The notes beneath the pieces are model-generated. The model searched no databases and was not told the origin of the DNA. It saw nothing but the letters and a program-made list of their open reading frames with translations. Source: Turnera subulata (Eukaryota > Streptophyta > Magnoliopsida > Malpighiales > Passifloraceae). From it: a stretch of 64,000 nt of DNA. The translations under genes were made by a program, and so were the position numbers. The stretch spans positions 144,938 through 208,937 of the forward strand of contig JAKUCV010000176.1 in the NCBI GenBank assembly GCA_028386065.3, in the 5' to 3' direction. Within the stretch, counting starts at the first letter, position 1; every line of letters starts with the position of its first letter. This document shows positions 1 to 64,000 of the stretch, piece after piece.

Positions 1-250
1 TGGGCAACCGGCCGGTTTTTAAGGTTTTTTGGGCAACCGGCCGGTTTTTTAAGGTTTTTGCCCGGTTATTCCGGTTGGCAGCCGGTTGGATCAATTTATT
101 TTTTTTTAAGAAGGTTGTTATTTTTTTTATGTTATTTTTCAGCCTTTAAATGTAAAAATAGGAAAACGGTGAACCCCGGTTGAACCCCGGTTTTATTGAT
201 CGACTACCTTCGCCGGTTCGCTGCCCGGTCCGGTTTTCAAAACCTTGAAC
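1..250. repeat. CCGGTT-rich degenerate repeat
   Basis: Two near-identical units of about 29 bp (2-30 and 31-59), each with a CCGGCCGGTT core and a T-rich tail, are followed by scattered CCGGTT/AACCGG words to about 240. No ORF is credible here. CCGGTT-rich ends of this kind occur in plant hAT-like and other small repeats, but I see no paired terminus inside the window, so I leave the class open. Confidence 0.5.
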
Positions 251-978
251 TTTACATAACAAATCTAGCTTGTCTAAAAGTGAAATAAAGATAAGTTAGT
301 CAAATAATCTTAAATTTTAGACTATTAATTATTTTCCTTAATTTGTGTGAGGATTCCTTGATTAATTGCGCCATAATTAAGATGCATTTCTTTGTACCTT
401 CCATGAGGGTTTTTTTTTTTTCTGCAGGAAAATAAATCGGGATGCAGCCAATTAAGCAAGAAGGGGGCTTACTTTGGAGCATTTATTTGCACATATGCCA
501 CAGCATTAATGGCAGATGCTGAACACTCTATTCATTTCTGCGTGACACACGAGCGAGTGCTTAGTTTTTTTCGCTGGAAAGAATTATTGGTTGACAAATT
601 GTAAGGGAGACATGAAAAGTGCAAGTCATGAGGCCTGCCCTTGTGAAGACAGTGCCACCCTGAAACATAAATGCGTCACTTCCAAAAATTAATCGCTCGC
701 TTACAGCTAGCTAGCTGCATCCATGCAATCTCCAATTGTAATCTATCCACTTCTCCGTCGCAACAATAATAACAACATAAGAAAAACGAAACCCGTCGCT
801 GAACTGCAAAGATAAATATATATTTTTGAACGCCACTCAATATAAAGGATCGATGTCTTTGTTTTACGACATTCTGAGGCTAAAAGCAATAGAAAGAGTT
901 CTTACTCTAAGTTGAAGACTAGGGAGTATATATAGCATCAGGTGCTTAGATCACTATAAACTGAAATATGTTAGCAGC
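251..978. other. Non-coding, nothing recognised
   Basis: AT-rich DNA with short poly-T runs. No conserved protein motif, RNA gene or repeat pair was recognised on either strand. Confidence 0.5.
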
Positions 979-1698
979 TGGGTACCAAAGTGGAATTTTT
1001 TTCCTTTTTTTGAGAACGAAAGCATCTTCATTGCATATTACACTAAAGCGTGAACACCATCCGCAGCAACAGCTGCTAAAATGTATTGAGGAAAACTATC
1101 AAACCCAAAGTCTTTCCTCTCTAGCCTGTTAAATTGCACAAAAGATGAGCTGCCGTATTACAAGTTCTAGGAGTAAAAGAAGAAGAAAAAGCATCAAAAG
1201 AAACAGAAAGAGCACGAAGATCTTCAACGATGATCCCTAGTGGGAATGTAGGGGAGGGTTGAGAATGGAGGGCTCTACTACAACTTGGCTATCCATCTCG
1301 AAAATCACTCTGTTCAACTCCATCTGCTTAGCCAGACCAAGGCTAAAACGAGCCGCATAAGCCTCTACCAATGCAGCATCCATTGTGATAGGGAAAAATG
1401 GACACCCATGGCTAGGACTTGACCCTGGTGATCCCGCAAGACAGCACCCACCCCTACATCACCAGCTTCCACAAGAGCAACATCCGTATTGAGTTTAATC
1501 CATGGTGGTTGGGGAGGTAACCACTGACCAGGGGCACGGGCTGGTTTTTTTGGCGAGGTGGAGATGTATTAGCCTGCTGATAAGACCGAAGGAATTGTGC
1601 AGCTAACCCGACCACATCCTCCTTTTCCAGGCTTTGCTGTTGAAAGACAAGAGAATTCCTATCCATCTAGATCGCTACATTGGGTACCAAAGTGGAAT
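979..1698 (-). mobile_element. 5'-truncated L1-type LINE with 18-bp TSD
   Basis: The insertion proper is 997-1680 on the minus strand. The same 18 bp (TGGGTACCAAAGTGGAAT) stands on both sides, at 979-996 and 1681-1698. The minus-strand 3' end carries an A-rich tail, seen as T runs at 996-1010 on the plus strand. The body reads, with one frameshift, as the RNase H domain (RVT_3 type) found at the end of plant L1 ORF2: residues KLNTD, then VEAYAARFSL, then FEMDSQ, then TPRTCNTAAH. TSD, tail and 5' truncation together are the signature of target-primed reverse transcription. Confidence 0.85.
1130..1530 (-). pseudogene. LINE ORF2 RNase H (RVT_3) fragment
   Basis: This is the only coding remnant in the small LINE. 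Read on the minus strand it shows the start of an RVT_3 RNase H domain (KLNTD...GVGAVLRDHQG), then a frameshift near 1385, then the central part (VEAYAARFSLGLAKQMEL, FEMDSQ) and the C-terminal TPRTCNTAAHLL motif. In intact plant LINEs this domain degrades the RNA strand of the RNA-DNA hybrid. Here the upstream endonuclease and reverse transcriptase are absent through 5' truncation and the frame is broken, so it is not functional. Confidence 0.75.
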
Positions 1699-2870
1699 CA
1701 AATTATTCCATTTGTCGGCAAATTTAGGGCTCAACATTGGAAAATTGTTTAGCGACAATGAATTGTATATAGCTAGGTCCCCATCAACTAGAAATCAAAT
1801 TGATCCTTTTGTCATCTTTAGGAAAAAAATTTGGCATGTTGCAATTTAAGCATCGGTGGCCCTATGGATCAACAAAATAATTTTGCTACATGGGCATATA
1901 TAAGGCAAGTCTGGTAGATGTGTGGCCCTAAGGATATCCTTCTTAGCCAACGACAAAAGACCCCATTACGGTTTTGCTTCTACACTAGCCATATCATGCC
2001 ACTTCCCTGACATGAAATTCAGATGTGACCTTGCTGCAGCTCTCCCAAATTGCTCTATCAAGCAAATGCATACTAGAGGAGAACAAAGCCTATGCCTTGC
2101 CCACGTTACGGAAATGTTTAAAGGTTATTGAAGCATGTGCAATGTTGAGCGAGTGATAATATGTTTTGGAAAAATTAAAAACAAATGTTGAGCGAGTGAT
2201 GATATCGAAAGGAACTTGGCTGCTTTTCTATTCTGGTTTATAGGACATGCTTTTGAGTACCACTTTCCATCCTTTCTTTCAAATGTTGGATCAAATAGGG
2301 AGCCTAATAAGAGAACTTATAGTTCGTGTCAAAGCTCTTGGGTTTCATTATTATCTCGTCAAAATCTTAAGACATTAAAGAAGGGGGTTTGAGGATGAGG
2401 TCCTCTCCTTTCTTTGACCATGACTAAAATCATGGGGAGGCGATATCAGTAGTCCACTACTTTATAAACGGATTAAAGCGTTTTTTTGTCCCGTATAAGG
2501 CTTTTTCAAAGTTGAATTTCATCCTGGTGTAGGTTTTTGGTCTATTTTCATCCCTCCGTTCGACCCATTTGGTTCGTCCGGCCACAATCCGGCGAAAATC
2601 GCTGACGTGGCACATTTTCTGGTGCCACATCAGATTTTTGGGTTCCACATGTCAGGAAAAACCTAAAACCAAACCAGGATCCACCCGATCGGTTTCGCCC
2701 ACCTAAATAACCCGGAACCCAAAATATAATTTTATTATTTTTAATTATACAATTAATTTGAATAATAAAATTAGCCTATTTCTAAAATAATAAAATATAA
2801 TATATATTTTTAATTTATATTTAATTAAAAAATCACAAAATAAAAAATATTTATTTTAAAATAATATAAT
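1699..2870. other. Non-coding, AT-rich flank
   Basis: Short ORFs on both strands show no recognisable family motif. From about 2730 the sequence becomes very AT-rich. Words at 2790-2870 recur at 13836-13990, so the TIR element that starts at 2871 seems to have inserted into a short AT-rich tandem repeat. Confidence 0.45.
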
Positions 2871-3306
2871 GGGTTAATGGTATAATTGGTACCCAAACTC
2901 TTTCAAATTCGTCAATTGTATATCCCTACTTTTTTTCCATCAATTATATACCTGTATTTTTGAAATTTAGTCAATCGTATACCCCTGGCAGCATTTTGAT
3001 GAGGTGGCATGCTGCCCGCCAATAACTTGTGTTAATTTGCCCCCTACATTTCAAATTTAATCATGTAGGTCCATTAAAATTATACAATTAAGTTCTCAAA
3101 TTTTTATTTTGTTCAATCAAATCCTTTGTAAAGAACGATAATGCTTTAGTTTAAATTTTTAATGTTATACATAATTATTGCTTGTGCAATATTTATTGTT
3201 ATAATTCTATCTTATATAACGATTAATTCTAATTAAGTACTAAATTATAATTAATCACAAAAGGAAATTAAAAAATTAATACTCTCGTAAATAGTCTCTT
3301 ACAAGT

Positions 3307-3350
<44 letters not shown>

Positions 3351-3364
3351 AATAATAATAATAA
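3307..3364. repeat. (ACA)n-(TAA)n compound microsatellite
   Basis: About fourteen CAA/ACA triplets pass directly into about five AAT/TAA triplets. It lies inside the TIR element. Confidence 0.95.
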
Positions 3365-3461
3365 TTTACTGTATGTAATCTTCTAATTTTGCAAGTGGTG
3401 TTAGCTGTTGAGCTATGAATTCGATTTTCAAACTTCTTACTATTTTGATACATGGCAAGTG

Positions 3462-3649
3462 CAGTGGCGGACCCAAGAAAATATTTTTGAGGAGGTCGAA
3501 AAGATAAAATGAATCCAAACTTAACTTCCAACCTCTAACTATCAACAAGATAAGGACTATTTTGTATAAATTTATATACTAAAAATAGTTCATGATAAAA
3601 ATTTTGGGGGGGCCATGGCACCCACCAGCCCCTTTTGTGTCCGCCACTG
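3462..3649. mobile_element. hAT-like MITE
   Basis: The 188-bp element starts CAGTGGCGGACCC and ends in the inverse, GTGTCCGCCACTG. This is the usual terminal sequence of plant hAT MITEs. The flanking 8-mers are GGCAAGTG and GGCTTGAG (5 of 8 identical), which fits an old hAT 8-bp TSD. It has no coding capacity. It sits inside the TIR element and next to the gypsy insertion, adding a nesting layer. Confidence 0.75.
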
Positions 3650-3760
3650 GGCTTGAGACACTTTTTCACTATTTTTCTAATTTTAAATTCTTATATTGTT
3701 AAAATTAATAAATTAAATTATATTTTTTATGTATTGAATCATTAATTTATACATATAACT

Positions 3761-5882
3761 TGAAACGCCCCGACCCGTATTTACCGTACACGGTAAACAC
3801 GTGCCGGAACTATTCTTAGAACAGACAGTACATCGCAGTCAAAATACTACACGGTAAATTCAGATACAACAAATGTACAAAGCAACATCTGTCACCCACA
3901 CTCGGAAACTATTATTCAATCCACACTCAGCTCAACATAACAGCGCAATTCAAACTATCAACATCATAAGCAATATAGAAAAGCAGCAACATATATGTCA
4001 CAGCAGCGGAAGTCTTATATGCACATGCAGCGGAGGTATGGATCCGGAGTCAGGTGGAGAAGAAAGCAGCAGCCAACGTACATCGTACCTGAACTACGAA
4101 GCAACCAATCCTACGGGATGAAACCCCGCAGGCGAGGGGTGAGTCCGAAGTGCTCACCGACGAAGGATAAACAGTGATATGCAAGCAACCGTAATACAGT
4201 AAAGCAAACACAAGCAAATCAACAGCACATCTTAAATAAGACTGAGCCAAGATCAAAAGAATAATTACCATAATTTCCAATTTTATTTTCCGGGCCCCCC
4301 GTCACTGGACAAGCTAGGGTCGTACCAGGTTATCAATTAATTCCGGATGCTAGGTCAAAGAGAACCATACCATTCTTACCATACCGGGTTCAACAACCCA
4401 AAACTGGATATTTGGTATATCCAAACCACTAGGTATTCGGTATACCCCAACCACAGGCATCGTCATGCCAACCGGATATTCGGTATATCCGAACCACTGG
4501 GTATTCGGTATACCCCAACCACAGGCATCAACATGCCAACCAAACCAAGTAACCAATCCAAGTAACCGACCATAGCATCCCAAAATTAACTTTCAAACCA
4601 TCGGGTCGTACCACTACTTTCCACATGACAATTATATCATCATCTCAAATCAATTCCAATTTCCAATTTCCAATTTCCATTCCTCAATTATCTACAGTCA
4701 ATAGTTCAACATCAATCTCAACACAAAATCAATATCTCAATCCAACAATCACAACAGCAATAATCACAGCAACCGATAACCAACAGTGAATATCTCAACA
4801 GTTCAATCAAACAACGAAGCACACAAAGTATTACAGGCAACATAACAAAGGTTATCCATCCTCACCTTAGCCGAATATCAAGTTTGGAAATGCCCCACAG
4901 ACTCCAAGTCCGGTTCCTCAGGTATCTGCTCATTATCAACTCCTATATCAAACAAATAATATGCACACATAAGTGATATGCAATGTCATGCTACTACTGT
5001 ATACCTAAAATAAATACTGACTCGTCTCGGTTACTTCCCCGGGTTATTTTCTATCATCGTCATCATCATTCACCATTTGTTTCCAGTGTCTAAAATAATA
5101 CTATACTTATACCTAAACCTATACAATACCTACTTTGATGATACCATTTCCATATATATTTTTTTCCTACAAGTATGTACTTTCCAAAATTATTAATTAC
5201 TATTATTATATATTTTCTTCCATAATATTACTCCCCAGGATTACCAAAATATTATTTCCAACACTATCTTTTCCCAAATTTATTTCCCGAAATCATATTT
5301 CCCAAAATTATAGACTTTGTTATTATTTTTTCTCCATTTATTTCTTTTTCCATATTTTATTCTTTCTTTTCTCTTTTTTTTTTCTTATTTTCCGGAATGG
5401 GCCAAATAGTGCAGCCTAGGTCATTGCATAAACCCAGCCCAACCCCAAGAGGAGTCTAGGTACAGGCCTATGCAGCTGGCCCAACTACACCCAAGCCCAC
5501 CAGCCCGAAGCCCATACCCCAAAACCCAAACTTCATCCCGGTCAAAACCCAACCACATCCAGCCCGTGACCCGGATCGTTCGGGTCAGACCCGCCACAGA
5601 ACTAGGTCATTGCACAGAACTACCGGGTCGTCTTCAACCCGTAGGCTGCTCACCTTGCAGTCGACGAGGAGGCAGCGCGATGGGACGGAGCGGCTCGAAT
5701 CGGTCAGGCGATGGCGGCATGAAGCACAGGCGGCCAGGAGGAGGCGTCGGCGGTCTCGGTTTCGGAATCCGTTGCACGAATTACCATAAATTAACTACCC
5801 AAGATTAATTTTTATGGTAAATAACTGTAAAACAAATTATAACGGTACCGGTAAAAACGTAAAAATTTCCCGGGCTGTTATA
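3761..5882 (-). repeat. 3' LTR of gypsy element (internally deleted)
   Basis: 2122 bp, aligned along its length with the right LTR. It lacks about 670 bp that the right copy holds at roughly 12641-13313; the break lies near 5755-5758 beside a short CTCGG/CACGG match. It also has small insertions, for example an extra ATTTCC unit near 4660. A Y-rich TTTTTCCTAC/TTTATTTC stretch (5135-5395) and a GC-rich block follow in plus orientation. Confidence 0.92.
4406..4541. repeat. 68-bp tandem duplication inside gypsy LTR
   Basis: Two units of 68 bp (4406-4473, 4474-4541), each holding two copies of a degenerate GGTATTCGGTATACC-like palindromic word. The same tandem pair is in the other LTR (about 11316-11451), so it predates insertion. 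Confidence 0.85.
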
Positions 5883-5895
5883 GCCTACCCACCTT
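5883..5895 (-). promoter_or_regulatory. Polypurine tract of gypsy element
   Basis: On the minus strand AAGGTGGGTAGGC directly precedes the 3' LTR. Position and purine bias fit a plus-strand primer for reverse transcription. Confidence 0.7.
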
Positions 5896-5918
5896 AAAAA
5901 GAATTTCCTCCCCGAAAT

Positions 5919-8900
5919 TCACTCCGATGCAGTAAACAGGTGCGGATAGTGAGAACGCATGTGCTCCTCAACTTCCCATGTAGACTCGTTCGCAGAGTGC
6001 TTGCTCCACTTAACCTTTACCATAGGAATGACTCGATTCCTCAACTGTTTGACCTCTTGGGCAAGAATCTGCTCCAGCAATTCTGTATACGTAAGATCCT
6101 CTGCGACCTCAACATCTGCTGTAGTGACCACATGACTCGGATCGGATCTGTACCTCCTCAACATGGAAACATGAAACACATCATGAATCTGGGACAATTC
6201 CTCTGGTAAAGGCAGTCTGTACGCCAACCCTTTCCACAATCTCATATGGTCCAATGTACCTGGGACTCAGCTTCCCTCTTTTCCCGAATCTGATAACACC
6301 TTTCCAAGGTGCAACTCGGCGGAAAACTTTCTCTCCCACTTGGTACTCCATCTCTCGATGATGCTTATCAGCATAACTCTTCTGTCGGTCCTGTGCTGCT
6401 CTCATACTCTGTTTAACTACCTGAATCTTGTCAACAGTCTGCTTAATCAAATCTGGTCCCACAATCAAGCGGAGACCTTCTTCATCCCAACATACTGGAC
6501 TTCGGCATTTCCTTTCGTAAATAGCCTCAAACGGTGGCATGCCAATGCTGGAATGAAAACTGTTGTTGTAGGCGAACTCCGTTAAAGACAAATACTGGTC
6601 CCAGCTCTCACTGAAATTAAGAGCACAAGCCCTTAACATGTCTTTCAGTGTCTGAATAGTCCTCTCTGACTATCCGTCAGTCTGAGGATGAAATGCAGTA
6701 CTGAAACTCAGCTTCGTCCCCAAAGCTGCTTGCAGACTCTTTCAAAACCGTGAAGTGAATCTCGGATCCCTGTCCGAGACTATGGACTTAGGAATCCCAT
6801 GTAGTCGCACAATCTCTGCAACATACTATTTCGCCAACTTATCCAAAGTGTCTGTCTGTCGGATGGGGAGAAAATGAGCTAATTTTGTAAGTGGGTCAAC
6901 GATAACCTAAATGGCATCATGCTGTCTCCGGGTCAACAGTAATCCAACCACAAAATCCATAGTGATCATCTCCCACTTCCACTCTTGCACTAACAAAGAT
7001 CTCATCTTCCCTGCTGGAGACTGATGCTCAGCTTTCACTTGCTGACAAGTGATACACTTAGCCACATACTCGGCTACATCCTTTTTCATACGCGGCCACC
7101 AAAAATGACTCCTCAAATTCTGGTACATCTTGGTGCTTCCAGGGTGCATAGCATACAGCGCCATATGTCCTCCCTCCAAAATCTGACTACGTAGGTCACC
7201 AACACTAGGTACACATAGACGTTTCCCCAGCATCATTGCACTATCCTCAGCTATGCAAAACTTGTCTTCTTTCCCACTACGGACTGCTTCCTTCAGCTTG
7301 ATCAAGTCAGGATCTCCATCTTGCAATTCCACAATCCAGCCTCTCAAGTTAGACTTGACTTCAATATGGGTCAACAAAACTCCCGTCTCATCTACTGACA
7401 AATCAACTCCCATCTTCCTTAACTCGATGAGTGAGGACATCGAGTAGGTCGTGGAAGCATCTTCTGGCTGTCTCCGACTCAAAGCATCTGCTACAGTATT
7501 AGCTTTTCCAGGGTGATACTCAATAGTACAATCATAATCATTCAGCAACTCAACCCAACGTCTTTGTCGTAGGTTAAGTTCTTTCTGAGTCATGATGTAC
7601 TTGAGACTCTTATGTTCTGTGAAGATCCGGCATCTCTCTCCAAACAGATAATGTCGCCAAATCTTCAAAGCAAGGATCACTGCGGCCATCTCTAGATCAT
7701 GTGTCAGGTAGTTCTTCTCATGTGGTCTCAACTTTCACGAAGCATAGGCAATCACTCAACATTCTTGCATCAGAACTGCTCCCAAACCAAGACCTGAAGC
7801 ATCACAAAACAGTACGTACTCCACTCCTGGCTTAGGTACTGTCAAGACTGGTGCTGATGTCAACTTCTTCTTCAGTTTATCAAAACTCTTCTGGTAGGCA
7901 TCACTCCATAAAAAAGCTTGATCTTTCCTCAATAGCTTGGTCATGGGACTGGCTATCAAGGAAAAACCCTCGATGAATCTCCGGTAATACCCTGCAAGGC
8001 CAAGAAAACTCCTGACTTCGGGTACTGTCTTGGGCGGCTCCCACTCCAGAACAGCTTTCACTTTAGCTGGGTCAACCTTAATCCCATCTCCGGATACAAC
8101 ATGTCCAAGGAATGCAACTTCCTCAAGCCAGAACTCGCACTTGCTGAACTTAGCATACAACTCCTCTCGCAGCCTCTGCAGTACTACCCTCAGGTGCTCC
8201 TTATGTTCTTCCCTGCTCTTGGAGTATATCAGAATGTCGTCGATGAAGACTACCACGAACTTGTCCAAGAACTCGTTCAGGACAAAATGCAACAAGCACT
8301 TGAAAACTGCAGGTGCATTGGTCAAACCGAAAGGAACCACTATGAACTCAAAATGTCCATACCGAGTACGGAAGGCCGTCTTCGGTATGTCCTTCTCTAC
8401 AATCTTGACCTGGTGGTAACCAGATCGTAGATCGATCTTGGAAAATACAGTAGCTCCCTGTAACTGATAAAAAAGGTCATCAATCTTGGGAAGCGGGTAC
8501 TTGTTCTTCACTGTCACTTTGTTCAGTTGTCGGTAGTCCACACACATCCGCAAACTGCCATCCTTCTTCTTCACAAAGAGGACTGGTGATCCCCAAGGTG
8601 ATGTACTAGGTTTGATGAAACCCTTCTCAAGCAACTCATCCAACTGCTTCTTCAACTCCTGAAGTTCTTTCGGTGCCATCCGATATGGTGCCATCGAGAT
8701 AGGTGTCACTCCTGGCATCAAATCGATGGTGTACTCAACTTCCCTATCAGACGGCAATCCTGGCAGATCTTCTGGAAACACGTCTGGAAACTCTCTCACA
8801 ACTATGATATCCCCCAAAGCCGGAGTCTGGACTTCTTCACCCTTGACATGGGTCAACAAAGCATCTGGACCCAATGGCTTCTTCCCAACATCCTGATTAG

Positions 8901-10539
8901 CAGAGATACTACATGTAGTAGCAGCTCTCCCAATACCTGTCAGCAAAACCTTATACCCACCTTCGGAAGACAACAGCACTTCCTTGGTTCGACAGTTCAC
9001 CATAGCACTGTACTTGGACAACCAATCCATCCCCAAGATGATATCAAAACCTCCCATGTTCATCACAATCAACCGTGCAAGAAAAACCTCACTATCGTAC
9101 GAAAGTGAAACGTCTCTGCACACATGGGTTAATCTGACCACTATATCCGCAGGTAACCTAACCCTCATCGGATAAGCTAAACTCTCTCCCGTACAGTTAT
9201 GTAGTATTGCAAAGCTTTGCGCAATAAACGAATGCGTAGCACCAAGATCAATCAAAGTATATACAGTACTACCAAAGACTGTAAAAGTACCTGCTATGAC
9301 ATCGGTATTCTCTGGATCCTCCTCGGCGGTGATCACAAATGCTCTCGGTACTGCTGTACTCTGGTTCATAGCTGACTGGGTCCTAGCAGGAACAGCTCCA
9401 CGTCCCCGGCCTCGGCCAACTCAAGAACCACTAGGTACACTGGCAACTGAAGCTTGCACCGTCTGAATAGGTGCCGAACCTCCAGATCTTCCCAACTTGG
9501 GACAAGCATAACGATAGTGTCCAACTTCGTTACACTCATAGCACCTCACCTGAGACAGAGGAAGTCTCGGGCGAGTATCCCCAGATGAAGTCCCTCTGGA
9601 CTGAGTCCAAGAACTGCCTCGGTTGTAGGTATTGTTGTTCCATCCACGTCCCTGACACACTGGCATGGTGCGGCTCTGTCCATACCCTGATCCATTAGCA
9701 GGTGTCTGGAACCTTTTGTTCTGTCTCCCAGAACTCTATGCAGCTTGCCTCTTACGGATCTTCTGTTTCTCCCTCTCATTTCTCAGCCAAATAATCTCAG
9801 CTCTCAGGGCATCTGTCAGCATGTCCTAGTAAGTCTCATAGACCTTGCACCCTATGACTGTCTGGATGCCAGATCGAAGACCATCCTAGAAACATTTGCA
9901 TCTGGCCTCCGGAGTAGCTACAAACTCACTGGCATAGATGGACAAGCGGTTAAACTTGATCTCATAATCATTGACCGACTGATCTGGTCCCTATTGTAGT
10001 CCCAGAAACTCTCGTCTCAGCTGGTCCTGGTATGCCTCAGAAACAAACTTCCTTCGGAACATCTCCATGAACTGGTTCCACGACATAGTGATAGGTGTCG
10101 GCATGTCCCTGGTGGTAGACTCCCACCAATCAACGGCATCGCCTCGAAACATGGCAGCGGCGTATCTGGCCCATCTGTCATTCCTGCATGTCAGCCTCAT
10201 CATAACCCTGTTCATCTGTCTGAGCCATCGATCAGCATCCTGTGGTGTAGTGACACCGGTGAAGATCTCTGCCCCAAACTTCTCCAGCTTCATGTACACT
10301 GGATCCTCAACTGGTCCCTGATTTTCCTATTCCCGAGCTTCCATAGCTGCGATATGAGCATCTCTGGCATCTTGCCTTCACAGAACCTGAGTTACCACAT
10401 TTAACATCTGCGTAGGGTCTCCCAAAGGAACATTCAGAAGGCGTTTCGGACCTCCCGCAACTTGCTGCGGTTGATCCACCGATACCTGATCGTCATCTAG
10501 GTGACCTCCAGCATGCTGATTCCCTCCAACCGGATCCAT
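5919..10539 (-). pseudogene. Gag-Pol polyprotein, Tekay/Del-like, 13 stops and a frameshift
   Basis: One frame runs from the ATG at 10539 to about 6255. Visible in order are the Gag core (10299-9991), a CCHC knuckle CYECNEVGHYRYAC, a protease with [11 protein letters not shown], where the catalytic D-S/T-G has become D-L-G, a reverse transcriptase with FIDDILIYS, and an RNase H with CDAS, HDLEMAA and VDALS. The integrase follows with the HHCC region, MDFVVG, VSDRDPRF and the SER triad residue, and a chromodomain (VKVKWSKH...STWEVEEHMR) lies in a shifted frame at 5919-6254. Stops lie at about 10379, 10328, 9992, 9887, 9827, 9737, 9422, 7757, 7736, 6908, 6827, 6743 and 6671. Each is TAG or TGA in a place where CAG, CGA or TGG fits. 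The RT core is uninterrupted. The element cannot make its own integrase or protease. Confidence 0.92.
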
Positions 10540-10648
10540 TCGTACCTATATGAGAATGTGTATGTATGCATGTCATATCATGTCGTGACAAATCTTATGC
10601 ACAAACAATCAATCATGCAACCACAGTTATGTCCCTAATGACCTACTG

Positions 10649-10663
10649 CCTGCTCCGCTACCA
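10649..10663 (-). promoter_or_regulatory. Primer binding site of gypsy element
   Basis: The minus strand reads TGGTAGCGGAGCAGG three bases after the LTR end (TTTCA). It matches the usual plant initiator-Met PBS TGGTATCAGAGC at 10 of 12 positions. The same variant appears in other elements in this window. Confidence 0.8.
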
Positions 10664-10666
10664 AAA

Positions 10667-13440
10667 TGAAACGCCCGACCCGTATTTAACGTACACGGTA
10701 AACACGTGCCGGAACTATTCTTATTGATAGAACAGACAGTACATCACAGTCAAAATACTACACGGTAAATTTAGATACAACAAATGTACAAAGCAACATC
10801 TATCACCCACACTCGGAAACTATTATTCAATCCACACTCAGCTCAACATAACAGCGCAATTCAAACTATCAACATCATAAGCAATATAGAAAAGCAGCAA
10901 CACATATGTGGCAGCAGCGGAAGTCTTATATGCACAAGCAGCGGAGGTATGGATCCGGAGTCTGGTGGAGAAGAAAGCAGCAGCCAACGTACATCGTACT
11001 TGAACTACGAAGCAACCAATCCTACGGGATGAAACCCCGCAGGTGAGGGGTGAGTCTGAAGTGCTCACCGACGAAGGATAAACAGTGATATGCAAGCAAC
11101 CATAATACAGTAAAGCAAACATAAGCAAATCAATAGCACATCTTAAATAAGACTGAGCCAAGACCAAAAGAATAATTACCATAATTTCCAAATTTATTTT
11201 TCGGGCCCCTGTCACTGGACAAGCTAGGGTCGTACCAGGTTAATAATTAATTCCGGATGCTAGGTCAAAGAGAACCATACCATTCTTACCATACTGGGTT
11301 CAATAACCCAAAACTAGATATTTGGTATATCCAAACCACTGGGTATTCGGTATACCCCAACCACAGGCATCGTCATGCCAACCGGATATTCGGTATATCC
11401 GAACCACTGGGTATTCGGTATACCCCAACCACAGGCATCTACATGCCAACCAAACCAAGTAACCAATCCAAGTAACCGACCATAGCATCCCAAAATTTAC
11501 TTTCAAACCATCGAGTCGTACCACTACTTTCCACATGACAATTATATCATCATCTCAAATCAATTCCAATTTCCAATTTCCATTCCTCAATTATCCACAG
11601 TCAATAGTTCAACATCAATCTCAACACAAAATCAATATCTCAATCCAACAATCACAACAACAATAATCACAGCAACTGATAACCAACAGTGAATATCTCA
11701 GCAGATCAATCAAACAACGAAGCACACGAAGTATTACAGGCAACATAACAAAGGTTATCCATCCTCACCTTAGCCGATTATCAAGTTTGGAAATGCCCCA
11801 CAGACTCCAGGTCCGGTTCCTCAGGTATCTGCTCGTTATCAACTCCTATATCAAATAAATAATATGCACACATAAGTGATATGCAATGTCATGCTACTAC
11901 TGTATACCGAAAATAAATACTGACTCGTCTCAGTTACTTTCCCGGGCTATTTTCTATCATCATCATCATCATTCACCATTTGTTTCCAGTGTCTAAAATA
12001 GTACTATACCTATACCTATACCTATACAATACCTACTTTGATGATACCCTTTCCATATATATTTTTTTCCTACAAGTATGTACTTTCCAAAATTATTAAT
12101 TACTATTATTATATATTTTCTTCCATAATATTACTCCCCAGGATTACCAAAATATTATTTCCAATACTATCTTTTCCTAAATTTATTTCCCAAAATAATA
12201 TTTCCCAAAATTGTAGACTTTGTTATTATTTTTCCTCCATTTATTTCTTTTTCCAGATTTTATTCTTTCTTTTCTCTTTTTTTTTTCTTATTTTCCAGAC
12301 GGGGCCAAATAGTGCAGCCCAGGTCACTGCATAGACCTAGCCCAACCCCAAGTGGAGTCTAGGTACAGGCCTATGCAGCTGGCCCAACTACACCCAAGCC
12401 CACCAGCCCGAAGCCCATACCCCAAAACCCAAACTTCAACCCGGTTAAAACCCAACCATATCCAGCCCGCGACCCGGATCGTTCGGGTCAGACCCGCCAC
12501 AGAACTACCGGGTCGTCTTCAACCCGTGGGCTGCTCACCTTGCAGTCGACGAGGAGGCGGCGCGACGGGACGGAGCGGCTCGGATCGGTGAGGCGACGGC
12601 GGCGTGAAGCACAGGCGGGCAGGAGGAGGCGTCGGCGGTCACGGTGCGTGCAAGAGGGGACGGGTCCGGCGGTGGCTCGGGGTCGTCGTGACGCTGCGGT
12701 TGACGGGCGGTGCAACTACAGCTGCGGCTCGCGACGGAGGAGAGGGGAAGGAGAAGGAGAGGTGTTCTAGGTGGTGGCGGCTGCGTGTGGTCGCGGTGGT
12801 TGTGGTCGGCAGTGAAGGGTTCACGGTGGAGGTAGGAAGACAAAGAAAAGAAAAGAGAAAAAGAAGGGGAGGGAAATGGTGGCGTTTATTGTTGGGTGTG
12901 TGTGTGTGTTGTTTTGTTTTTTTTTTCTTTTCTGTTGCAGGTGATGAAGGTTGCAGATGAAGTTTGCAGAGGGAGAGCTGGGCAGAGGAAAGAAAATGGT
13001 AAAGGAAAGTATGGTGGTATGCAGGAGATGGTGCAGGAGAAGGAGAAAATAAGATCACGGGTATGCACTGGCGTTTCACGGGCTACACAATCCATTCACA
13101 TGCTTCACAGTGAATGGCGGCAGCAGCCTCCACACTGTGCAGCATGTCAGGCGGGTTCTGTCCGGACCAAAAAATAACTATTGTACCCCCTTGACTTTAT
13201 TTCCTGGCCCGATAACTCGAGGTTAATCCTGACTTTTCTGAAGATTCTTGGACCCGAAAAATCCCAACTTGGTCCGGAAAATCCGCAGAAAAATCCCGAG
13301 CGTGGGACAAGGCTCGGTTTCGGAATCCGATGCATGAATTACCATAAATTAATTACCCAAGATTAATTTTTATGGTAAATAAGTGTAAAACAAATTATAA
13401 CGGTACCGGTGAAAACGTAAAAATTTCCCGGGCTGTTACA
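10667..13440 (-). repeat. 5' LTR of gypsy element
   Basis: 2774 bp and the more complete of the pair. It has TG...CA ends and a TGTAACAGCCCGGG start on the minus strand, common in plant chromovirus LTRs. It holds a GC-rich arginine-codon-like block (12540-12800) and a purine/pyrimidine-rich block (12830-13050). The ORFs across these blocks, open on both strands, look compositional and not coding. Confidence 0.92.
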
Positions 13441-13830
13441 TAACTAGCTGTGTATTACAAAATTTACTATAATAAAATTATTATATGCTTATTATTTTAA
13501 TAAAAATATTATTATGCACTAAAAATAATTTATGAATCAAATATTGTGCAAATAATAATTACATATAATACGAAGGATTAATTCTAAATAATAAAAAAAA
13601 TATGTACTAAATTGTATACTAGTATAGGACTTATATGATTAATTTAGAAGCTCAGGGACCAACTTGCAACCTACCATTAACGGGCACCACGCCACATCAT
13701 CAAAGTGCTGCCCGAGGTATACGGTTGACGTAAACTCTCAAAGTTCGGGTACATAATTGACGGAAAAAATAGTCGGGGTATACAATTGACGAAATTGAAC
13801 TACTAGAGGTACCAAATATACCATTAACCC

Positions 13831-13995
13831 ATAATAAAATATAATATACATCAAACCATTCGAATTTTATAATTTTTATATATAATTTTTATTTTATATT
13901 TAATAAAAAATTTCACAAAATAAAAAATTTTTTATTTTTAAAAAATAAAACATAATATACATCAAACCATTCAAATTTTTTAATTTTATTTTTTA
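13831..13995. repeat. AT-rich tandem duplication
   Basis: A unit of about 110 bp occurs nearly twice (about 13836-13945 and 13946-13990). It is recognised by CATCAAACCATTC at about 13849 and 13960. Related words lie left of the TIR element at 2831-2870. Confidence 0.6.
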
Positions 13996-14009
13996 TTTGC
14001 CAACATAGC

Positions 14010-15590
14010 CACATTGAATACACTGAATTTCCGAAAACCAAGACCACCATATTGCTTTGGGACATATAGTTTATCCCATACCATCCAGTTCATTCCTTTG
14101 TGGTCAGCATCAATCCCCTACCAGAATTTTCTAGTGGCTCGATCAATCTCATCGCATACAGCATCAGGAAGTAAAAAACAAATCATGACATAAGTTGGAA
14201 TACTCTGCACAATAAATTTAATGAGAACCTCCTTTCCCGTGTTAGAGAGAACTCTTTCCTTCCATCCACTCATTTTTTTGCACACCCTATCTCCCACTTC
14301 GCTGAATATCACTCTCTTTGACCGTCCAATCATAGTAGATAAGCCTAGATACTTTACAAACCGGTCTACAGCCTGTATTCCCATCTGCTATTGGATATTG
14401 ATGACTTGTTGTTCAGACATGTTATGGCTGGTTATAAACTTCGATTGGTCAAAGTTAATCCGTTGGCCCGATGCTTTTTCTTAAGTGGCAATCAAAGAAA
14501 GTAAAATTGTAATTTCCTATGAGGTTGCTCTCGTGAAGACTGTCATCGACAAATAGGAGATGAGTGATTGGGGGTGCACTCTGGCAGATCTTTGTCCCAT
14601 GATTCTGACCAGAAATCTCAGCATCATGCAATAAAGAAGAGAATCCTTCTGCACAAATCAGAAAAAACAGAGGAGTTAAAAGGTCTCCTTGACGAAGTCC
14701 AATGGTTGGTGAGAAAAAAGGACTAGAAACACCATTGATCAGAAAGGAATATTGAATAGTAGTAATGCAATGCATAATGAGAGTGATCCATTGCTCTGCA
14801 AACCCCAATTGTCTCATCATCCGTTCTAGAAATTTCCATTCAATACGATCATAAGCTTTCTGCATGTTTAGTTTGAGGCCCAGAACCCCCTTTTTTTCCT
14901 TTTTTTCCCCCCTCTTCTTATAATGAAATATTTCAAAGGCCAATAATGAGTTGTCTCCGATCTGACGATTTTTTATGAAGGCACTTTGGTTATTACTAAT
15001 AACACTAGGAAGAACTTGACGTAGTCTATTACATGACACCTTAGATATTATTTTATATAGGACATTACACAAACTAATTGGACGAAACTGATATGCGTCT
15101 TTAGTATTAGACACTTTAGGAATAATGTGATATGAGTAGTATTAAAAGACATTAAAATAGAAGGATTATGAAGGCAAGACAAAACAAATGAGGTGATATC
15201 AATGCCTAATATATCCCAATACTGTTGATAAAAAACTGCAGGCATGCCATCTGGACCAGGGGCCTTTGTGGGGTGGATCGGCTTAAGGGCTAATTCAACT
15301 TCATCACGATTAAAAGGCCTAAAAAAAAGTCATTCATGTCAGGAGTGATTCTTGGCTCCTCACAACTAAGAACCCGATCTACATCATCACACCCTTCCGT
15401 AGTGTAAAGCCGGGTGTAAAAGATGGTGAGAATACCTTCTACATTAGCATTTTCCATTTTCCATACCCCAGATACATCATTCAATCCTTTGATGGTGTTC
15501 CTTTTTTTTTTATGTAGCTTTCCCATGGAAATATGATGTGTTTTTGTCTCCCTCCTTCAACCTTGTTGCTTTTGGTCTCTATGCCCACAG
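14010..15590 (-). pseudogene. LINE ORF2, reverse transcriptase half
   Basis: Minus-strand pieces at 15290-15526, 14455-15114 and 14118-14384 carry the plant L1 RT blocks in order: MGKLHKKKRNTIKGL, then FRPISLCNVLYKIISK, NNQSAFIKNRQIGDN, then KAYDRIEWKFL, GLRQGDLLTPLFF and LLFVDDSL (catalytic DD kept; the usual FADD is FVDD here). After these come LGLSTMIGRSK and LSNTGKEVLIK. The frame breaks near 15114-15290 and 14400-14455. The C-terminal zinc-binding part is missing. In an active LINE this enzyme copies its own mRNA at a nicked chromosomal site. Confidence 0.85.
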
Positions 15591-15770
15591 TATTAGGAGA
15601 TAAGAATGTATCAGTTATCAGTTAGTTAGTTCCGGTAGTTATCAAATAGCTCAAATTCTAAGTTCCTTGTGATGTATAGAATACTTCCACATATAGGACT
15701 CCTGTAACACAATACAATATATATACTCATCAAGTAGGCCATGACAGGCAACCTGAATTCATTCTGTTCA
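15591..15770 (+). repeat. 5' LTR of copia element
   Basis: 180 bp; partner at 20151-20330. It includes an AATACAATATATATACTC stretch near the end that may serve as a TATA-like or polyadenylation region. Confidence 0.95.
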
Positions 15771-15785
15771 TCGTAGCGGAGCAGG
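15771..15785 (+). promoter_or_regulatory. Primer binding site, degenerate
   Basis: TCGTAGCGGAGCAGG follows the LTR directly. It equals the TGGTAGCGGAGC variant of other elements here with one G to C change. Confidence 0.65.
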
Positions 15786-15833
15786 TGTTCACTTTTTGAG
15801 TCTGCTATATTCTATCCCTTCTTTTTCTGACCA

Positions 15834-18800
15834 ATGTCGTCCTCTCCCACTCTTGTTTCTGGTTCCTTTCCTTCTTCCTCTTCTTCTTCTATCCCTGCAG
15901 CACCCGTTTCTTCCTCTTTCACTCACTCTGTTCTCAGTGTGAGCAATACTCAAAATTATGTTCCTGCCAGACTAGATTTCAGCAACTTTCTTGTGTGGCA
16001 GAGTCTTCTCTTTGCTGTGTTTCAGTCCCATCAGGTTCTTGATCACGTTGATGGAACAAGAGCACCTCTAGATTCCTTTGTTGCAGCCTCTGAACCGACT
16101 GGCCCACCTGTCCCTAATCCTCTTTATGCTCTTCGGCAACAGGTTGATAGTACTTTAGTCACCTGGATTTATGCCACCATTAGCCCTGATCTTCTCAAAC
16201 ATATAGTCCGCCCAGGCATTTTTCCTTCCTCGAGAGAGGTATGGCTAACAGTCGAACATCTCTTCCATGACCATGTCTAGGCCCGGTACATGGAATTTCG
16301 GTCTGCTTTTGTTAATGCCAAAAAAGGGTCCCAGTCTATGGGTGATTACATTCATTCCATTCGTAGTATTACTGACAATTTAGAGTCCATTGGTCATCCA
16401 TTGAGTGATGATGATATTGTTATGCAAATTCTCGATGGCCTTCCTGATGAGTATGGTGATGTTGTTACTCTTTTAACATCAAAATCTCCCCTCCCTAGTT
16501 TTTTAGAGTTGCTTTCTCAGAGACACGCAAGTTGAAGTTGTCGTCTTCCCAAACTTCTTCTCTCTCTTCTGAGTCGTCTCAGGCTTTGTTCACTCAATCT
16601 AAGGGCCGTGGCGGTCGTGGGGGCCACGGTGGACGTGGTGGCGGAGGAAGGGGGTTTTCTTCTCCTCGTCCTCCGTTCACTCAGTGGCAACAAAGCACCT
16701 ATTCTCCCCGGTCTCCTCAGCAGTTTGCACCACGACCTCCATACTCTTCGTCCTCTAATTATTCTCCTCGCCCTCATTCTAGTTCTACTTTTGGCACTCC
16801 TCGGTCTTCTTCTTCTCTTTTAGGTCCATCACCGGTTCAATGTCAGATTTGTGAGGAGTATAATCATAATGCCAAACAATGTTTTCAGCGTTCTTATGCA
16901 GGACTTCATGAGCAACAATCTGGTCTGGTATGCCGATACCGGGGCAACAAGCCACATGACGAATTCCACGGCTAGTTTAGATTCTTTCAAGGAATATACT
17001 GGCACTGATTCGGTTCAAGTGGGTGATGGTACGTGTTTATCCATCACACATAATGGTACCAAAATGTTTCGCATTGGTTCTTTTCTTTTTCGCTTGCTGG
17101 ATGTTTTTGTGGTTCCTCAACTCACCAAAAACCTCATTTCTATAAAACGTTTCGCAATTGATAATACTTGTTCTTTTGTTTTTGATTCTTTTGGTTTTTC
17201 TGTGAAGGGTCAGCACTTTCGACATCAACAGATACGGTGCAATGATGTTGGTGCTCTTTACTCTCTTCGGGTCACGTCGTCTTCTGCTTCTTCTCCATCC
17301 ATGGCTTTTGTTGCTTCTAGAGTCTCTGGTTCCTTATGGCACAAGCGATTCATCCAGGAGTTCCGGTCTTGCGGCATTTTGTGTCACAATTTCCTTTTTT
17401 ATGTTCCACTATGAATAACAATGACTTTTGTCATGCTTGTCAACTTGGGAAGTTAACGCAATTACCTTATCCCAGATCTTTAGGGTCTAGCTTAGGTTTA
17501 TTTCATGTCATCCATTGTGATGTATGGACTGCTCCAGTTCCTTCTTTTAGTGGATTCAAATATTATGTTCTTTTTCTAGATGCCTTCCCTAAATTTTGTT
17601 GGGCTTTTACATTGAAATTTAAGCATGAAGTTTTTGGCAAATTTAAAGATTTACATGCTGAGGTCCGTACTCAGTTTAATCTTCCTATTCGAGCAATTCA
17701 TAGTGATGGTGGAGGTGAGTTTTGCAATAAGGACTTTGATGCTTATCTTCGTCATCATGGCATTGTTCGTCGTGTTTCTTGCCCTTACAGCCACCATCAA
17801 AATGGTATGGCTGAACGTAAGCATCGCACCTTGCTTAATTTGATTCGATCAATTCTTTTTCAAGCCCATTTACTGCCTTCTTTTTGGGTAGAAGCACTTC
17901 ATTATGCTAACTTTGTCCAGAATAGACTCCCACATGTCAATCTTAATTGGCAGAGTCCGTATTATCTTCTCCATGGCCGAACACCTTGTTTTGATCAACT
18001 TAAGGTGTTTGGTTGTAGTTGTTATCCCCTCTACATGAGTCCTGCTACTCACAAATTGTCTCCTCGAACTGATCTTCATGTTTTCCTAGGTCTCTCATCT
18101 TGTCATAAGGGTTTTAGATGTTACCATATCCTCTCTCGCAAGGTTATCATCTCTCGGAATGTTGTGTTTGACGAGAACTTTTTTCCCTACAAACCTATAT
18201 CCACTACGACTCCTACACCATCTATACCTTATTTTGACCCCACGGCAGTTTTTACTTTACCAGGTGTTTTAGTTCCATCCACGAGATCATTACCTGTTGG
18301 GCAAAACACGCAAGTTCCCTCTTTATCTACTTCTCCTCCTCCAATTATTTCCACGACATCTCCACCCGCTGCCTCCAACAACTCTTCCCCTACACCTGAC
18401 TTTTACCAAACACTCTCTTCTCCTTCAACACCACAGTCAACTCCCGTCTCTACTTCTCCATCCTTGCTACCATCTCCGCCTACATCACCACCACCACCAC
18501 CATTCCCTCCTCCACCCTCCCATCCTATGACCACTCGTCTTCGGGATGGGGTTAGAAAACCAAACCCAAAATATGCTTTTCTCTCTTCTACTTCTGAAAC
18601 AGACCCTCGCACATATACTCAAGCCTCAAAAAGTGAACATTGGCGCCAAGCAATGACGGATGAATATCAGGCTCTTGTTAAAAATCACACATGGATATTG
18701 GTACCACCACCTTCTTCTAATGTTAACATAGTTGCCTCTCGGTGGGTTTTTCGCAGGAAATATAATTCTGATGGATGCTTGGCTCGTTACAAGGCACGCC

Positions 18801-20103
18801 TTGTGGCGCAAGGGTACACACAGCGAGCAGGGGAAGATTTTGATGAGACGTACAGTCCTGTGGTGAAGCCTGCGACCATTCAAACTGTACTCTCTGTTGC
18901 CATCTCTCGTGGTTGGGGTCTCAGGCAGTTAGATGTAAAAAATGCCTTCTTGAATGGGGTTTTAAAGGAGGAGGTCTTCATGCGTCAACCACCTGGCTAT
19001 GAGAATGTGCATTTTCCTGATCATGTATGCAAGTTGCACGTGCTCTATACGGCTTAAAGCAGGCTCCACGTGCCTGATATCACCGTTTTGCCGCCTTCAT
19101 GCAAGCTCAAAAATTTAAAGTGAGTCATTCCGATTCTTCTCTTTTTATTTTGGATGCTTCACAGGGTAGTGCTTTCCTTCTTCTCTACGTGGATGACATT
19201 ATTGTTACTTCCTCTTCACCTTCGCTACTATCATCACTCCTTGTCCTTCTAAAAAAGGAGTTTTCTATGACGGATCTTGGACCTCTCCACTATTTTCTGG
19301 GCATACAGGTTGAACATGTCCGGGATGGCATTTTCTTGCATCAAACCAAGTATCTTCATAGTATTCTTGAACGGGCAAAAGCAGTTGCCCTCAAACCGGC
19401 CTCCACTCCCATACCGCTGAGACTAACTTTGTCCATTACTCATGGTGTTTTGCTTGGCCAAGAAGAGCAGAGTCTATATCGTGCAATAGTTGGAGCTTTA
19501 CAATACTTGACTTTTACGCGGCCAGACATCTCTTTTGCAGTTAATTTGGAATGTCAGTTTATGCATGCTCCCACATCCGAGCATTGGAAAGCAGTGACTC
19601 GTGTTCTTCGTTATTAAATTGGCACCAAGTCACATGGTTTTCTTATCCGACCAACCTTGATTCAGCGCCTGGTTGCTTATAGTGATGCAGACTGGGCAGG
19701 TTGTTTGGACACAAGGCGATAGACCATTGGTTTTTGTGTTTTCCTTGGCCGCAATCTAGTTTCTTGGTCCGCAAAGAAACAACCAACTGTTTCTCAAAGC
19801 AGCGCAGAATCCGAGTACCGAGCTTTGGCTAGTGTGGTTGCTGATGTGTCCTGGCTGCGCAATCTTCTTTACGAGCTTCAACTTCCACCAATTCAACCCA
19901 TTGTTGTTCACTGTGATAATCTTTCTGCCACTTTTATGGCTAACAATCCAGTACAACTTCAACGGATAAAGCATTTAGAGATTGATTTACATTTTATATA
20001 TGAACGCATCCAACGAAGACAGATTCAAGTCATTGACTCTACAAAACAACTAGTAGATGTCTTCACCAAATCCCTCAGCACATCAAGTTTTCAACAGCTA
20101 TGA
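15834..20103 (+). pseudogene. Copia Gag-Pol, frameshifted
   Basis: The ATG at 15834 opens a serine-rich N terminus and the gag core (16290-16535), interrupted by TAG at 16278 in a CAG-like position. A frameshift near 16525 leads to a glycine/serine linker and a knuckle CQICEEYNHNAKQC. A second shift leads to the protease (WYADTGATSHM) at 16851-17414, and a short deletion near 17350 damages the WHKR...HP pre-integrase motif. The integrase, in the long frame 17336-19057, keeps its triad ([22 protein letters not shown]). RT follows with [10 protein letters not shown], then a shift near 19040, then YVDDIIVTS at 19099-19617, and a TAA at 19615. RNase H is at 19825-20103. Catalytic residues survive but the frame is broken at least four times. 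Confidence 0.9.
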
Positions 20104-20138
20104 GCCAATTTGAGTGTTGTTTGTTTAACCACCCTCAA

Positions 20139-20150
20139 ATTGAGGTGGAG
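20139..20150 (+). promoter_or_regulatory. Polypurine tract of copia element
   Basis: ATTGAGGTGGAG immediately precedes the 3' LTR, the standard plus-strand priming position. Confidence 0.75.
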
Positions 20151-20330
20151 TATTAGGAGATAAGAATGTATCAGTTATCAGTTAGTTAGTTCCGGTAGTT
20201 ATCAGATAGCTCAGATTCTAAGTTCCTTGTGATGTATAGAATACTTCCACATATAGGACTCTTGTAACACAATATAATATATATACTCATCAGGTAGGCC
20301 ACGACAGGCATCCTGAATTCATTCTGTTCA
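20151..20330 (+). repeat. 3' LTR of copia element
   Basis: 180 bp, about 96% identical to the 5' LTR. The TSD copy CACAG follows. Confidence 0.95.
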
Positions 20331-20339
20331 CACAGAACC

Positions 20340-21371
20340 TCCTGTTTTCTTAACAAATCATCCAAGCCATATTGCACTTCCATCATTTCATTCAAAACAG
20401 TCTCAGTCTGTTGGAGCCTTTGAAGCCGTAACATTCTGTCCTGCATATTCTCCACCAATTTATTTATATTACCAAAGGGATGTTTTTGCCATAAATAGAA
20501 ACAGTGGAAACAATGTTGTAATCGATTTGGCAAAAATCTTCCCTCTGGTAGGAAATTTGATTGATCCCAAGCTGTCATAAACATCTTCACGAAACTTAGG
20601 CTCCTTTGTCCATACAGAGTAAAATTTAAAAGACCTGTGCTGAACATGTGGTTGTATGGGCTTCTTGTCAAACTTAAGTAGAAGAGGTAGATGGTCAGAA
20701 TGATGACGGGCCAAATAAAATAGCTTTGCATTTGGAAATAAATCAGATCATGGGGATGTTGCAACCTCACGATCTAATCGCTCTTGAATGTCATCTGGTA
20801 GGGCTGATTATTTGTCCACATCATGTGCGGCCCCGAATATTCAATATCAACTAACCGGCAGGAACAAAGAGCATCTCTAAAATGAGCCATAGCTCCATAA
20901 TCTTTGGGACGACCACCTTCCTTTTCATAAGCATATAGAATCTCATTAAAGTCCCCATCACAAACCATGGTTGTTGGTTGTGAGCCCTTAATTGCCTCAA
21001 GAGCTCCCAGCTTCTGAATTTCTGCTGATGATCAGCCCACCCATAGAAACCACTATACCTACATGATAATTCTGAATCCAAAGAACGAACCATGGCATCA
21101 ATATGATACAAAGATTGGGACTTGAGTTCGACTTCCAAATATTTAGACCACAATAAAGCCATCCACTTCTTGCACTCCCCCATCCCTCACACTCCACTAT
21201 CAACATATTTTGGAAAAATATCCTATTATTTAACCGTTGCATCTCAATATTCTTTAATGTTGTCTCCGAGAGGAAAACCAAGTTGGGACGTTCAACTCTG
21301 ATGAGTTTGAACAGAGCATTTTCTACCTGCGGGTTGCCAAGACCACGACAGTTCCATGCAATAAACTTCAT
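20340..21371 (-). pseudogene. LINE ORF2, endonuclease half
   Basis: The minus-strand start at 21371 gives MKFIAWNCRGLGNPQ, the conserved start of the plant L1 apurinic-like endonuclease, followed by LVFLSETTLK. After a frame change come GDFNEIL and GGRPKD (20774-20968), then a continuation with ARHHSDHLPLLL, the catalytic SDH block, at about 20680-20714. Then follows the linker that leads to the RT, cut by the copia insertion at EEVL. The enzyme would nick target DNA; here several frameshifts and stops prevent this. Confidence 0.85.
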
Positions 21372-21389
21372 TGCATATAGCGGGGCTAC

Positions 21390-22540
21390 TTAACAGCCTC
21401 CGCCCACTCCGCCGAGTAGTCATGGGTTGGTTGCTTCTGATGTGCACCTCTCATGCATTTAGGGGCCTCATTACACAATGCAGATACCGTCTCCTCAGGG
21501 TGATTGTCAGCGACTCGCTTGAGAACTAGGTTGGTTAAAGATGGTGGGTCAGAAGTAGTTTGTTTGGGTGCGAGAAGTTTCCATTTTTTGAAAAGACGAC
21601 TCTCGGTGGTAGGTAAGGATGGGTTAGAGCGAGCACCAGTATGGAATTCTAACTTAATTTGAACCCTGAAGACCAGGAATGGTGGGAGAAGAATTGGGGG
21701 TTGCAGGATTTGGTGAAAGCAATATAGGATAAGGTGGTGGTGATCTATCTATCGTAGCAGTGTTGAGGCTAAGTGGTGGACTTGGGCTACGGTCAGGGAT
21801 GGAAAGTGTGGTGGGAATGATGGGGACAGACAAGGGAGGGTTAGGCTGAGGAATGGTACTTTCTGAGGATTGGGGTGTTACCTCAGTGGATGACAGCCAT
21901 ATAGGGGATGATGGAACATTTTGATGGTCAGAATCCTGGGTGAAAGGTTAGTCATATTAAGGTTAAGAGTACGGGTAACTTCTTGTGCCAGTGATTCCTA
22001 AACAACAGTAGGGACAGTAACATGTTTCAGAATGGTGGGGAAGTGGAGTTGCGGGTCCGTGGAGATTTGGTAGGACTCTTAGCACATGTGGGAGAGATAA
22101 AAGGGTTTTTAGGAGAGGCACGCATACTTTCCCCGTAAGGAAGTTCCAACTCATCATCTGTATCCACATCAGAAAACTCGTCACACTCCTTCACCAGATG
22201 ACCAATCTGTCCACAGGCATAACAAAAATTATAACACAGGACTATACCCAACTTGGCTTATGACTTCCTTCTTCAATAGGAGAGTGATATTGATCACCAC
22301 CTAGACATGGACAAAGGTACCCCATCCAATCACACCCTTTTCACCTGTAGAGATAAAAGCACCCAGCCTACCAGCAACCTCTTTAATGAATTATGTAGTT
22401 CGAAGACAGTATGGGATGCCATGGATCTTGACCCATAATGAACAATGATTGATAGGAGTGGTAGAAAATTGCTCATCACTAATAACTTGTTTTATTAGAA
22501 TGAGTATGGGATGCCATGGATCTTGACCCATATTTTCTTG
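21390..22540 (-). pseudogene. LINE ORF1 with CCHC knuckle
   Basis: The region upstream of ORF2 on the minus strand reads as a degraded plant L1 ORF1. WVKIHGIPYC and the following GRLGAF-containing stretch resemble the DUF4283-type domain, and CYACGQIGHLVKEC at about 22190-22230 is a CCHC knuckle. The remainder (21400-22000) is proline/serine-rich and broken by stops. ORF1 proteins bind LINE RNA. The 5' boundary near 22540 is set only by loss of similarity. Confidence 0.7.
22409..22532. repeat. 29-bp direct duplication in LINE ORF1
   Basis: The 29 bp at 22409-22437 recur at 22504-22532, 95 bp apart, at the point where LINE similarity ends. It may mark a rearranged 5' end. Confidence 0.8.
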
Positions 22541-23560
22541 GCTTTTGAATCTCTTTCTTCTTTTTTTACCCTTAACATAATAGAAAATAAAATAAAAAAT
22601 TGTATAATATTTTTTAATTTACTATAATAACAAGAAGAACAAATTATTTTTAAAATTTACATGTTTTTAATTGTAAAAAATTAATTTTTAATAATATTTA
22701 CAGCAAATTAATTTTTACATTTCATGTTAAAAAATTTTCCCTGAAAAATACTTGTAAAACTAAATATATTTTTTAATAATGTATAGAAAAAATAATTTTC
22801 AGAATGTTTACGAAAAATGTTTTCCAGAAAAATAGTAGAAAAATTTAGAATATTATATAATAATGTTTTAAATAAGAACACTATTTTTTATTTTTTAATC
22901 TATATCCATTTAATTATTTTTAAATTTTATATTCCTTTTTTGTAATATGTACTACATTATATTTTACACATTAATAATAGTTGAATTATGTTTTTTTTTG
23001 TGTGTGCTTTTTTATTCTTTTATTTTTTTCAAAAAATTATATATATACAGGTCTTAGTTATTTTGTTGACTTAAATATATTAATATTCTTTTATAATTGT
23101 TTTTCTTAATCATTTTATTTATTTTTTTTAATTATTTCTTTTATTTTAATGCATCATCCTTACACTTTTTTTTAAATGTGTCTTTTAAAATTTAAAGAAA
23201 TAAAAATTTCAGTGGATGATAAAAATAAAAACGTAGCCTAATATATTGGTAGTAGCAATAATATAATTTGCTGCTATAGTATCTTTAAATTTCCAAAGTA
23301 AAGAAAAGGGCCACGAATTCAAAGCTTCATACAATACCATAGATAACATCCTAGAAAAAAAATATTTAAAATCTTAAAAGAGTTGTAGTTGTTATAAAAT
23401 ACGATTTTTTCAAACTAAAATATAAATAAAAGAGTTATACCATATCCTCAAACAAAAATAACTTCAACAAAATATCATAAGTGAAAAGTTACACTTGTTG
23501 AAAAATAACATCTTCCAAACAAAAATATATAGTAGATCACAATGTTCATGTGCTATAATT
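22541..23560. other. AT-rich non-coding
   Basis: About 1 kb of strongly AT-rich sequence with no ORF of interest, no repeat pair and no recognised element end. Confidence 0.6.
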
Positions 23561-23867
23561 TGTTGAAAATAATGTTTTGCTAACATCTCTTTATCTCATT
23601 CAGGTTTTGATAATGACAAGTCAACCTTGTATTAAGATGATCATTATTACGGAGCAAAAAGAAATAATCAAGAGCAAAGCCTTATGACATCAAGAGTTCA
23701 AGAATGGATGTGACAAGATCAAGCAAGAAGAAAAAGAAGAGTTAGGAACTCAATTTTGTACAAGGTTAAACATTCAATGTCTCTAAGTTATTGGCTCAAA
23801 CAAAATCACTTTTACTCAAGCATCAATTTGATTTTATTTTAATCATATTTATGTCTTCCGAGCCATG

Positions 23868-24406
23868 AACATCGATGTCCCAATTTTGAACATCGATGTC
23901 CTACCGTGAAACCAAGCTTTCGAGAAGGTTTCTAAGCTTTGAACATCGATGTCCAATATTGGAACATCGATGTCCTGCACTAAAATAATTTTTCCAAAAG
24001 TAGGCAGTAGTTTATAACATCGATGTCCAATTTCTGAACATCGATGTCCTCATGACCGTTATGCTTAAAAATTGCTTTGAAGAGTTTGAACATCGATATC
24101 CTATTTCATAACATCGATGTCCTATTGAATCTGGTTTTAAGATTGTTTTGGGAATGTCCAAAACATCGATGTTCAGCTATGGAACATCGATGTTATTTCG
24201 TCTCGGGTCTTGGACAATGTCTTGTGGAACATCGATGTCCTTCTGGCCAACATCGATGTTCTAGTGACCGTTAGCCCAATAATTCACATTCACTAGCCAG
24301 GACATCGATGTCCAGATTTGCAACATCGATATCCTTATGACCGTTGGGCCAGCAATGCATACTCAAAGGCTAGAACATCGATGTCCTGATTTGCAACATC
24401 GATGTT
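23868..24406 (+). promoter_or_regulatory. Palindrome array, 8 pairs of ACATCGATGT
   Basis: CpG centres lie at 23873, 23894, 23947, 23968, 24021, 24042, 24094, 24115, 24168, 24188, 24233, 24254, 24306, 24327, 24379 and 24400. Within pairs the step is 20-21 bp; pair-to-pair steps are 74, 74, 73, 74, 65, 73 and 73 bp. The outer consensus here is GAACATCGATGTCC, so only the inner 10 bp are shared with the other subfamilies. Spacers between pairs have diverged much more than the palindromes. Confidence 0.9.
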
Positions 24407-24503
24407 CAGCCGACATGAGCAGATATACTTTTCACCTTTCCATGATACTTTGTTTAAAGATGTTTTGAACTGATTTTCCAACAGTAATACGTGTTTTTAA
24501 CCT

Positions 24504-24512
24504 TATAAATAG
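24504..24512 (+). promoter_or_regulatory. TATA box of solo LTR
   Basis: TATAAATAG lies 98 bp after the last palindrome. The equivalent spacing in both LTRs of the element at 42765-50831 is 97 bp. Confidence 0.75.
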
Positions 24513-25209
24513 AGCATGTAGGTCTCTGTTTTATATGTATCGACTCTCTACAATTTCAGGCATTCATTGTTATACATACATGAGCCAATATCATTGAGAA
24601 TTGAGAGTTGCCTTATAGAGCTTACTTTGTGTACTCATACCTACTCTTGAAGAGAGTTTTTGCTTTGAGTGACTCAATTGTAATCACACACCTTGAGGGA
24701 GGATTATTTCCTTGTAGTGAATTCATAGGAAGAGGGTCTTCTTTCTGTGGGAAAAGTCTTGAAGTGTTGAATCTTCAAGCAGGAGTTGTAAACGGTTTGT
24801 TAAGTACCCGGAAGCTTAACGGTGATAGTGGAATCTTCGAGAGAGTCTCTCGGAGGACTAGATTAGCCACACGGGTTGTGTGTGTGTGAACCAGTATAAA
24901 TCGGTTTGCCTTTCTCTCCTTTTTAATTCCGCAATTATTATTGTTTAAAGTTTTAATTAGTTCTTAATCGCTAATTCACCCCCCCCCCCCTCTCTTAGCT
25001 TGTTTGAGCTTACATAATTGTGCAGTATCTAAAAAAAAATGAACATTAATTTTTTTTTTTACTGTTAAAATAAACAAACTGCAAAAAAGTAAAAAATACA
25101 ACAACATAACAGATTATGAATTTCTATTGTATTTATGTCAATCCCACAAACCAAATTTGCATTCTCCCACTCACCTGAAAAATAACACAGTGTATTATCC
25201 TTCTTTCAT

Positions 25210-26470
25210 TTTTTTTTTGACAGGTGCGACAATCATGCCCAGGATTTCTACAAAATACTGCATTTTTTAAGCTTCTTTAGCCTTTTAATTGCAGAAGGAT
25301 CTCTCTTTGTGGGGGAAACTTTCTTTTTCTTGGTTGTACTTGATGAAGAGAACCCTCATGGGGATGAATATTAGGCTCAAGAACTAGTATAGATGAAGCA
25401 TTTACAAAATGTAAAATTTGCCCAGCAAGATGAAGCATTTACAAAATATAAAATTTGCCTATCAACATGCGCTTTCTGACTCATTGGTACTTGATGATAC
25501 TTGGCTTCCAATCCCTACACAAGTTCAGCAAACAATCCACCCTGAACATTTCTATCACTATCAATTCCAACAATAGATCTATTATCAATTTTTCATTGTG
25601 GGGGGACATCATCAAGTTTCAATACTTCATTATTCATCATCTTGATTCTGTGTGCACAAGGAAGCTCTATTGTCATTGTAAAATGGCATTTGCATTTAAG
25701 TTGAATAGAGTCCGCCAAAGCGATTTGATATTGCTTGAAAATTTCCTCCAAAGCGTATGTAGACACACAAGTGAGAAATTTTTAAAAAAGGAAATACAAA
25801 ATTTGTGTGGAACACGAATCCTCTCGCTAGAAAGTCTTGCTTTAAGGTCTTGAACTTGGTTTTCAATGGCATGACAAATTCTTTCCTTCACCTTGCGAAA
25901 ATCACCATTTGAAACTTGAAGATATTTTTTAGATTTGCATGTGAACCTTCCGCCCCTGAAGAGTCTCGATTACCAAAACGCGCGTAATTCTATGTCTATA
26001 CATTGACAAAATACTCCTTGAATGGAAGCCAAGTCTTTTGAATGCAACTCAGAACTGTTGCACACTTTTCATATTTCCTTTGAAAAATTTTCAAAGCTTC
26101 ATCAAATGATGCTTTAGTAGGAGAATTTATCACACCTGTCCAATCAGATAAAAAATTACCCCATTCATTCCCACTTTCAAAATGACGGTTTGAAATTTGC
26201 CATTATATTTTTTTTCAATATGCCACACATAATAAATATGTGGTTTTGGGGAAGACTATTTTTATGGCATCAAAGCAAGTTCTCTATCAAACGTAATAAC
26301 CAAAGGCTATTTATATGAGCCTAGTATCTCACTAAAATTTGATAATGCCCACACATAATCCTTCTCTTCTTCCTTTTGCACAAAAACAATGCATGAGAAA
26401 AGTGAGGTGTTAAAGCTTGACACTCAAACAATATCCAACAATGGCATCTTAAATGTATTGGTCTTGTAGG
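25210..26470 (-). pseudogene. MULE transposase relic
   Basis: On the minus strand, scattered over two or three frames, the sequence follows a Mutator-like transposase of the plant MULE/OTU-associated type. It opens with FVQKEEEKDYVWALSNF (about 26330-26400), then VITFDRELAL, then a WHIEK block, a region like SRxEGSHAxLK at about 25945-25970, then KYLQVSNGDFRKVKERI, AIENQVQDLKARL, and finally the C-terminal STTKK...TKRDPSAI block near 25310-25350. The only continuous piece is 25673-25891. Several stops and frameshifts, and a foreign sequence at the 5' side, show it is dead. Active enzymes cut at long TIRs; none were located here. Confidence 0.7.
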
Positions 26471-26472
26471 TA

Positions 26473-26790
26473 CAGTCACTACAAATTTCCACCTCCATTT
26501 GCCACAACCAAAATCCGAAGCAAAGCTGTGGCTACAAGCATTTTGCCACAGCTCTGACACAGGATTGCGACAGACAACTTCTGTAGAAAAAAAAATACCC
26601 GTAGCAAACACATTTTTTGTGGCCCTTCCGTGGCTAATTGACTGAGACGGATTTGCCACGAAAAAATACTGAGACAAATCCGTCTAAAAAAAGAAAGCAG
26701 GACCCACTCAAATCTGACAAAAACTTCTGACACCATTCTCTCTCCGCGAAGCAAATCCGAAGAATTGCCGTGGCAAGTCTTTTCACTATA
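26473..26790. mobile_element. Possible CACTA transposon end
   Basis: It starts CACTACAAATTTCC, close to the CACTACAAnAAA ends of CACTA elements. Subterminal words such as GTGGC/GCCAC and CCGTGGC recur in both orientations. It interrupts the MULE relic. No matching second end or 3-bp TSD was found, so this is tentative. Confidence 0.35.
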
Positions 26791-27619
26791 AAATTAAAAA
26801 GGAAAACTTAGCTGATATCAATATTTTGTCAAATCCAAAATATTAATTAATAATATGAATAATATTTAATAATACAATAAATTGTCAATGTTTAATATTG
26901 TGGTGAATCCGAATATATTTTATACACAGGTACGATAATACGAAATATGGAAGTAAAAAAAATACTTTTTATTGAAATGAACACATTGAAATTACAGTGT
27001 ATAAATTAAATGATAAAACTTTACATACGATTCTATCTCCTAAAAAAATTTCTACAAGAATGCAGGGACACTTGGAATTGAAGACGCCAGCAAGACTTGA
27101 AGAATTAAGCACAAGAAAATACCAACCTGAAAAATCAAAAATAACAAATAAAAAAATCCTTAAAGCAAAAAATCAAGCCCTGAAATCACAAGATGAATTG
27201 CATAAAGCACTTATTTGTTTGGGAACCAAACAAAACAGAAATTAAGGGTAAAAATAACAGAACAAAAATAGGTACCATCCCATTTAAACTGAAACTCAGC
27301 CCATTCGTTCGTAGTGCTCTTCTTTCCCATAACTGCTCGAAGCTTGAATTATATTATGAAAAACATTTATCAGATAATAAACATGTACACCCAAAAGAAA
27401 AAAAAACAAAAAAAGGAACCTTCTTCAGTGAAAAAAGTTTGGTGCCAAGCCTGACTTTTCCTGAGATTGAACCCAGTCACTCTCTCTTTCCTCTTCTTTT
27501 TTTGGGTTTCAACACTGAACTGAGGAACTTCTGCTTTCTCGGCGTGAAGAATATCCTTCTCAAATTTCTCTTCCTTACTCCTCGTCACATTCCTTGCCAG
27601 CAAAAAGCCAACAACGTGT
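26791..27619. other. Non-coding, nothing recognised
   Basis: A/T-rich sequence with ORFs of low complexity (K/N-rich). The longer plus-strand ORF at 27193-27756 runs into the LTR that begins at 27620 and is not a gene. Confidence 0.5.
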
Positions 27620-27842
27620 TGTTGAAACAACAAGAACAAAGAAGAATGAAGTTTAGAAATTTTCTGATAATCTTATTAGCCCACAAGGCAATCCTTTTAT
27701 ACACAATTTCCTATAACTATAAAAGGAAGGTAACAATTTACACTAATTACAATTGATTTCGATTTGGCATTGATGCCACACTAATCTCTCCCAAACACAC
27801 TAACATCTGCTAATCACACTAATCATTCTCAATCACACTAAT
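27620..27842 (-). repeat. 3' LTR of copia element, outer part
   Basis: Matches 39218-39460, including GAAGAATGAAGTTTAG and repeated AATCACACTAAT words. The remaining 35 bp of this LTR lie at 34812-34846, beyond the nested gypsy element. Confidence 0.85.
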
Positions 27843-30800
27843 TGTAACGCCCCGGATTTTCGGTATTTAATTTCTATGGGTTTTCGGAAATTTTTTAAAT
27901 TTTTATTTTCAATTTTACCCTCGAAGAATCTTCGAATCTTTTTTGGGTCAAGCAAATTAAATTTGTTTTCCTTAGAAACGTTAATTTTAATTTAAGAATT
28001 AATCCTTAGTTAGATGTCTTCAGAACGAATGGAGTTCCGGGGGAAACAAATGGTGTATAGTAGTTTTTATTAAAACTACGTAGTTTTGGATTTAAAAAAA
28101 TAATAAAATAATAAAATAAACCTAACCCTAAAGCCTAAACGCGTTGACCAGGGAGAGTTGACAGCGCCTTAGACCAAAACGATGTCGTTTTGGTCAAGGC
28201 CGGCCAACCCTAACCCTTTTCTCTTTTCTTTTCTCTTCTCTTTCTCTTCATTCTTCTCTTTTCTCTTCCTCGCCGCCCCCACGATTTTTGTTCCCTCTCT
28301 CCCATGATTTGCCTCTCCCACTCTCGGTTTCTCCTCAACGGTTACCTATACCGTTTCCCACAAATCTCCTCCCTGCTTCTATTCCTTCTTTTACTTTTTC
28401 TTTCTCTTTATTTTCTTCTCTTCCCCAACCTGACACTTTATCGCCGCCACCGTCTCCACCGTCTTTGTTCTTCCCTCCCTCTTCAAATCGCGGACACCTC
28501 GGTCACGCGTCATTGCTGCAACGAGGATGGAGGAGGCGCCGCAAGTCTGTCACCCGCGTGAGGGCTGGTTCGCGACGGGGTTGTTGTCACTGCCGCCGTG
28601 AACGGTGACGAGTTCTGCGTTGTGCTCTTGTGTTGTGGACGGCGGTCGGGTCTATGGTGACCGGTAGTGGTGAGCTCGTGGTGGATGGCAGCGGGGTTTG
28701 TGCGTGTATGACGGGTAAATGCCGCTCCTCTGTTCTCTTCCCTTTTTTTTTTGTTCGTTGTGCTGATGAGGGTGTGGTTCTGTTGTGTTTCCGGCGACAT
28801 GTGTGGCAGGGTTCGGCTGGTGGTTTCTGTATGTCGTGTTTGCGGGCGGTGGATGATGATTCGGTGGTGATGGATGCTGGTGGTTGAGTTGCCCCGGAGC
28901 AGGGTGGTAGCTGCAGGATTTGGGTGGCTGTTGCATGATGGTTCACAGCAGAGGGAGGCCGGGTTTGGTGTTGGTTTTTAGTGGCCCAACGGCCAGTGGT
29001 GCGGTTTATTTCTGGGTAAGGATTCGACCACCTTCTTCTTTCTTCCTTTCAATTGCGTGATCGATAGTGCTTTATATTGTTGAATTGGAGTTTTTGGGCA
29101 GTGGATTAGCAAGCTCAGTGGACACGGACTGAGACCTTTGTGCTCGGATACGTACCGGATTGTGAGGAATCGATTTCCGGTGGAGACAGATTCGTTGAAG
29201 TTTTTGTTGGCTTCGTTGTCGTTTTTCCGGCGAAGTTGACTGGAATCCGACGAGCTTGGGAATTTTCTGGTGAAGCTCGGACATGGTAGAATTCTTTACC
29301 GGAATTACACGGTAATTCTCAGTGTGACGTGTGCTCTGTTTTTGTACATGTACTGTAAATGCATGTAGTTTGTGTATTAAAATAAAAATAGACTTAGTGG
29401 AAACCGAGTGTGACACGTTGAGAGACGCGTGGCCGGAATTTCATCCGACGCGATGGAACCTTTAGGCCGAGAGGACAATGCTCGGGTTTTATGAGTTAGT
29501 TTGAGTATTATGAGGGGCCGGGCTCGGGCCCAATAAATGTTACATTACGTATATATGGGTGTGTTAGGCCCAATGTCTATTATTAATACGGGCTTTAGGC
29601 CCAATAAAGAGTAAATAATTTAAAAGGGGCTTTAGACCCAAAGGTTTTTATTGACACGGGCTTTAGGCCAATCAATTATAATATGGATTTAAGTTACATA
29701 GACCCTGGTCTTTTAGTAATGGGCTTAGGGATGCAGGTTAAACTCGGTATTATATCATTAGCATGCATTTAATTTGTTTGTTAAGAATAAACATCTTATA
29801 TGATGTGTATGTTCGTAGGATGTTATGAACATAGGAATATTGAGGCGGAACGAGGCTTCGGCTTTCGAGACAATTTATATGGCCCAGGTAAGGACATATA
29901 AACCTTTGTATGCGTACTGCCTACAATACTTGGTTATTTGTTATGGTTCATTAAGTGATAATATTTGTTTGGCATTTAAAGCTGCATGCGTGTATGCCTG
30001 TTGTGTTGATGTTGTTGTTGCACGGGGTATCATGATGATGATATCTTTGTTCTTGAGTGCCTGATTAAGTGAACTGTGAGCCTATGTGATATGGTATGCC
30101 AGTTGAGCATGATTTGTTGTTATGATTAAGAAATGATTATATGACATTGTGGTTCGTGTGGTGAGTTGAGGACTGGAGACCCGTATTTGAGAATAAGATA
30201 TTAAATCCACACAACCCTATTTGATCATAACGTATGGCACAAATCTTTAACGAACTATAATAATTCTACTATGGGGCTGTTGACTGGTTGGTTCGAGCGG
30301 GAAGTGATACCCCTCGGGATTTCATGCGGGATAGCATGGTATAAGCGGTTTAGCATATGGGTCTGTGATGACCAGTTCTACCTCCCTCTTTCTATCTTCC
30401 CCTTTCTACCTCCCCCTTTCTCTCTATCTCTCTCTCTCTCTATGATTGTATTTGGGCTTATGCCTTGGTTATATTGGGCTTACGCCCTGGTTGTTTCATG
30501 AGACGGGACTGAGCTCGAAGCACACAGTAGGGGGGCCCTAATAAAATATTAAATCCTAATAAACTATTCAACCTTGATAACAGTAAAGCATAACGATAAT
30601 AAGATGATAAAATTCAAGTGATGATTTGAAGTCTGTTGTTGACTTGTGATTTGCATTGTGACTTGTTGGTGCACTATCATTGCTACTGCCTGATGCTGGT
30701 ATTTGTGGTTGATTTGTATTAGTATACTTTGGTTTATTTGTTTGCGGTGAGACAGTGGTTGGTCTCACCCCCTCACAGTCTTTCTCAAGTTAACTGCTCA

Positions 30801-31045
30801 TTGAGCAGTGGTGCATATCAGTAGGTGGCGGTGTTATCCTCTCCTCGGGTCGGATCCATAGAGTACATTGTATACATGTTATTGTATGTGTTTGTCTTCC
30901 GCTGCATACTTGTTTATTATATAATTTGTTGTATAGTTGTACATTGATCATGTTGATTTTATCGTATCCCGGGTTAGAAGGGCAATCTAGAGATTTCACT
31001 TCTCATAATTATTTTAATTGTCTATTTTGGGATACGGGCGTTTCA
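27843..31045 (+). repeat. 5' LTR of gypsy derivative (3.2 kb)
   Basis: 3203 bp. It includes a pyrimidine-rich block (28215-28480), a GC-rich block (28480-28900), four GGGCTTTAGGCCCAATAA-like words (about 29510-29670) and a (CT)n run at 30419-30440. ORFs over the pyrimidine and GC-rich blocks show only compositional sequence. Confidence 0.85.
28172..28195. repeat. Near-perfect palindrome with 11-bp arms
   Basis: Arms GACCAAAACGA and TCGTTTTGGTC around a TG centre. It belongs to the AAAACGnnGTCGTTTT class of palindromes seen in plant LTRs. A weaker ACGACGTCGT lies at about 40032. Confidence 0.85.
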
Positions 31046-32373
31046 GTTGGTAGCGGAGCCAGGTTATAGATCCTTGTGGAAGTGTGATATGTTTTGTAAT
31101 CATATGTACATAGGTCTGCTCTTTTTTTTTGTTTGTTAGTCGTTTGTTGCATGGTCATATGCATTCATGTAGTGAGTCATACTATGGATCCGGTGGAGGA
31201 CACGCACCTGCTGAGGGTCGGAGTGACCCGGTATTGTCGTTGAAATGACATGCTTGCCTTTACAGCTTAGGCTGTAACAAAGTTTGTTTTGTGGAATATC
31301 CACTATTTTGCCGGAGTCGGTGTAGATTTTTGACTGTTTGCCTGTGTTTCTTGTCTGTGTGGAACTGGCCGATACAAGTAAGAACCATCGATTTCCTTAT
31401 AGATGTTATATCTGATAAGTAATGATCTAATGTGATTCTTATAGATATGATTCTTGTGATCTTGGTGATCATGTTATTTATGGTCTGATTGGTTGAGCTC
31501 GTGGATTTGGATTTACATGTGAAATGATTATATGGATTTAATCTTGTTCGAGTTGATAACTTCTCGAATTGATTTGAGGTTGATCTAATGGTATTTTTGG
31601 GGAGATGTCTTTCAATGATACCTGAGGTTTTTATCTTGGTTGAGATTTGAGGTATTGATGGTGTTTGCGATTAAAAAATTTTAATCATGAATTCCTGTTG
31701 AAGTTAATGCTTATATGCGGGTTGGGGATACCGATAGTGTGTTCATATTGAGGTTTGACTTTTAAGGGTGATGTAATTGGAGGTTTTGAGTATACTACTC
31801 TTATGGGGGTGTAGGTTCTCTCATCTCTAGTGGATATTGATATTGTTTGGGTCATAAGGCTTGATTCGTGAGCTTGTCTTGGGCGATGTGAGTTAAATGT
31901 CTGGAGTATCATAGGGTAAGCGTTAGAATGAACTTGTAATATTTGGGTTCTTTACCAAAAGCATTGTGATGATCGTGGTAATTATGGTTTGAGTGATAGA
32001 TTCTTGAGTATGAGTTATGAAAGGATGTTTGGGTCTTGAGGAATCCAAGTTACAGAAGTGTAATTATGATGTTACGGTAATGATTGGGTTCTAGTGCCTA
32101 AAGTATGATCCGAGATTTATATAATTTTGGCTAAAAATTGGTGTCGGAAAAGTAAATGCTTTGAGTTTTTGAACATGAGATTGATTATGGTGTATTGGTT
32201 TTGAGGCATTCACTATGGGAGTGATGATCTTGTTACTTAGGTAACAATTTTCGTTCGGTTGTTTCAGGATATGCTTAATGGATTAAAAGATTGGATATAT
32301 TTGGTTCATTGATGATAAACGAAATGGTTTACTGGTTCGGGTAGTATCAATGTTGATGACGTTTGGATAAGAC
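31046..32373 (+). pseudogene. Internal remnant of gypsy derivative
   Basis: The PBS TGGTAGCGGAGCC is at 31048-31060. A start codon near 31183 (ATGGATCCGGTGGAGG) resembles the gag start of the chromovirus at 10539 (MDPV). After about 20 codons no gag similarity is visible. The rest, to 32373, is G/T-rich without long ORFs. Nothing of protease, RT or integrase was found. This is either a severe deletion or a non-autonomous derivative that carries no enzymes. Confidence 0.6.
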
Positions 32374-32805
32374 TCTTGGGTTATTTGTTTGGCATTTAAA
32401 GCTGTATGCGTGTATGCCTGCTGTTTTGATGTTGTTGTTGCACGGTGTATCATGATGATGATATCTTTGTTCTTGAGTGCCTGATTATGTGAACTGTGAG
32501 CCTATGTGATACGGTATGCCAGTTGAGCATGATATGTTGTTATGATTAAGAAATGATTATATGACTTTGTGGTTCGTGCAGTGACTTGAGGGCTGGAGAC
32601 ACGTATTTGAGAATAAGATATTAAATCCACACAACCGTGTTTGATCATAACGTATGGCACAACTCTTTAAGCATAATTGAGATTAACGAACTATAATAAT
32701 TCTACTGTGGGGCTGTTGACCGGTTGGTTTGAGCGGGAAGTGATACCCCTCGGGATTTCATGCGGGATAGCATGGTATATGCGGTTTAGCATATGGATTT
32801 GTGAT

Positions 32806-34127
32806 TGATAGCACAATAGACTTAAGCTAGAGGGGGGGTGAATAGCTTATGACCGAAAATTAAAAACTTTGCAGGAGATGAAGTGCGGAATTGAAAAATA
32901 GAAGGACACAAAAGATTTTTATACTGGTTCACACACAACTAATTTGTGGCTAATCCAGTCCTTCAAGGTACACTTGAAGAGTTCACTATCTACCGTTAAG
33001 CTTCCGGGTGCTTAACAAACCGTTTANNNNNNNNNNNNNNNNNNNNNNNNNNNNNNNNNNNNNNNNNNNNNNNNNNNNNNNNNNNNNNNNNNNNNNNNNN
33101 NNNNNNNNNNNNNNNNNNNNNNNNNNNNNNNNNNNNNNNNNNNNNNNNNNNNNNNNNNNNNNNNNNNNNNNNNNNNNNNNNNNNNNNNNNNNNNNNNNNN
33201 NNNNNNNNNNNNNNNNNNNNNNNNNNNNNNNNNNNNNNNNNNNNNNNNNNNNNNNNNNNNNNNNNNNNNNNNNNNNNNNNNNNNNNNNNNNNNNNNNNNN
33301 NNNNNNNNNNNNNNNNNNNNNNNNNNNNNNNNNNNNNNNNNNNNNNNNNNNNNNNNNNNNNNNNNNNNNNNNNNNNNNNNNNNNNNNNNNNNNNNNNNNN
33401 NNNNNNNNNNNNNNNNNNNNNNNNNNNNNNNNNNNNNNNNNNNNNNNNNNNNNNNNNNNNNNNNNNNNNNNNNNNNNNNNNNNNNNNNNNNNNNNNNNNN
33501 NNNNNNNNNNNNNNNNNNNNNNNNNNNNNNNNNNNNNNNNNNNNNNNNNNNNNNNNNNNNNNNNNNNNNNNNNNNNNNNNNNNNNNNNNNNNNNNNNNNN
33601 NNNNNNNNNNNNNNNNNNNNNNNNNNNNNNNNNNNNNNNNNNNNNNNNNNNNNNNNNNNNNNNNNNNNNNNNNNNNNNNNNNNNNNNNNNNNNNNNNNNN
33701 NNNNNNNNNNNNNNNNNNNNNNNNNNNNNNNNNNNNNNNNNNNNNNNNNNNNNNNNNNNNNNNNNNNNNNNNNNNNNNNNNNNNNNNNNNNNNNNNNNNN
33801 NNNNNNNNNNNNNNNNNNNNNNNNNNNNNNNNNNNNNNNNNNNNNNNNNNNNNNNNNNNNNNNNNNNNNNNNNNNNNNNNNNNNNNNNNNNNNNNNNNNN
33901 NNNNNNNNNNNNNNNNNNNNNNNNNNNNNNACCTTGTACAAATGGGTCCTAACTTCTCTTGCTCTTCTTTGCACTTCAACTCTTGATCATATCTTCACTT
34001 GAATTCTTGATCACTTTGGTTGAGTACTTGTTTGCTTGATTTCTTTTTGCTTCATCTTGGTTATGATCTTGGTTTGTCATTTATCAAAACCTGTAATAAG
34101 TGAACCATGAAGACATAGGTTCTAACA
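32806..34127 (-). mobile_element. Solo LTR, SIRE-like ACATCGATGT family (with N gap)
   Basis: Plus-strand text runs from TGATAGCACAATAG to GGTTCTAACA with a perfect TSD GTGAT (32801-32805, 34128-34132). Comparison with the left gypsy LTR at about 30366 shows the empty site. The minus-strand start (TGTTAGAACC...GGTTTTGATAAATGACAA) and the hairpin words GTTAAGC/GCTTAAC relate it to the LTRs at 42765 and 58886. The region that should hold the palindromes is unsequenced. Confidence 0.88.
33027..33930. other. Assembly gap (904 N)
   Basis: The run of N begins just after CTTAACAAACCGTTTA and ends just before ACCTTGTACAAA. The same two landmarks bracket the second gap and, in the intact LTR 58886-60720, bracket the palindrome array. 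Confidence 0.99.
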
Positions 34128-34846
34128 GTGATGACCGGTTCTACCTCCCTCTTTCTATCCTCCCCTTTCTACCTCCCTCTTTCTCTCTGTCTCTCTCTCT
34201 CTCTCAGTGATTGTATTTGGGCTTATGCCCTGGTTATATTGAGCTTATGCCATAGTTGTCTCATGAGACTGGACCGAGCTCGACGCACACAGTATTGGGC
34301 CCCAATAAAATATTAAATCCTAATAAATTATTCAACCTTGATAACAATAAAGCACAACGATAATATGATGATAAAAGTCAAGTGATTTGAAATCTGTTGT
34401 TGACTTGTGATATGCATTGTGACTAGTTTGTGCACTATGATTGCCACTTTCTGATGCTGGTATTTGTGGTTGATTTGTATTAGTATACTTTGGTTTATTT
34501 GTTTGCGGTGAGACAGTGGTTGGTCTCACCCCCTCACAGTCTTTTTCAGGTTAACTGCTTATTGAGCAGTGGTGCATATCAGCAGGTGGCAGCGTTATTT
34601 TCTCCTCGGGTCGGATCCATAGAGTACATTGTATACATCTTATTGTATGTTTTTGTCTTCCGCTGCATACTCGTTAATTATATAATTTGTTGTATAATTG
34701 TACAATGATAATGCTGATTTTATCGTATCCCGGGTTAGAAGGGCAATCTGGACACTTCACTTCTCATAATTATTTTAATTGTCTATGTTGGGATACGGGT
34801 GTTTCACTAATTACTCATTTAATCACACTAATTACTCGTGCTGACA

Positions 34847-34857
34847 CCCCCCCTTCA
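34847..34857 (-). promoter_or_regulatory. Polypurine tract of minus copia element
   Basis: The minus strand reads TGAAGGGGGGG immediately before the 3' LTR (TGTCAGCACG). Confidence 0.75.
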
Positions 34858-37800
34858 AGTTGGAGCATAGATATCAATCATGCCCAACTTGTCAGCTATT
34901 TTGTGGATTGTTTTACCTGTGACTGTCTTTGTGAGAACATCAGCTAACTGATCTTCCGATTTGATGAAATGGAAGCTTACAATCTTCTGATCAAGCTTTT
35001 CCCTAGTTAAATGACGATCAACCTCTACATGTTTGGTACGATCATGTTGAACTGGATTATGGGCGATCTCGGTAGCTGCTTTGTTGTCACAGTGTAACTT
35101 CATAGATGTGGAATGATTCACACCCAACTCCTCCAAGATACCTTTAATCCACAATAGTTCGTAAACACCATGGGCCATTACTCGATATTCCGCCTCAGCA
35201 CTAGATCTGGCAACAACTTTCTGTTTCCTGCTCTTCCATGTGATAAGGTTTCCCTCCACGAAAGTAAAATAGCCAGACATAGAACGTCTAGTAGTCTGAT
35301 CACCGGCCCAGTCTGAGTCTGTGTATCACTCAACTTCCCGACTGCCATTTTTTTAGAACAACACACCTTTTCCAAGAGACTTTTTAAGATATCAATAAAT
35401 TTGGTATACAACATCCAAATGTTCTACACTAGGTGAGTTCATGAATTGGCTGACAACACTCACAGCATAAGCAATATGTGGCCTTGTATGTGCCAAATAA
35501 ATTAGTCATCCGACTAGGCGATGATATTGAGTATTGTCCGTTGGAACTTGAACCGAAAAATTTGCCCAGTCTATAATTCACCTCATTCGGTGTTTCAACA
35601 GGCTTATAGGAGAACATACCTTTTTCGTTGAGAAGATCTAAAACATAATCTGTTGGGAAGGAAAAATGCCACATTCAGACCTGGCCACTTCAATCCCCAA
35701 AAAATACTTCAGTTGTCCCAAATCCTTCATCTCAAACTTGGTAGACAAGTATTCCGACAAAGCCTTCATCCCATTTGTGTCATCTCCTGACCATGTCATC
35801 AACATGCACAGTCAATACTGTCAATCTATCCTCCTTTTGTTTTATGAATAGAGTGTGGTCCAAGTTACTCTGACGGTATCCAAACTCTCTCATTGTGGTG
35901 GACAATCTTCCAAACCAAGGTCTTGGTGATTATTTCAGTCCATATAGGGACTTCTTCAACTTGCAAACATGATTTCTTGAACCCGGCCGGATTTCTGGAG
36001 GCACCTCTATGTATACTTATTCTTCTAGATCCCCATTAAGAAAGGCATACTTGACATCAAACTGCTGTAAAGGCCAATCTCGATTTGCTGCCAATGATAG
36101 AAAGATCCGAATAGTATTAAGTTTTGCAACCAGGGCAATTGTCTCCTAGTAGTCCACTCCAAATTTTTGTGTGTATCCCTTTACAGCCAGTCGAGCTTTG
36201 AATCTCTCAATACTTCCATCAGCTATGAATTTGATGGTGTACACCCATTTGCACCCAACAGTCCTGACTTCTTCAAGTAGTTGAACTAGATCCCATGTAC
36301 CGTTCTTTTTTAGGGCATCTAATTCTTCTTCCATTGCCTTCTTCCACCTTGGATTTGCCAAGCTTCCTGCACACTACTAGAAATAGATACAGTAGATAAT
36401 TGATCAACAGTAAGTGCATAAAGGTTTGTTAACCTATGATGGGATACATGATTGCTAATTGGGTATCTAGTTTTTGCTTTGGGGTTTGGTTCATAGAGTC
36501 TTTTTGGAATACCCTTATTACTTCTGGATGGATATCTCGGTATAGAATAAAAAATTACCTCCTGTGTGACATCCTCGGATGGATCAATGGCCAATGGCAT
36601 GGACGGGGTAAAATCTATACTTTTGAGACTTTCTCCCTCAAGAGCTGGTTCTAGATCATTCGGCTCGGATGGTGCCGAAACTGGTGGTACTGCCGGAGCA
36701 TTCGACAGCTCAGATGGTGTCGAAACTGGTGGTATCATAACCCATATATCTTCTTCTGATATTGGACCATTCGGCACAGGTGGTGAATCTGACAAACTTT
36801 AGTCACTCTCTCCCTGAAGAGAATTTTCTCCAGTTCTTCGTTGATAAAAAGGTCAGTTTCATGGAAGGTGACATCAAGGGTAACATATAGCTTCCTAGTA
36901 GTGGGATCATAGCACCGATACCCCTTTTGGGTTTTGGAATATCCTATAAAGACACATTTTGTGGCACAAGGATCAAGTTTGGTTTAGAGTGGTTTAGGGA
37001 TATGGACAAAAGCAGTACATCCAAAGATACGAGGCTCAATATTAATGAGATGGGGAATGGTGACTAAAGATTGGAGTTTCTGGAGTGGGGTTTGTAAGTC
37101 TATTACAATAGAAGGAGTCCTATTGAAAAGGTACGCAATGGAAAGAAGTGTTTCTCCCCAGTAAAGTCGGGGCATATTCATACCAAAAAGCTGGGCACGA
37201 ACCACCTCAAGTAACTGACAGTTTCTCCTCTCGGCTAGGCCATTCTGCTGGGGTGTGTAAGTACAGGAGGTTTGATGCTTAATGCCATGTGTTTTCAAGA
37301 AATCCTCAAAGGTTGACTCAAGAAACTCTGTACCGTTGTCAGATTGTAAAACACGGAATTGTTTTTGACACTGTGTATGAACTGTATTAAAGAAATCTTT
37401 AAAGGCTAGAAACAAATCACTCTTCTTCTGGAGTAAGGACACCTAAATCATACGAGTGCATTCATCAACAAAAGTGATAAAGTAACGAGCTTTTGAAAGA
37501 GAGGAAATTTTGGCAGGGCCCAAAATATTAGTGTGAATGATTGCAAAAGGTTCGTCACTTTTATTGAAACTAGGCAAATACGAAGTTCTATGACTCATGG
37601 CTAGTTCATAGGTATTACACTGAAAGTCAAACTCATTCAAATTTGTGAACAGTTGGGGACGCAATTTTTTATGATACCCAAATGACAAATGACCTAAACG
37701 ATGATGCCAAAGCCAAATGTTCTCCTTCCTTTGTACCAAGCTACTCACCGAGTTTGCTTGACACATTCTTGCCTTGTTAGGAAGATCCAGAAAGTACAAT

Positions 37801-39110
37801 TTACCCCGCCTAGTACCACGACCAAGAATCTTTGCGGATGGAATGTCCGAAAACTCACAATAAGAAGGCCAAAAAGTTACGGTACAAGACAAGCGAGAGG
37901 TAATTTGACTAACTGACAACAAATTATAGGCAAGAGAGGGAACTATTAACACGGGGTCTAAAGTGAGATCGTTAGAGAAGGTGAAAGTGCCTTCACCCAA
38001 AACCTGAGAAGTACCTCCATTGGCAGTGGATATGGATTTGTATTTGGAAGGATGAAGTGTGTTTAAAAGACTGGAGTTATTGGTCATGTGGTGTCAATTA
38101 TCCATGTATTATTTATATAGTAGCAGAATGAACAGAAGCATATTTTTGTTACCTATTTGACCAACATGTGCAGTGGGCTCACCGGTGTTTTCTAGTTCCA
38201 GACCATAAACCATTGCTCTCCTTTCCATTCTCTGTGGAGATTTTCGAGAAGGACCCCATCGTTCTGGATAGCCTATGAGCTTGTAGCACTGTTTCTTAGT
38301 GTGCCCTGGTTTCTTACAATAGTTACATGTCTCCTTAGGTCAGAACCGAGATTGATTCGCATGAATGGTGCCGAATCGGTCTGGTTGCCTTGGGATAAAA
38401 GAGCAGCGTTGTCAGAGGTTGAGCTTGTACCACTTATTGTCTTCCGTTGCTGTTGTTCATGCCGGACATATGCGTATGTAGTCTCCAAATCCATCTTTGG
38501 GTTTTTGCGCAGGGTTTCTCCATGGACTTGATCAAACTCTTAATCCAATCCGCTTAAGAAAATATGCACCTGAAGTCGAGCCGTCTCCGAGTGCATTTGA
38601 ACCACTCCTTCCACCGTCCCTTCTTGAGAGAGAGACCTATGATCTATTTCCTAAAAAATAGAGATTAGTTCATTATAGAAGGTAGATGAGGGCCTCTCAT
38701 TTTTCCTTCTTGTGAATGATCTTTGATTCAGTTCAAAGAAGCAAGTCTCTTCCGCACCATCGTAGAAGGTCTTCGAAACAGCTTCCCAAATCTCCTTCGC
38801 TGAGGGGAGCCGTATGAAGCGTTGCATCAATGACGGACTCATTCATTCAATGAGCCAAGTCTTCACCCGATTATTTTAGGTAATCGAAGTACTGTAGGCA
38901 GGATCTGAAGGAGCTGGTTTTACCTTTTCGCCGGTGATGTAACTGGCTTTGTCACGAGAAGCAATTCGCATCTCCATGAGTTGTGACCATAAGGAAAAAT
39001 TGGTTTCGTCAAGGACGACGGTGATCGGAAAATTTGCATTGTTCTGTTGGACAAAAATCTGTTGGGCTGAGGTTTTTCCCACGATTTCCCCGATATTGTT
39101 TTAAGGAATT
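34847..39110 (-). pseudogene. Copia Gag-Pol, minus strand, degraded
   Basis: In element order: the gag N terminus (39082-38876) and centre (38842-38651), and a knuckle CNYCKKPGHTKKQC near 38290-38335. Next come a protease C-terminal part and the GAG-pre-integrase motif HHRLGHLSF (38087-37443). The integrase follows, with the first triad position changed to N (AIIHTNILGP), then a TAG at 37441-37443 in a TGG position, then LQSDNGTEF and NGLAERR intact (37442-36984). A proline/serine linker is at 36795-36319. RT has KARLAVKGYTQ (36146-36361) and VHVDDMV near 35820, then a frameshift. RNase H ends at 34855 with SSAEAEYR, DNKAA and DRHLTREK. It cannot encode a working integrase. Confidence 0.88.
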
Positions 39111-39202
39111 GAAATGATGATTGTCTTTTGGTTTCGAGTTGGTAAGAACTAAATGTTCTTTACCAGAATCTTAACAAAGAGAAAATGAGCTAGGTTGAAC
39201 AA

Positions 39203-39217
39203 CCTGCTCCTCTACCA
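39203..39217 (-). promoter_or_regulatory. Primer binding site of minus copia element
   Basis: The minus strand reads TGGTAGAGGAGCAGG right after the LTR end, another variant of the initiator-Met-type PBS. Confidence 0.75.
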
Positions 39218-39501
39218 TGTTGAAATAAGAAGAACAAAGAAGAATGAAGTTTAGGAATTTTCTGATGATCTTATTAGCCCACAAGGCAATCCTTTTATAC
39301 ACAATTTCCTCTAACTATCAATGGAAGGTAACAATCTACACTAATTGCAATTGACTCCGATTTGGCATTGATGCCAAATCGCACTAATCTCTCCCAATCA
39401 CACTAACATCTGCTAATCACACTCATCATTCCTAATCATACTAATTACTCATTTAATCATACTAATTACTTATTTAATCACATTAATTACTCGTATTCAT
39501 A
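39218..39501 (-). repeat. 5' LTR of minus copia element
   Basis: 284 bp, starting TGTTGAAATAAG on the plus strand. The outer end is ATA where the partner LTR has ACA. Confidence 0.85.
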
Positions 39502-40835
39502 CGTTTAAACAAAATCCTCCCTTTACCATGGATCCAGTTAAAACAAAAGCAAAACACAATTAAAAAGAATAATAAATGAGATAATGCTTAGAAGATAGTG
39601 ACACTGACTAATGGGAGAGGGAGAAGGGATAATAGAATTAGATCTGAGGATTTGGAGCAAAGTAGGGATTGCTACGGGTGTTACTATTGAGGTTAGCGAG
39701 AAGGAAATAATGCGTTAGATTTTGGGGGTTGGATTTGAGGTGAAGGGTGGTCAGTGGTGGTATTGTAAGCTTCAGTGTTTTTTTTTTTTGTGTGTTTGGA
39801 ATATGATACAAAATAAAGGATGCGAGAAGAAGAGGAGAAGAGGCCGGGAGGAGAAGAGGTGGGGAAGAGAGGAGGAGAAGGATAAGAATAAGGATGTTGT
39901 GACCAGGGTTAATTAGAATAAAGAAGGGAAGAAAAAAACAAGAGGGGAAAATGGAATTTGGAATTAATACTTTCCACAAAATGATAAGGTTTATAGGCAG
40001 GAGTTTACCCTGAGATTTCAGCAATCATAATACGACGTCGTTCCTGTGCGAAAATCACGGTTGCTCATTGTCAGTTCAGCTATATATATTGGAGATGTTA
40101 CAAAAATAAATTTTTTTATCATTAAAAAAATATGACTACCTTATACTTAATAACAAAAATATATTTTTGAAAATTTTATTTAAGTAATTTGAATAAATAA
40201 TTTTTTATATACTGAAGAAATGAGTTTATGGGAAAAGAAATTTTAAAAAAATTAGTGTAACATTTATAAACTGTGGGATACCATATACATTTCTGAATCT
40301 CCATTATATTTTCTGGATTTTAATTCGAATTCGATGAAGCGGATTTCGGGAATAAAACATACTTGTAATTTTTTGATACTTGTAATTTTAAAATTTTTTT
40401 ATCTGGTTTAATTTTTTTACATGAACGATAGAAGACAAAAATTGACTAGACTTATCATTTATTAATTGTCAAACATGAAAATTAATTTTTTTTATTTTGT
40501 TTCAACAAAAAATCAATACTTTTATCCTCTCCTAGTCCAAGAAGTAGTAATATAATATTATTCTAACACAGATTCTTGTGTATTCCTCTAACTCATATAA
40601 TTTATAATATAAATTATATTGATTATTCTTATAAAAAATTAATTATAAATAATATACATGTATTTATAATTAGTATTCCTGATTAAAAAAGGATTCCAAC
40701 TAATATATATCTATCCATATTATGATATAAAAGACCTTATCTATTAATCTCTATTATGGTTATTAAGTATACCTAAGTAAACATAAACATGACATACTAC
40801 ATGTTAAATATTTAGTTTATTGTTAAAGAATGACT
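39502..40835. other. Non-coding spacer between elements
   Basis: A purine-rich block (39810-39960) is open on the minus strand only for compositional reasons. A TATA-like CTATATATATTGG lies at 40080, and the rest is AT-rich. I recognise no gene or element end. Confidence 0.5.
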
Positions 40836-42062
40836 TGTGAATCTGTTGATGATTAGGAAGATACTTAAGGTTAATTAAGTATGCTTAGTCCTAATTAAGT
40901 ATGATTATTAACATAAGGTATGGATTAAATTGTGGCATTGATTATACTATTATAATATGCCTTTAAATATAATTTAATATGTCAACTATTATTAAATAAT
41001 TAAATACACTAACTAGGTTTTGATTATGACAAACCTATACAAACCTATATATAGCATCTTGTGCTTCTAACCATGATTTGCAGCTCACACAAGTGCCCCA
41101 TCCGTGATCAACTCCTTGGAAGAAGAAATAAGTAGGATTGGAGAGTGTGTTAGTGCACATGAGATGTCGCTTTCATCAAAAGACATCCATGTGACATGAT
41201 TTGTTTAATACCTATGGGGAATGGCCAAACAAACCTAGTACCTACCCTTTTCGGGATTGATTCTGTGATAAAAGCAACCTTAAACAAATCAAAAGGCACC
41301 TGATTTCAGACTTCCTAGGATCAATCTAGGACTATGCTAAACAATGTCATCAATGGTCAAAAAGCTGCAGTCCGATGGGTCTCGTTCCAAAGCGTTGAAG
41401 AGACAACAGGGAAGAAGACCGTTGACACTCTAGCGCCTCTGACAACGGAACGGGCTGGAATGAAAGGGACAACTAACGGATCAATTTGAATTGAAATCAT
41501 CCCTCCTGCCTCTATATAATGGAAAGCTAATTCAAGGAAAAACTTAGAACTACCATACTAAGATTCCGAGTTAGAGCAAAATCCTGCAGTTCTCAAGTGA
41601 AACAAAAAGAGAGAGAGAAACTTTTTCCCTTGTTCACATACTTAGTTAAGCAACCATTTGGGAAAAGCAATGTACTTTTACATAGTGATAGCTTCTGCAT
41701 TTTATTCTGAGTGATTGTGTAAAAGCAAAGCTTGGGTGAGCTTTGTGGTGAGTGTTTAGGTTTGAGTTGAGCCTAAGGGAAAAAACCTGTATTAAAGGTT
41801 TTTTGGTTGAACCCTTGAAAAACTAAGGTTAGTGAAGGTTTAGAAATCTCAAGGGGGAATCCTTGAGTAGTGGATGTAGTCCTGCGTGTCGAACCACTAT
41901 AAATCGTATGTCCAATGATCTCTAACCCTTCCTCCTTGTGTGTTGATTAGTGTTCTTAAACACAAATCTCAAACACCTAAACACTTTGGCATTAAAGACA
42001 CCAAATCGGGTTTAATCCGAAAAGGCTAATTCACCCCCCCTCTTAGCCACTTTGGGCCAACA
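40836..42062 (+). repeat. 5' LTR of SIRE-like element
   Basis: 1227 bp, with GGTTTTGATTATGACAAA near 41025, TATATAATGG at about 41514, short hairpins downstream (for example arms CTCAAGG/CCTTGAG around GGGAAT at about 41850) and a C-run near the end. PBS TTGGTAGTGAAGCAAGG follows at 42064. Confidence 0.88.
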
Positions 42063-42118
42063 TTTGGTAGTGAAGCAAGGAATCTCCATTTGTGGATTAA
42101 CATCCAGGAGAAAAGATC

Positions 42119-42759
42119 TTGGCATTTGAGGGAAACAACATCAATAATGCACCCTTCTTCAATGGTCTCAACTTTCATCATTGGAAGTTTCGCATGAAGA
42201 CCATCCTTGAAGGAAAGGATCTTGAGATGTGGGAATTTTTAAATTCTTCTTACTCACGTCTAACCAAAGAGATGAAATCCTGGAGTGAAGCTGAAAGGAA
42301 GAAAGCCAAACTAGGTGCCCAAGCGAAGAATGAACTACTTTGTGGCATCAGTCAAGCCGAATTTGAAAAAGTTAGGTCATGCGAAATAGCACATGAGATT
42401 TGGAGTACTCTACGCATTGCGCATGAAGGAACTAACCAAGTCAAAGAATCAAAGATGAATCGGCTGATGAGAGAGTTCGAGCTTTTCCATATGTTGCCTG
42501 ATGAAACAATACAAGAACTTGATACAAGATTCACCATCTTGTGTAACAACTTGGCCTGTCTTGGCAAGACCATTACAAACAAAGAAAAGGTAACAAAAAT
42601 TTTTCGTTCTCTTCCTTCTGAATAGGAACCAAAGGTTACTGCTATTGAGGAAGCCAAAGACAAGAACACTCTCACTTACAATGATCTAATGGGGAGCCTC
42701 ATAGTTCATGGGTCAAAATTTGAAGAAGAGACAAAGAAAAAGAAGGACATAGCTCTCAA
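42119..42759 (+). pseudogene. SIRE-like gag, 5' part
   Basis: The frame opens with TTG at 42119 where an ATG is expected (FEGNNINNAPFFNGLNF follows), so the start codon seems lost. The UBN2-type gag core is present (WKFRMKTIL, EIWSTLRIAHEGTNQVKESK, LDTRF). TAG at 42623 stands where TGG fits (PSE-stop-EPKVTAI). The frame is then cut at codon KS by the nested element whose TSD GTCAA spans 42760-42764. It continues at 50837. Gag forms the virus-like particle in active elements. Confidence 0.85.
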
Positions 42760-43064
42760 GTCAATGTTAGGACTAATGCTTCCATGTTTCATTTCAGGGT
42801 TTTGATAATGACAAACTAACCAAAGCTCCATTCATGAATTCATTCCTTGAAGAAAAGCAAAAAGACATCAATCAATGAAGCACAAGTCTAAGACAAAGGA
42901 GTACAAGATTTGAAGCAACAAGGATGAAGATATATAGAGAGTTCATCTATAGGAAATCCTTGTAAATGGTAACTCAAGTACTCCAAGTTAATGCTCAAAC
43001 CAAAAATCATTTTCCTCATGCATTTCATAAATCATGTAAGTCATAAAACTGGTTTTTGAGTTCA

Positions 43065-43525
43065 AAACATCGATGTTCTTAGAACAACATCGATGTTGCA
43101 TCAAGTCGATTTTAAAATCTTTTTGGCAGTAGCAAGAAAACATCGATGTTGGATTATAAAACATCGATGTTCTTGTGACCGTTGGTCAAAACATCGATGT
43201 TTACAATCCAACATCGATGTTCATGAAAACCTGTCTTTGAAATAAAATTTTGCCGAAGCCAAAAAACATCGATGTTGGCCAATTAAACATCGATGTTTCA
43301 CAAAACATCGATGTTTCATTTTCCAACATCGATGTTCTGGCAAAGACCCTTTTTCATCATATTTTTGCGAAGCCAAAAAACATCGATGTTGCGATGAAGA
43401 ACATCGATGTTGTGTATGAAAACATCGATGTTCTAAAATGCAACATCGATGTTTTACTAGCCGTTGGCTCAATTATTTAAATGCAACGGCTAAACATCGA
43501 TGTTCTTGATCAAAACATCGATGTT
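43065..43525 (+). promoter_or_regulatory. Palindrome array, 16 ACATCGATGT sites (5' LTR)
   Basis: CpG centres at 43071, 43091, 43144, 43165, 43195, 43215, 43270, 43291, 43309, 43330, 43384, 43405, 43426, 43447, 43498 and 43519. Steps within pairs are 20-21 bp; recurrent longer steps are 72-75 bp (43071-43144, 43195-43270, 43309-43384, 43426-43498). The outer consensus is the 12-bp palindrome AACATCGATGTT. AACGG/CCGTT words lie at about 43179, 43460 and 43486. Confidence 0.92.
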
Positions 43526-43621
43526 GTGCCGTTATGGGCAGAAACCTTTTTCAGACAAACATGCTAAACTTTCATAAAGGTTTCAGAAATTGTTCCCAAT
43601 GATCATATGCATCTTTTAGAC

Positions 43622-43630
43622 TATAAATAG
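43622..43630 (+). promoter_or_regulatory. TATA box of 5' LTR
   Basis: TATAAATAG, 97 bp after the last palindrome; the hairpin chain starts about 200 bp downstream and so would lie in the transcript. Confidence 0.8.
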
Positions 43631-43820
43631 AGGCCTTAAACCTCATTTTCAGATTGATCAACTCACATCTACATTCAAGCATTCTTTGAAAATCATTCAA
43701 CAAATTTTTGAGCTATAACTTGTGAGAATTCTGAGTTGTTCAATAGAGCTTTCCTTTGTACTCATATCCACTCTATTAGAGAGTTTTGCTTGAGAGATTG
43801 TAAGTGTTATTCATACACCA

Positions 43821-44066
43821 CAAGGGAGGATTGTTCCCTTGAGAGAAGCCTTAAGGTGTGGTATCCTTAAGCAAGAGAGTAGGATTCTTGTGATTAGAAA
43901 TCCTAGAAAGTCTTGAAGTGAGGTATCTTCAAGCAAGTATATTGAGGTTCATGTGACTTGAACTCTCAGGTTGTAACGGTTTGTTAAGCACCCGTAAGCT
44001 TAACATAGATAGTGAAATCTTCAAGTGAGACTTGAAGGGCTGGATTAGCCACACTAGTAGAGTGTG
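43821..44066 (+). promoter_or_regulatory. Chain of about nine hairpins in R-U5
   Basis: Inverted repeats follow one another: CAAGGGA/TCCCTTG (43821-43841), CTTAAGG/CCTTAAG (43850-43871), TAGGATT/AATCCTA (43880-43905), CTTGAAG/CTTCAAG (43912-43933), GAGgTTCA/TGAACTC (43944-43965), GTTAAGC/GCTTAAC (43983-44004), CTTCAAG/CTTGAAG (44019-44037), GGCT/AGCC (44038-44050) and CACACT/AGTGTG (44050-44066). Loops are 5-12 nt; two read TGTGGTAT and TGAGGTAT. Related stems occur in the other LTRs of the family. Confidence 0.8.
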
Positions 44067-44193
44067 TGTGAACCAGGATAAATCTCTTGTGTCCTTCATT
44101 CTTTTAATTCCGCATTCAATTCCTGCTTATTTCGTTTTTATTCGATTATCGCTATTCACCCCCCCTCTAGCGAAGGGTCATTGTTCTAACAAT

Positions 44194-44206
44194 TGGTAGC
44201 GGAGCC
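44194..44206 (+). promoter_or_regulatory. Primer binding site
   Basis: TGGTAGCGGAGCC, two bases after the LTR end. Same variant as in both gypsy elements. Confidence 0.8.
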
Positions 44207-44246
44207 TAACTCTCTGAAAAACTTAACCGTTTGAGAGGTATTATCC

Positions 44247-45464
44247 ATGGCTTTTTCAAGTAATGTGTTTGCAGGAAACAATGAAGGACAGTCCGTCACC
44301 CGTCCACCATTGCTCAATGGCGCCAACTATACATATTGGAAGGAGAGGATGAGAGTCTTTATTCAATCCAACAACTTCACTCTCTGGCGGACAATAAAGA
44401 ACGGAGATCAAATTCCGACAAAGAGAGTTGGTGAAATTATGGTGGCTAAGACGGAAGAGGAGTATAATGCCGAGGACGTCAAGAAAGTTCAAAACAACTT
44501 CATGGCAATCAACATACTCCATTGTGCACTTAATCAAGAAGATTACCAAATGATTTCACGATGCACTACCGCCAAGGACATTTGGGATATGCTGGAAGTC
44601 ACCTATGAGGTAACAGAAAGTGATGATGAAACGAACTTCCAATGCCTCATGGCAAAGGAAGAAGAAGCAGAAGAGGTAAGTGATTCTGAACCTTCTAACC
44701 ATGATGAATTGCAAAACGCTTTTAATGAATTGTATGCTGAATATATTAAAATCTCTAAGATTCATTTAAAGCAAAAGAAACATATTGCTTCATTAGAAAA
44801 GAATCTAGAAGAGCTTACCTGTGAAAATGATAAATTGAAGGAAGAAAATAGGATTCTAGGCATGCCCAAAGAATCTGAATCATGTAAATCACTATATGAA
44901 CAAGTCACAGAACTTGAAAGAAAAACTAAGGAGTGTCCCTCATGCAATTCTTTGAATGAACAAAATGAGAAGTTATTATGTGAAAATGAAAAGCTTAGAG
45001 AAGAAAACAAGTTTTATGGGAAGAAGAGTGCTAACAAACCGGATAACTTAGAATGCACGACATGTAAACCCTTAAAGAAGCAAGTTGAAAATCTTGAGGC
45101 AACATTAAAGAAATTTAGCACCCCTCAGAAAAATTTAAATTCTATGCTAAACAATTTGCAATCAACTAAACATGGAATAGGTTTTAGAAACGAACCTAAA
45201 AGACCTAAAATCGAGCCTAGGAAGCATAAGGTTCAACCCAAGGGTCACCATGTTAGTAAAGTGCACAAATATGGACAGGATAATTATTATCAACCTAGAT
45301 GGATGCACAATCCAAATGTTATTTGCCATTACTGTAATAGAGTAGGACATATTGCTCCTGCTTGTTTTACTAGGCATAGACATTGGACTCGAAGTGAAGC
45401 CTATCGTCATCATGTCCCTAACACTCAAGGACCCAAAGAAATTTGGGTACCAAAAACCCATTGA
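44247..45464 (+). CDS. Gag of non-autonomous SIRE-like element, intact ORF with family-wide deletion
   Basis: 405 codons from an ATG in good context (ATCCATGG), 56 bp after the LTR. Residues 1-125 are the N-terminal half of a UBN2-type gag (PPLLNGANYTYWKERM, DIWDMLEVTYE). The frame then jumps directly to an acidic segment (DDETNFQCLMAKEEE) and a coiled-coil of about 150 residues with CENxKLxEEN heptads. Near residues 360-373 is a CCHC knuckle, CHYCNRVGHIAPAC, and the C terminus is GPKEIWVPKTH. Compared with the gag at 42119/50837 it lacks the second half of the gag core and the first knuckle. The minus-strand copy at 57464-58829 has the same deletion. In active elements Gag packages RNA; whether this short form does is unknown. 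Two further codon-size protease traces follow after the stop. Confidence 0.9.
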   Translation: MAFSSNVFAGNNEGQSVTRPPLLNGANYTYWKERMRVFIQSNNFTLWRTIKNGDQIPTKRVGEIMVAKTEEEYNAEDVKKVQNNFMAINILHCALNQEDYQMISRCTTAKDIWDMLEVTYEVTESDDETNFQCLMAKEEEAEEVSDSEPSNHDELQNAFNELYAEYIKISKIHLKQKKHIASLEKNLEELTCENDKLKEENRILGMPKESESCKSLYEQVTELERKTKECPSCNSLNEQNEKLLCENEKLREENKFYGKKSANKPDNLECTTCKPLKKQVENLEATLKKFSTPQKNLNSMLNNLQSTKHGIGFRNEPKRPKIEPRKHKVQPKGHHVSKVHKYGQDNYYQPRWMHNPNVICHYCNRVGHIAPACFTRHRHWTRSEAYRHHVPNTQGPKEIWVPKTH

Positions 45465-45503
45465 TTTGTTTTGCAGGTGTGCTTGAAGGCATCAAGTGTA
45501 CTT

Positions 45504-45533
45504 TAGTGCCTTGATTGCGGATGCTCCAAGCAC
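45504..45533 (+). pseudogene. Vestigial protease active-site motif at the pol deletion point
   Basis: In frame with gag, after its stop, the codons read stop-C-L-D-C-G-C-S-K-H. This is the SIRE protease start WYLDSGCSKH with TGG changed to TAG, TAC changed to TGC and DSG changed to DCG. Protease similarity ends right after it. The other family member retains WYLDCGCSK at 57398-57424. Confidence 0.8.
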
Positions 45534-45595
45534 ATAATCATGGAAGCATCCAAATTCGTAATTGATTCTTGGGGAATAAGCAAGCCGAGACATAA

Positions 45596-45703
45596 AAACA
45601 TCGATGTTTAGGAGCCAAACATCGATGTTGAGAGGACTTCAACTAGTATCATTCCCAACCGGCAGCATGGATCATCGATGTTTAGTATCAAAACATCGAT
45701 GTG
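45596..45703 (+). promoter_or_regulatory. Two palindrome pairs after gag
   Basis: Centres at 45602, 45623, 45676 and 45697 (steps 21, 53, 21; pair period 74). Directly after the last one is CAGGTAAGT, a perfect splice-donor consensus. Confidence 0.85.
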
Positions 45704-45941
45704 CAGGTAAGTACTCTAAACTTACTAAATTATTAACTTTGATGATTTGCGGTTCATGACAATTTCATCATACAAACAAACTAGAGTTTATTGATGTTCA
45801 TATCTTACAATCTTACAATACAATGACTCTTACGCACACTTTATATTACAATCATACTTAATAACATATCTTACAAAGACACATCTGAATAAAAACATGT
45901 TACACGCTCACACTAATTCATATGCTTATTACAATGCGCCT

Positions 45942-46625
45942 CTAACGATTGGGTTCAGCTGTTACAGTAAAACCATTAGGAGTATTGACTATGTTAACCC
46001 TAATGACATGACTCCAAGCAAACCACATCCCACCTGAGTTGTTCTGGCCAGGCACCTCAAAACGATGTGTTGGTGGAAAGCGAAGAGGAATATTTCCATG
46101 ATCTCCGGTTTGCTCCCATCGAGTCTCGGTGAGAAGAACCATGTTTGGTTTGTACTGGTTCTTCAAATCTCGCAGGATCCGAGCAAAGTCTTGGGAACGC
46201 GCTGTGATACCCCTGCAGTTCCATACCAAAAGGCGAACCTTTGGCCAAGTAGGCGCTAATCCAGTTACTCGAGGAATGCTCTGAGCAGTCATTGTGATCT
46301 GGTAGTGACTACCTTCATTCAGAGTCTGGCAGGCTGGTTCCAACTGAAGATGCTCAAACCTGTCAGAGATAAAAAACATGGTGGAATTCGCCGTACCATA
46401 ATAGGAAGCTCGCAGAGTTTGTTGATGATCTAGGAAAATGACTTCTTCCATAGGGGTAATAAAAAATCGGGACGAATAGATTTCGTCTACAAAGACAAGG
46501 CGAGGAATTCTTCCTAGCTCCTCTGGCAATGGCCCCTCTGGCTCATTCACGATACTAAAGGACAACCGATTTCTCCTTCCTACGTTTGCACCTTCAACGA
46601 AAAAGACGGAGGAAGGGGCAGGCAT
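45942..46625 (-). CDS. Antisense ORF with partial LINE-type endonuclease domain
   Basis: 227 codons, ATG at 46625. Residues 1-125 match nothing I recognise (FFVEGANVGRRNRLSF, MEEVIFLDHQQ). From about residue 130 it reads as the first part of an L1-type endonuclease/exonuclease/phosphatase domain: VRLLVWNCRGI, then MVLLTETRWE, then NSGGMWFAWS. These give the N and E of the active site. The ORF stops before the catalytic D and SDH blocks, so nuclease activity is not expected. A TATA-like CTATAAAAG on the minus strand at 46712-46720 lies about 90 bp upstream of the start, and the palindrome array at 47186-47701 lies beyond. It looks like a captured fragment with its own promoter. It could also be a relic that happens to be open. 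Confidence 0.6.
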   Translation of the reverse strand: MPAPSSVFFVEGANVGRRNRLSFSIVNEPEGPLPEELGRIPRLVFVDEIYSSRFFITPMEEVIFLDHQQTLRASYYGTANSTMFFISDRFEHLQLEPACQTLNEGSHYQITMTAQSIPRVTGLAPTWPKVRLLVWNCRGITARSQDFARILRDLKNQYKPNMVLLTETRWEQTGDHGNIPLRFPPTHRFEVPGQNNSGGMWFAWSHVIRVNIVNTPNGFTVTAEPNR

Positions 46626-47185
46626 TTTCTCTTTACTTTTGATTTTTTTTACTAATCTCTCTTTCTTTGAAGTTAGCTTATAGTTTTTCTGTCTAATGAG
46701 CTTAATCCCTGTCTTTTATAGAATCAAATGTGCGGTGTCATTCTTCTAAAGGCAGACCCCTACCACACTTGGCAGAGCTTAAAAGATTCTCTGCCAAATA
46801 GAAACGCCAAGTTCATTATTACTAACCTCCAATTTTGTAGCTAATCAAATATCTGTTTTGTTGAAAATTTAGGCCTAAATTGCATTATTGATCCGACACG
46901 GGATTTACTGTCTATTTAGCTAGGTATCGGAGACTATCAAAGTCCAACCGACAAGACAATTTCTCGAGCCCGGTGCACTGATGACAAGAAGAAAATTTCT
47001 CTTAGTGGCAGAGGGATACTTACCATCTCTTGAAATTGTCACAACGTTTTCATCTCCATAACTCGTGTATTATCCGTTGCTAATTTGAGCACCCGAGGCT
47101 CTACTAAATCTGTTTTGTAGGGACAGCTCGATTCGGACGACAAGCACAGTTGAACAAGCAAGGACCTCACTAAGCAAATAGCGAA

Positions 47186-47701
47186 AACATCGATGTTCCG
47201 CTGACCAACATCGATGTTGAATGCATCACACAAGTGGCAGAATGACAAAAACATCGATGTTTAGTATCGAAACATCGATGTTCAGGTAAGTCTTTCAAAT
47301 TCTTCCTCATAATATCGATGTTCAAAACACCAAACATCGATATTTGCACGTATGAGTTGATTTTCAAAAATATCGAGTGCTAAAAACATCGATGTTTTGA
47401 CACCAACATCGATGTTTAACCATAGTGCTTAACCATCAGATTGGCAGTATACCAACAACATCGATGTTTTCGTACAAACATCAATGTTTGCAAAAATGGG
47501 TCTTTTAGCCGAGAGCAAAAAACATCGATGTTTCAGTTAAAACATCGATGTTGGGAAGTTACCGTTTAAAAATATAGCCGTTGGTCCCAAAAACATCGAT
47601 GTTCTCTGAAAAACATTGATGTTGGAACGTTACAGTTTTAAAAAAAAATATAGTCGTTGGGGAGCCTCAACATCGATGTTTTGGGTGAAAACATCGATGT
47701 T
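47186..47701. promoter_or_regulatory. Internal palindrome array between divergent ORFs
   Basis: Sixteen sites in eight pairs, centres about 47191/47212, 47254/47273, 47314/47337, 47387/47407, 47461/47482, 47527/47545, 47594/47616 and 47674/47695. Four are decayed by one base (for example AACATCAATGTT and AACATTGATGTT). CCGTTGG/AACGGC words occur at 47562-47585 and 47717-47742. The array separates the minus ORF ending its upstream side at 46625 from the plus ORF at 47895. Confidence 0.88.
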
Positions 47702-47755
47702 GTGTCGTTAAAAACTAGCCGTTACTGCTCACAACGGCTAGCTTTTTGGCTCCTC

Positions 47756-47764
47756 TATAAAAAC
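47756..47764 (+). promoter_or_regulatory. TATA box for the 417-codon ORF
   Basis: CTATAAAAACTC, 55 bp after the last palindrome and 139 bp before the ATG at 47895. The intervening leader is very pyrimidine-rich, as in plant 5' UTRs. Confidence 0.7.
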
Positions 47765-47894
47765 TCAACTTTTTCTTCTCCTTCTCACCTACAATCTGAT
47801 TTCTTTCATCCTTTTACAATCTCCATACAACTTCCTTTCCTCTCTTGTCCATTTCCACTCCTTTTCCCAAATTCTTCTCCCTTTCCTATACACC

Positions 47895-49148
47895 ATGGCT
47901 AGTAGAAGAAGCTCTAAAGGCAAAGATCCTCTTCAAGAGCATCCCACCAAGAGAAGGAGCTCATCTAGCTCAGGGAACCAATACCCTGTGGAAGGAACTC
48001 ATATCTGGTTCACTTCCCGTTCACAGCTACATCGATACAACACCCTCTTTGCCAAAAGACTCATTGCACCTCCTAGATATCTACCTGATGAATATCCACA
48101 AGAAAAGCAATACACAAACCTACCCAGACTTCTTCAACAATCACACCTTTGGGAGTTTGTCACCAGGAGCAGACATGAGTACAATGCCGACTTCATCTGG
48201 GCATTCTACTCGACATTAACTCGGGAAGGAGAGGTTCTATCTGCTCAAATCAATGGAAAGGTCATCCAACTCACCTTGGAGCAATTCGGGGCATTCGCAA
48301 AATTGCCCGTCCAAGGGCACGATATATCCGGCTATGGGGGAGATCATTTTCTTACTCAGTATGAGATTCCTCTTCTTGCAGAGCTTGGCATCACAGAAGT
48401 AAAGAGGAATCGTTCCGGCCGTCCCACCATTCATTCGATTAATCCGGAATATCGTGTGCTGTTCTATCTTGTCACCCGTGTGATCAAACCACGAGCAGGG
48501 AGTCACACCACCATGACCATTGAAGACGAGAAGATTCTTCACGCCATTCTACACGGTGCACCCATTAATTGGGGACGACTCGTTTTCATGCACATGGCGG
48601 AACAGGCCAACACCGACCATCCACTGCCCTATGCGTTTCTGGTCACCGATATTCTGCTTAGCGCAGGTCTTAATCCGTTGGAAGACACCCTCACCACGGC
48701 AGCCAAGTCTTGGGCAATATCCGATGCCACATTCAGAACCGGACAAGCTGCTGAGGGAGCTCAACCGCCTCACCAACCCGCAGAGCAACAAGCCGAAGCA
48801 TCTCAAGCAGGCTCTTTCCTTGCTCTTCCTGCACCTGCTCCTCGACCTCCTGGCGCTACCCTCGACTCAATTGCGGCCACTCTACGCAGCTTAGGAAGGT
48901 CAATTGAAAGAATCGACATCGAAGTACAAAGGCAAGGACGTGACCTGCGTGCCTATTTTGATCACATCAACTACAATCCTCCACCATACTACCAAGGTTA
49001 CGATTTTGGTGGTAATGAGGATGATAATGATGATGAGGAGGATGAGGACTATGCTCCCATGGACATTGAGCAAGAAGAAGATGATGAAGAAGATGAAGAC
49101 CATGAGGATAATAATGATGATGATGATGACCTTAGCCCATCCTTTTAG
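47895..49148 (+). CDS. Envelope-like / putative plant transposon protein (Transposase_32-like)
   Basis: 417 codons from ATG in context ACCATGG. Residues 1-30 are basic and serine-rich (ASRRSSKGK, KRRSSSSSG), a possible nuclear signal. Residues 35-235 form a globular domain with FVTRSRHEYNADFIWAFYST, then GKVIQLTLEQFGAFAKLP, then NPEYRVLFYLVTRVIKP. This pattern resembles the plant-specific putative transposon protein domain (Pfam Transposase_32) that occurs in SIRE/Athila-type envelope-like ORFs. A Q/A/P-rich linker follows (265-315), then a short helix with LRSLGRSIERIDIEVQRQ (about 322-345), then an almost purely acidic tail (370-417). I see no signal peptide or membrane helix, so a true envelope role is doubtful. 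It sits between its own TATA box and the PPT. Confidence 0.75.
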   Translation: MASRRSSKGKDPLQEHPTKRRSSSSSGNQYPVEGTHIWFTSRSQLHRYNTLFAKRLIAPPRYLPDEYPQEKQYTNLPRLLQQSHLWEFVTRSRHEYNADFIWAFYSTLTREGEVLSAQINGKVIQLTLEQFGAFAKLPVQGHDISGYGGDHFLTQYEIPLLAELGITEVKRNRSGRPTIHSINPEYRVLFYLVTRVIKPRAGSHTTMTIEDEKILHAILHGAPINWGRLVFMHMAEQANTDHPLPYAFLVTDILLSAGLNPLEDTLTTAAKSWAISDATFRTGQAAEGAQPPHQPAEQQAEASQAGSFLALPAPAPRPPGATLDSIAATLRSLGRSIERIDIEVQRQGRDLRAYFDHINYNPPPYYQGYDFGGNEDDNDDEEDEDYAPMDIEQEEDDEEDEDHEDNNDDDDDLSPSF

Positions 49149-49375
49149 GATTTTTTTTTTGCTTTGTTTAAATTTATGTCTTCCATGTTTAAGTATCTTT
49201 TAAATTGAATCAAATGCTTCTTATTCTTGTTTCTTTTTGCTAATGACAAAAGGGGGAAAATAATCAAGTAAGTATATGCACCAAGTCAGGGGGAATCATG
49301 AATTGAAAAGTTGAAAAATATAGGGGGAATTAATCTCCCTTAAGAACTCATAAAACTTGGCATATACTAACATGA

Positions 49376-49457
49376 GTTTGTCATTATCAAAAAGGGGGAA
49401 ATTGTTAGGACTAATGCTTCCATGTTTCATTTCAGGGTTTTGATAATGACAAACTAA
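49376..49457 (+). promoter_or_regulatory. Polypurine tract flanked by inverted repeat
   Basis: AAAAAGGGGGAAAT ends at 49401, just before the 3' LTR. The arm TTTGTCATTATCAAAA (about 49378-49393) upstream pairs perfectly with TTTTGATAATGACAAA (about 49437-49452) inside the LTR, so the PPT-U3 junction would sit in the loop of a stem. Confidence 0.85.
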
Positions 49458-50831
49458 CCAAAGCTCCATTCATGAATTCATTCCTTGAAGAAAAGCAAAA
49501 AGACATCAATCAATGAAGCACAAGTCTAAGACAAAGGAGTACAAGATTTGAAGCAACAAGGATGAAGATATATAGAGAGTTCATCTATAGGAAATCCTTG
49601 TAAATGGTAACTCAAGTACTCCAAGTTAATGCTCAAACCAAAAATCATTTTCCTCATGCATTTCATAAATCATGTAAGTCATAAAACTGGTTTTTGAGTT
49701 CAAAACATCGATGTTCTTAGAACAACATCGATGTTGCATCAAGTCGATTTTAAAATCTTTTTGGCAGTAGCAAGAAAACATCGATGTTGGATTATAAAAC
49801 ATCGATGTTCTTGTGACCGTTGGTCAAAACATCGATGTTTACAATCCAACATCGATGTTCATGAAAACCTGTCTTTGAAATAAAATTTTGCCGAAGCCAA
49901 AAAACATCGATGTTGGCCAATTAAACATCGATGTTTCACAAAACATCGATGTTTCATTTTCCAACATCGATGTTCTGGCAAAGACCCTTTTTCATCATAT
50001 TTTTGCGAAGCCAAAAAACATCGATGTTGCAATGAAGAACATCGATGTTGTGTATGAAAACATCGATGTTCTAAAATGCAACATCGATGTTTCACTAGCC
50101 GTTGGCTCAATTATTTAAATGCAACGGCGAAACATCGATGTTCTTGATCAAAACATCGATGTTGTGCCGTTATGGGCAGAAACCTTTTTCAGACAAACAT
50201 GCTAAACTTTCATAAAGGTTTCAGAAATTGTTCCCAATGATCATATGCATCTTTTAGACTATAAATAGAGGCCTTAAACCTCATTTTCAGATTGATCAAC
50301 TCCCATATACATTCAAGCATTCTTTGAAAATCATTCAACAAATTTTTGAGCTATAACTTGTGAGAATTCTGAGTTGTTCAATAGAGCTTTCCTTTGTACT
50401 CATATCCACTCTATTAGAGAGTTTTGCTTGAGAGATTGTAAGTGTTATTCATACACCACAAGGGAGGATTGTTCCCTTGAGAGAAGTCTTAAGGTGTGGT
50501 ATCCTTAAGCAAGAGAGTAGGATTCTTGTGATTAGAAATCCTAGAAAGTCTTGAAGTGAGGTATCTTCAAGCAAGTATATTGAGGTTCATGTGACTTGAA
50601 CTCTCAGGTTGTAAAACGGTTTGTTAAGCACCCGGAAGCTTAACACTAGATAGTGAACTCTTCAAGTGAGTCTTGAAGGACTGGATTAGCCACAAGTTAG
50701 TTGTGTGTGAACCAGTATAAAAATCTTTGTGTCCTTCATTCTTTAAATTCCGCATTCAATTCCTGCCTATTTCCTTTTTATTCGATTTTCGCTATTCACC
50801 CCCCCTCTAGCGAAGGGTCATTGTTCTAACA
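49402..50831 (+). repeat. 3' LTR of non-autonomous element
   Basis: 1430 bp. It has the same 16 palindromes (about 49703-50163), TATA box at 50260 and hairpin chain. A patch at 50614-50745 differs from the 5' LTR and resembles the solo LTR at 32806. Confidence 0.95.
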
Positions 50832-50836
50832 GTCAA

Positions 50837-51850
50837 CACATGAGAGTGATTCCAAAAGTGATCTAGGTGTTGCCTTAATTACAAGGAGATTTGTGAAATT
50901 CATGAAAAGGAGAAACCTCAAGGAAAGAAACTTCAGAGGTGTGAAGGTTGATGAATCAAAGAAAGAGCAACTTTTGTGTTATGGTTGCAATCAACCCGGG
51001 CACATCAAGGCCGAGTGCCCCAACATACGAAAACCCAAGTTCAACAACTTCAAGAACAAGGGGAAGAAAGCAATGACTGCATGGGATGACCTTGATTCAG
51101 TTGATGAATCAGACGAAGAGGAATTGGCAAATCTTTGTCTTATGGCACAAGAAGAAAGAGAGGTAAATCATTCTAACTCATCTAGCTTTCCTTTTGATGA
51201 ACTATATGATGCATATGAAGAGTTATTTGAAAGCTTTAAAGCCATAGCTAAGACAAACAAAGCATTGAAAAGAAAAATTGATCTACTAGAATCTAAAAAG
51301 AAAGAGTGCATGATCAAAAATGAAGAAATTGCTAAAAGTCTGACTTTGTGCAATAATGGCTTTGAAGACGCCAAAGCGGATAAAGAAACTTTTGCTAAGT
51401 CAAAAAAGAATCTTGTGCAACAAATTGTTACATGTAAAGAAGAAAATACAAAACTTGCACATGAAAATTTAAACCTGAAAAGGACTGTAGAATCTCTAAA
51501 AAGTATGCTCGAAAAGTTTGATCATAGTAGTAAAGGTTTACATATGATACTAAGTCAACAAAGGCATACATTATAAAAAGTAGGTGTAGGGGCTACACAT
51601 CATGTGTGTGGACAGCATGTGAGTCCAACACCATTTTCAAAAATATGGAAAACTAAAAAGAATCATGAAGCTAAGTTCATTACACCTGTATCCAGTCATA
51701 ATGTCACGTGTCATTATTGCAAAAGGCATGGACACAAAATAAAAAATTGTATTTTTAGCAAGAAGCATTGTCCTATAAAATTTATGTGGGTACCTAAAGG
51801 TACCAATACTAACCTCCAAGGACCCAAGCTTGTGTGGGTACCAAAAACCT
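50837..51850 (+). pseudogene. SIRE-like gag, 3' part
   Basis: Continuation of 42119-42759 after the nested element. The long piece 50893-51576 has RRNLKERNFRG, the first knuckle CYGCNQPGHIKAEC, an acidic segment (SVDESDEEELANLCLMAQEE) and a coiled-coil. After a stop at 51576 the piece 51604-51852 has the second knuckle CHYCKRHGHKIKNC and two WVPK motifs (FMWVPK, LVWVPKT). This two-knuckle order is the reference that shows what the shorter gags at 44247 and 58829 have lost. Confidence 0.85.
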
Positions 51851-51852
51851 GA

Positions 51853-55353
<3,501 letters not shown>

Positions 55354-55358
55354 GCCAA

Positions 55359-56932
55359 TGTTAGAACAATAGCCCTTCGCTAGAGGGGGGGTGAATAGCG
55401 ATAATCGAATAAAAACGAAATAAGCAGGAATTAAATGCGGAATTAAAAGAATGAAGGACACAAGAAATTTATCCTGGTTCACACACACTCTACTAGTGTG
55501 GCTAATCCAGCCCTTCAAGTCTCACTTGAAGATTTCACTATCTACGTTAAGCTTACGGGTGCTTAANNNNNNNNNNNNNNNNNNNNNNNNNNNNNNNNNN
55601 NNNNNNNNNNNNNNNNNNNNNNNNNNNNNNNNNNNNNNNNNNNNNNNNNNNNNNNNNNNNNNNNNNNNNNNNNNNNNNNNNNNNNNNNNNNNNNNNNNNN
55701 NNNNNNNNNNNNNNNNNNNNNNNNNNNNNNNNNNNNNNNNNNNNNNNNNNNNNNNNNNNNNNNNNNNNNNNNNNNNNNNNNNNNNNNNNNNNNNNNNNNN
55801 NNNNNNNNNNNNNNNNNNNNNNNNNNNNNNNNNNNNNNNNNNNNNNNNNNNNNNNNNNNNNNNNNNNNNNNNNNNNNNNNNNNNNNNNNNNNNNNNNNNN
55901 NNNNNNNNNNNNNNNNNNNNNNNNNNNNNNNNNNNNNNNNNNNNNNNNNNNNNNNNNNNNNNNNNNNNNNNNNNNNNNNNNNNNNNNNNNNNNNNNNNNN
56001 NNNNNNNNNNNNNNNNNNNNNNNNNNNNNNNNNNNNNNNNNNNNNNNNNNNNNNNNNNNNNNNNNNNNNNNNNNNNNNNNNNNNNNNNNNNNNNNNNNNN
56101 NNNNNNNNNNNNNNNNNNNNNNNNNNNNNNNNNNNNNNNNNNNNNNNNNNNNNNNNNNNNNNNNNNNNNNNNNNNNNNNNNNNNNNNNNNNNNNNNNNNN
56201 NNNNNNNNNNNNNNNNNNNNNNNNNNNNNNNNNNNNNNNNNNNNNNNNNNNNNNNNNNNNNNNNNNNNNNNNNNNNNNNNNNNNNNNNNNNNNNNNNNNN
56301 NNNNNNNNNNNNNNNNNNNNNNNNNNNNNNNNNNNNNNNNNNNNNNNNNNNNNNNNNNNNNNNNNNNNNNNNNNNNNNNNNNNNNNNNNNNNNNNNNNNN
56401 NNNNNNNNNNNNNNNNNNNNNNNNNNNNNNNNNNNNNNNNNNNNNNNNNNNNNNNNNNNNNNNNNNNNNNNNNNNNNNNNNNNNNNNNNNNNNNNNNNNN
56501 NNNNNNNNNNNNNNNNNNNNNNNNNNNNNNNNNNNNNNNNNNNNNNNNNNAAAACACATTTTGTGATTGAAATGATGCTATGAAATGCATGAGTAAAACT
56601 TGTTTTATTTTGAGCCAATGCCTAAGAGAAGTTGAGTGTTTTACCTTGTACAAAGGGGTCCTAACTTCTCTTGCTCTTTTTGCACTTTAACTCTTGACTT
56701 CAATTCTTGAGCAAGTTGTTCTTGACTTCACTTCTTTTTACTTGACATTGCCCTTGTACTTTTTGAGTTCCCAACTCATCTTTCTCTTCTTGCTTGTAGC
56801 TTCAAATTGATCACAATGTTTGAGCTCTTCTTCTTTGCTTGATTTCTTTTTGCTTCAAGGATGTCATCAATTGAGCCAAGGTTTGTCATTATCAAAACCC
56901 TAAAATGAAGCAAGGAGGCATGAGTTCTAACA
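55359..56932 (-). repeat. 3' LTR of minus element, with gap
   Basis: Both sides of the gap match 58886-60720 almost exactly. The last bases before the internal region are GTTCTAACA. Confidence 0.9.
55567..56550. other. Assembly gap (984 N)
   Basis: The equivalent interval of the partner LTR (about 59095-60338) is about 1245 bp and holds the hairpin region, TATA box and 22 palindromes, so the N run is probably about 260 bp too short. Confidence 0.95.
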
Positions 56933-56970
56933 ATTTCCCCCTTTTTGATAATGACAAACAACTGGAAGTA
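56895..56970 (-). promoter_or_regulatory. Polypurine tract and inverted repeat, minus element
   Basis: The minus strand reads AAAAAGGGGGAAATTG into the LTR. On the plus strand TTTGTCATTATCAAAA begins at about 56882 and its inverse TTTTTGATAATGACAAAC at about 56943, as in the element at 42765. Confidence 0.8.
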
Positions 56971-57213
56971 TATGCCAATTTTTATGAGTTTAACATAAGG
57001 ATAATTCCCCCTATGTATTTCAAATTGTGATTCCCCGTAACTATACTTCTTATTATCTTCCCCCTTTTGTCAATAGCAAAAAGAAATAATGATAAGAAGA
57101 GGTTGAGAAGTGCTTATGTAAGAAATAGGTGGAGCTTTGAACAAGTGCAACATATTATCTACACCTATACACTTCTATATGTGCCAAAATAAAAAATGTT
57201 AGAATGCTTAGCT

Positions 57214-57246
57214 GAACATCGATGTTGTGATACTCAACATCGATGT
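57214..57246 (-). promoter_or_regulatory. One palindrome pair after gag
   Basis: Centres at 57220 and 57241, 21 bp apart. The place corresponds to the two pairs at 45596-45703 of the longer family member. Confidence 0.85.
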
Positions 57247-57397
57247 ATTGACACTTCTGCTCAAATTTCGAAGCTCTTCATCATCCCTTTGTTCCCCCTA
57301 TCTTTTTGCCTAAATAAAGGGTACCTACAAAAACAACACTCATCCTTGCATTTCTACAAGAATTGATTAAGAACTTGGATGCTTCTTTGGTTATTTG

Positions 57398-57424
57398 CTT
57401 GGAGCATCCGCAATCAAGGTACCA
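57398..57424 (-). pseudogene. Vestigial protease motif WYLDCGCSK
   Basis: Nine codons of the SIRE protease start, unmutated except for DCG in the D-S-G position. The flanking sequence on both sides matches 45480-45580, so the pol deletion was inherited from a common ancestor. Confidence 0.8.
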
Positions 57425-57463
57425 AAGTACACTTGATGCCTTCAAGCATACCTGCAAAACAAA

Positions 57464-58829
57464 TCAAAGGGATTTTGGTACCCAAATCTTTTTGGGTCCT
57501 TGGTGGTTAGGAATATAGTATTGATGAGCATCTTCTTGAGCCCAATGCCTATGCCTAGTAAAACATACCGGGGCAATGTGACCTATTCTGTTACAATAGT
57601 GGCAAATGACATTTGGATTGTGCATTCTTCTAGGTTGGTTATAGGTATCATATTGCCTATGTTCATGCAATCTATCATACTTGTCTTCCCTAGGTATAAT
57701 CTTGTTTTCCCTAAATTGAGTCATATGTTTCCTAGGTTTAGTATATTGTAGCCTTTCATTTTTTAACGGTGCGTATATGTGATCTTGCAACGTTAGCATT
57801 TGATCTACCATTGTAAGCATACATTTTAGCATAGTGAACTTTTCCACTACTTGCATTTGGTTTGGCATTTTGAGCATATGACCTTCTATGATGAATACAT
57901 GATCTTGTGTCATGAACATGTGATCTAATATGATAAGTAGAAGATGAAGCATCATGTTTATGTGTCTTAGCATTAAGCACAGTAGGTTTGACATCATTTG
58001 ACACATTAGATGCACCTAATCCTTCTTTTTGTGTTGGACTTCTTTGTTGTCCTAGAAGAAGATTAAGACTATCTCTACCATTAGTAAACTTCTCTAATGT
58101 ATTCTTCAAATCATCAACTTGATGCTTAAGAGATTCATTCTCTTTTCCCAATTCAACACAAGAACATACATTTGAGGATATCTTCTCATTAAGTTCATTG
58201 CAAGACATATTAAGAGCATGCTTTTCTTTTCCAAGCTCATCAATTTTGCTTAACAACTCATCCTTATCATGTGATAATAATTCTACATTATTTTCTAGGG
58301 TCTTGTTCTGTTTCTTTAAGTTCTTATTAACATTTGAAACAGAAATGAATTTACTATACAATTCACTAAATGCATCTTGCAGCTCTTCAAATGTATAATC
58401 ATCATTCGAATAGGAAGTACTTACCTCTTCCGGAGATTCTTCATTTGCCATGCAACAGAGGTTGACAGTTTCATCTTGCTTGCTGTCGGTTTCCTCATAG
58501 ATGACTCCCAGCATTTCCCACATCTCCTTGGCCGTTGCGCAGTGCGAGATCATTTGATAGTCATTCGGATTGACTGCACATTGGAGCATGTGTATTGCCT
58601 TGGAGTGGTTTTCGATTCTTTGGATGTCATCTTCGTTGTACCCTGCTTCCGTCCTTGTCGGAACTTGAACGCCATTCTTTATCGTTAGCCAAGCTGCAAA
58701 GTTATTGGCTTGGATGAAGATTCTCATCCTTTCCTTCCAATATGCGTAATTTGTCCCGTCAAAGAATGGTGCACGGGTAGTGGATTGTCCTTCAATGATT
58801 CCTGCATACAAATAATTTGAACAAGCCAT
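57464..58829 (-). pseudogene. Gag of minus non-autonomous element, one frameshift
   Basis: ATG at 58829. It runs in one frame to about 57760, then a single-base shift near 57770-57790 continues it to 57464. It has the same layout as 44247-45464: a gag N-terminal half (APFFDGTNYAYWKERM, EMWEMLGVIYEE), a direct jump to an acidic part (QDETVNLCCMANEES), a coiled-coil of about 150 residues, then a histidine/arginine/serine repeat region (RSHVHDTRS, RSYAQNAK, RSNANVARSH). A CCHC knuckle CHYCNRIGHIAPVC and a GPKKIWVPKSL end complete it. The repeat region is absent from the longer element. Confidence 0.88.
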
Positions 58830-58871
58830 GGAAATTTACCTCTCAAACGGTTAAGTCTTTCAGAGAGTTAG

Positions 58872-58884
58872 GCTCCGCTACCAA
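58872..58884 (-). promoter_or_regulatory. Primer binding site, minus element
   Basis: The plus strand reads GGCTCCGCTACCA, that is TGGTAGCGGAGCC on the minus strand, one or two bases from the LTR. Confidence 0.8.
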
Positions 58885-58885
58885 T

Positions 58886-60720
58886 TGTTAGAACAATAGC
58901 CCTTCGCTAGAGGGGGGGTGAATAGCGATAATCGAATAAAAACGAAATAAGCAGGAATTAAATGCGGAATTAAAAGAATGAAGGACACAAGAAATTTATC
59001 CTGGTTCACACACACTCTACTAGTGTGGCTAATCCAGCCCTTCAAGTCTCACTTGAAGATTTCACTATCTACGTTAAGCTTACGGGTGCTTAACAAACCG
59101 TTACAACCTAGGAATTCTAGTCACAAGAATCCTAAACCCTGAAAGTTCAAGTCACATGAACTTCAGCTCTCTTGCTTGAAGATACCTCACTTCAAGACTT
59201 TCCTAGGAATTCTAATCTCAAGAATCCTAGACTTGCTTAAGGATACCACACCTTAAGACTTCTCACACAAGAAGATATACCCTCTTCTTGTGAATCTAAA
59301 CAAGGGAACTAACCTCCCTTAAGGTGTATGAATACACAATCACTCAGAACAAAAGACTCTCTCAAAGAGCAGGTATGAGTGTACAAGTGAAGCTCTAAAA
59401 GGCAACTCTCAAATCCTCAATAGGATATTGGCTCAACAAAGATTGATTTGAATGTATGAGATGAATGCATGTAAGTAGAGAGTTGATTCATTTTGAAACA
59501 TAGCTAAAAATGCTCAATTTATAGCTCTGAGAAGTTATAGAGCCGTTTTAAATCCACCCAAAAACAGCCTTAAACAAAACATAGTGGGTGCTGAAAAAGT
59601 TGTCTGCTACAACGGCAAAACATCGATGTTTTCACTTTAAACATCGATGTTTTAGCCAGCAATTTTAAATTATTGCTCCAACGGCTAGTAGAACATCGAT
59701 GTTGCATTTGAGAACATCGATGTTTTCATACTCAACATCGATGTTCTCCAATTCAACATCGATGTTTTTGAGCTTCGCAAAAATATGATGAAAAAGGGTT
59801 TATGCAAGAACATCGATGTTGGAAAATGAAACATCGATGTTTTTTGGCTTCGGCAAAATTCATTTTGAAATCAATTATCAGAACATCGATGTTTCCAATA
59901 GAACATCGATGTTTTTCCGCTTCTGCCAAATTTTGGAAAACCTTGAAGAAATCACAACATCGATGTTTTAATGACAACATCGATGTTTTGACCAACGGTC
60001 ACAAGAACATCGATGTTTTATAGTCCAACATCGATGTTTTAGAGCTACTGCAAAATTCATTTTGAAACCAAATATCAGAACATCGATGTTGCCATTGGAA
60101 CATCGATGTTTTTCCGCTTCTGCCAACTTTTGTAAAACCTTGGAAAAACAGAACATCGATGTTTAAAATCACAACATCGATGTTTTGATCGGGCAGACCA
60201 TTTTTAAGTGCAACGGTCATGAGAACATCGATGTTTGGGATGCCAACATCGATGTTCAGACCTTACTGCCCGTTTTGGAAGAAGTTTTAAGGCAGCAACA
60301 TCGATGTCTAAACTTACTACATCGATGTTCATTATTTGAAAACACATTTTGTGATTGAAATGATGCTATGAAATGCATGAGTAAAACTTGTTTTATTTTG
60401 AGCCAATGCCTAAGAGAAGTTGAGTGTTTTACCTTGTACAAAGGGGTCCTAACTTCTCTTGCTCTTTTTGCACTTTAACTCTTGACTTCAATTCTTGAGC
60501 AAGTTGTTCTTGACTTCACTTCTTTTTGCTTGACATTGCCCTTGTACTTTTTGAGTTCCCAACTCATCTTTCTCTTCTTGCTTGTAGCTTCAAATTGATC
60601 ACAATGTTTGAGCTCTTCTTCTTTGCTTGATTTCTTTTTGCTTCAAGGATGTCATCAATTGAGCCAAGGTTTGTCATTATCAAAACCCTGAAATGAAGCA
60701 AGGAGGCATGAGTTCTAAAA
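58886..60720 (-). repeat. 5' LTR of minus element (complete)
   Basis: 1835 bp. On the minus strand it has the U3 array at 59618-60329, a TATA box near 59515-59522 (CTATAAATTGAG), and a hairpin chain at about 59030-59310. That chain includes an extra stem CAAGAAGA/TCTTCTTG around TATACCC (plus strand) at about 59269-59291. Confidence 0.93.
59618..60329 (-). promoter_or_regulatory. Palindrome array, 22 ACATCGATGT sites
   Basis: Centres at 59624, 59645, 59697, 59718, 59739, 59760, 59814, 59835, 59887, 59907, 59961, 59981, 60011, 60032, 60084, 60104, 60157, 60178, 60229, 60250, 60302 and 60323. Pair-to-pair steps are mostly 72-75 bp. TCCAACGGCTA at 59677-59687 is a perfect match to the MSA consensus YCYAACGGYYA, and CCAACGGTCA occurs at about 59993. 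Confidence 0.92.
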
Positions 60721-60725
60721 GCCAA

Positions 60726-62490
60726 AATTTAAAACCTTTGGTTAATTTAAACTCACTTCCCTATTTATTCCCACAAACCTACAGTTACTAATTTTAATCC
60801 CACTCATACAAGATAACTGCCATATTTCCATTAATTAGTCATTAATATGGAAAAAGTGAGTGATATTCAAAAACACCATAAGGAAAGAGAGTGAGACTTC
60901 GGGTGTAACCCTCAACTGATCCTTAACCCAAAATCCTCTCTCTCTACTTAACCATCAGAGTTCAAAAATACAAAAAGCCTTCCAACTCCAAACCCAGAAG
61001 AACATTGAAGGTTCTATTGGTCTCTTTGATAAAAAGAGAAGTATGGTTGAAGTTCTTGCTCATTCATCTCTGCTAGAATAAGTGTTTAAGGAGTATGAGG
61101 ATAATTCCACACAATTAGTGAATTTGGAAACCATTAGTACTCTTGTCTATAAGAGATTGATTAAGGATTTTCTCACCAACATGATGCCAAGGCTAATAAT
61201 GATGGTCATACTGTTAGTGGTCATAGTCTGATTCGTGGACAATGTGTCTTCATCGATGCCAAATTGCTCAGGAACCTGCTCAAACTGCTCTAAGGGAAAG
61301 TTACAAAGGTGAAGCACTAAAAAAAAAAAACTAGATCGAGCAACACTATTCCACATACTTCTAGTGTTTTTGAGCAAAGAAGACAGTTTGTTGGTAAAGC
61401 TAGAAAGGCTGGCAGGTGTGAGGATACGTCAGCTGATCATAGATTCCTGTTATACATCATCACTCGAGTACTCACAACATGGCCAACAAAATCTTTTTGA
61501 GGACTTATGATATATGGCTGCTAGGATATTTGCTTGCCAATGACTCGGTTGATTATGCATACATCACTCTCTATCACATGATGCAATACAAAGATGTCAT
61601 GAGTACCTTAACTCTTTCCCACATGCGTATCAAGAAGATTAAGCAATGTGTGTTTTATATCTCACAACCATGCTCATCCAAGGCTGCAAGAGTTCAGGCA
61701 TCAACTGAAGGGGTGAAAGATGTAAAAGGAGAGATTCTAAAAATCAAGGGGGATGGTTACTAAGCTATGGGATATGTAGAAGGCACAATTGGACTTGCTT
61801 GTGAACCACTTTCATCCGAATACTAGTATGTTCTCTACCTCGGATTCCTCGTTTGATAAGGATGCTGATGAGGATAAATCCACCGAGTATTCTTCCTCTA
61901 GATCCCATGCCCAATTAGGATCATGCATCATGTTTAATTTCGGCTTATGCTTTACTTTGGATATTCTGGATATTTTGGTTCAGCTTTGCTTCTAACTGCT
62001 TATGACTTCTCTTCATGGGCATCCAAATCTGATGCTCACCTAGGATCATGCATTTTTTACTCTCTGCTTGTTATCTGGTTCTTGTGTTTGGCTATTAGTT
62101 TTGGCATTCTCGGTACCAATCTGTCTATCTGTCACTATTATTAGGTTCTAGTTGTTATCTTTGATATCTGTTGCTGTTGTTTCTGTTATGGCTTCTTCCA
62201 TGCCAAACTGTCTGCCCTTGTTGTGCTTTTTGTGATGCCAAAAGGGGGAGAGATTACTAGGTTGTGGGAGAGATTTAGGTTCGGGAGCATGTGGATTTGT
62301 GTTTTTCGACATGTTCATTCTCTTTTAATATAATGTGGCTTCTAAATTCTATGTCTTCAATTTATTTTTCTACTCCTTACGCTCTAACCGCTTGAAAGAT
62401 GGACAAATTAGAAAAATATTTTATCTAGGAGGAGCATATGTTGAGGGGGAGCATACATTCACATCTCCACATAGTTTAAGGTTTGTCATA
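60726..62490 (+). pseudogene. Post-pol region of SIRE-like element, possible envelope-like relic
   Basis: This is the region between pol and the 3' LTR of the element at 40836. Open pieces include one from about 60960 (FDKKRSMVEVLAHSSLL, QLVNLETISTLVYKRLIKDF) with a TAA interruption, and 61479-61763 (KIFLRTYDIWLLGYLLAND, YITLYHMMQYKDVM). I recognise no domain with certainty. Position and a lysine-rich layout fit a decayed envelope-like ORF, but they differ from the 47895 protein. The stretch after 61790 has short hydrophobic ORFs and ends in two GGGGGAG purine runs. Confidence 0.45.
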
Positions 62491-62508
62491 ATCAAAAAGG
62501 GGGAGAAT
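62479..62508 (+). promoter_or_regulatory. Polypurine tract and upstream arm, SIRE-like element
   Basis: AAAAAGGGGGAGAA ends at 62508 at the LTR start. Upstream is TTTGTCATAATCAAAA, which is the exact inverse of TTTTGATTATGACAAA inside the LTR (about 62690-62706). Both arms differ by one compensating base from those at 49378/49437. Confidence 0.82.
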
Positions 62509-63745
62509 GTGAATCAGTTGATGATTAGGAAGATGCTTAAGGTTAAATAAGTATGCTTAGGCCGAATTAAGTATGATTATTAACATAAGACATGGATTAA
62601 ATTGTGACATTGATTATGCTATTATAATATGCCTATAAATACAATTTAATATGTCAATTATTATTAAATAATTAAATGAACTAACTAGGTTTTGATTATG
62701 ACAAACCTATACAAACCTCTGTATAGCATCTTGTGCTTCTAACCATGATTTGCAGCTCACACAAGTGCCCCATCCGTGATCAACTCCTTGGAAGAAGAAG
62801 TGAATGGGAATGGAGAGTGTGTTAGTGCACATGAGATGTCGCTTTCATCAAAAGATATTCATGTGACTTGATTTGTTTAATCCCTATGGGGAATGGTCAA
62901 ACAAACCTAGTACCTACCGATTTTTGGGATTGATTCTGTGATAAAAGCAACCTTAAACAAATCAAAAGGCAGCTGATTTCAGACTTCCTAAGACCAACCT
63001 AGGACTATGCTAAACAATGTCATCAATGGTCAAAAAGCTACAGTCTGATGGGTCTCGTGCCAAAGCGTGAAAGAGACAACAGGGAAGAAGACCGTTGACA
63101 CTCTAGCGCCTCTGGCAATGAAACGGGCTGGAATGAAAGGGACAACTAATAGATCAATTCGAATTGAAATCATCCCTCTTGCCTCTATTTAATGGAAACT
63201 GATTCAAAGAGAAACTTAGAACTGCCATACTAAGATTCTGAGTTAGAGCAAAACCCTACAGTTCTCAAGTGAAACAAAAAGAGAGAGAAAATTTTTTTCA
63301 CTTGTTCACATACTTAGTTAAGCAAGCTTTTTGGGAAAAGCAAAGTACTTTTACTTAGTGATAGCTTCTGCGTTTGATTCTGAGTGATTGTGTAAAAGCA
63401 AAGCTTGGGTGAGCTTTGTGGTGAGTGTTTAGGTTTGAGTTGAGCCTAAAGGAAAAACTTATATTAAAGGCTTTTTGGTTGAACCCGTGAAAAACCAAGG
63501 TTAGTGACGGTTTAGAATTCTCAAGGGGGAATCCTTGAGTAGTGGATGTAGTCCTGCGTGGCGAACCACTATAAATCGTGTGTCTAATTATCTCTAACCC
63601 TTCCTCCTTGTGTGTTGATTAGTTTGTTCATTAGTGTTCTCAAACACAAATCTCAAACACATAAACACTTTGGCAATAGAGACACCAAATCGGGTTTAAT
63701 CCGGAAAGGCTAATTCACCCCCCTTTTAGCCACTTTGGGCCAACA
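62509..63745 (+). repeat. 3' LTR of SIRE-like element
   Basis: 1237 bp, clearly more diverged from its partner (40836-42062) than the LTRs of the nested elements are from theirs, which agrees with greater age. It has no ACATCGATGT array. Confidence 0.9.
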
Positions 63746-64000
63746 TGACCTACTCTTTGAAGAAAAAGATAAAAACTATAATTGTAAAATGGTTAAATGA
63801 GAAATAAACCTAGTTATATTATAAACAAAAAAAAAAAATCTACATGAATTACTAATTTCTTGCAATATAATGCCATTTGGAATCTGGAAAGAAATCCACT
63901 ACGTTATAATAAAATTATAATTATCCTTATGAAAATGTAGGGGAGAATTGAGGAAATAAAAAATTAATATTAACTTTCTAAAGTACAATCATGTTTGATT
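63746..64000. other. AT-rich flank
   Basis: It begins with the TSD copy TGACC and holds no recognisable feature. Confidence 0.6.

Follow-up and report, generated by a model that had tools for sequence, protein, structure and literature searches.

Phased palindrome arrays as candidate regulatory binding sites in a Sirevirus-like Ty1/copia family of Turnera subulata

Introduction

Why does a family of LTR retrotransposons keep a single 10-bp palindrome, ACATCGATGT, in long rows of exact copies? The question arises from a window of 64,000 nucleotides of DNA (the entire stretch analyzed here) from Turnera subulata, a rosid in the family Passifloraceae, in which two elements with both LTRs, referred to as a and c, hold most copies of this palindrome. 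For Sireviruses, Bousios et al. (2010) reported palindromic repeated motifs (RM) that precede the TATA box in the LTRs and recur ahead of the envelope-like (ENV) gene; an internal ENV promoter was argued for by these authors and not conclusively identified (PMC2829016). The function of the Sirevirus palindrome arrays and the expression of plant ENV-like genes were stated to be open questions in 2010 (PMC2829016) and in 2012 (PMC3414828), and among the matches listed in a search of open-licence papers no later publication settles either of them. The elements presented here may serve as clean test material, as a single 10-bp site occurs in 16–22 exact, mostly phased copies before two presumed promoters of one element, and the TATA box ahead of the ENV of element a is readable. 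Should a single dimeric factor govern both promoters, its identity would tell whether the family exploits a host regulator or carries its own.

Results and Discussion

Composition of the elements

The coordinates of the elements and their features are collected in Table 1. Between the LTRs of element a, 16 of 1422 aligned positions differ, with a further 12 gap columns. Where both LTRs of element c can be read, they agree fully over 208 bp and at 99.5% over 380 bp. Both insertions are therefore young. Neither the list of open reading frames nor a motif scan revealed a pol in a or c. Both elements carry gag and a protease stub with the motif DCG, where DSG is usual, and the stretch around the stub is 82% alike over 306 bp (45279–45584 in a, 57345–57649 in c). 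Possibly, pol was lost before a and c diverged, which would make them members of a long-lived non-autonomous lineage. The linker array of element a is interrupted by sequence containing an ORF that matches an endonuclease (PF03372) weakly, with a score under the curated cut-off; we read it as a probable LINE remnant.

Table 1. Coordinates of the elements, LTRs, palindrome arrays and associated features in the window.
Feature	Position	Strand	Remark
Solo LTR	23561–25014	+	Older, diverged; tentative boundaries, from the preliminary description
Array of solo LTR	23869–24405	+	14 exact and 2 one-mismatch sites
TATA box, solo LTR	24504–24509	+	98 bp past last palindrome
Element a	42765–50831	+	GTCAA common to both flanks
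5' LTR, element a	42765–44191	+
LTR array, 5' LTR of a	43067–43524	+	16 exact sites
TATA box, 5' LTR of a	43622–43627	+	97 bp past last palindrome
gag ORF, element a	44235–45464	+	PF14223, 27.2 bits against a cut-off of 27
Linker array of a, left part	45598–45702	+	3 exact and 1 one-mismatch sites
Linker array of a, right part	47187–47700	+	12 exact and 4 one-mismatch sites
Candidate pre-ENV TATA box	47756–47761	+	Within CTATAAAAA, between linker array and ENV-like ORF
ENV-like ORF, element a	47895–49148	+	Intact, 417 aa; PF20167 above cut-off
Polypurine tracts, element a	49251–49400	+	Four AGGGGGAA, 5' of the 3' LTR
3' LTR, element a	49403–50831	+
LTR array, 3' LTR of a	49705–50162	+	16 exact sites
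Element c	55359–60720	-	TTGGC common to both flanks
3' LTR, element c	55359–56932	-	N run 55567–56550 at expected array position
Palindrome pair, internal region of c	57216–57246	-
gag, element c	57464–58835	-	Two overlapping frames; the longer has PF14223
5' LTR, element c	58886–60720	-	3' end (58886) has poly-C signal; primer-binding site follows
TATA box, LTR of c	59518–59523	-	96 bp past last palindrome
Main array, 5' LTR of c	59620–60328	-	22 exact ACATCGATGT

Several features place these elements close to the Sireviruses. The CA/ATTGG heptamer at the junction of LTR and internal region is present as CA-ATTGG in a and c. Sireviruses have identical polypurine octamers (AGGGGGAG, of which AGGGGGAA is a variant), and AGGGGGAA occurs four times in a and four times in c; the last one of a starts at 49393, 10 bp before the 3' LTR, while one of the four in c precedes the palindrome pair. 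The C-rich integrase signal CACCCCCCCTCTAGCG, found in Sireviruses at about 21 bp from the 3' end of the LTR, lies near the LTR ends at 44157, 50797, 55378 and 58905. An ENV-like gene, which many Sireviruses have in the linker, is present in element a. The Sirevirus primer-binding ninemer TATCAGAGC, however, is not matched, since a and c both have TAGCGGAGC, which agrees in seven of nine bases; the 16-bp primer-binding region of Sireviruses is itself not invariant, with 92.7% identity (PMC2829016). Because the ninemer differs at two of nine positions and there is no pol for a phylogeny, the elements are labelled a Sirevirus-like Ty1/copia family. The attribution to a SIRE-like family in the preliminary description is supported at that level, given the octamers, the C-rich signal, the CA/ATTGG junction and arrays that follow the RM plan.

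Some further observations concern the surroundings of these elements. The primer-binding site TTGGTAGCGGAGCC, to be compared with the published Sirevirus sequence TATCAGAGC, is located at 44193 in a and at 58871–58884 in c, and occurs also at 31047. The 5' LTR of c starts with TT rather than TG (60718–60720), despite the TTGGC at both flanks of the element. Element a itself was apparently inserted in the gag of another copia element, as an ORF with a PF14223 gag domain ends before it and a zinc-knuckle ORF lies after it (42101–42625 and 50830–51576). Both N runs of the window (33027–33930 and 55567–56550) are found at the expected array positions of two further LTRs of the family, whose pieces flank them (32804–33024 and 33931–34125; 55359–55566 and 56551–56932), so that drafts of this kind may understate array counts. 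The published draft of Turnera subulata was built from short reads with mate-pair scaffolding (PMC9862265).

Number and conservation of the palindromes

The window holds 85 exact copies of ACATCGATGT, against an expectation of 0.048 under a dinucleotide model, a count that had been proposed as a genome-wide check and is here given for the window; the next commonest 10-bp palindrome has four copies. The 85 sites comprise five arrays and one extra pair. All 54 sites in the LTRs of a and c (16 + 16 + 22) are exact, and neither one-mismatch nor two-mismatch variants of ACATCGATGT exist in or near these arrays. The palindrome arrays are thus a confirmed observation, and the counts given beforehand for each LTR of element a (16) and for the LTR of element c (22) are reproduced. 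The 16 palindromes reported for the solo LTR, by contrast, are reached only if two one-mismatch sites are added to the 14 exact ones. The internal region of a has 20 sites between gag and ENV (15 exact, five with one mismatch). This internal array, which stands before an intact ENV-like ORF, and the pair in element c had been missed in the preliminary description, from which the published RM parallel and the strong RNA folding are likewise absent.

The bases around the sites differ between the LTR types. In the LTRs of a and c, A precedes the site in 37 of 38 cases and T follows it in 37 of 38, while an A at position -2 (27/38) and a second T after the site (7/38) are less regular. Among the 16 sites of the solo LTR, the two bases before the site are G (10) and A (15), and the two after it are C (12) and C (15). 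The proposed distinction between GA...CC and AA...TT outside the inner 10 bp is therefore roughly right, except that the A at -1 is common to all types.

Substitutions are distributed unequally between palindromes and spacers. In two aligned stretches of LTRs a and c, palindromes have 0/80 and 0/40 mismatches and spacers 22/138 and 6/41 (Fisher p = 3e-5 and 0.026), which sums to 0/120 against 28/179. A third block (a 446–532, c 828–891) was excluded from these sums due to its poor alignment, with nine gap columns within a palindrome; its mismatches are 0/21 and 8/42 (p = 0.04). Between the solo LTR and c, the array ends differ at 1/40 palindrome and 31/64 spacer positions (p = 1.6e-7). The alignments of a, c and the solo LTR were anchored by the palindromes, and these mismatch tests consequently flatter them; the 54 of 54 exact sites without near-misses are an alignment-free count that this anchoring does not affect. 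When the palindromes are masked, the longest block gives no difference between palindromes and spacers (p = 0.83), because towards its end the alignment lost register. On their own, the two LTRs of element a (differences at 0/160 palindrome, 3/298 spacer and 13/964 other positions) prove nothing about constraint. In addition, the arrays share ancestry, the two LTRs of a being copies and the LTRs of a, c and the solo LTR being related, so that sites and spacings are not independent. With these qualifications, the substitution comparison across the LTR types of the window agrees with the earlier view that the spacers have diverged around almost intact palindromes, the latter being far more conserved.

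The CpG content points in the same direction, with retention in the arrays, as had been stated for the central CpG of the palindromes, and depletion in the rest of the LTR. Observed/expected ratios are 1.59 (a), 1.31 (c) and 1.06 (solo) in the arrays and 0.25, 0.26 and 0.48, respectively, in the remaining LTR; the spacers have ratios of 0.56–0.86. Of the 36 sites in the linker of a and in the solo LTR, seven carry a single change each, which in six cases is C>T or G>A, a bias expected from methylated cytosines. A mutational cold spot was rejected as an explanation, as these sites do mutate. Within element a, 5/20 linker sites are changed compared to 0/32 LTR sites (p = 0.006, the 32 LTR sites not being independent since both LTRs are near-copies), which suggests a weaker constraint before ENV.

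Spacing and helical phase

Adjacent spacings were collected from 70 intervals in six stretches (the 5' LTR of a, LTR c, the solo LTR and three linker pieces), with the 3' LTR of a excluded as a copy of the 5' LTR. A spacing of 20 bp occurs nine times, 21 bp 30 times and 51–55 bp 22 times, with nine others; as described before, sites thus form pairs 20–21 bp apart (39/70). The recurrence of many pairs every 72–75 bp in the LTRs also holds, for 4/9 intervals in LTR a, 8/11 in LTR c and 6/7 in the solo LTR; pair-to-pair distances in the right linker array vary between 61 and 77 bp. Most spacings follow the helix, as had been claimed: over the 70 adjacent spacings the phasing reaches R = 0.83 at 10.5 bp, with a best period of 10.65 bp. 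The 29 long spacings alone give R = 0.68, a value matched by none of 20,000 jittered sets.

Counted up to 160 bp within LTRs a and c, the solo LTR and the right part of the linker array, pairwise distances show maxima at 21, 43, 52, 63, 73, 94, 115, 125, 135 and 146–147 bp, close to multiples of 10.5 bp; these include the two distances (21 and 73 bp) for which a periodicity check had been suggested. No peak appears near 31, 84 or 105 bp, and minor spacings of 18, 30, 40, 45 and 57 bp are off the 10.5-bp phase. The 73-bp rhythm is in part a result of inherited unit length. The ratio of indels to substitutions between a and c is 3:28 in the arrays and 20:92 just downstream (p = 0.41); pooled with solo versus c, the ratios are 3:60 and 32:174 (p = 0.03). 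These indel counts do not prove a constraint on spacing.

Promoters and companion motifs

In line with the stated position of the arrays upstream of the LTR promoter, the TATA box lies 96–98 bp past the last site in all three LTR types. Before ENV, the last site of the linker array ends at 47700, CTATAAAAA starts at 47755 and the ATG is at 47895, which puts a TATA box at 55 bp past the last site. The motif CTATAAA is expected 0.028 times in this stretch and the looser TATAWAW 0.18 times; considering the latter value, the pre-ENV TATA box alone is modest evidence. The leader before the ENV ATG consists of 81% pyrimidines, and the last units of the linker array and the LTR array are 87% alike over 45 bp.

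The spacers also contain short recurrent words. CCGTT occurs three times in a, four times in c and three times in the solo LTR, against a shuffled-spacer expectation of 0.15–0.35. Among the ten LTR spacers with this word, it lies exactly 8 bp past the palindrome in eight and 4 bp past the final palindrome in two; the right linker array has three CCGTT at other distances. CCGTT is the reverse of AACGG, the core motif of the mitosis-specific activator element, to which MYB3R proteins bind. No paper combining this element with LTRs was found among open-licence publications. A second spacer word, GC(C/A)G(A/T)AGC, is present twice in a and four times in c, with none in the solo LTR or the right linker array.

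The ENV-like protein

Pfam recognizes only PF20167 in the ENV-like protein of element a and no DNA-binding domain. Counted from its ATG, the protein stays below the usual threshold for transmembrane segments, with a maximum hydrophobicity of 1.29; its N-terminus is basic, whereas its C-terminus is acidic, with a net charge of -29 over 52 residues. The frame is still open upstream of the ATG, and including this part would bring in a hydrophobic stretch (1.73). Protein searches yielded three relatives, all from Turnera subulata, the best with 96% identity over 41% of the query; all three share its N-terminus or have a similar one, which supports the start codon at 47895. A bacterial match (E = 0.6) was set aside, and the best sequence match in the PDB (E = 0.2) is not meaningful, leaving the protein with no solved relative there. 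Two structure models, with mean pLDDT values of 38.3 and 45.9, are too poor to use due to the lack of relatives. Neither the array of LTR a nor the ENV-like protein has a match among plasmid sequences. For Sireviruses, ENV-like genes with transmembrane and coiled-coil domains have been reported, and it was noted that they may not be true envelope genes (PMC3414828).

Relation to known repeat systems

The arrays share their general plan with the RM boxes of Sireviruses. RM boxes have at least eight palindromes per element in the upper LTR before the TATA box, with extra copies upstream of ENV; here there are 16, 22 and 16 sites per LTR (two of the last with one mismatch) and 20 (15 exact) before the ENV of a. 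The likeness extends to high copy number, CpG richness and array starts at 200–400 bp from the LTR start (302, 392 and 308 bp here) (PMC2829016). Differences exist as well. The number of 16–22 sites per LTR exceeds the maximum of 14 in Table 3 of PMC2829016, a TATA box is found before ENV, and paired two-turn spacing is absent from the RM descriptions compared. A CGG-CCG core occurs in 12 of the 13 published RMs and the exception, Tnd-1, is also counted as an RM by the authors (PMC2829016), whereas the core here is ATCGAT. The kind of array is hence already known from Sireviruses; new are the sequence of the site, the number of up to 22 sites per LTR, the pairing and phasing, the CCGTT 8 bp after some pairs, and the TATA box with pyrimidine-rich leader before ENV. 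The family is a testable RM variant, with its own sequence and spacing and with a likely promoter before the ENV-like gene.

Three other systems invite comparison, namely the tobacco element Tnd-1, the VANDALs, which are DNA transposons, and the Tnt1/Tto1-type retrotransposons with their tandem U3 activator repeats. The latter resemble the present family in having copia LTRs whose activators are repeated and in part symmetric, but in few copies, in another lineage and with another sequence. Box I of Tnt1 is mentioned in PMC2829016. The RM of Tnd-1, ACAATCGATTGT, contains ATCGAT and is the sole one of 13 without CGG-CCG; together with ToRTL1, Tnd-1 also has polypurine octamers ending in A (PMC2829016), as do all eight of a and c. 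In contrast to element a, Tnd-1 has eight copies, no ENV gene and no linker copies (PMC2829016). As Tnd-1 alone in that paper combines both traits, the ATCGAT core and the octamers ending in A are hints that Tnd-1, a and c may form a sub-lineage. The VANC targets of VANDAL transposons are likewise short sequence-specific motifs in dense noncoding arrays of one transposon family that change between relatives (PMC5735166). Yet their binder is known, the motif is not described as palindromic in that account, and their repeat units often diverge together (PMC5735166), while here the motif is exact and the spacers diverge.

Candidate functions of the arrays

We consider it probable (roughly 70%) that a dimeric protein binds the arrays in a cooperative manner, along one side of the helix and ahead of both promoters. 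The arrays would then be cis-regulatory clusters of binding sites of the RM type, each ACATCGATGT being bound by a putative homodimeric, sequence-specific protein. As pairs are two helical turns apart and many of them repeat about every seven turns, the bound dimers would lie on one DNA face and could cooperate upstream of the TATA box. The sites, the TATA box and the pyrimidine-rich leader before ENV may bring the genomic RNA and the ENV mRNA, the latter presumably transcribed from the TATA box at 47756, under one regulator. We infer binding, cooperativity and activation from what the DNA of one window with three related LTR types displays: the sites, their conservation and phasing, their place before the TATA box and the sequence common to LTR and linker. 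The suggestion of selected binding sites for a dimeric protein, made beforehand, fits the conserved palindromes, the retained CpG, the helical spacing and the position before the promoter.

Other explanations do without a dedicated protein. The rows could be recent copies of one unit, too young to have diverged, and LTR c does contain a recent partial duplication (59805–60188, 197-bp period, 1.9 copies, 86% matches). This duplication does not explain the arrays. Within pairs, the 11-bp spacers show a mean pairwise identity, over their inner nine bases, of 0.29 (a), 0.33 (c) and 0.46 (solo); because these spacers are so poorly conserved, homogenisation of whole units fails to explain the exact palindromes. 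The site is also exact in LTRs a and c though 21–29% of the aligned positions differ just outside the arrays, an argument limited by the last part of the LTR, which differs at only 5%. Neutral tandem amplification, contradicted by unlike spacers beside identical sites, was rejected as hardly credible, and with it the single very recent amplification that had been named as one of two possible refutations of the binding-site reading. Alternatively, the arrays could act by nucleosome positioning, or as a CpG island that determines promoter methylation, which would suit the CpG kept in the arrays and depleted outside, the distance peaks at 73 and 146–147 bp (half and whole nucleosome core) and the definition of CpG islands by RM clusters (PMC2829016). 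However, neither role requires ten exact bases or perfect two-fold symmetry, and the spacers, with CpG ratios of 0.56–0.86, vary freely; we regard this possibility as very improbable. It is also unlikely that the palindromes are kept for structure, as DNA hairpins or cruciforms or as U3 RNA stems (for dimerisation or packaging) that the host reads as a source of small RNAs. The 741-nt array region folds as RNA at -286.6 kcal/mol, compared to -168.8 ± 6.0 in 20 shuffles (z = -19.7), two paired sites with their 11 intervening bases make a good-sized hairpin, and in maize the palindromes of Sireviruses have been reported to be hotspots of small RNAs (PMC5311732, PMC10760457). Yet repeated palindromes fold strongly whatever their use, phasing at about 10.5 bp over 147 bp is a property of double strands, and structure alone would permit compensatory change, so that the identical sequence of LTR and linker sites argues against it as the sole cause.

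A further possibility is that the element encodes the binder itself. The ENV-like protein would in that case be a nuclear, dimeric palindrome binder rather than an envelope protein. Comparable to the VANC proteins of VANDAL transposons, it would in a sequence-specific manner activate the LTR and its own promoter, or release them from silencing, and copies without pol and ENV would be trans-activated passengers under selection to retain their sites. The same palindrome stands before the LTR promoter and the ENV gene, and the ENV of a is intact, with the charge distribution and missing transmembrane segment described above. Sirevirus lineages have different palindromes (PMC2829016, Table 3), a difference that co-evolution of palindrome and protein would explain, and VANC targets are short arrayed noncoding motifs that co-evolve with their protein (PMC5735166). 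Against it count the outcome of the Pfam search, the missing solved relative, the unusable models, a hydrophobic stretch that translation from further upstream would include, and VANC motifs for which no palindromic character is described in PMC5735166. Moreover, four published RM-bearing Sireviruses have no ENV (PMC2829016), nor does the young element c with its 22 exact sites, although both objections would fail if such copies were trans-activated. A role of the ENV-like protein as binder is thus quite unlikely, and no paper linking a Sirevirus envelope to DNA binding was found among open-licence publications.

As for the site itself, none of the matches listed for ACATCGATGT in the literature concerns plant transposons by title, and no open-licence paper on ATCGAT palindromes in Copia LTRs was found. 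Among viral contigs, a single locus (L001, 6500–6540) shows the paired pattern, with ACATCGATGT twice at 22 bp; its ORFs are phage-like and the pair lies inside one ORF, where a short peptide repeats, and it was rejected as a coincidence. Within the window, a 68-bp unit with GGTATACC palindromes forms two separate arrays of its own, at 4402–4541 and 11317–11451.
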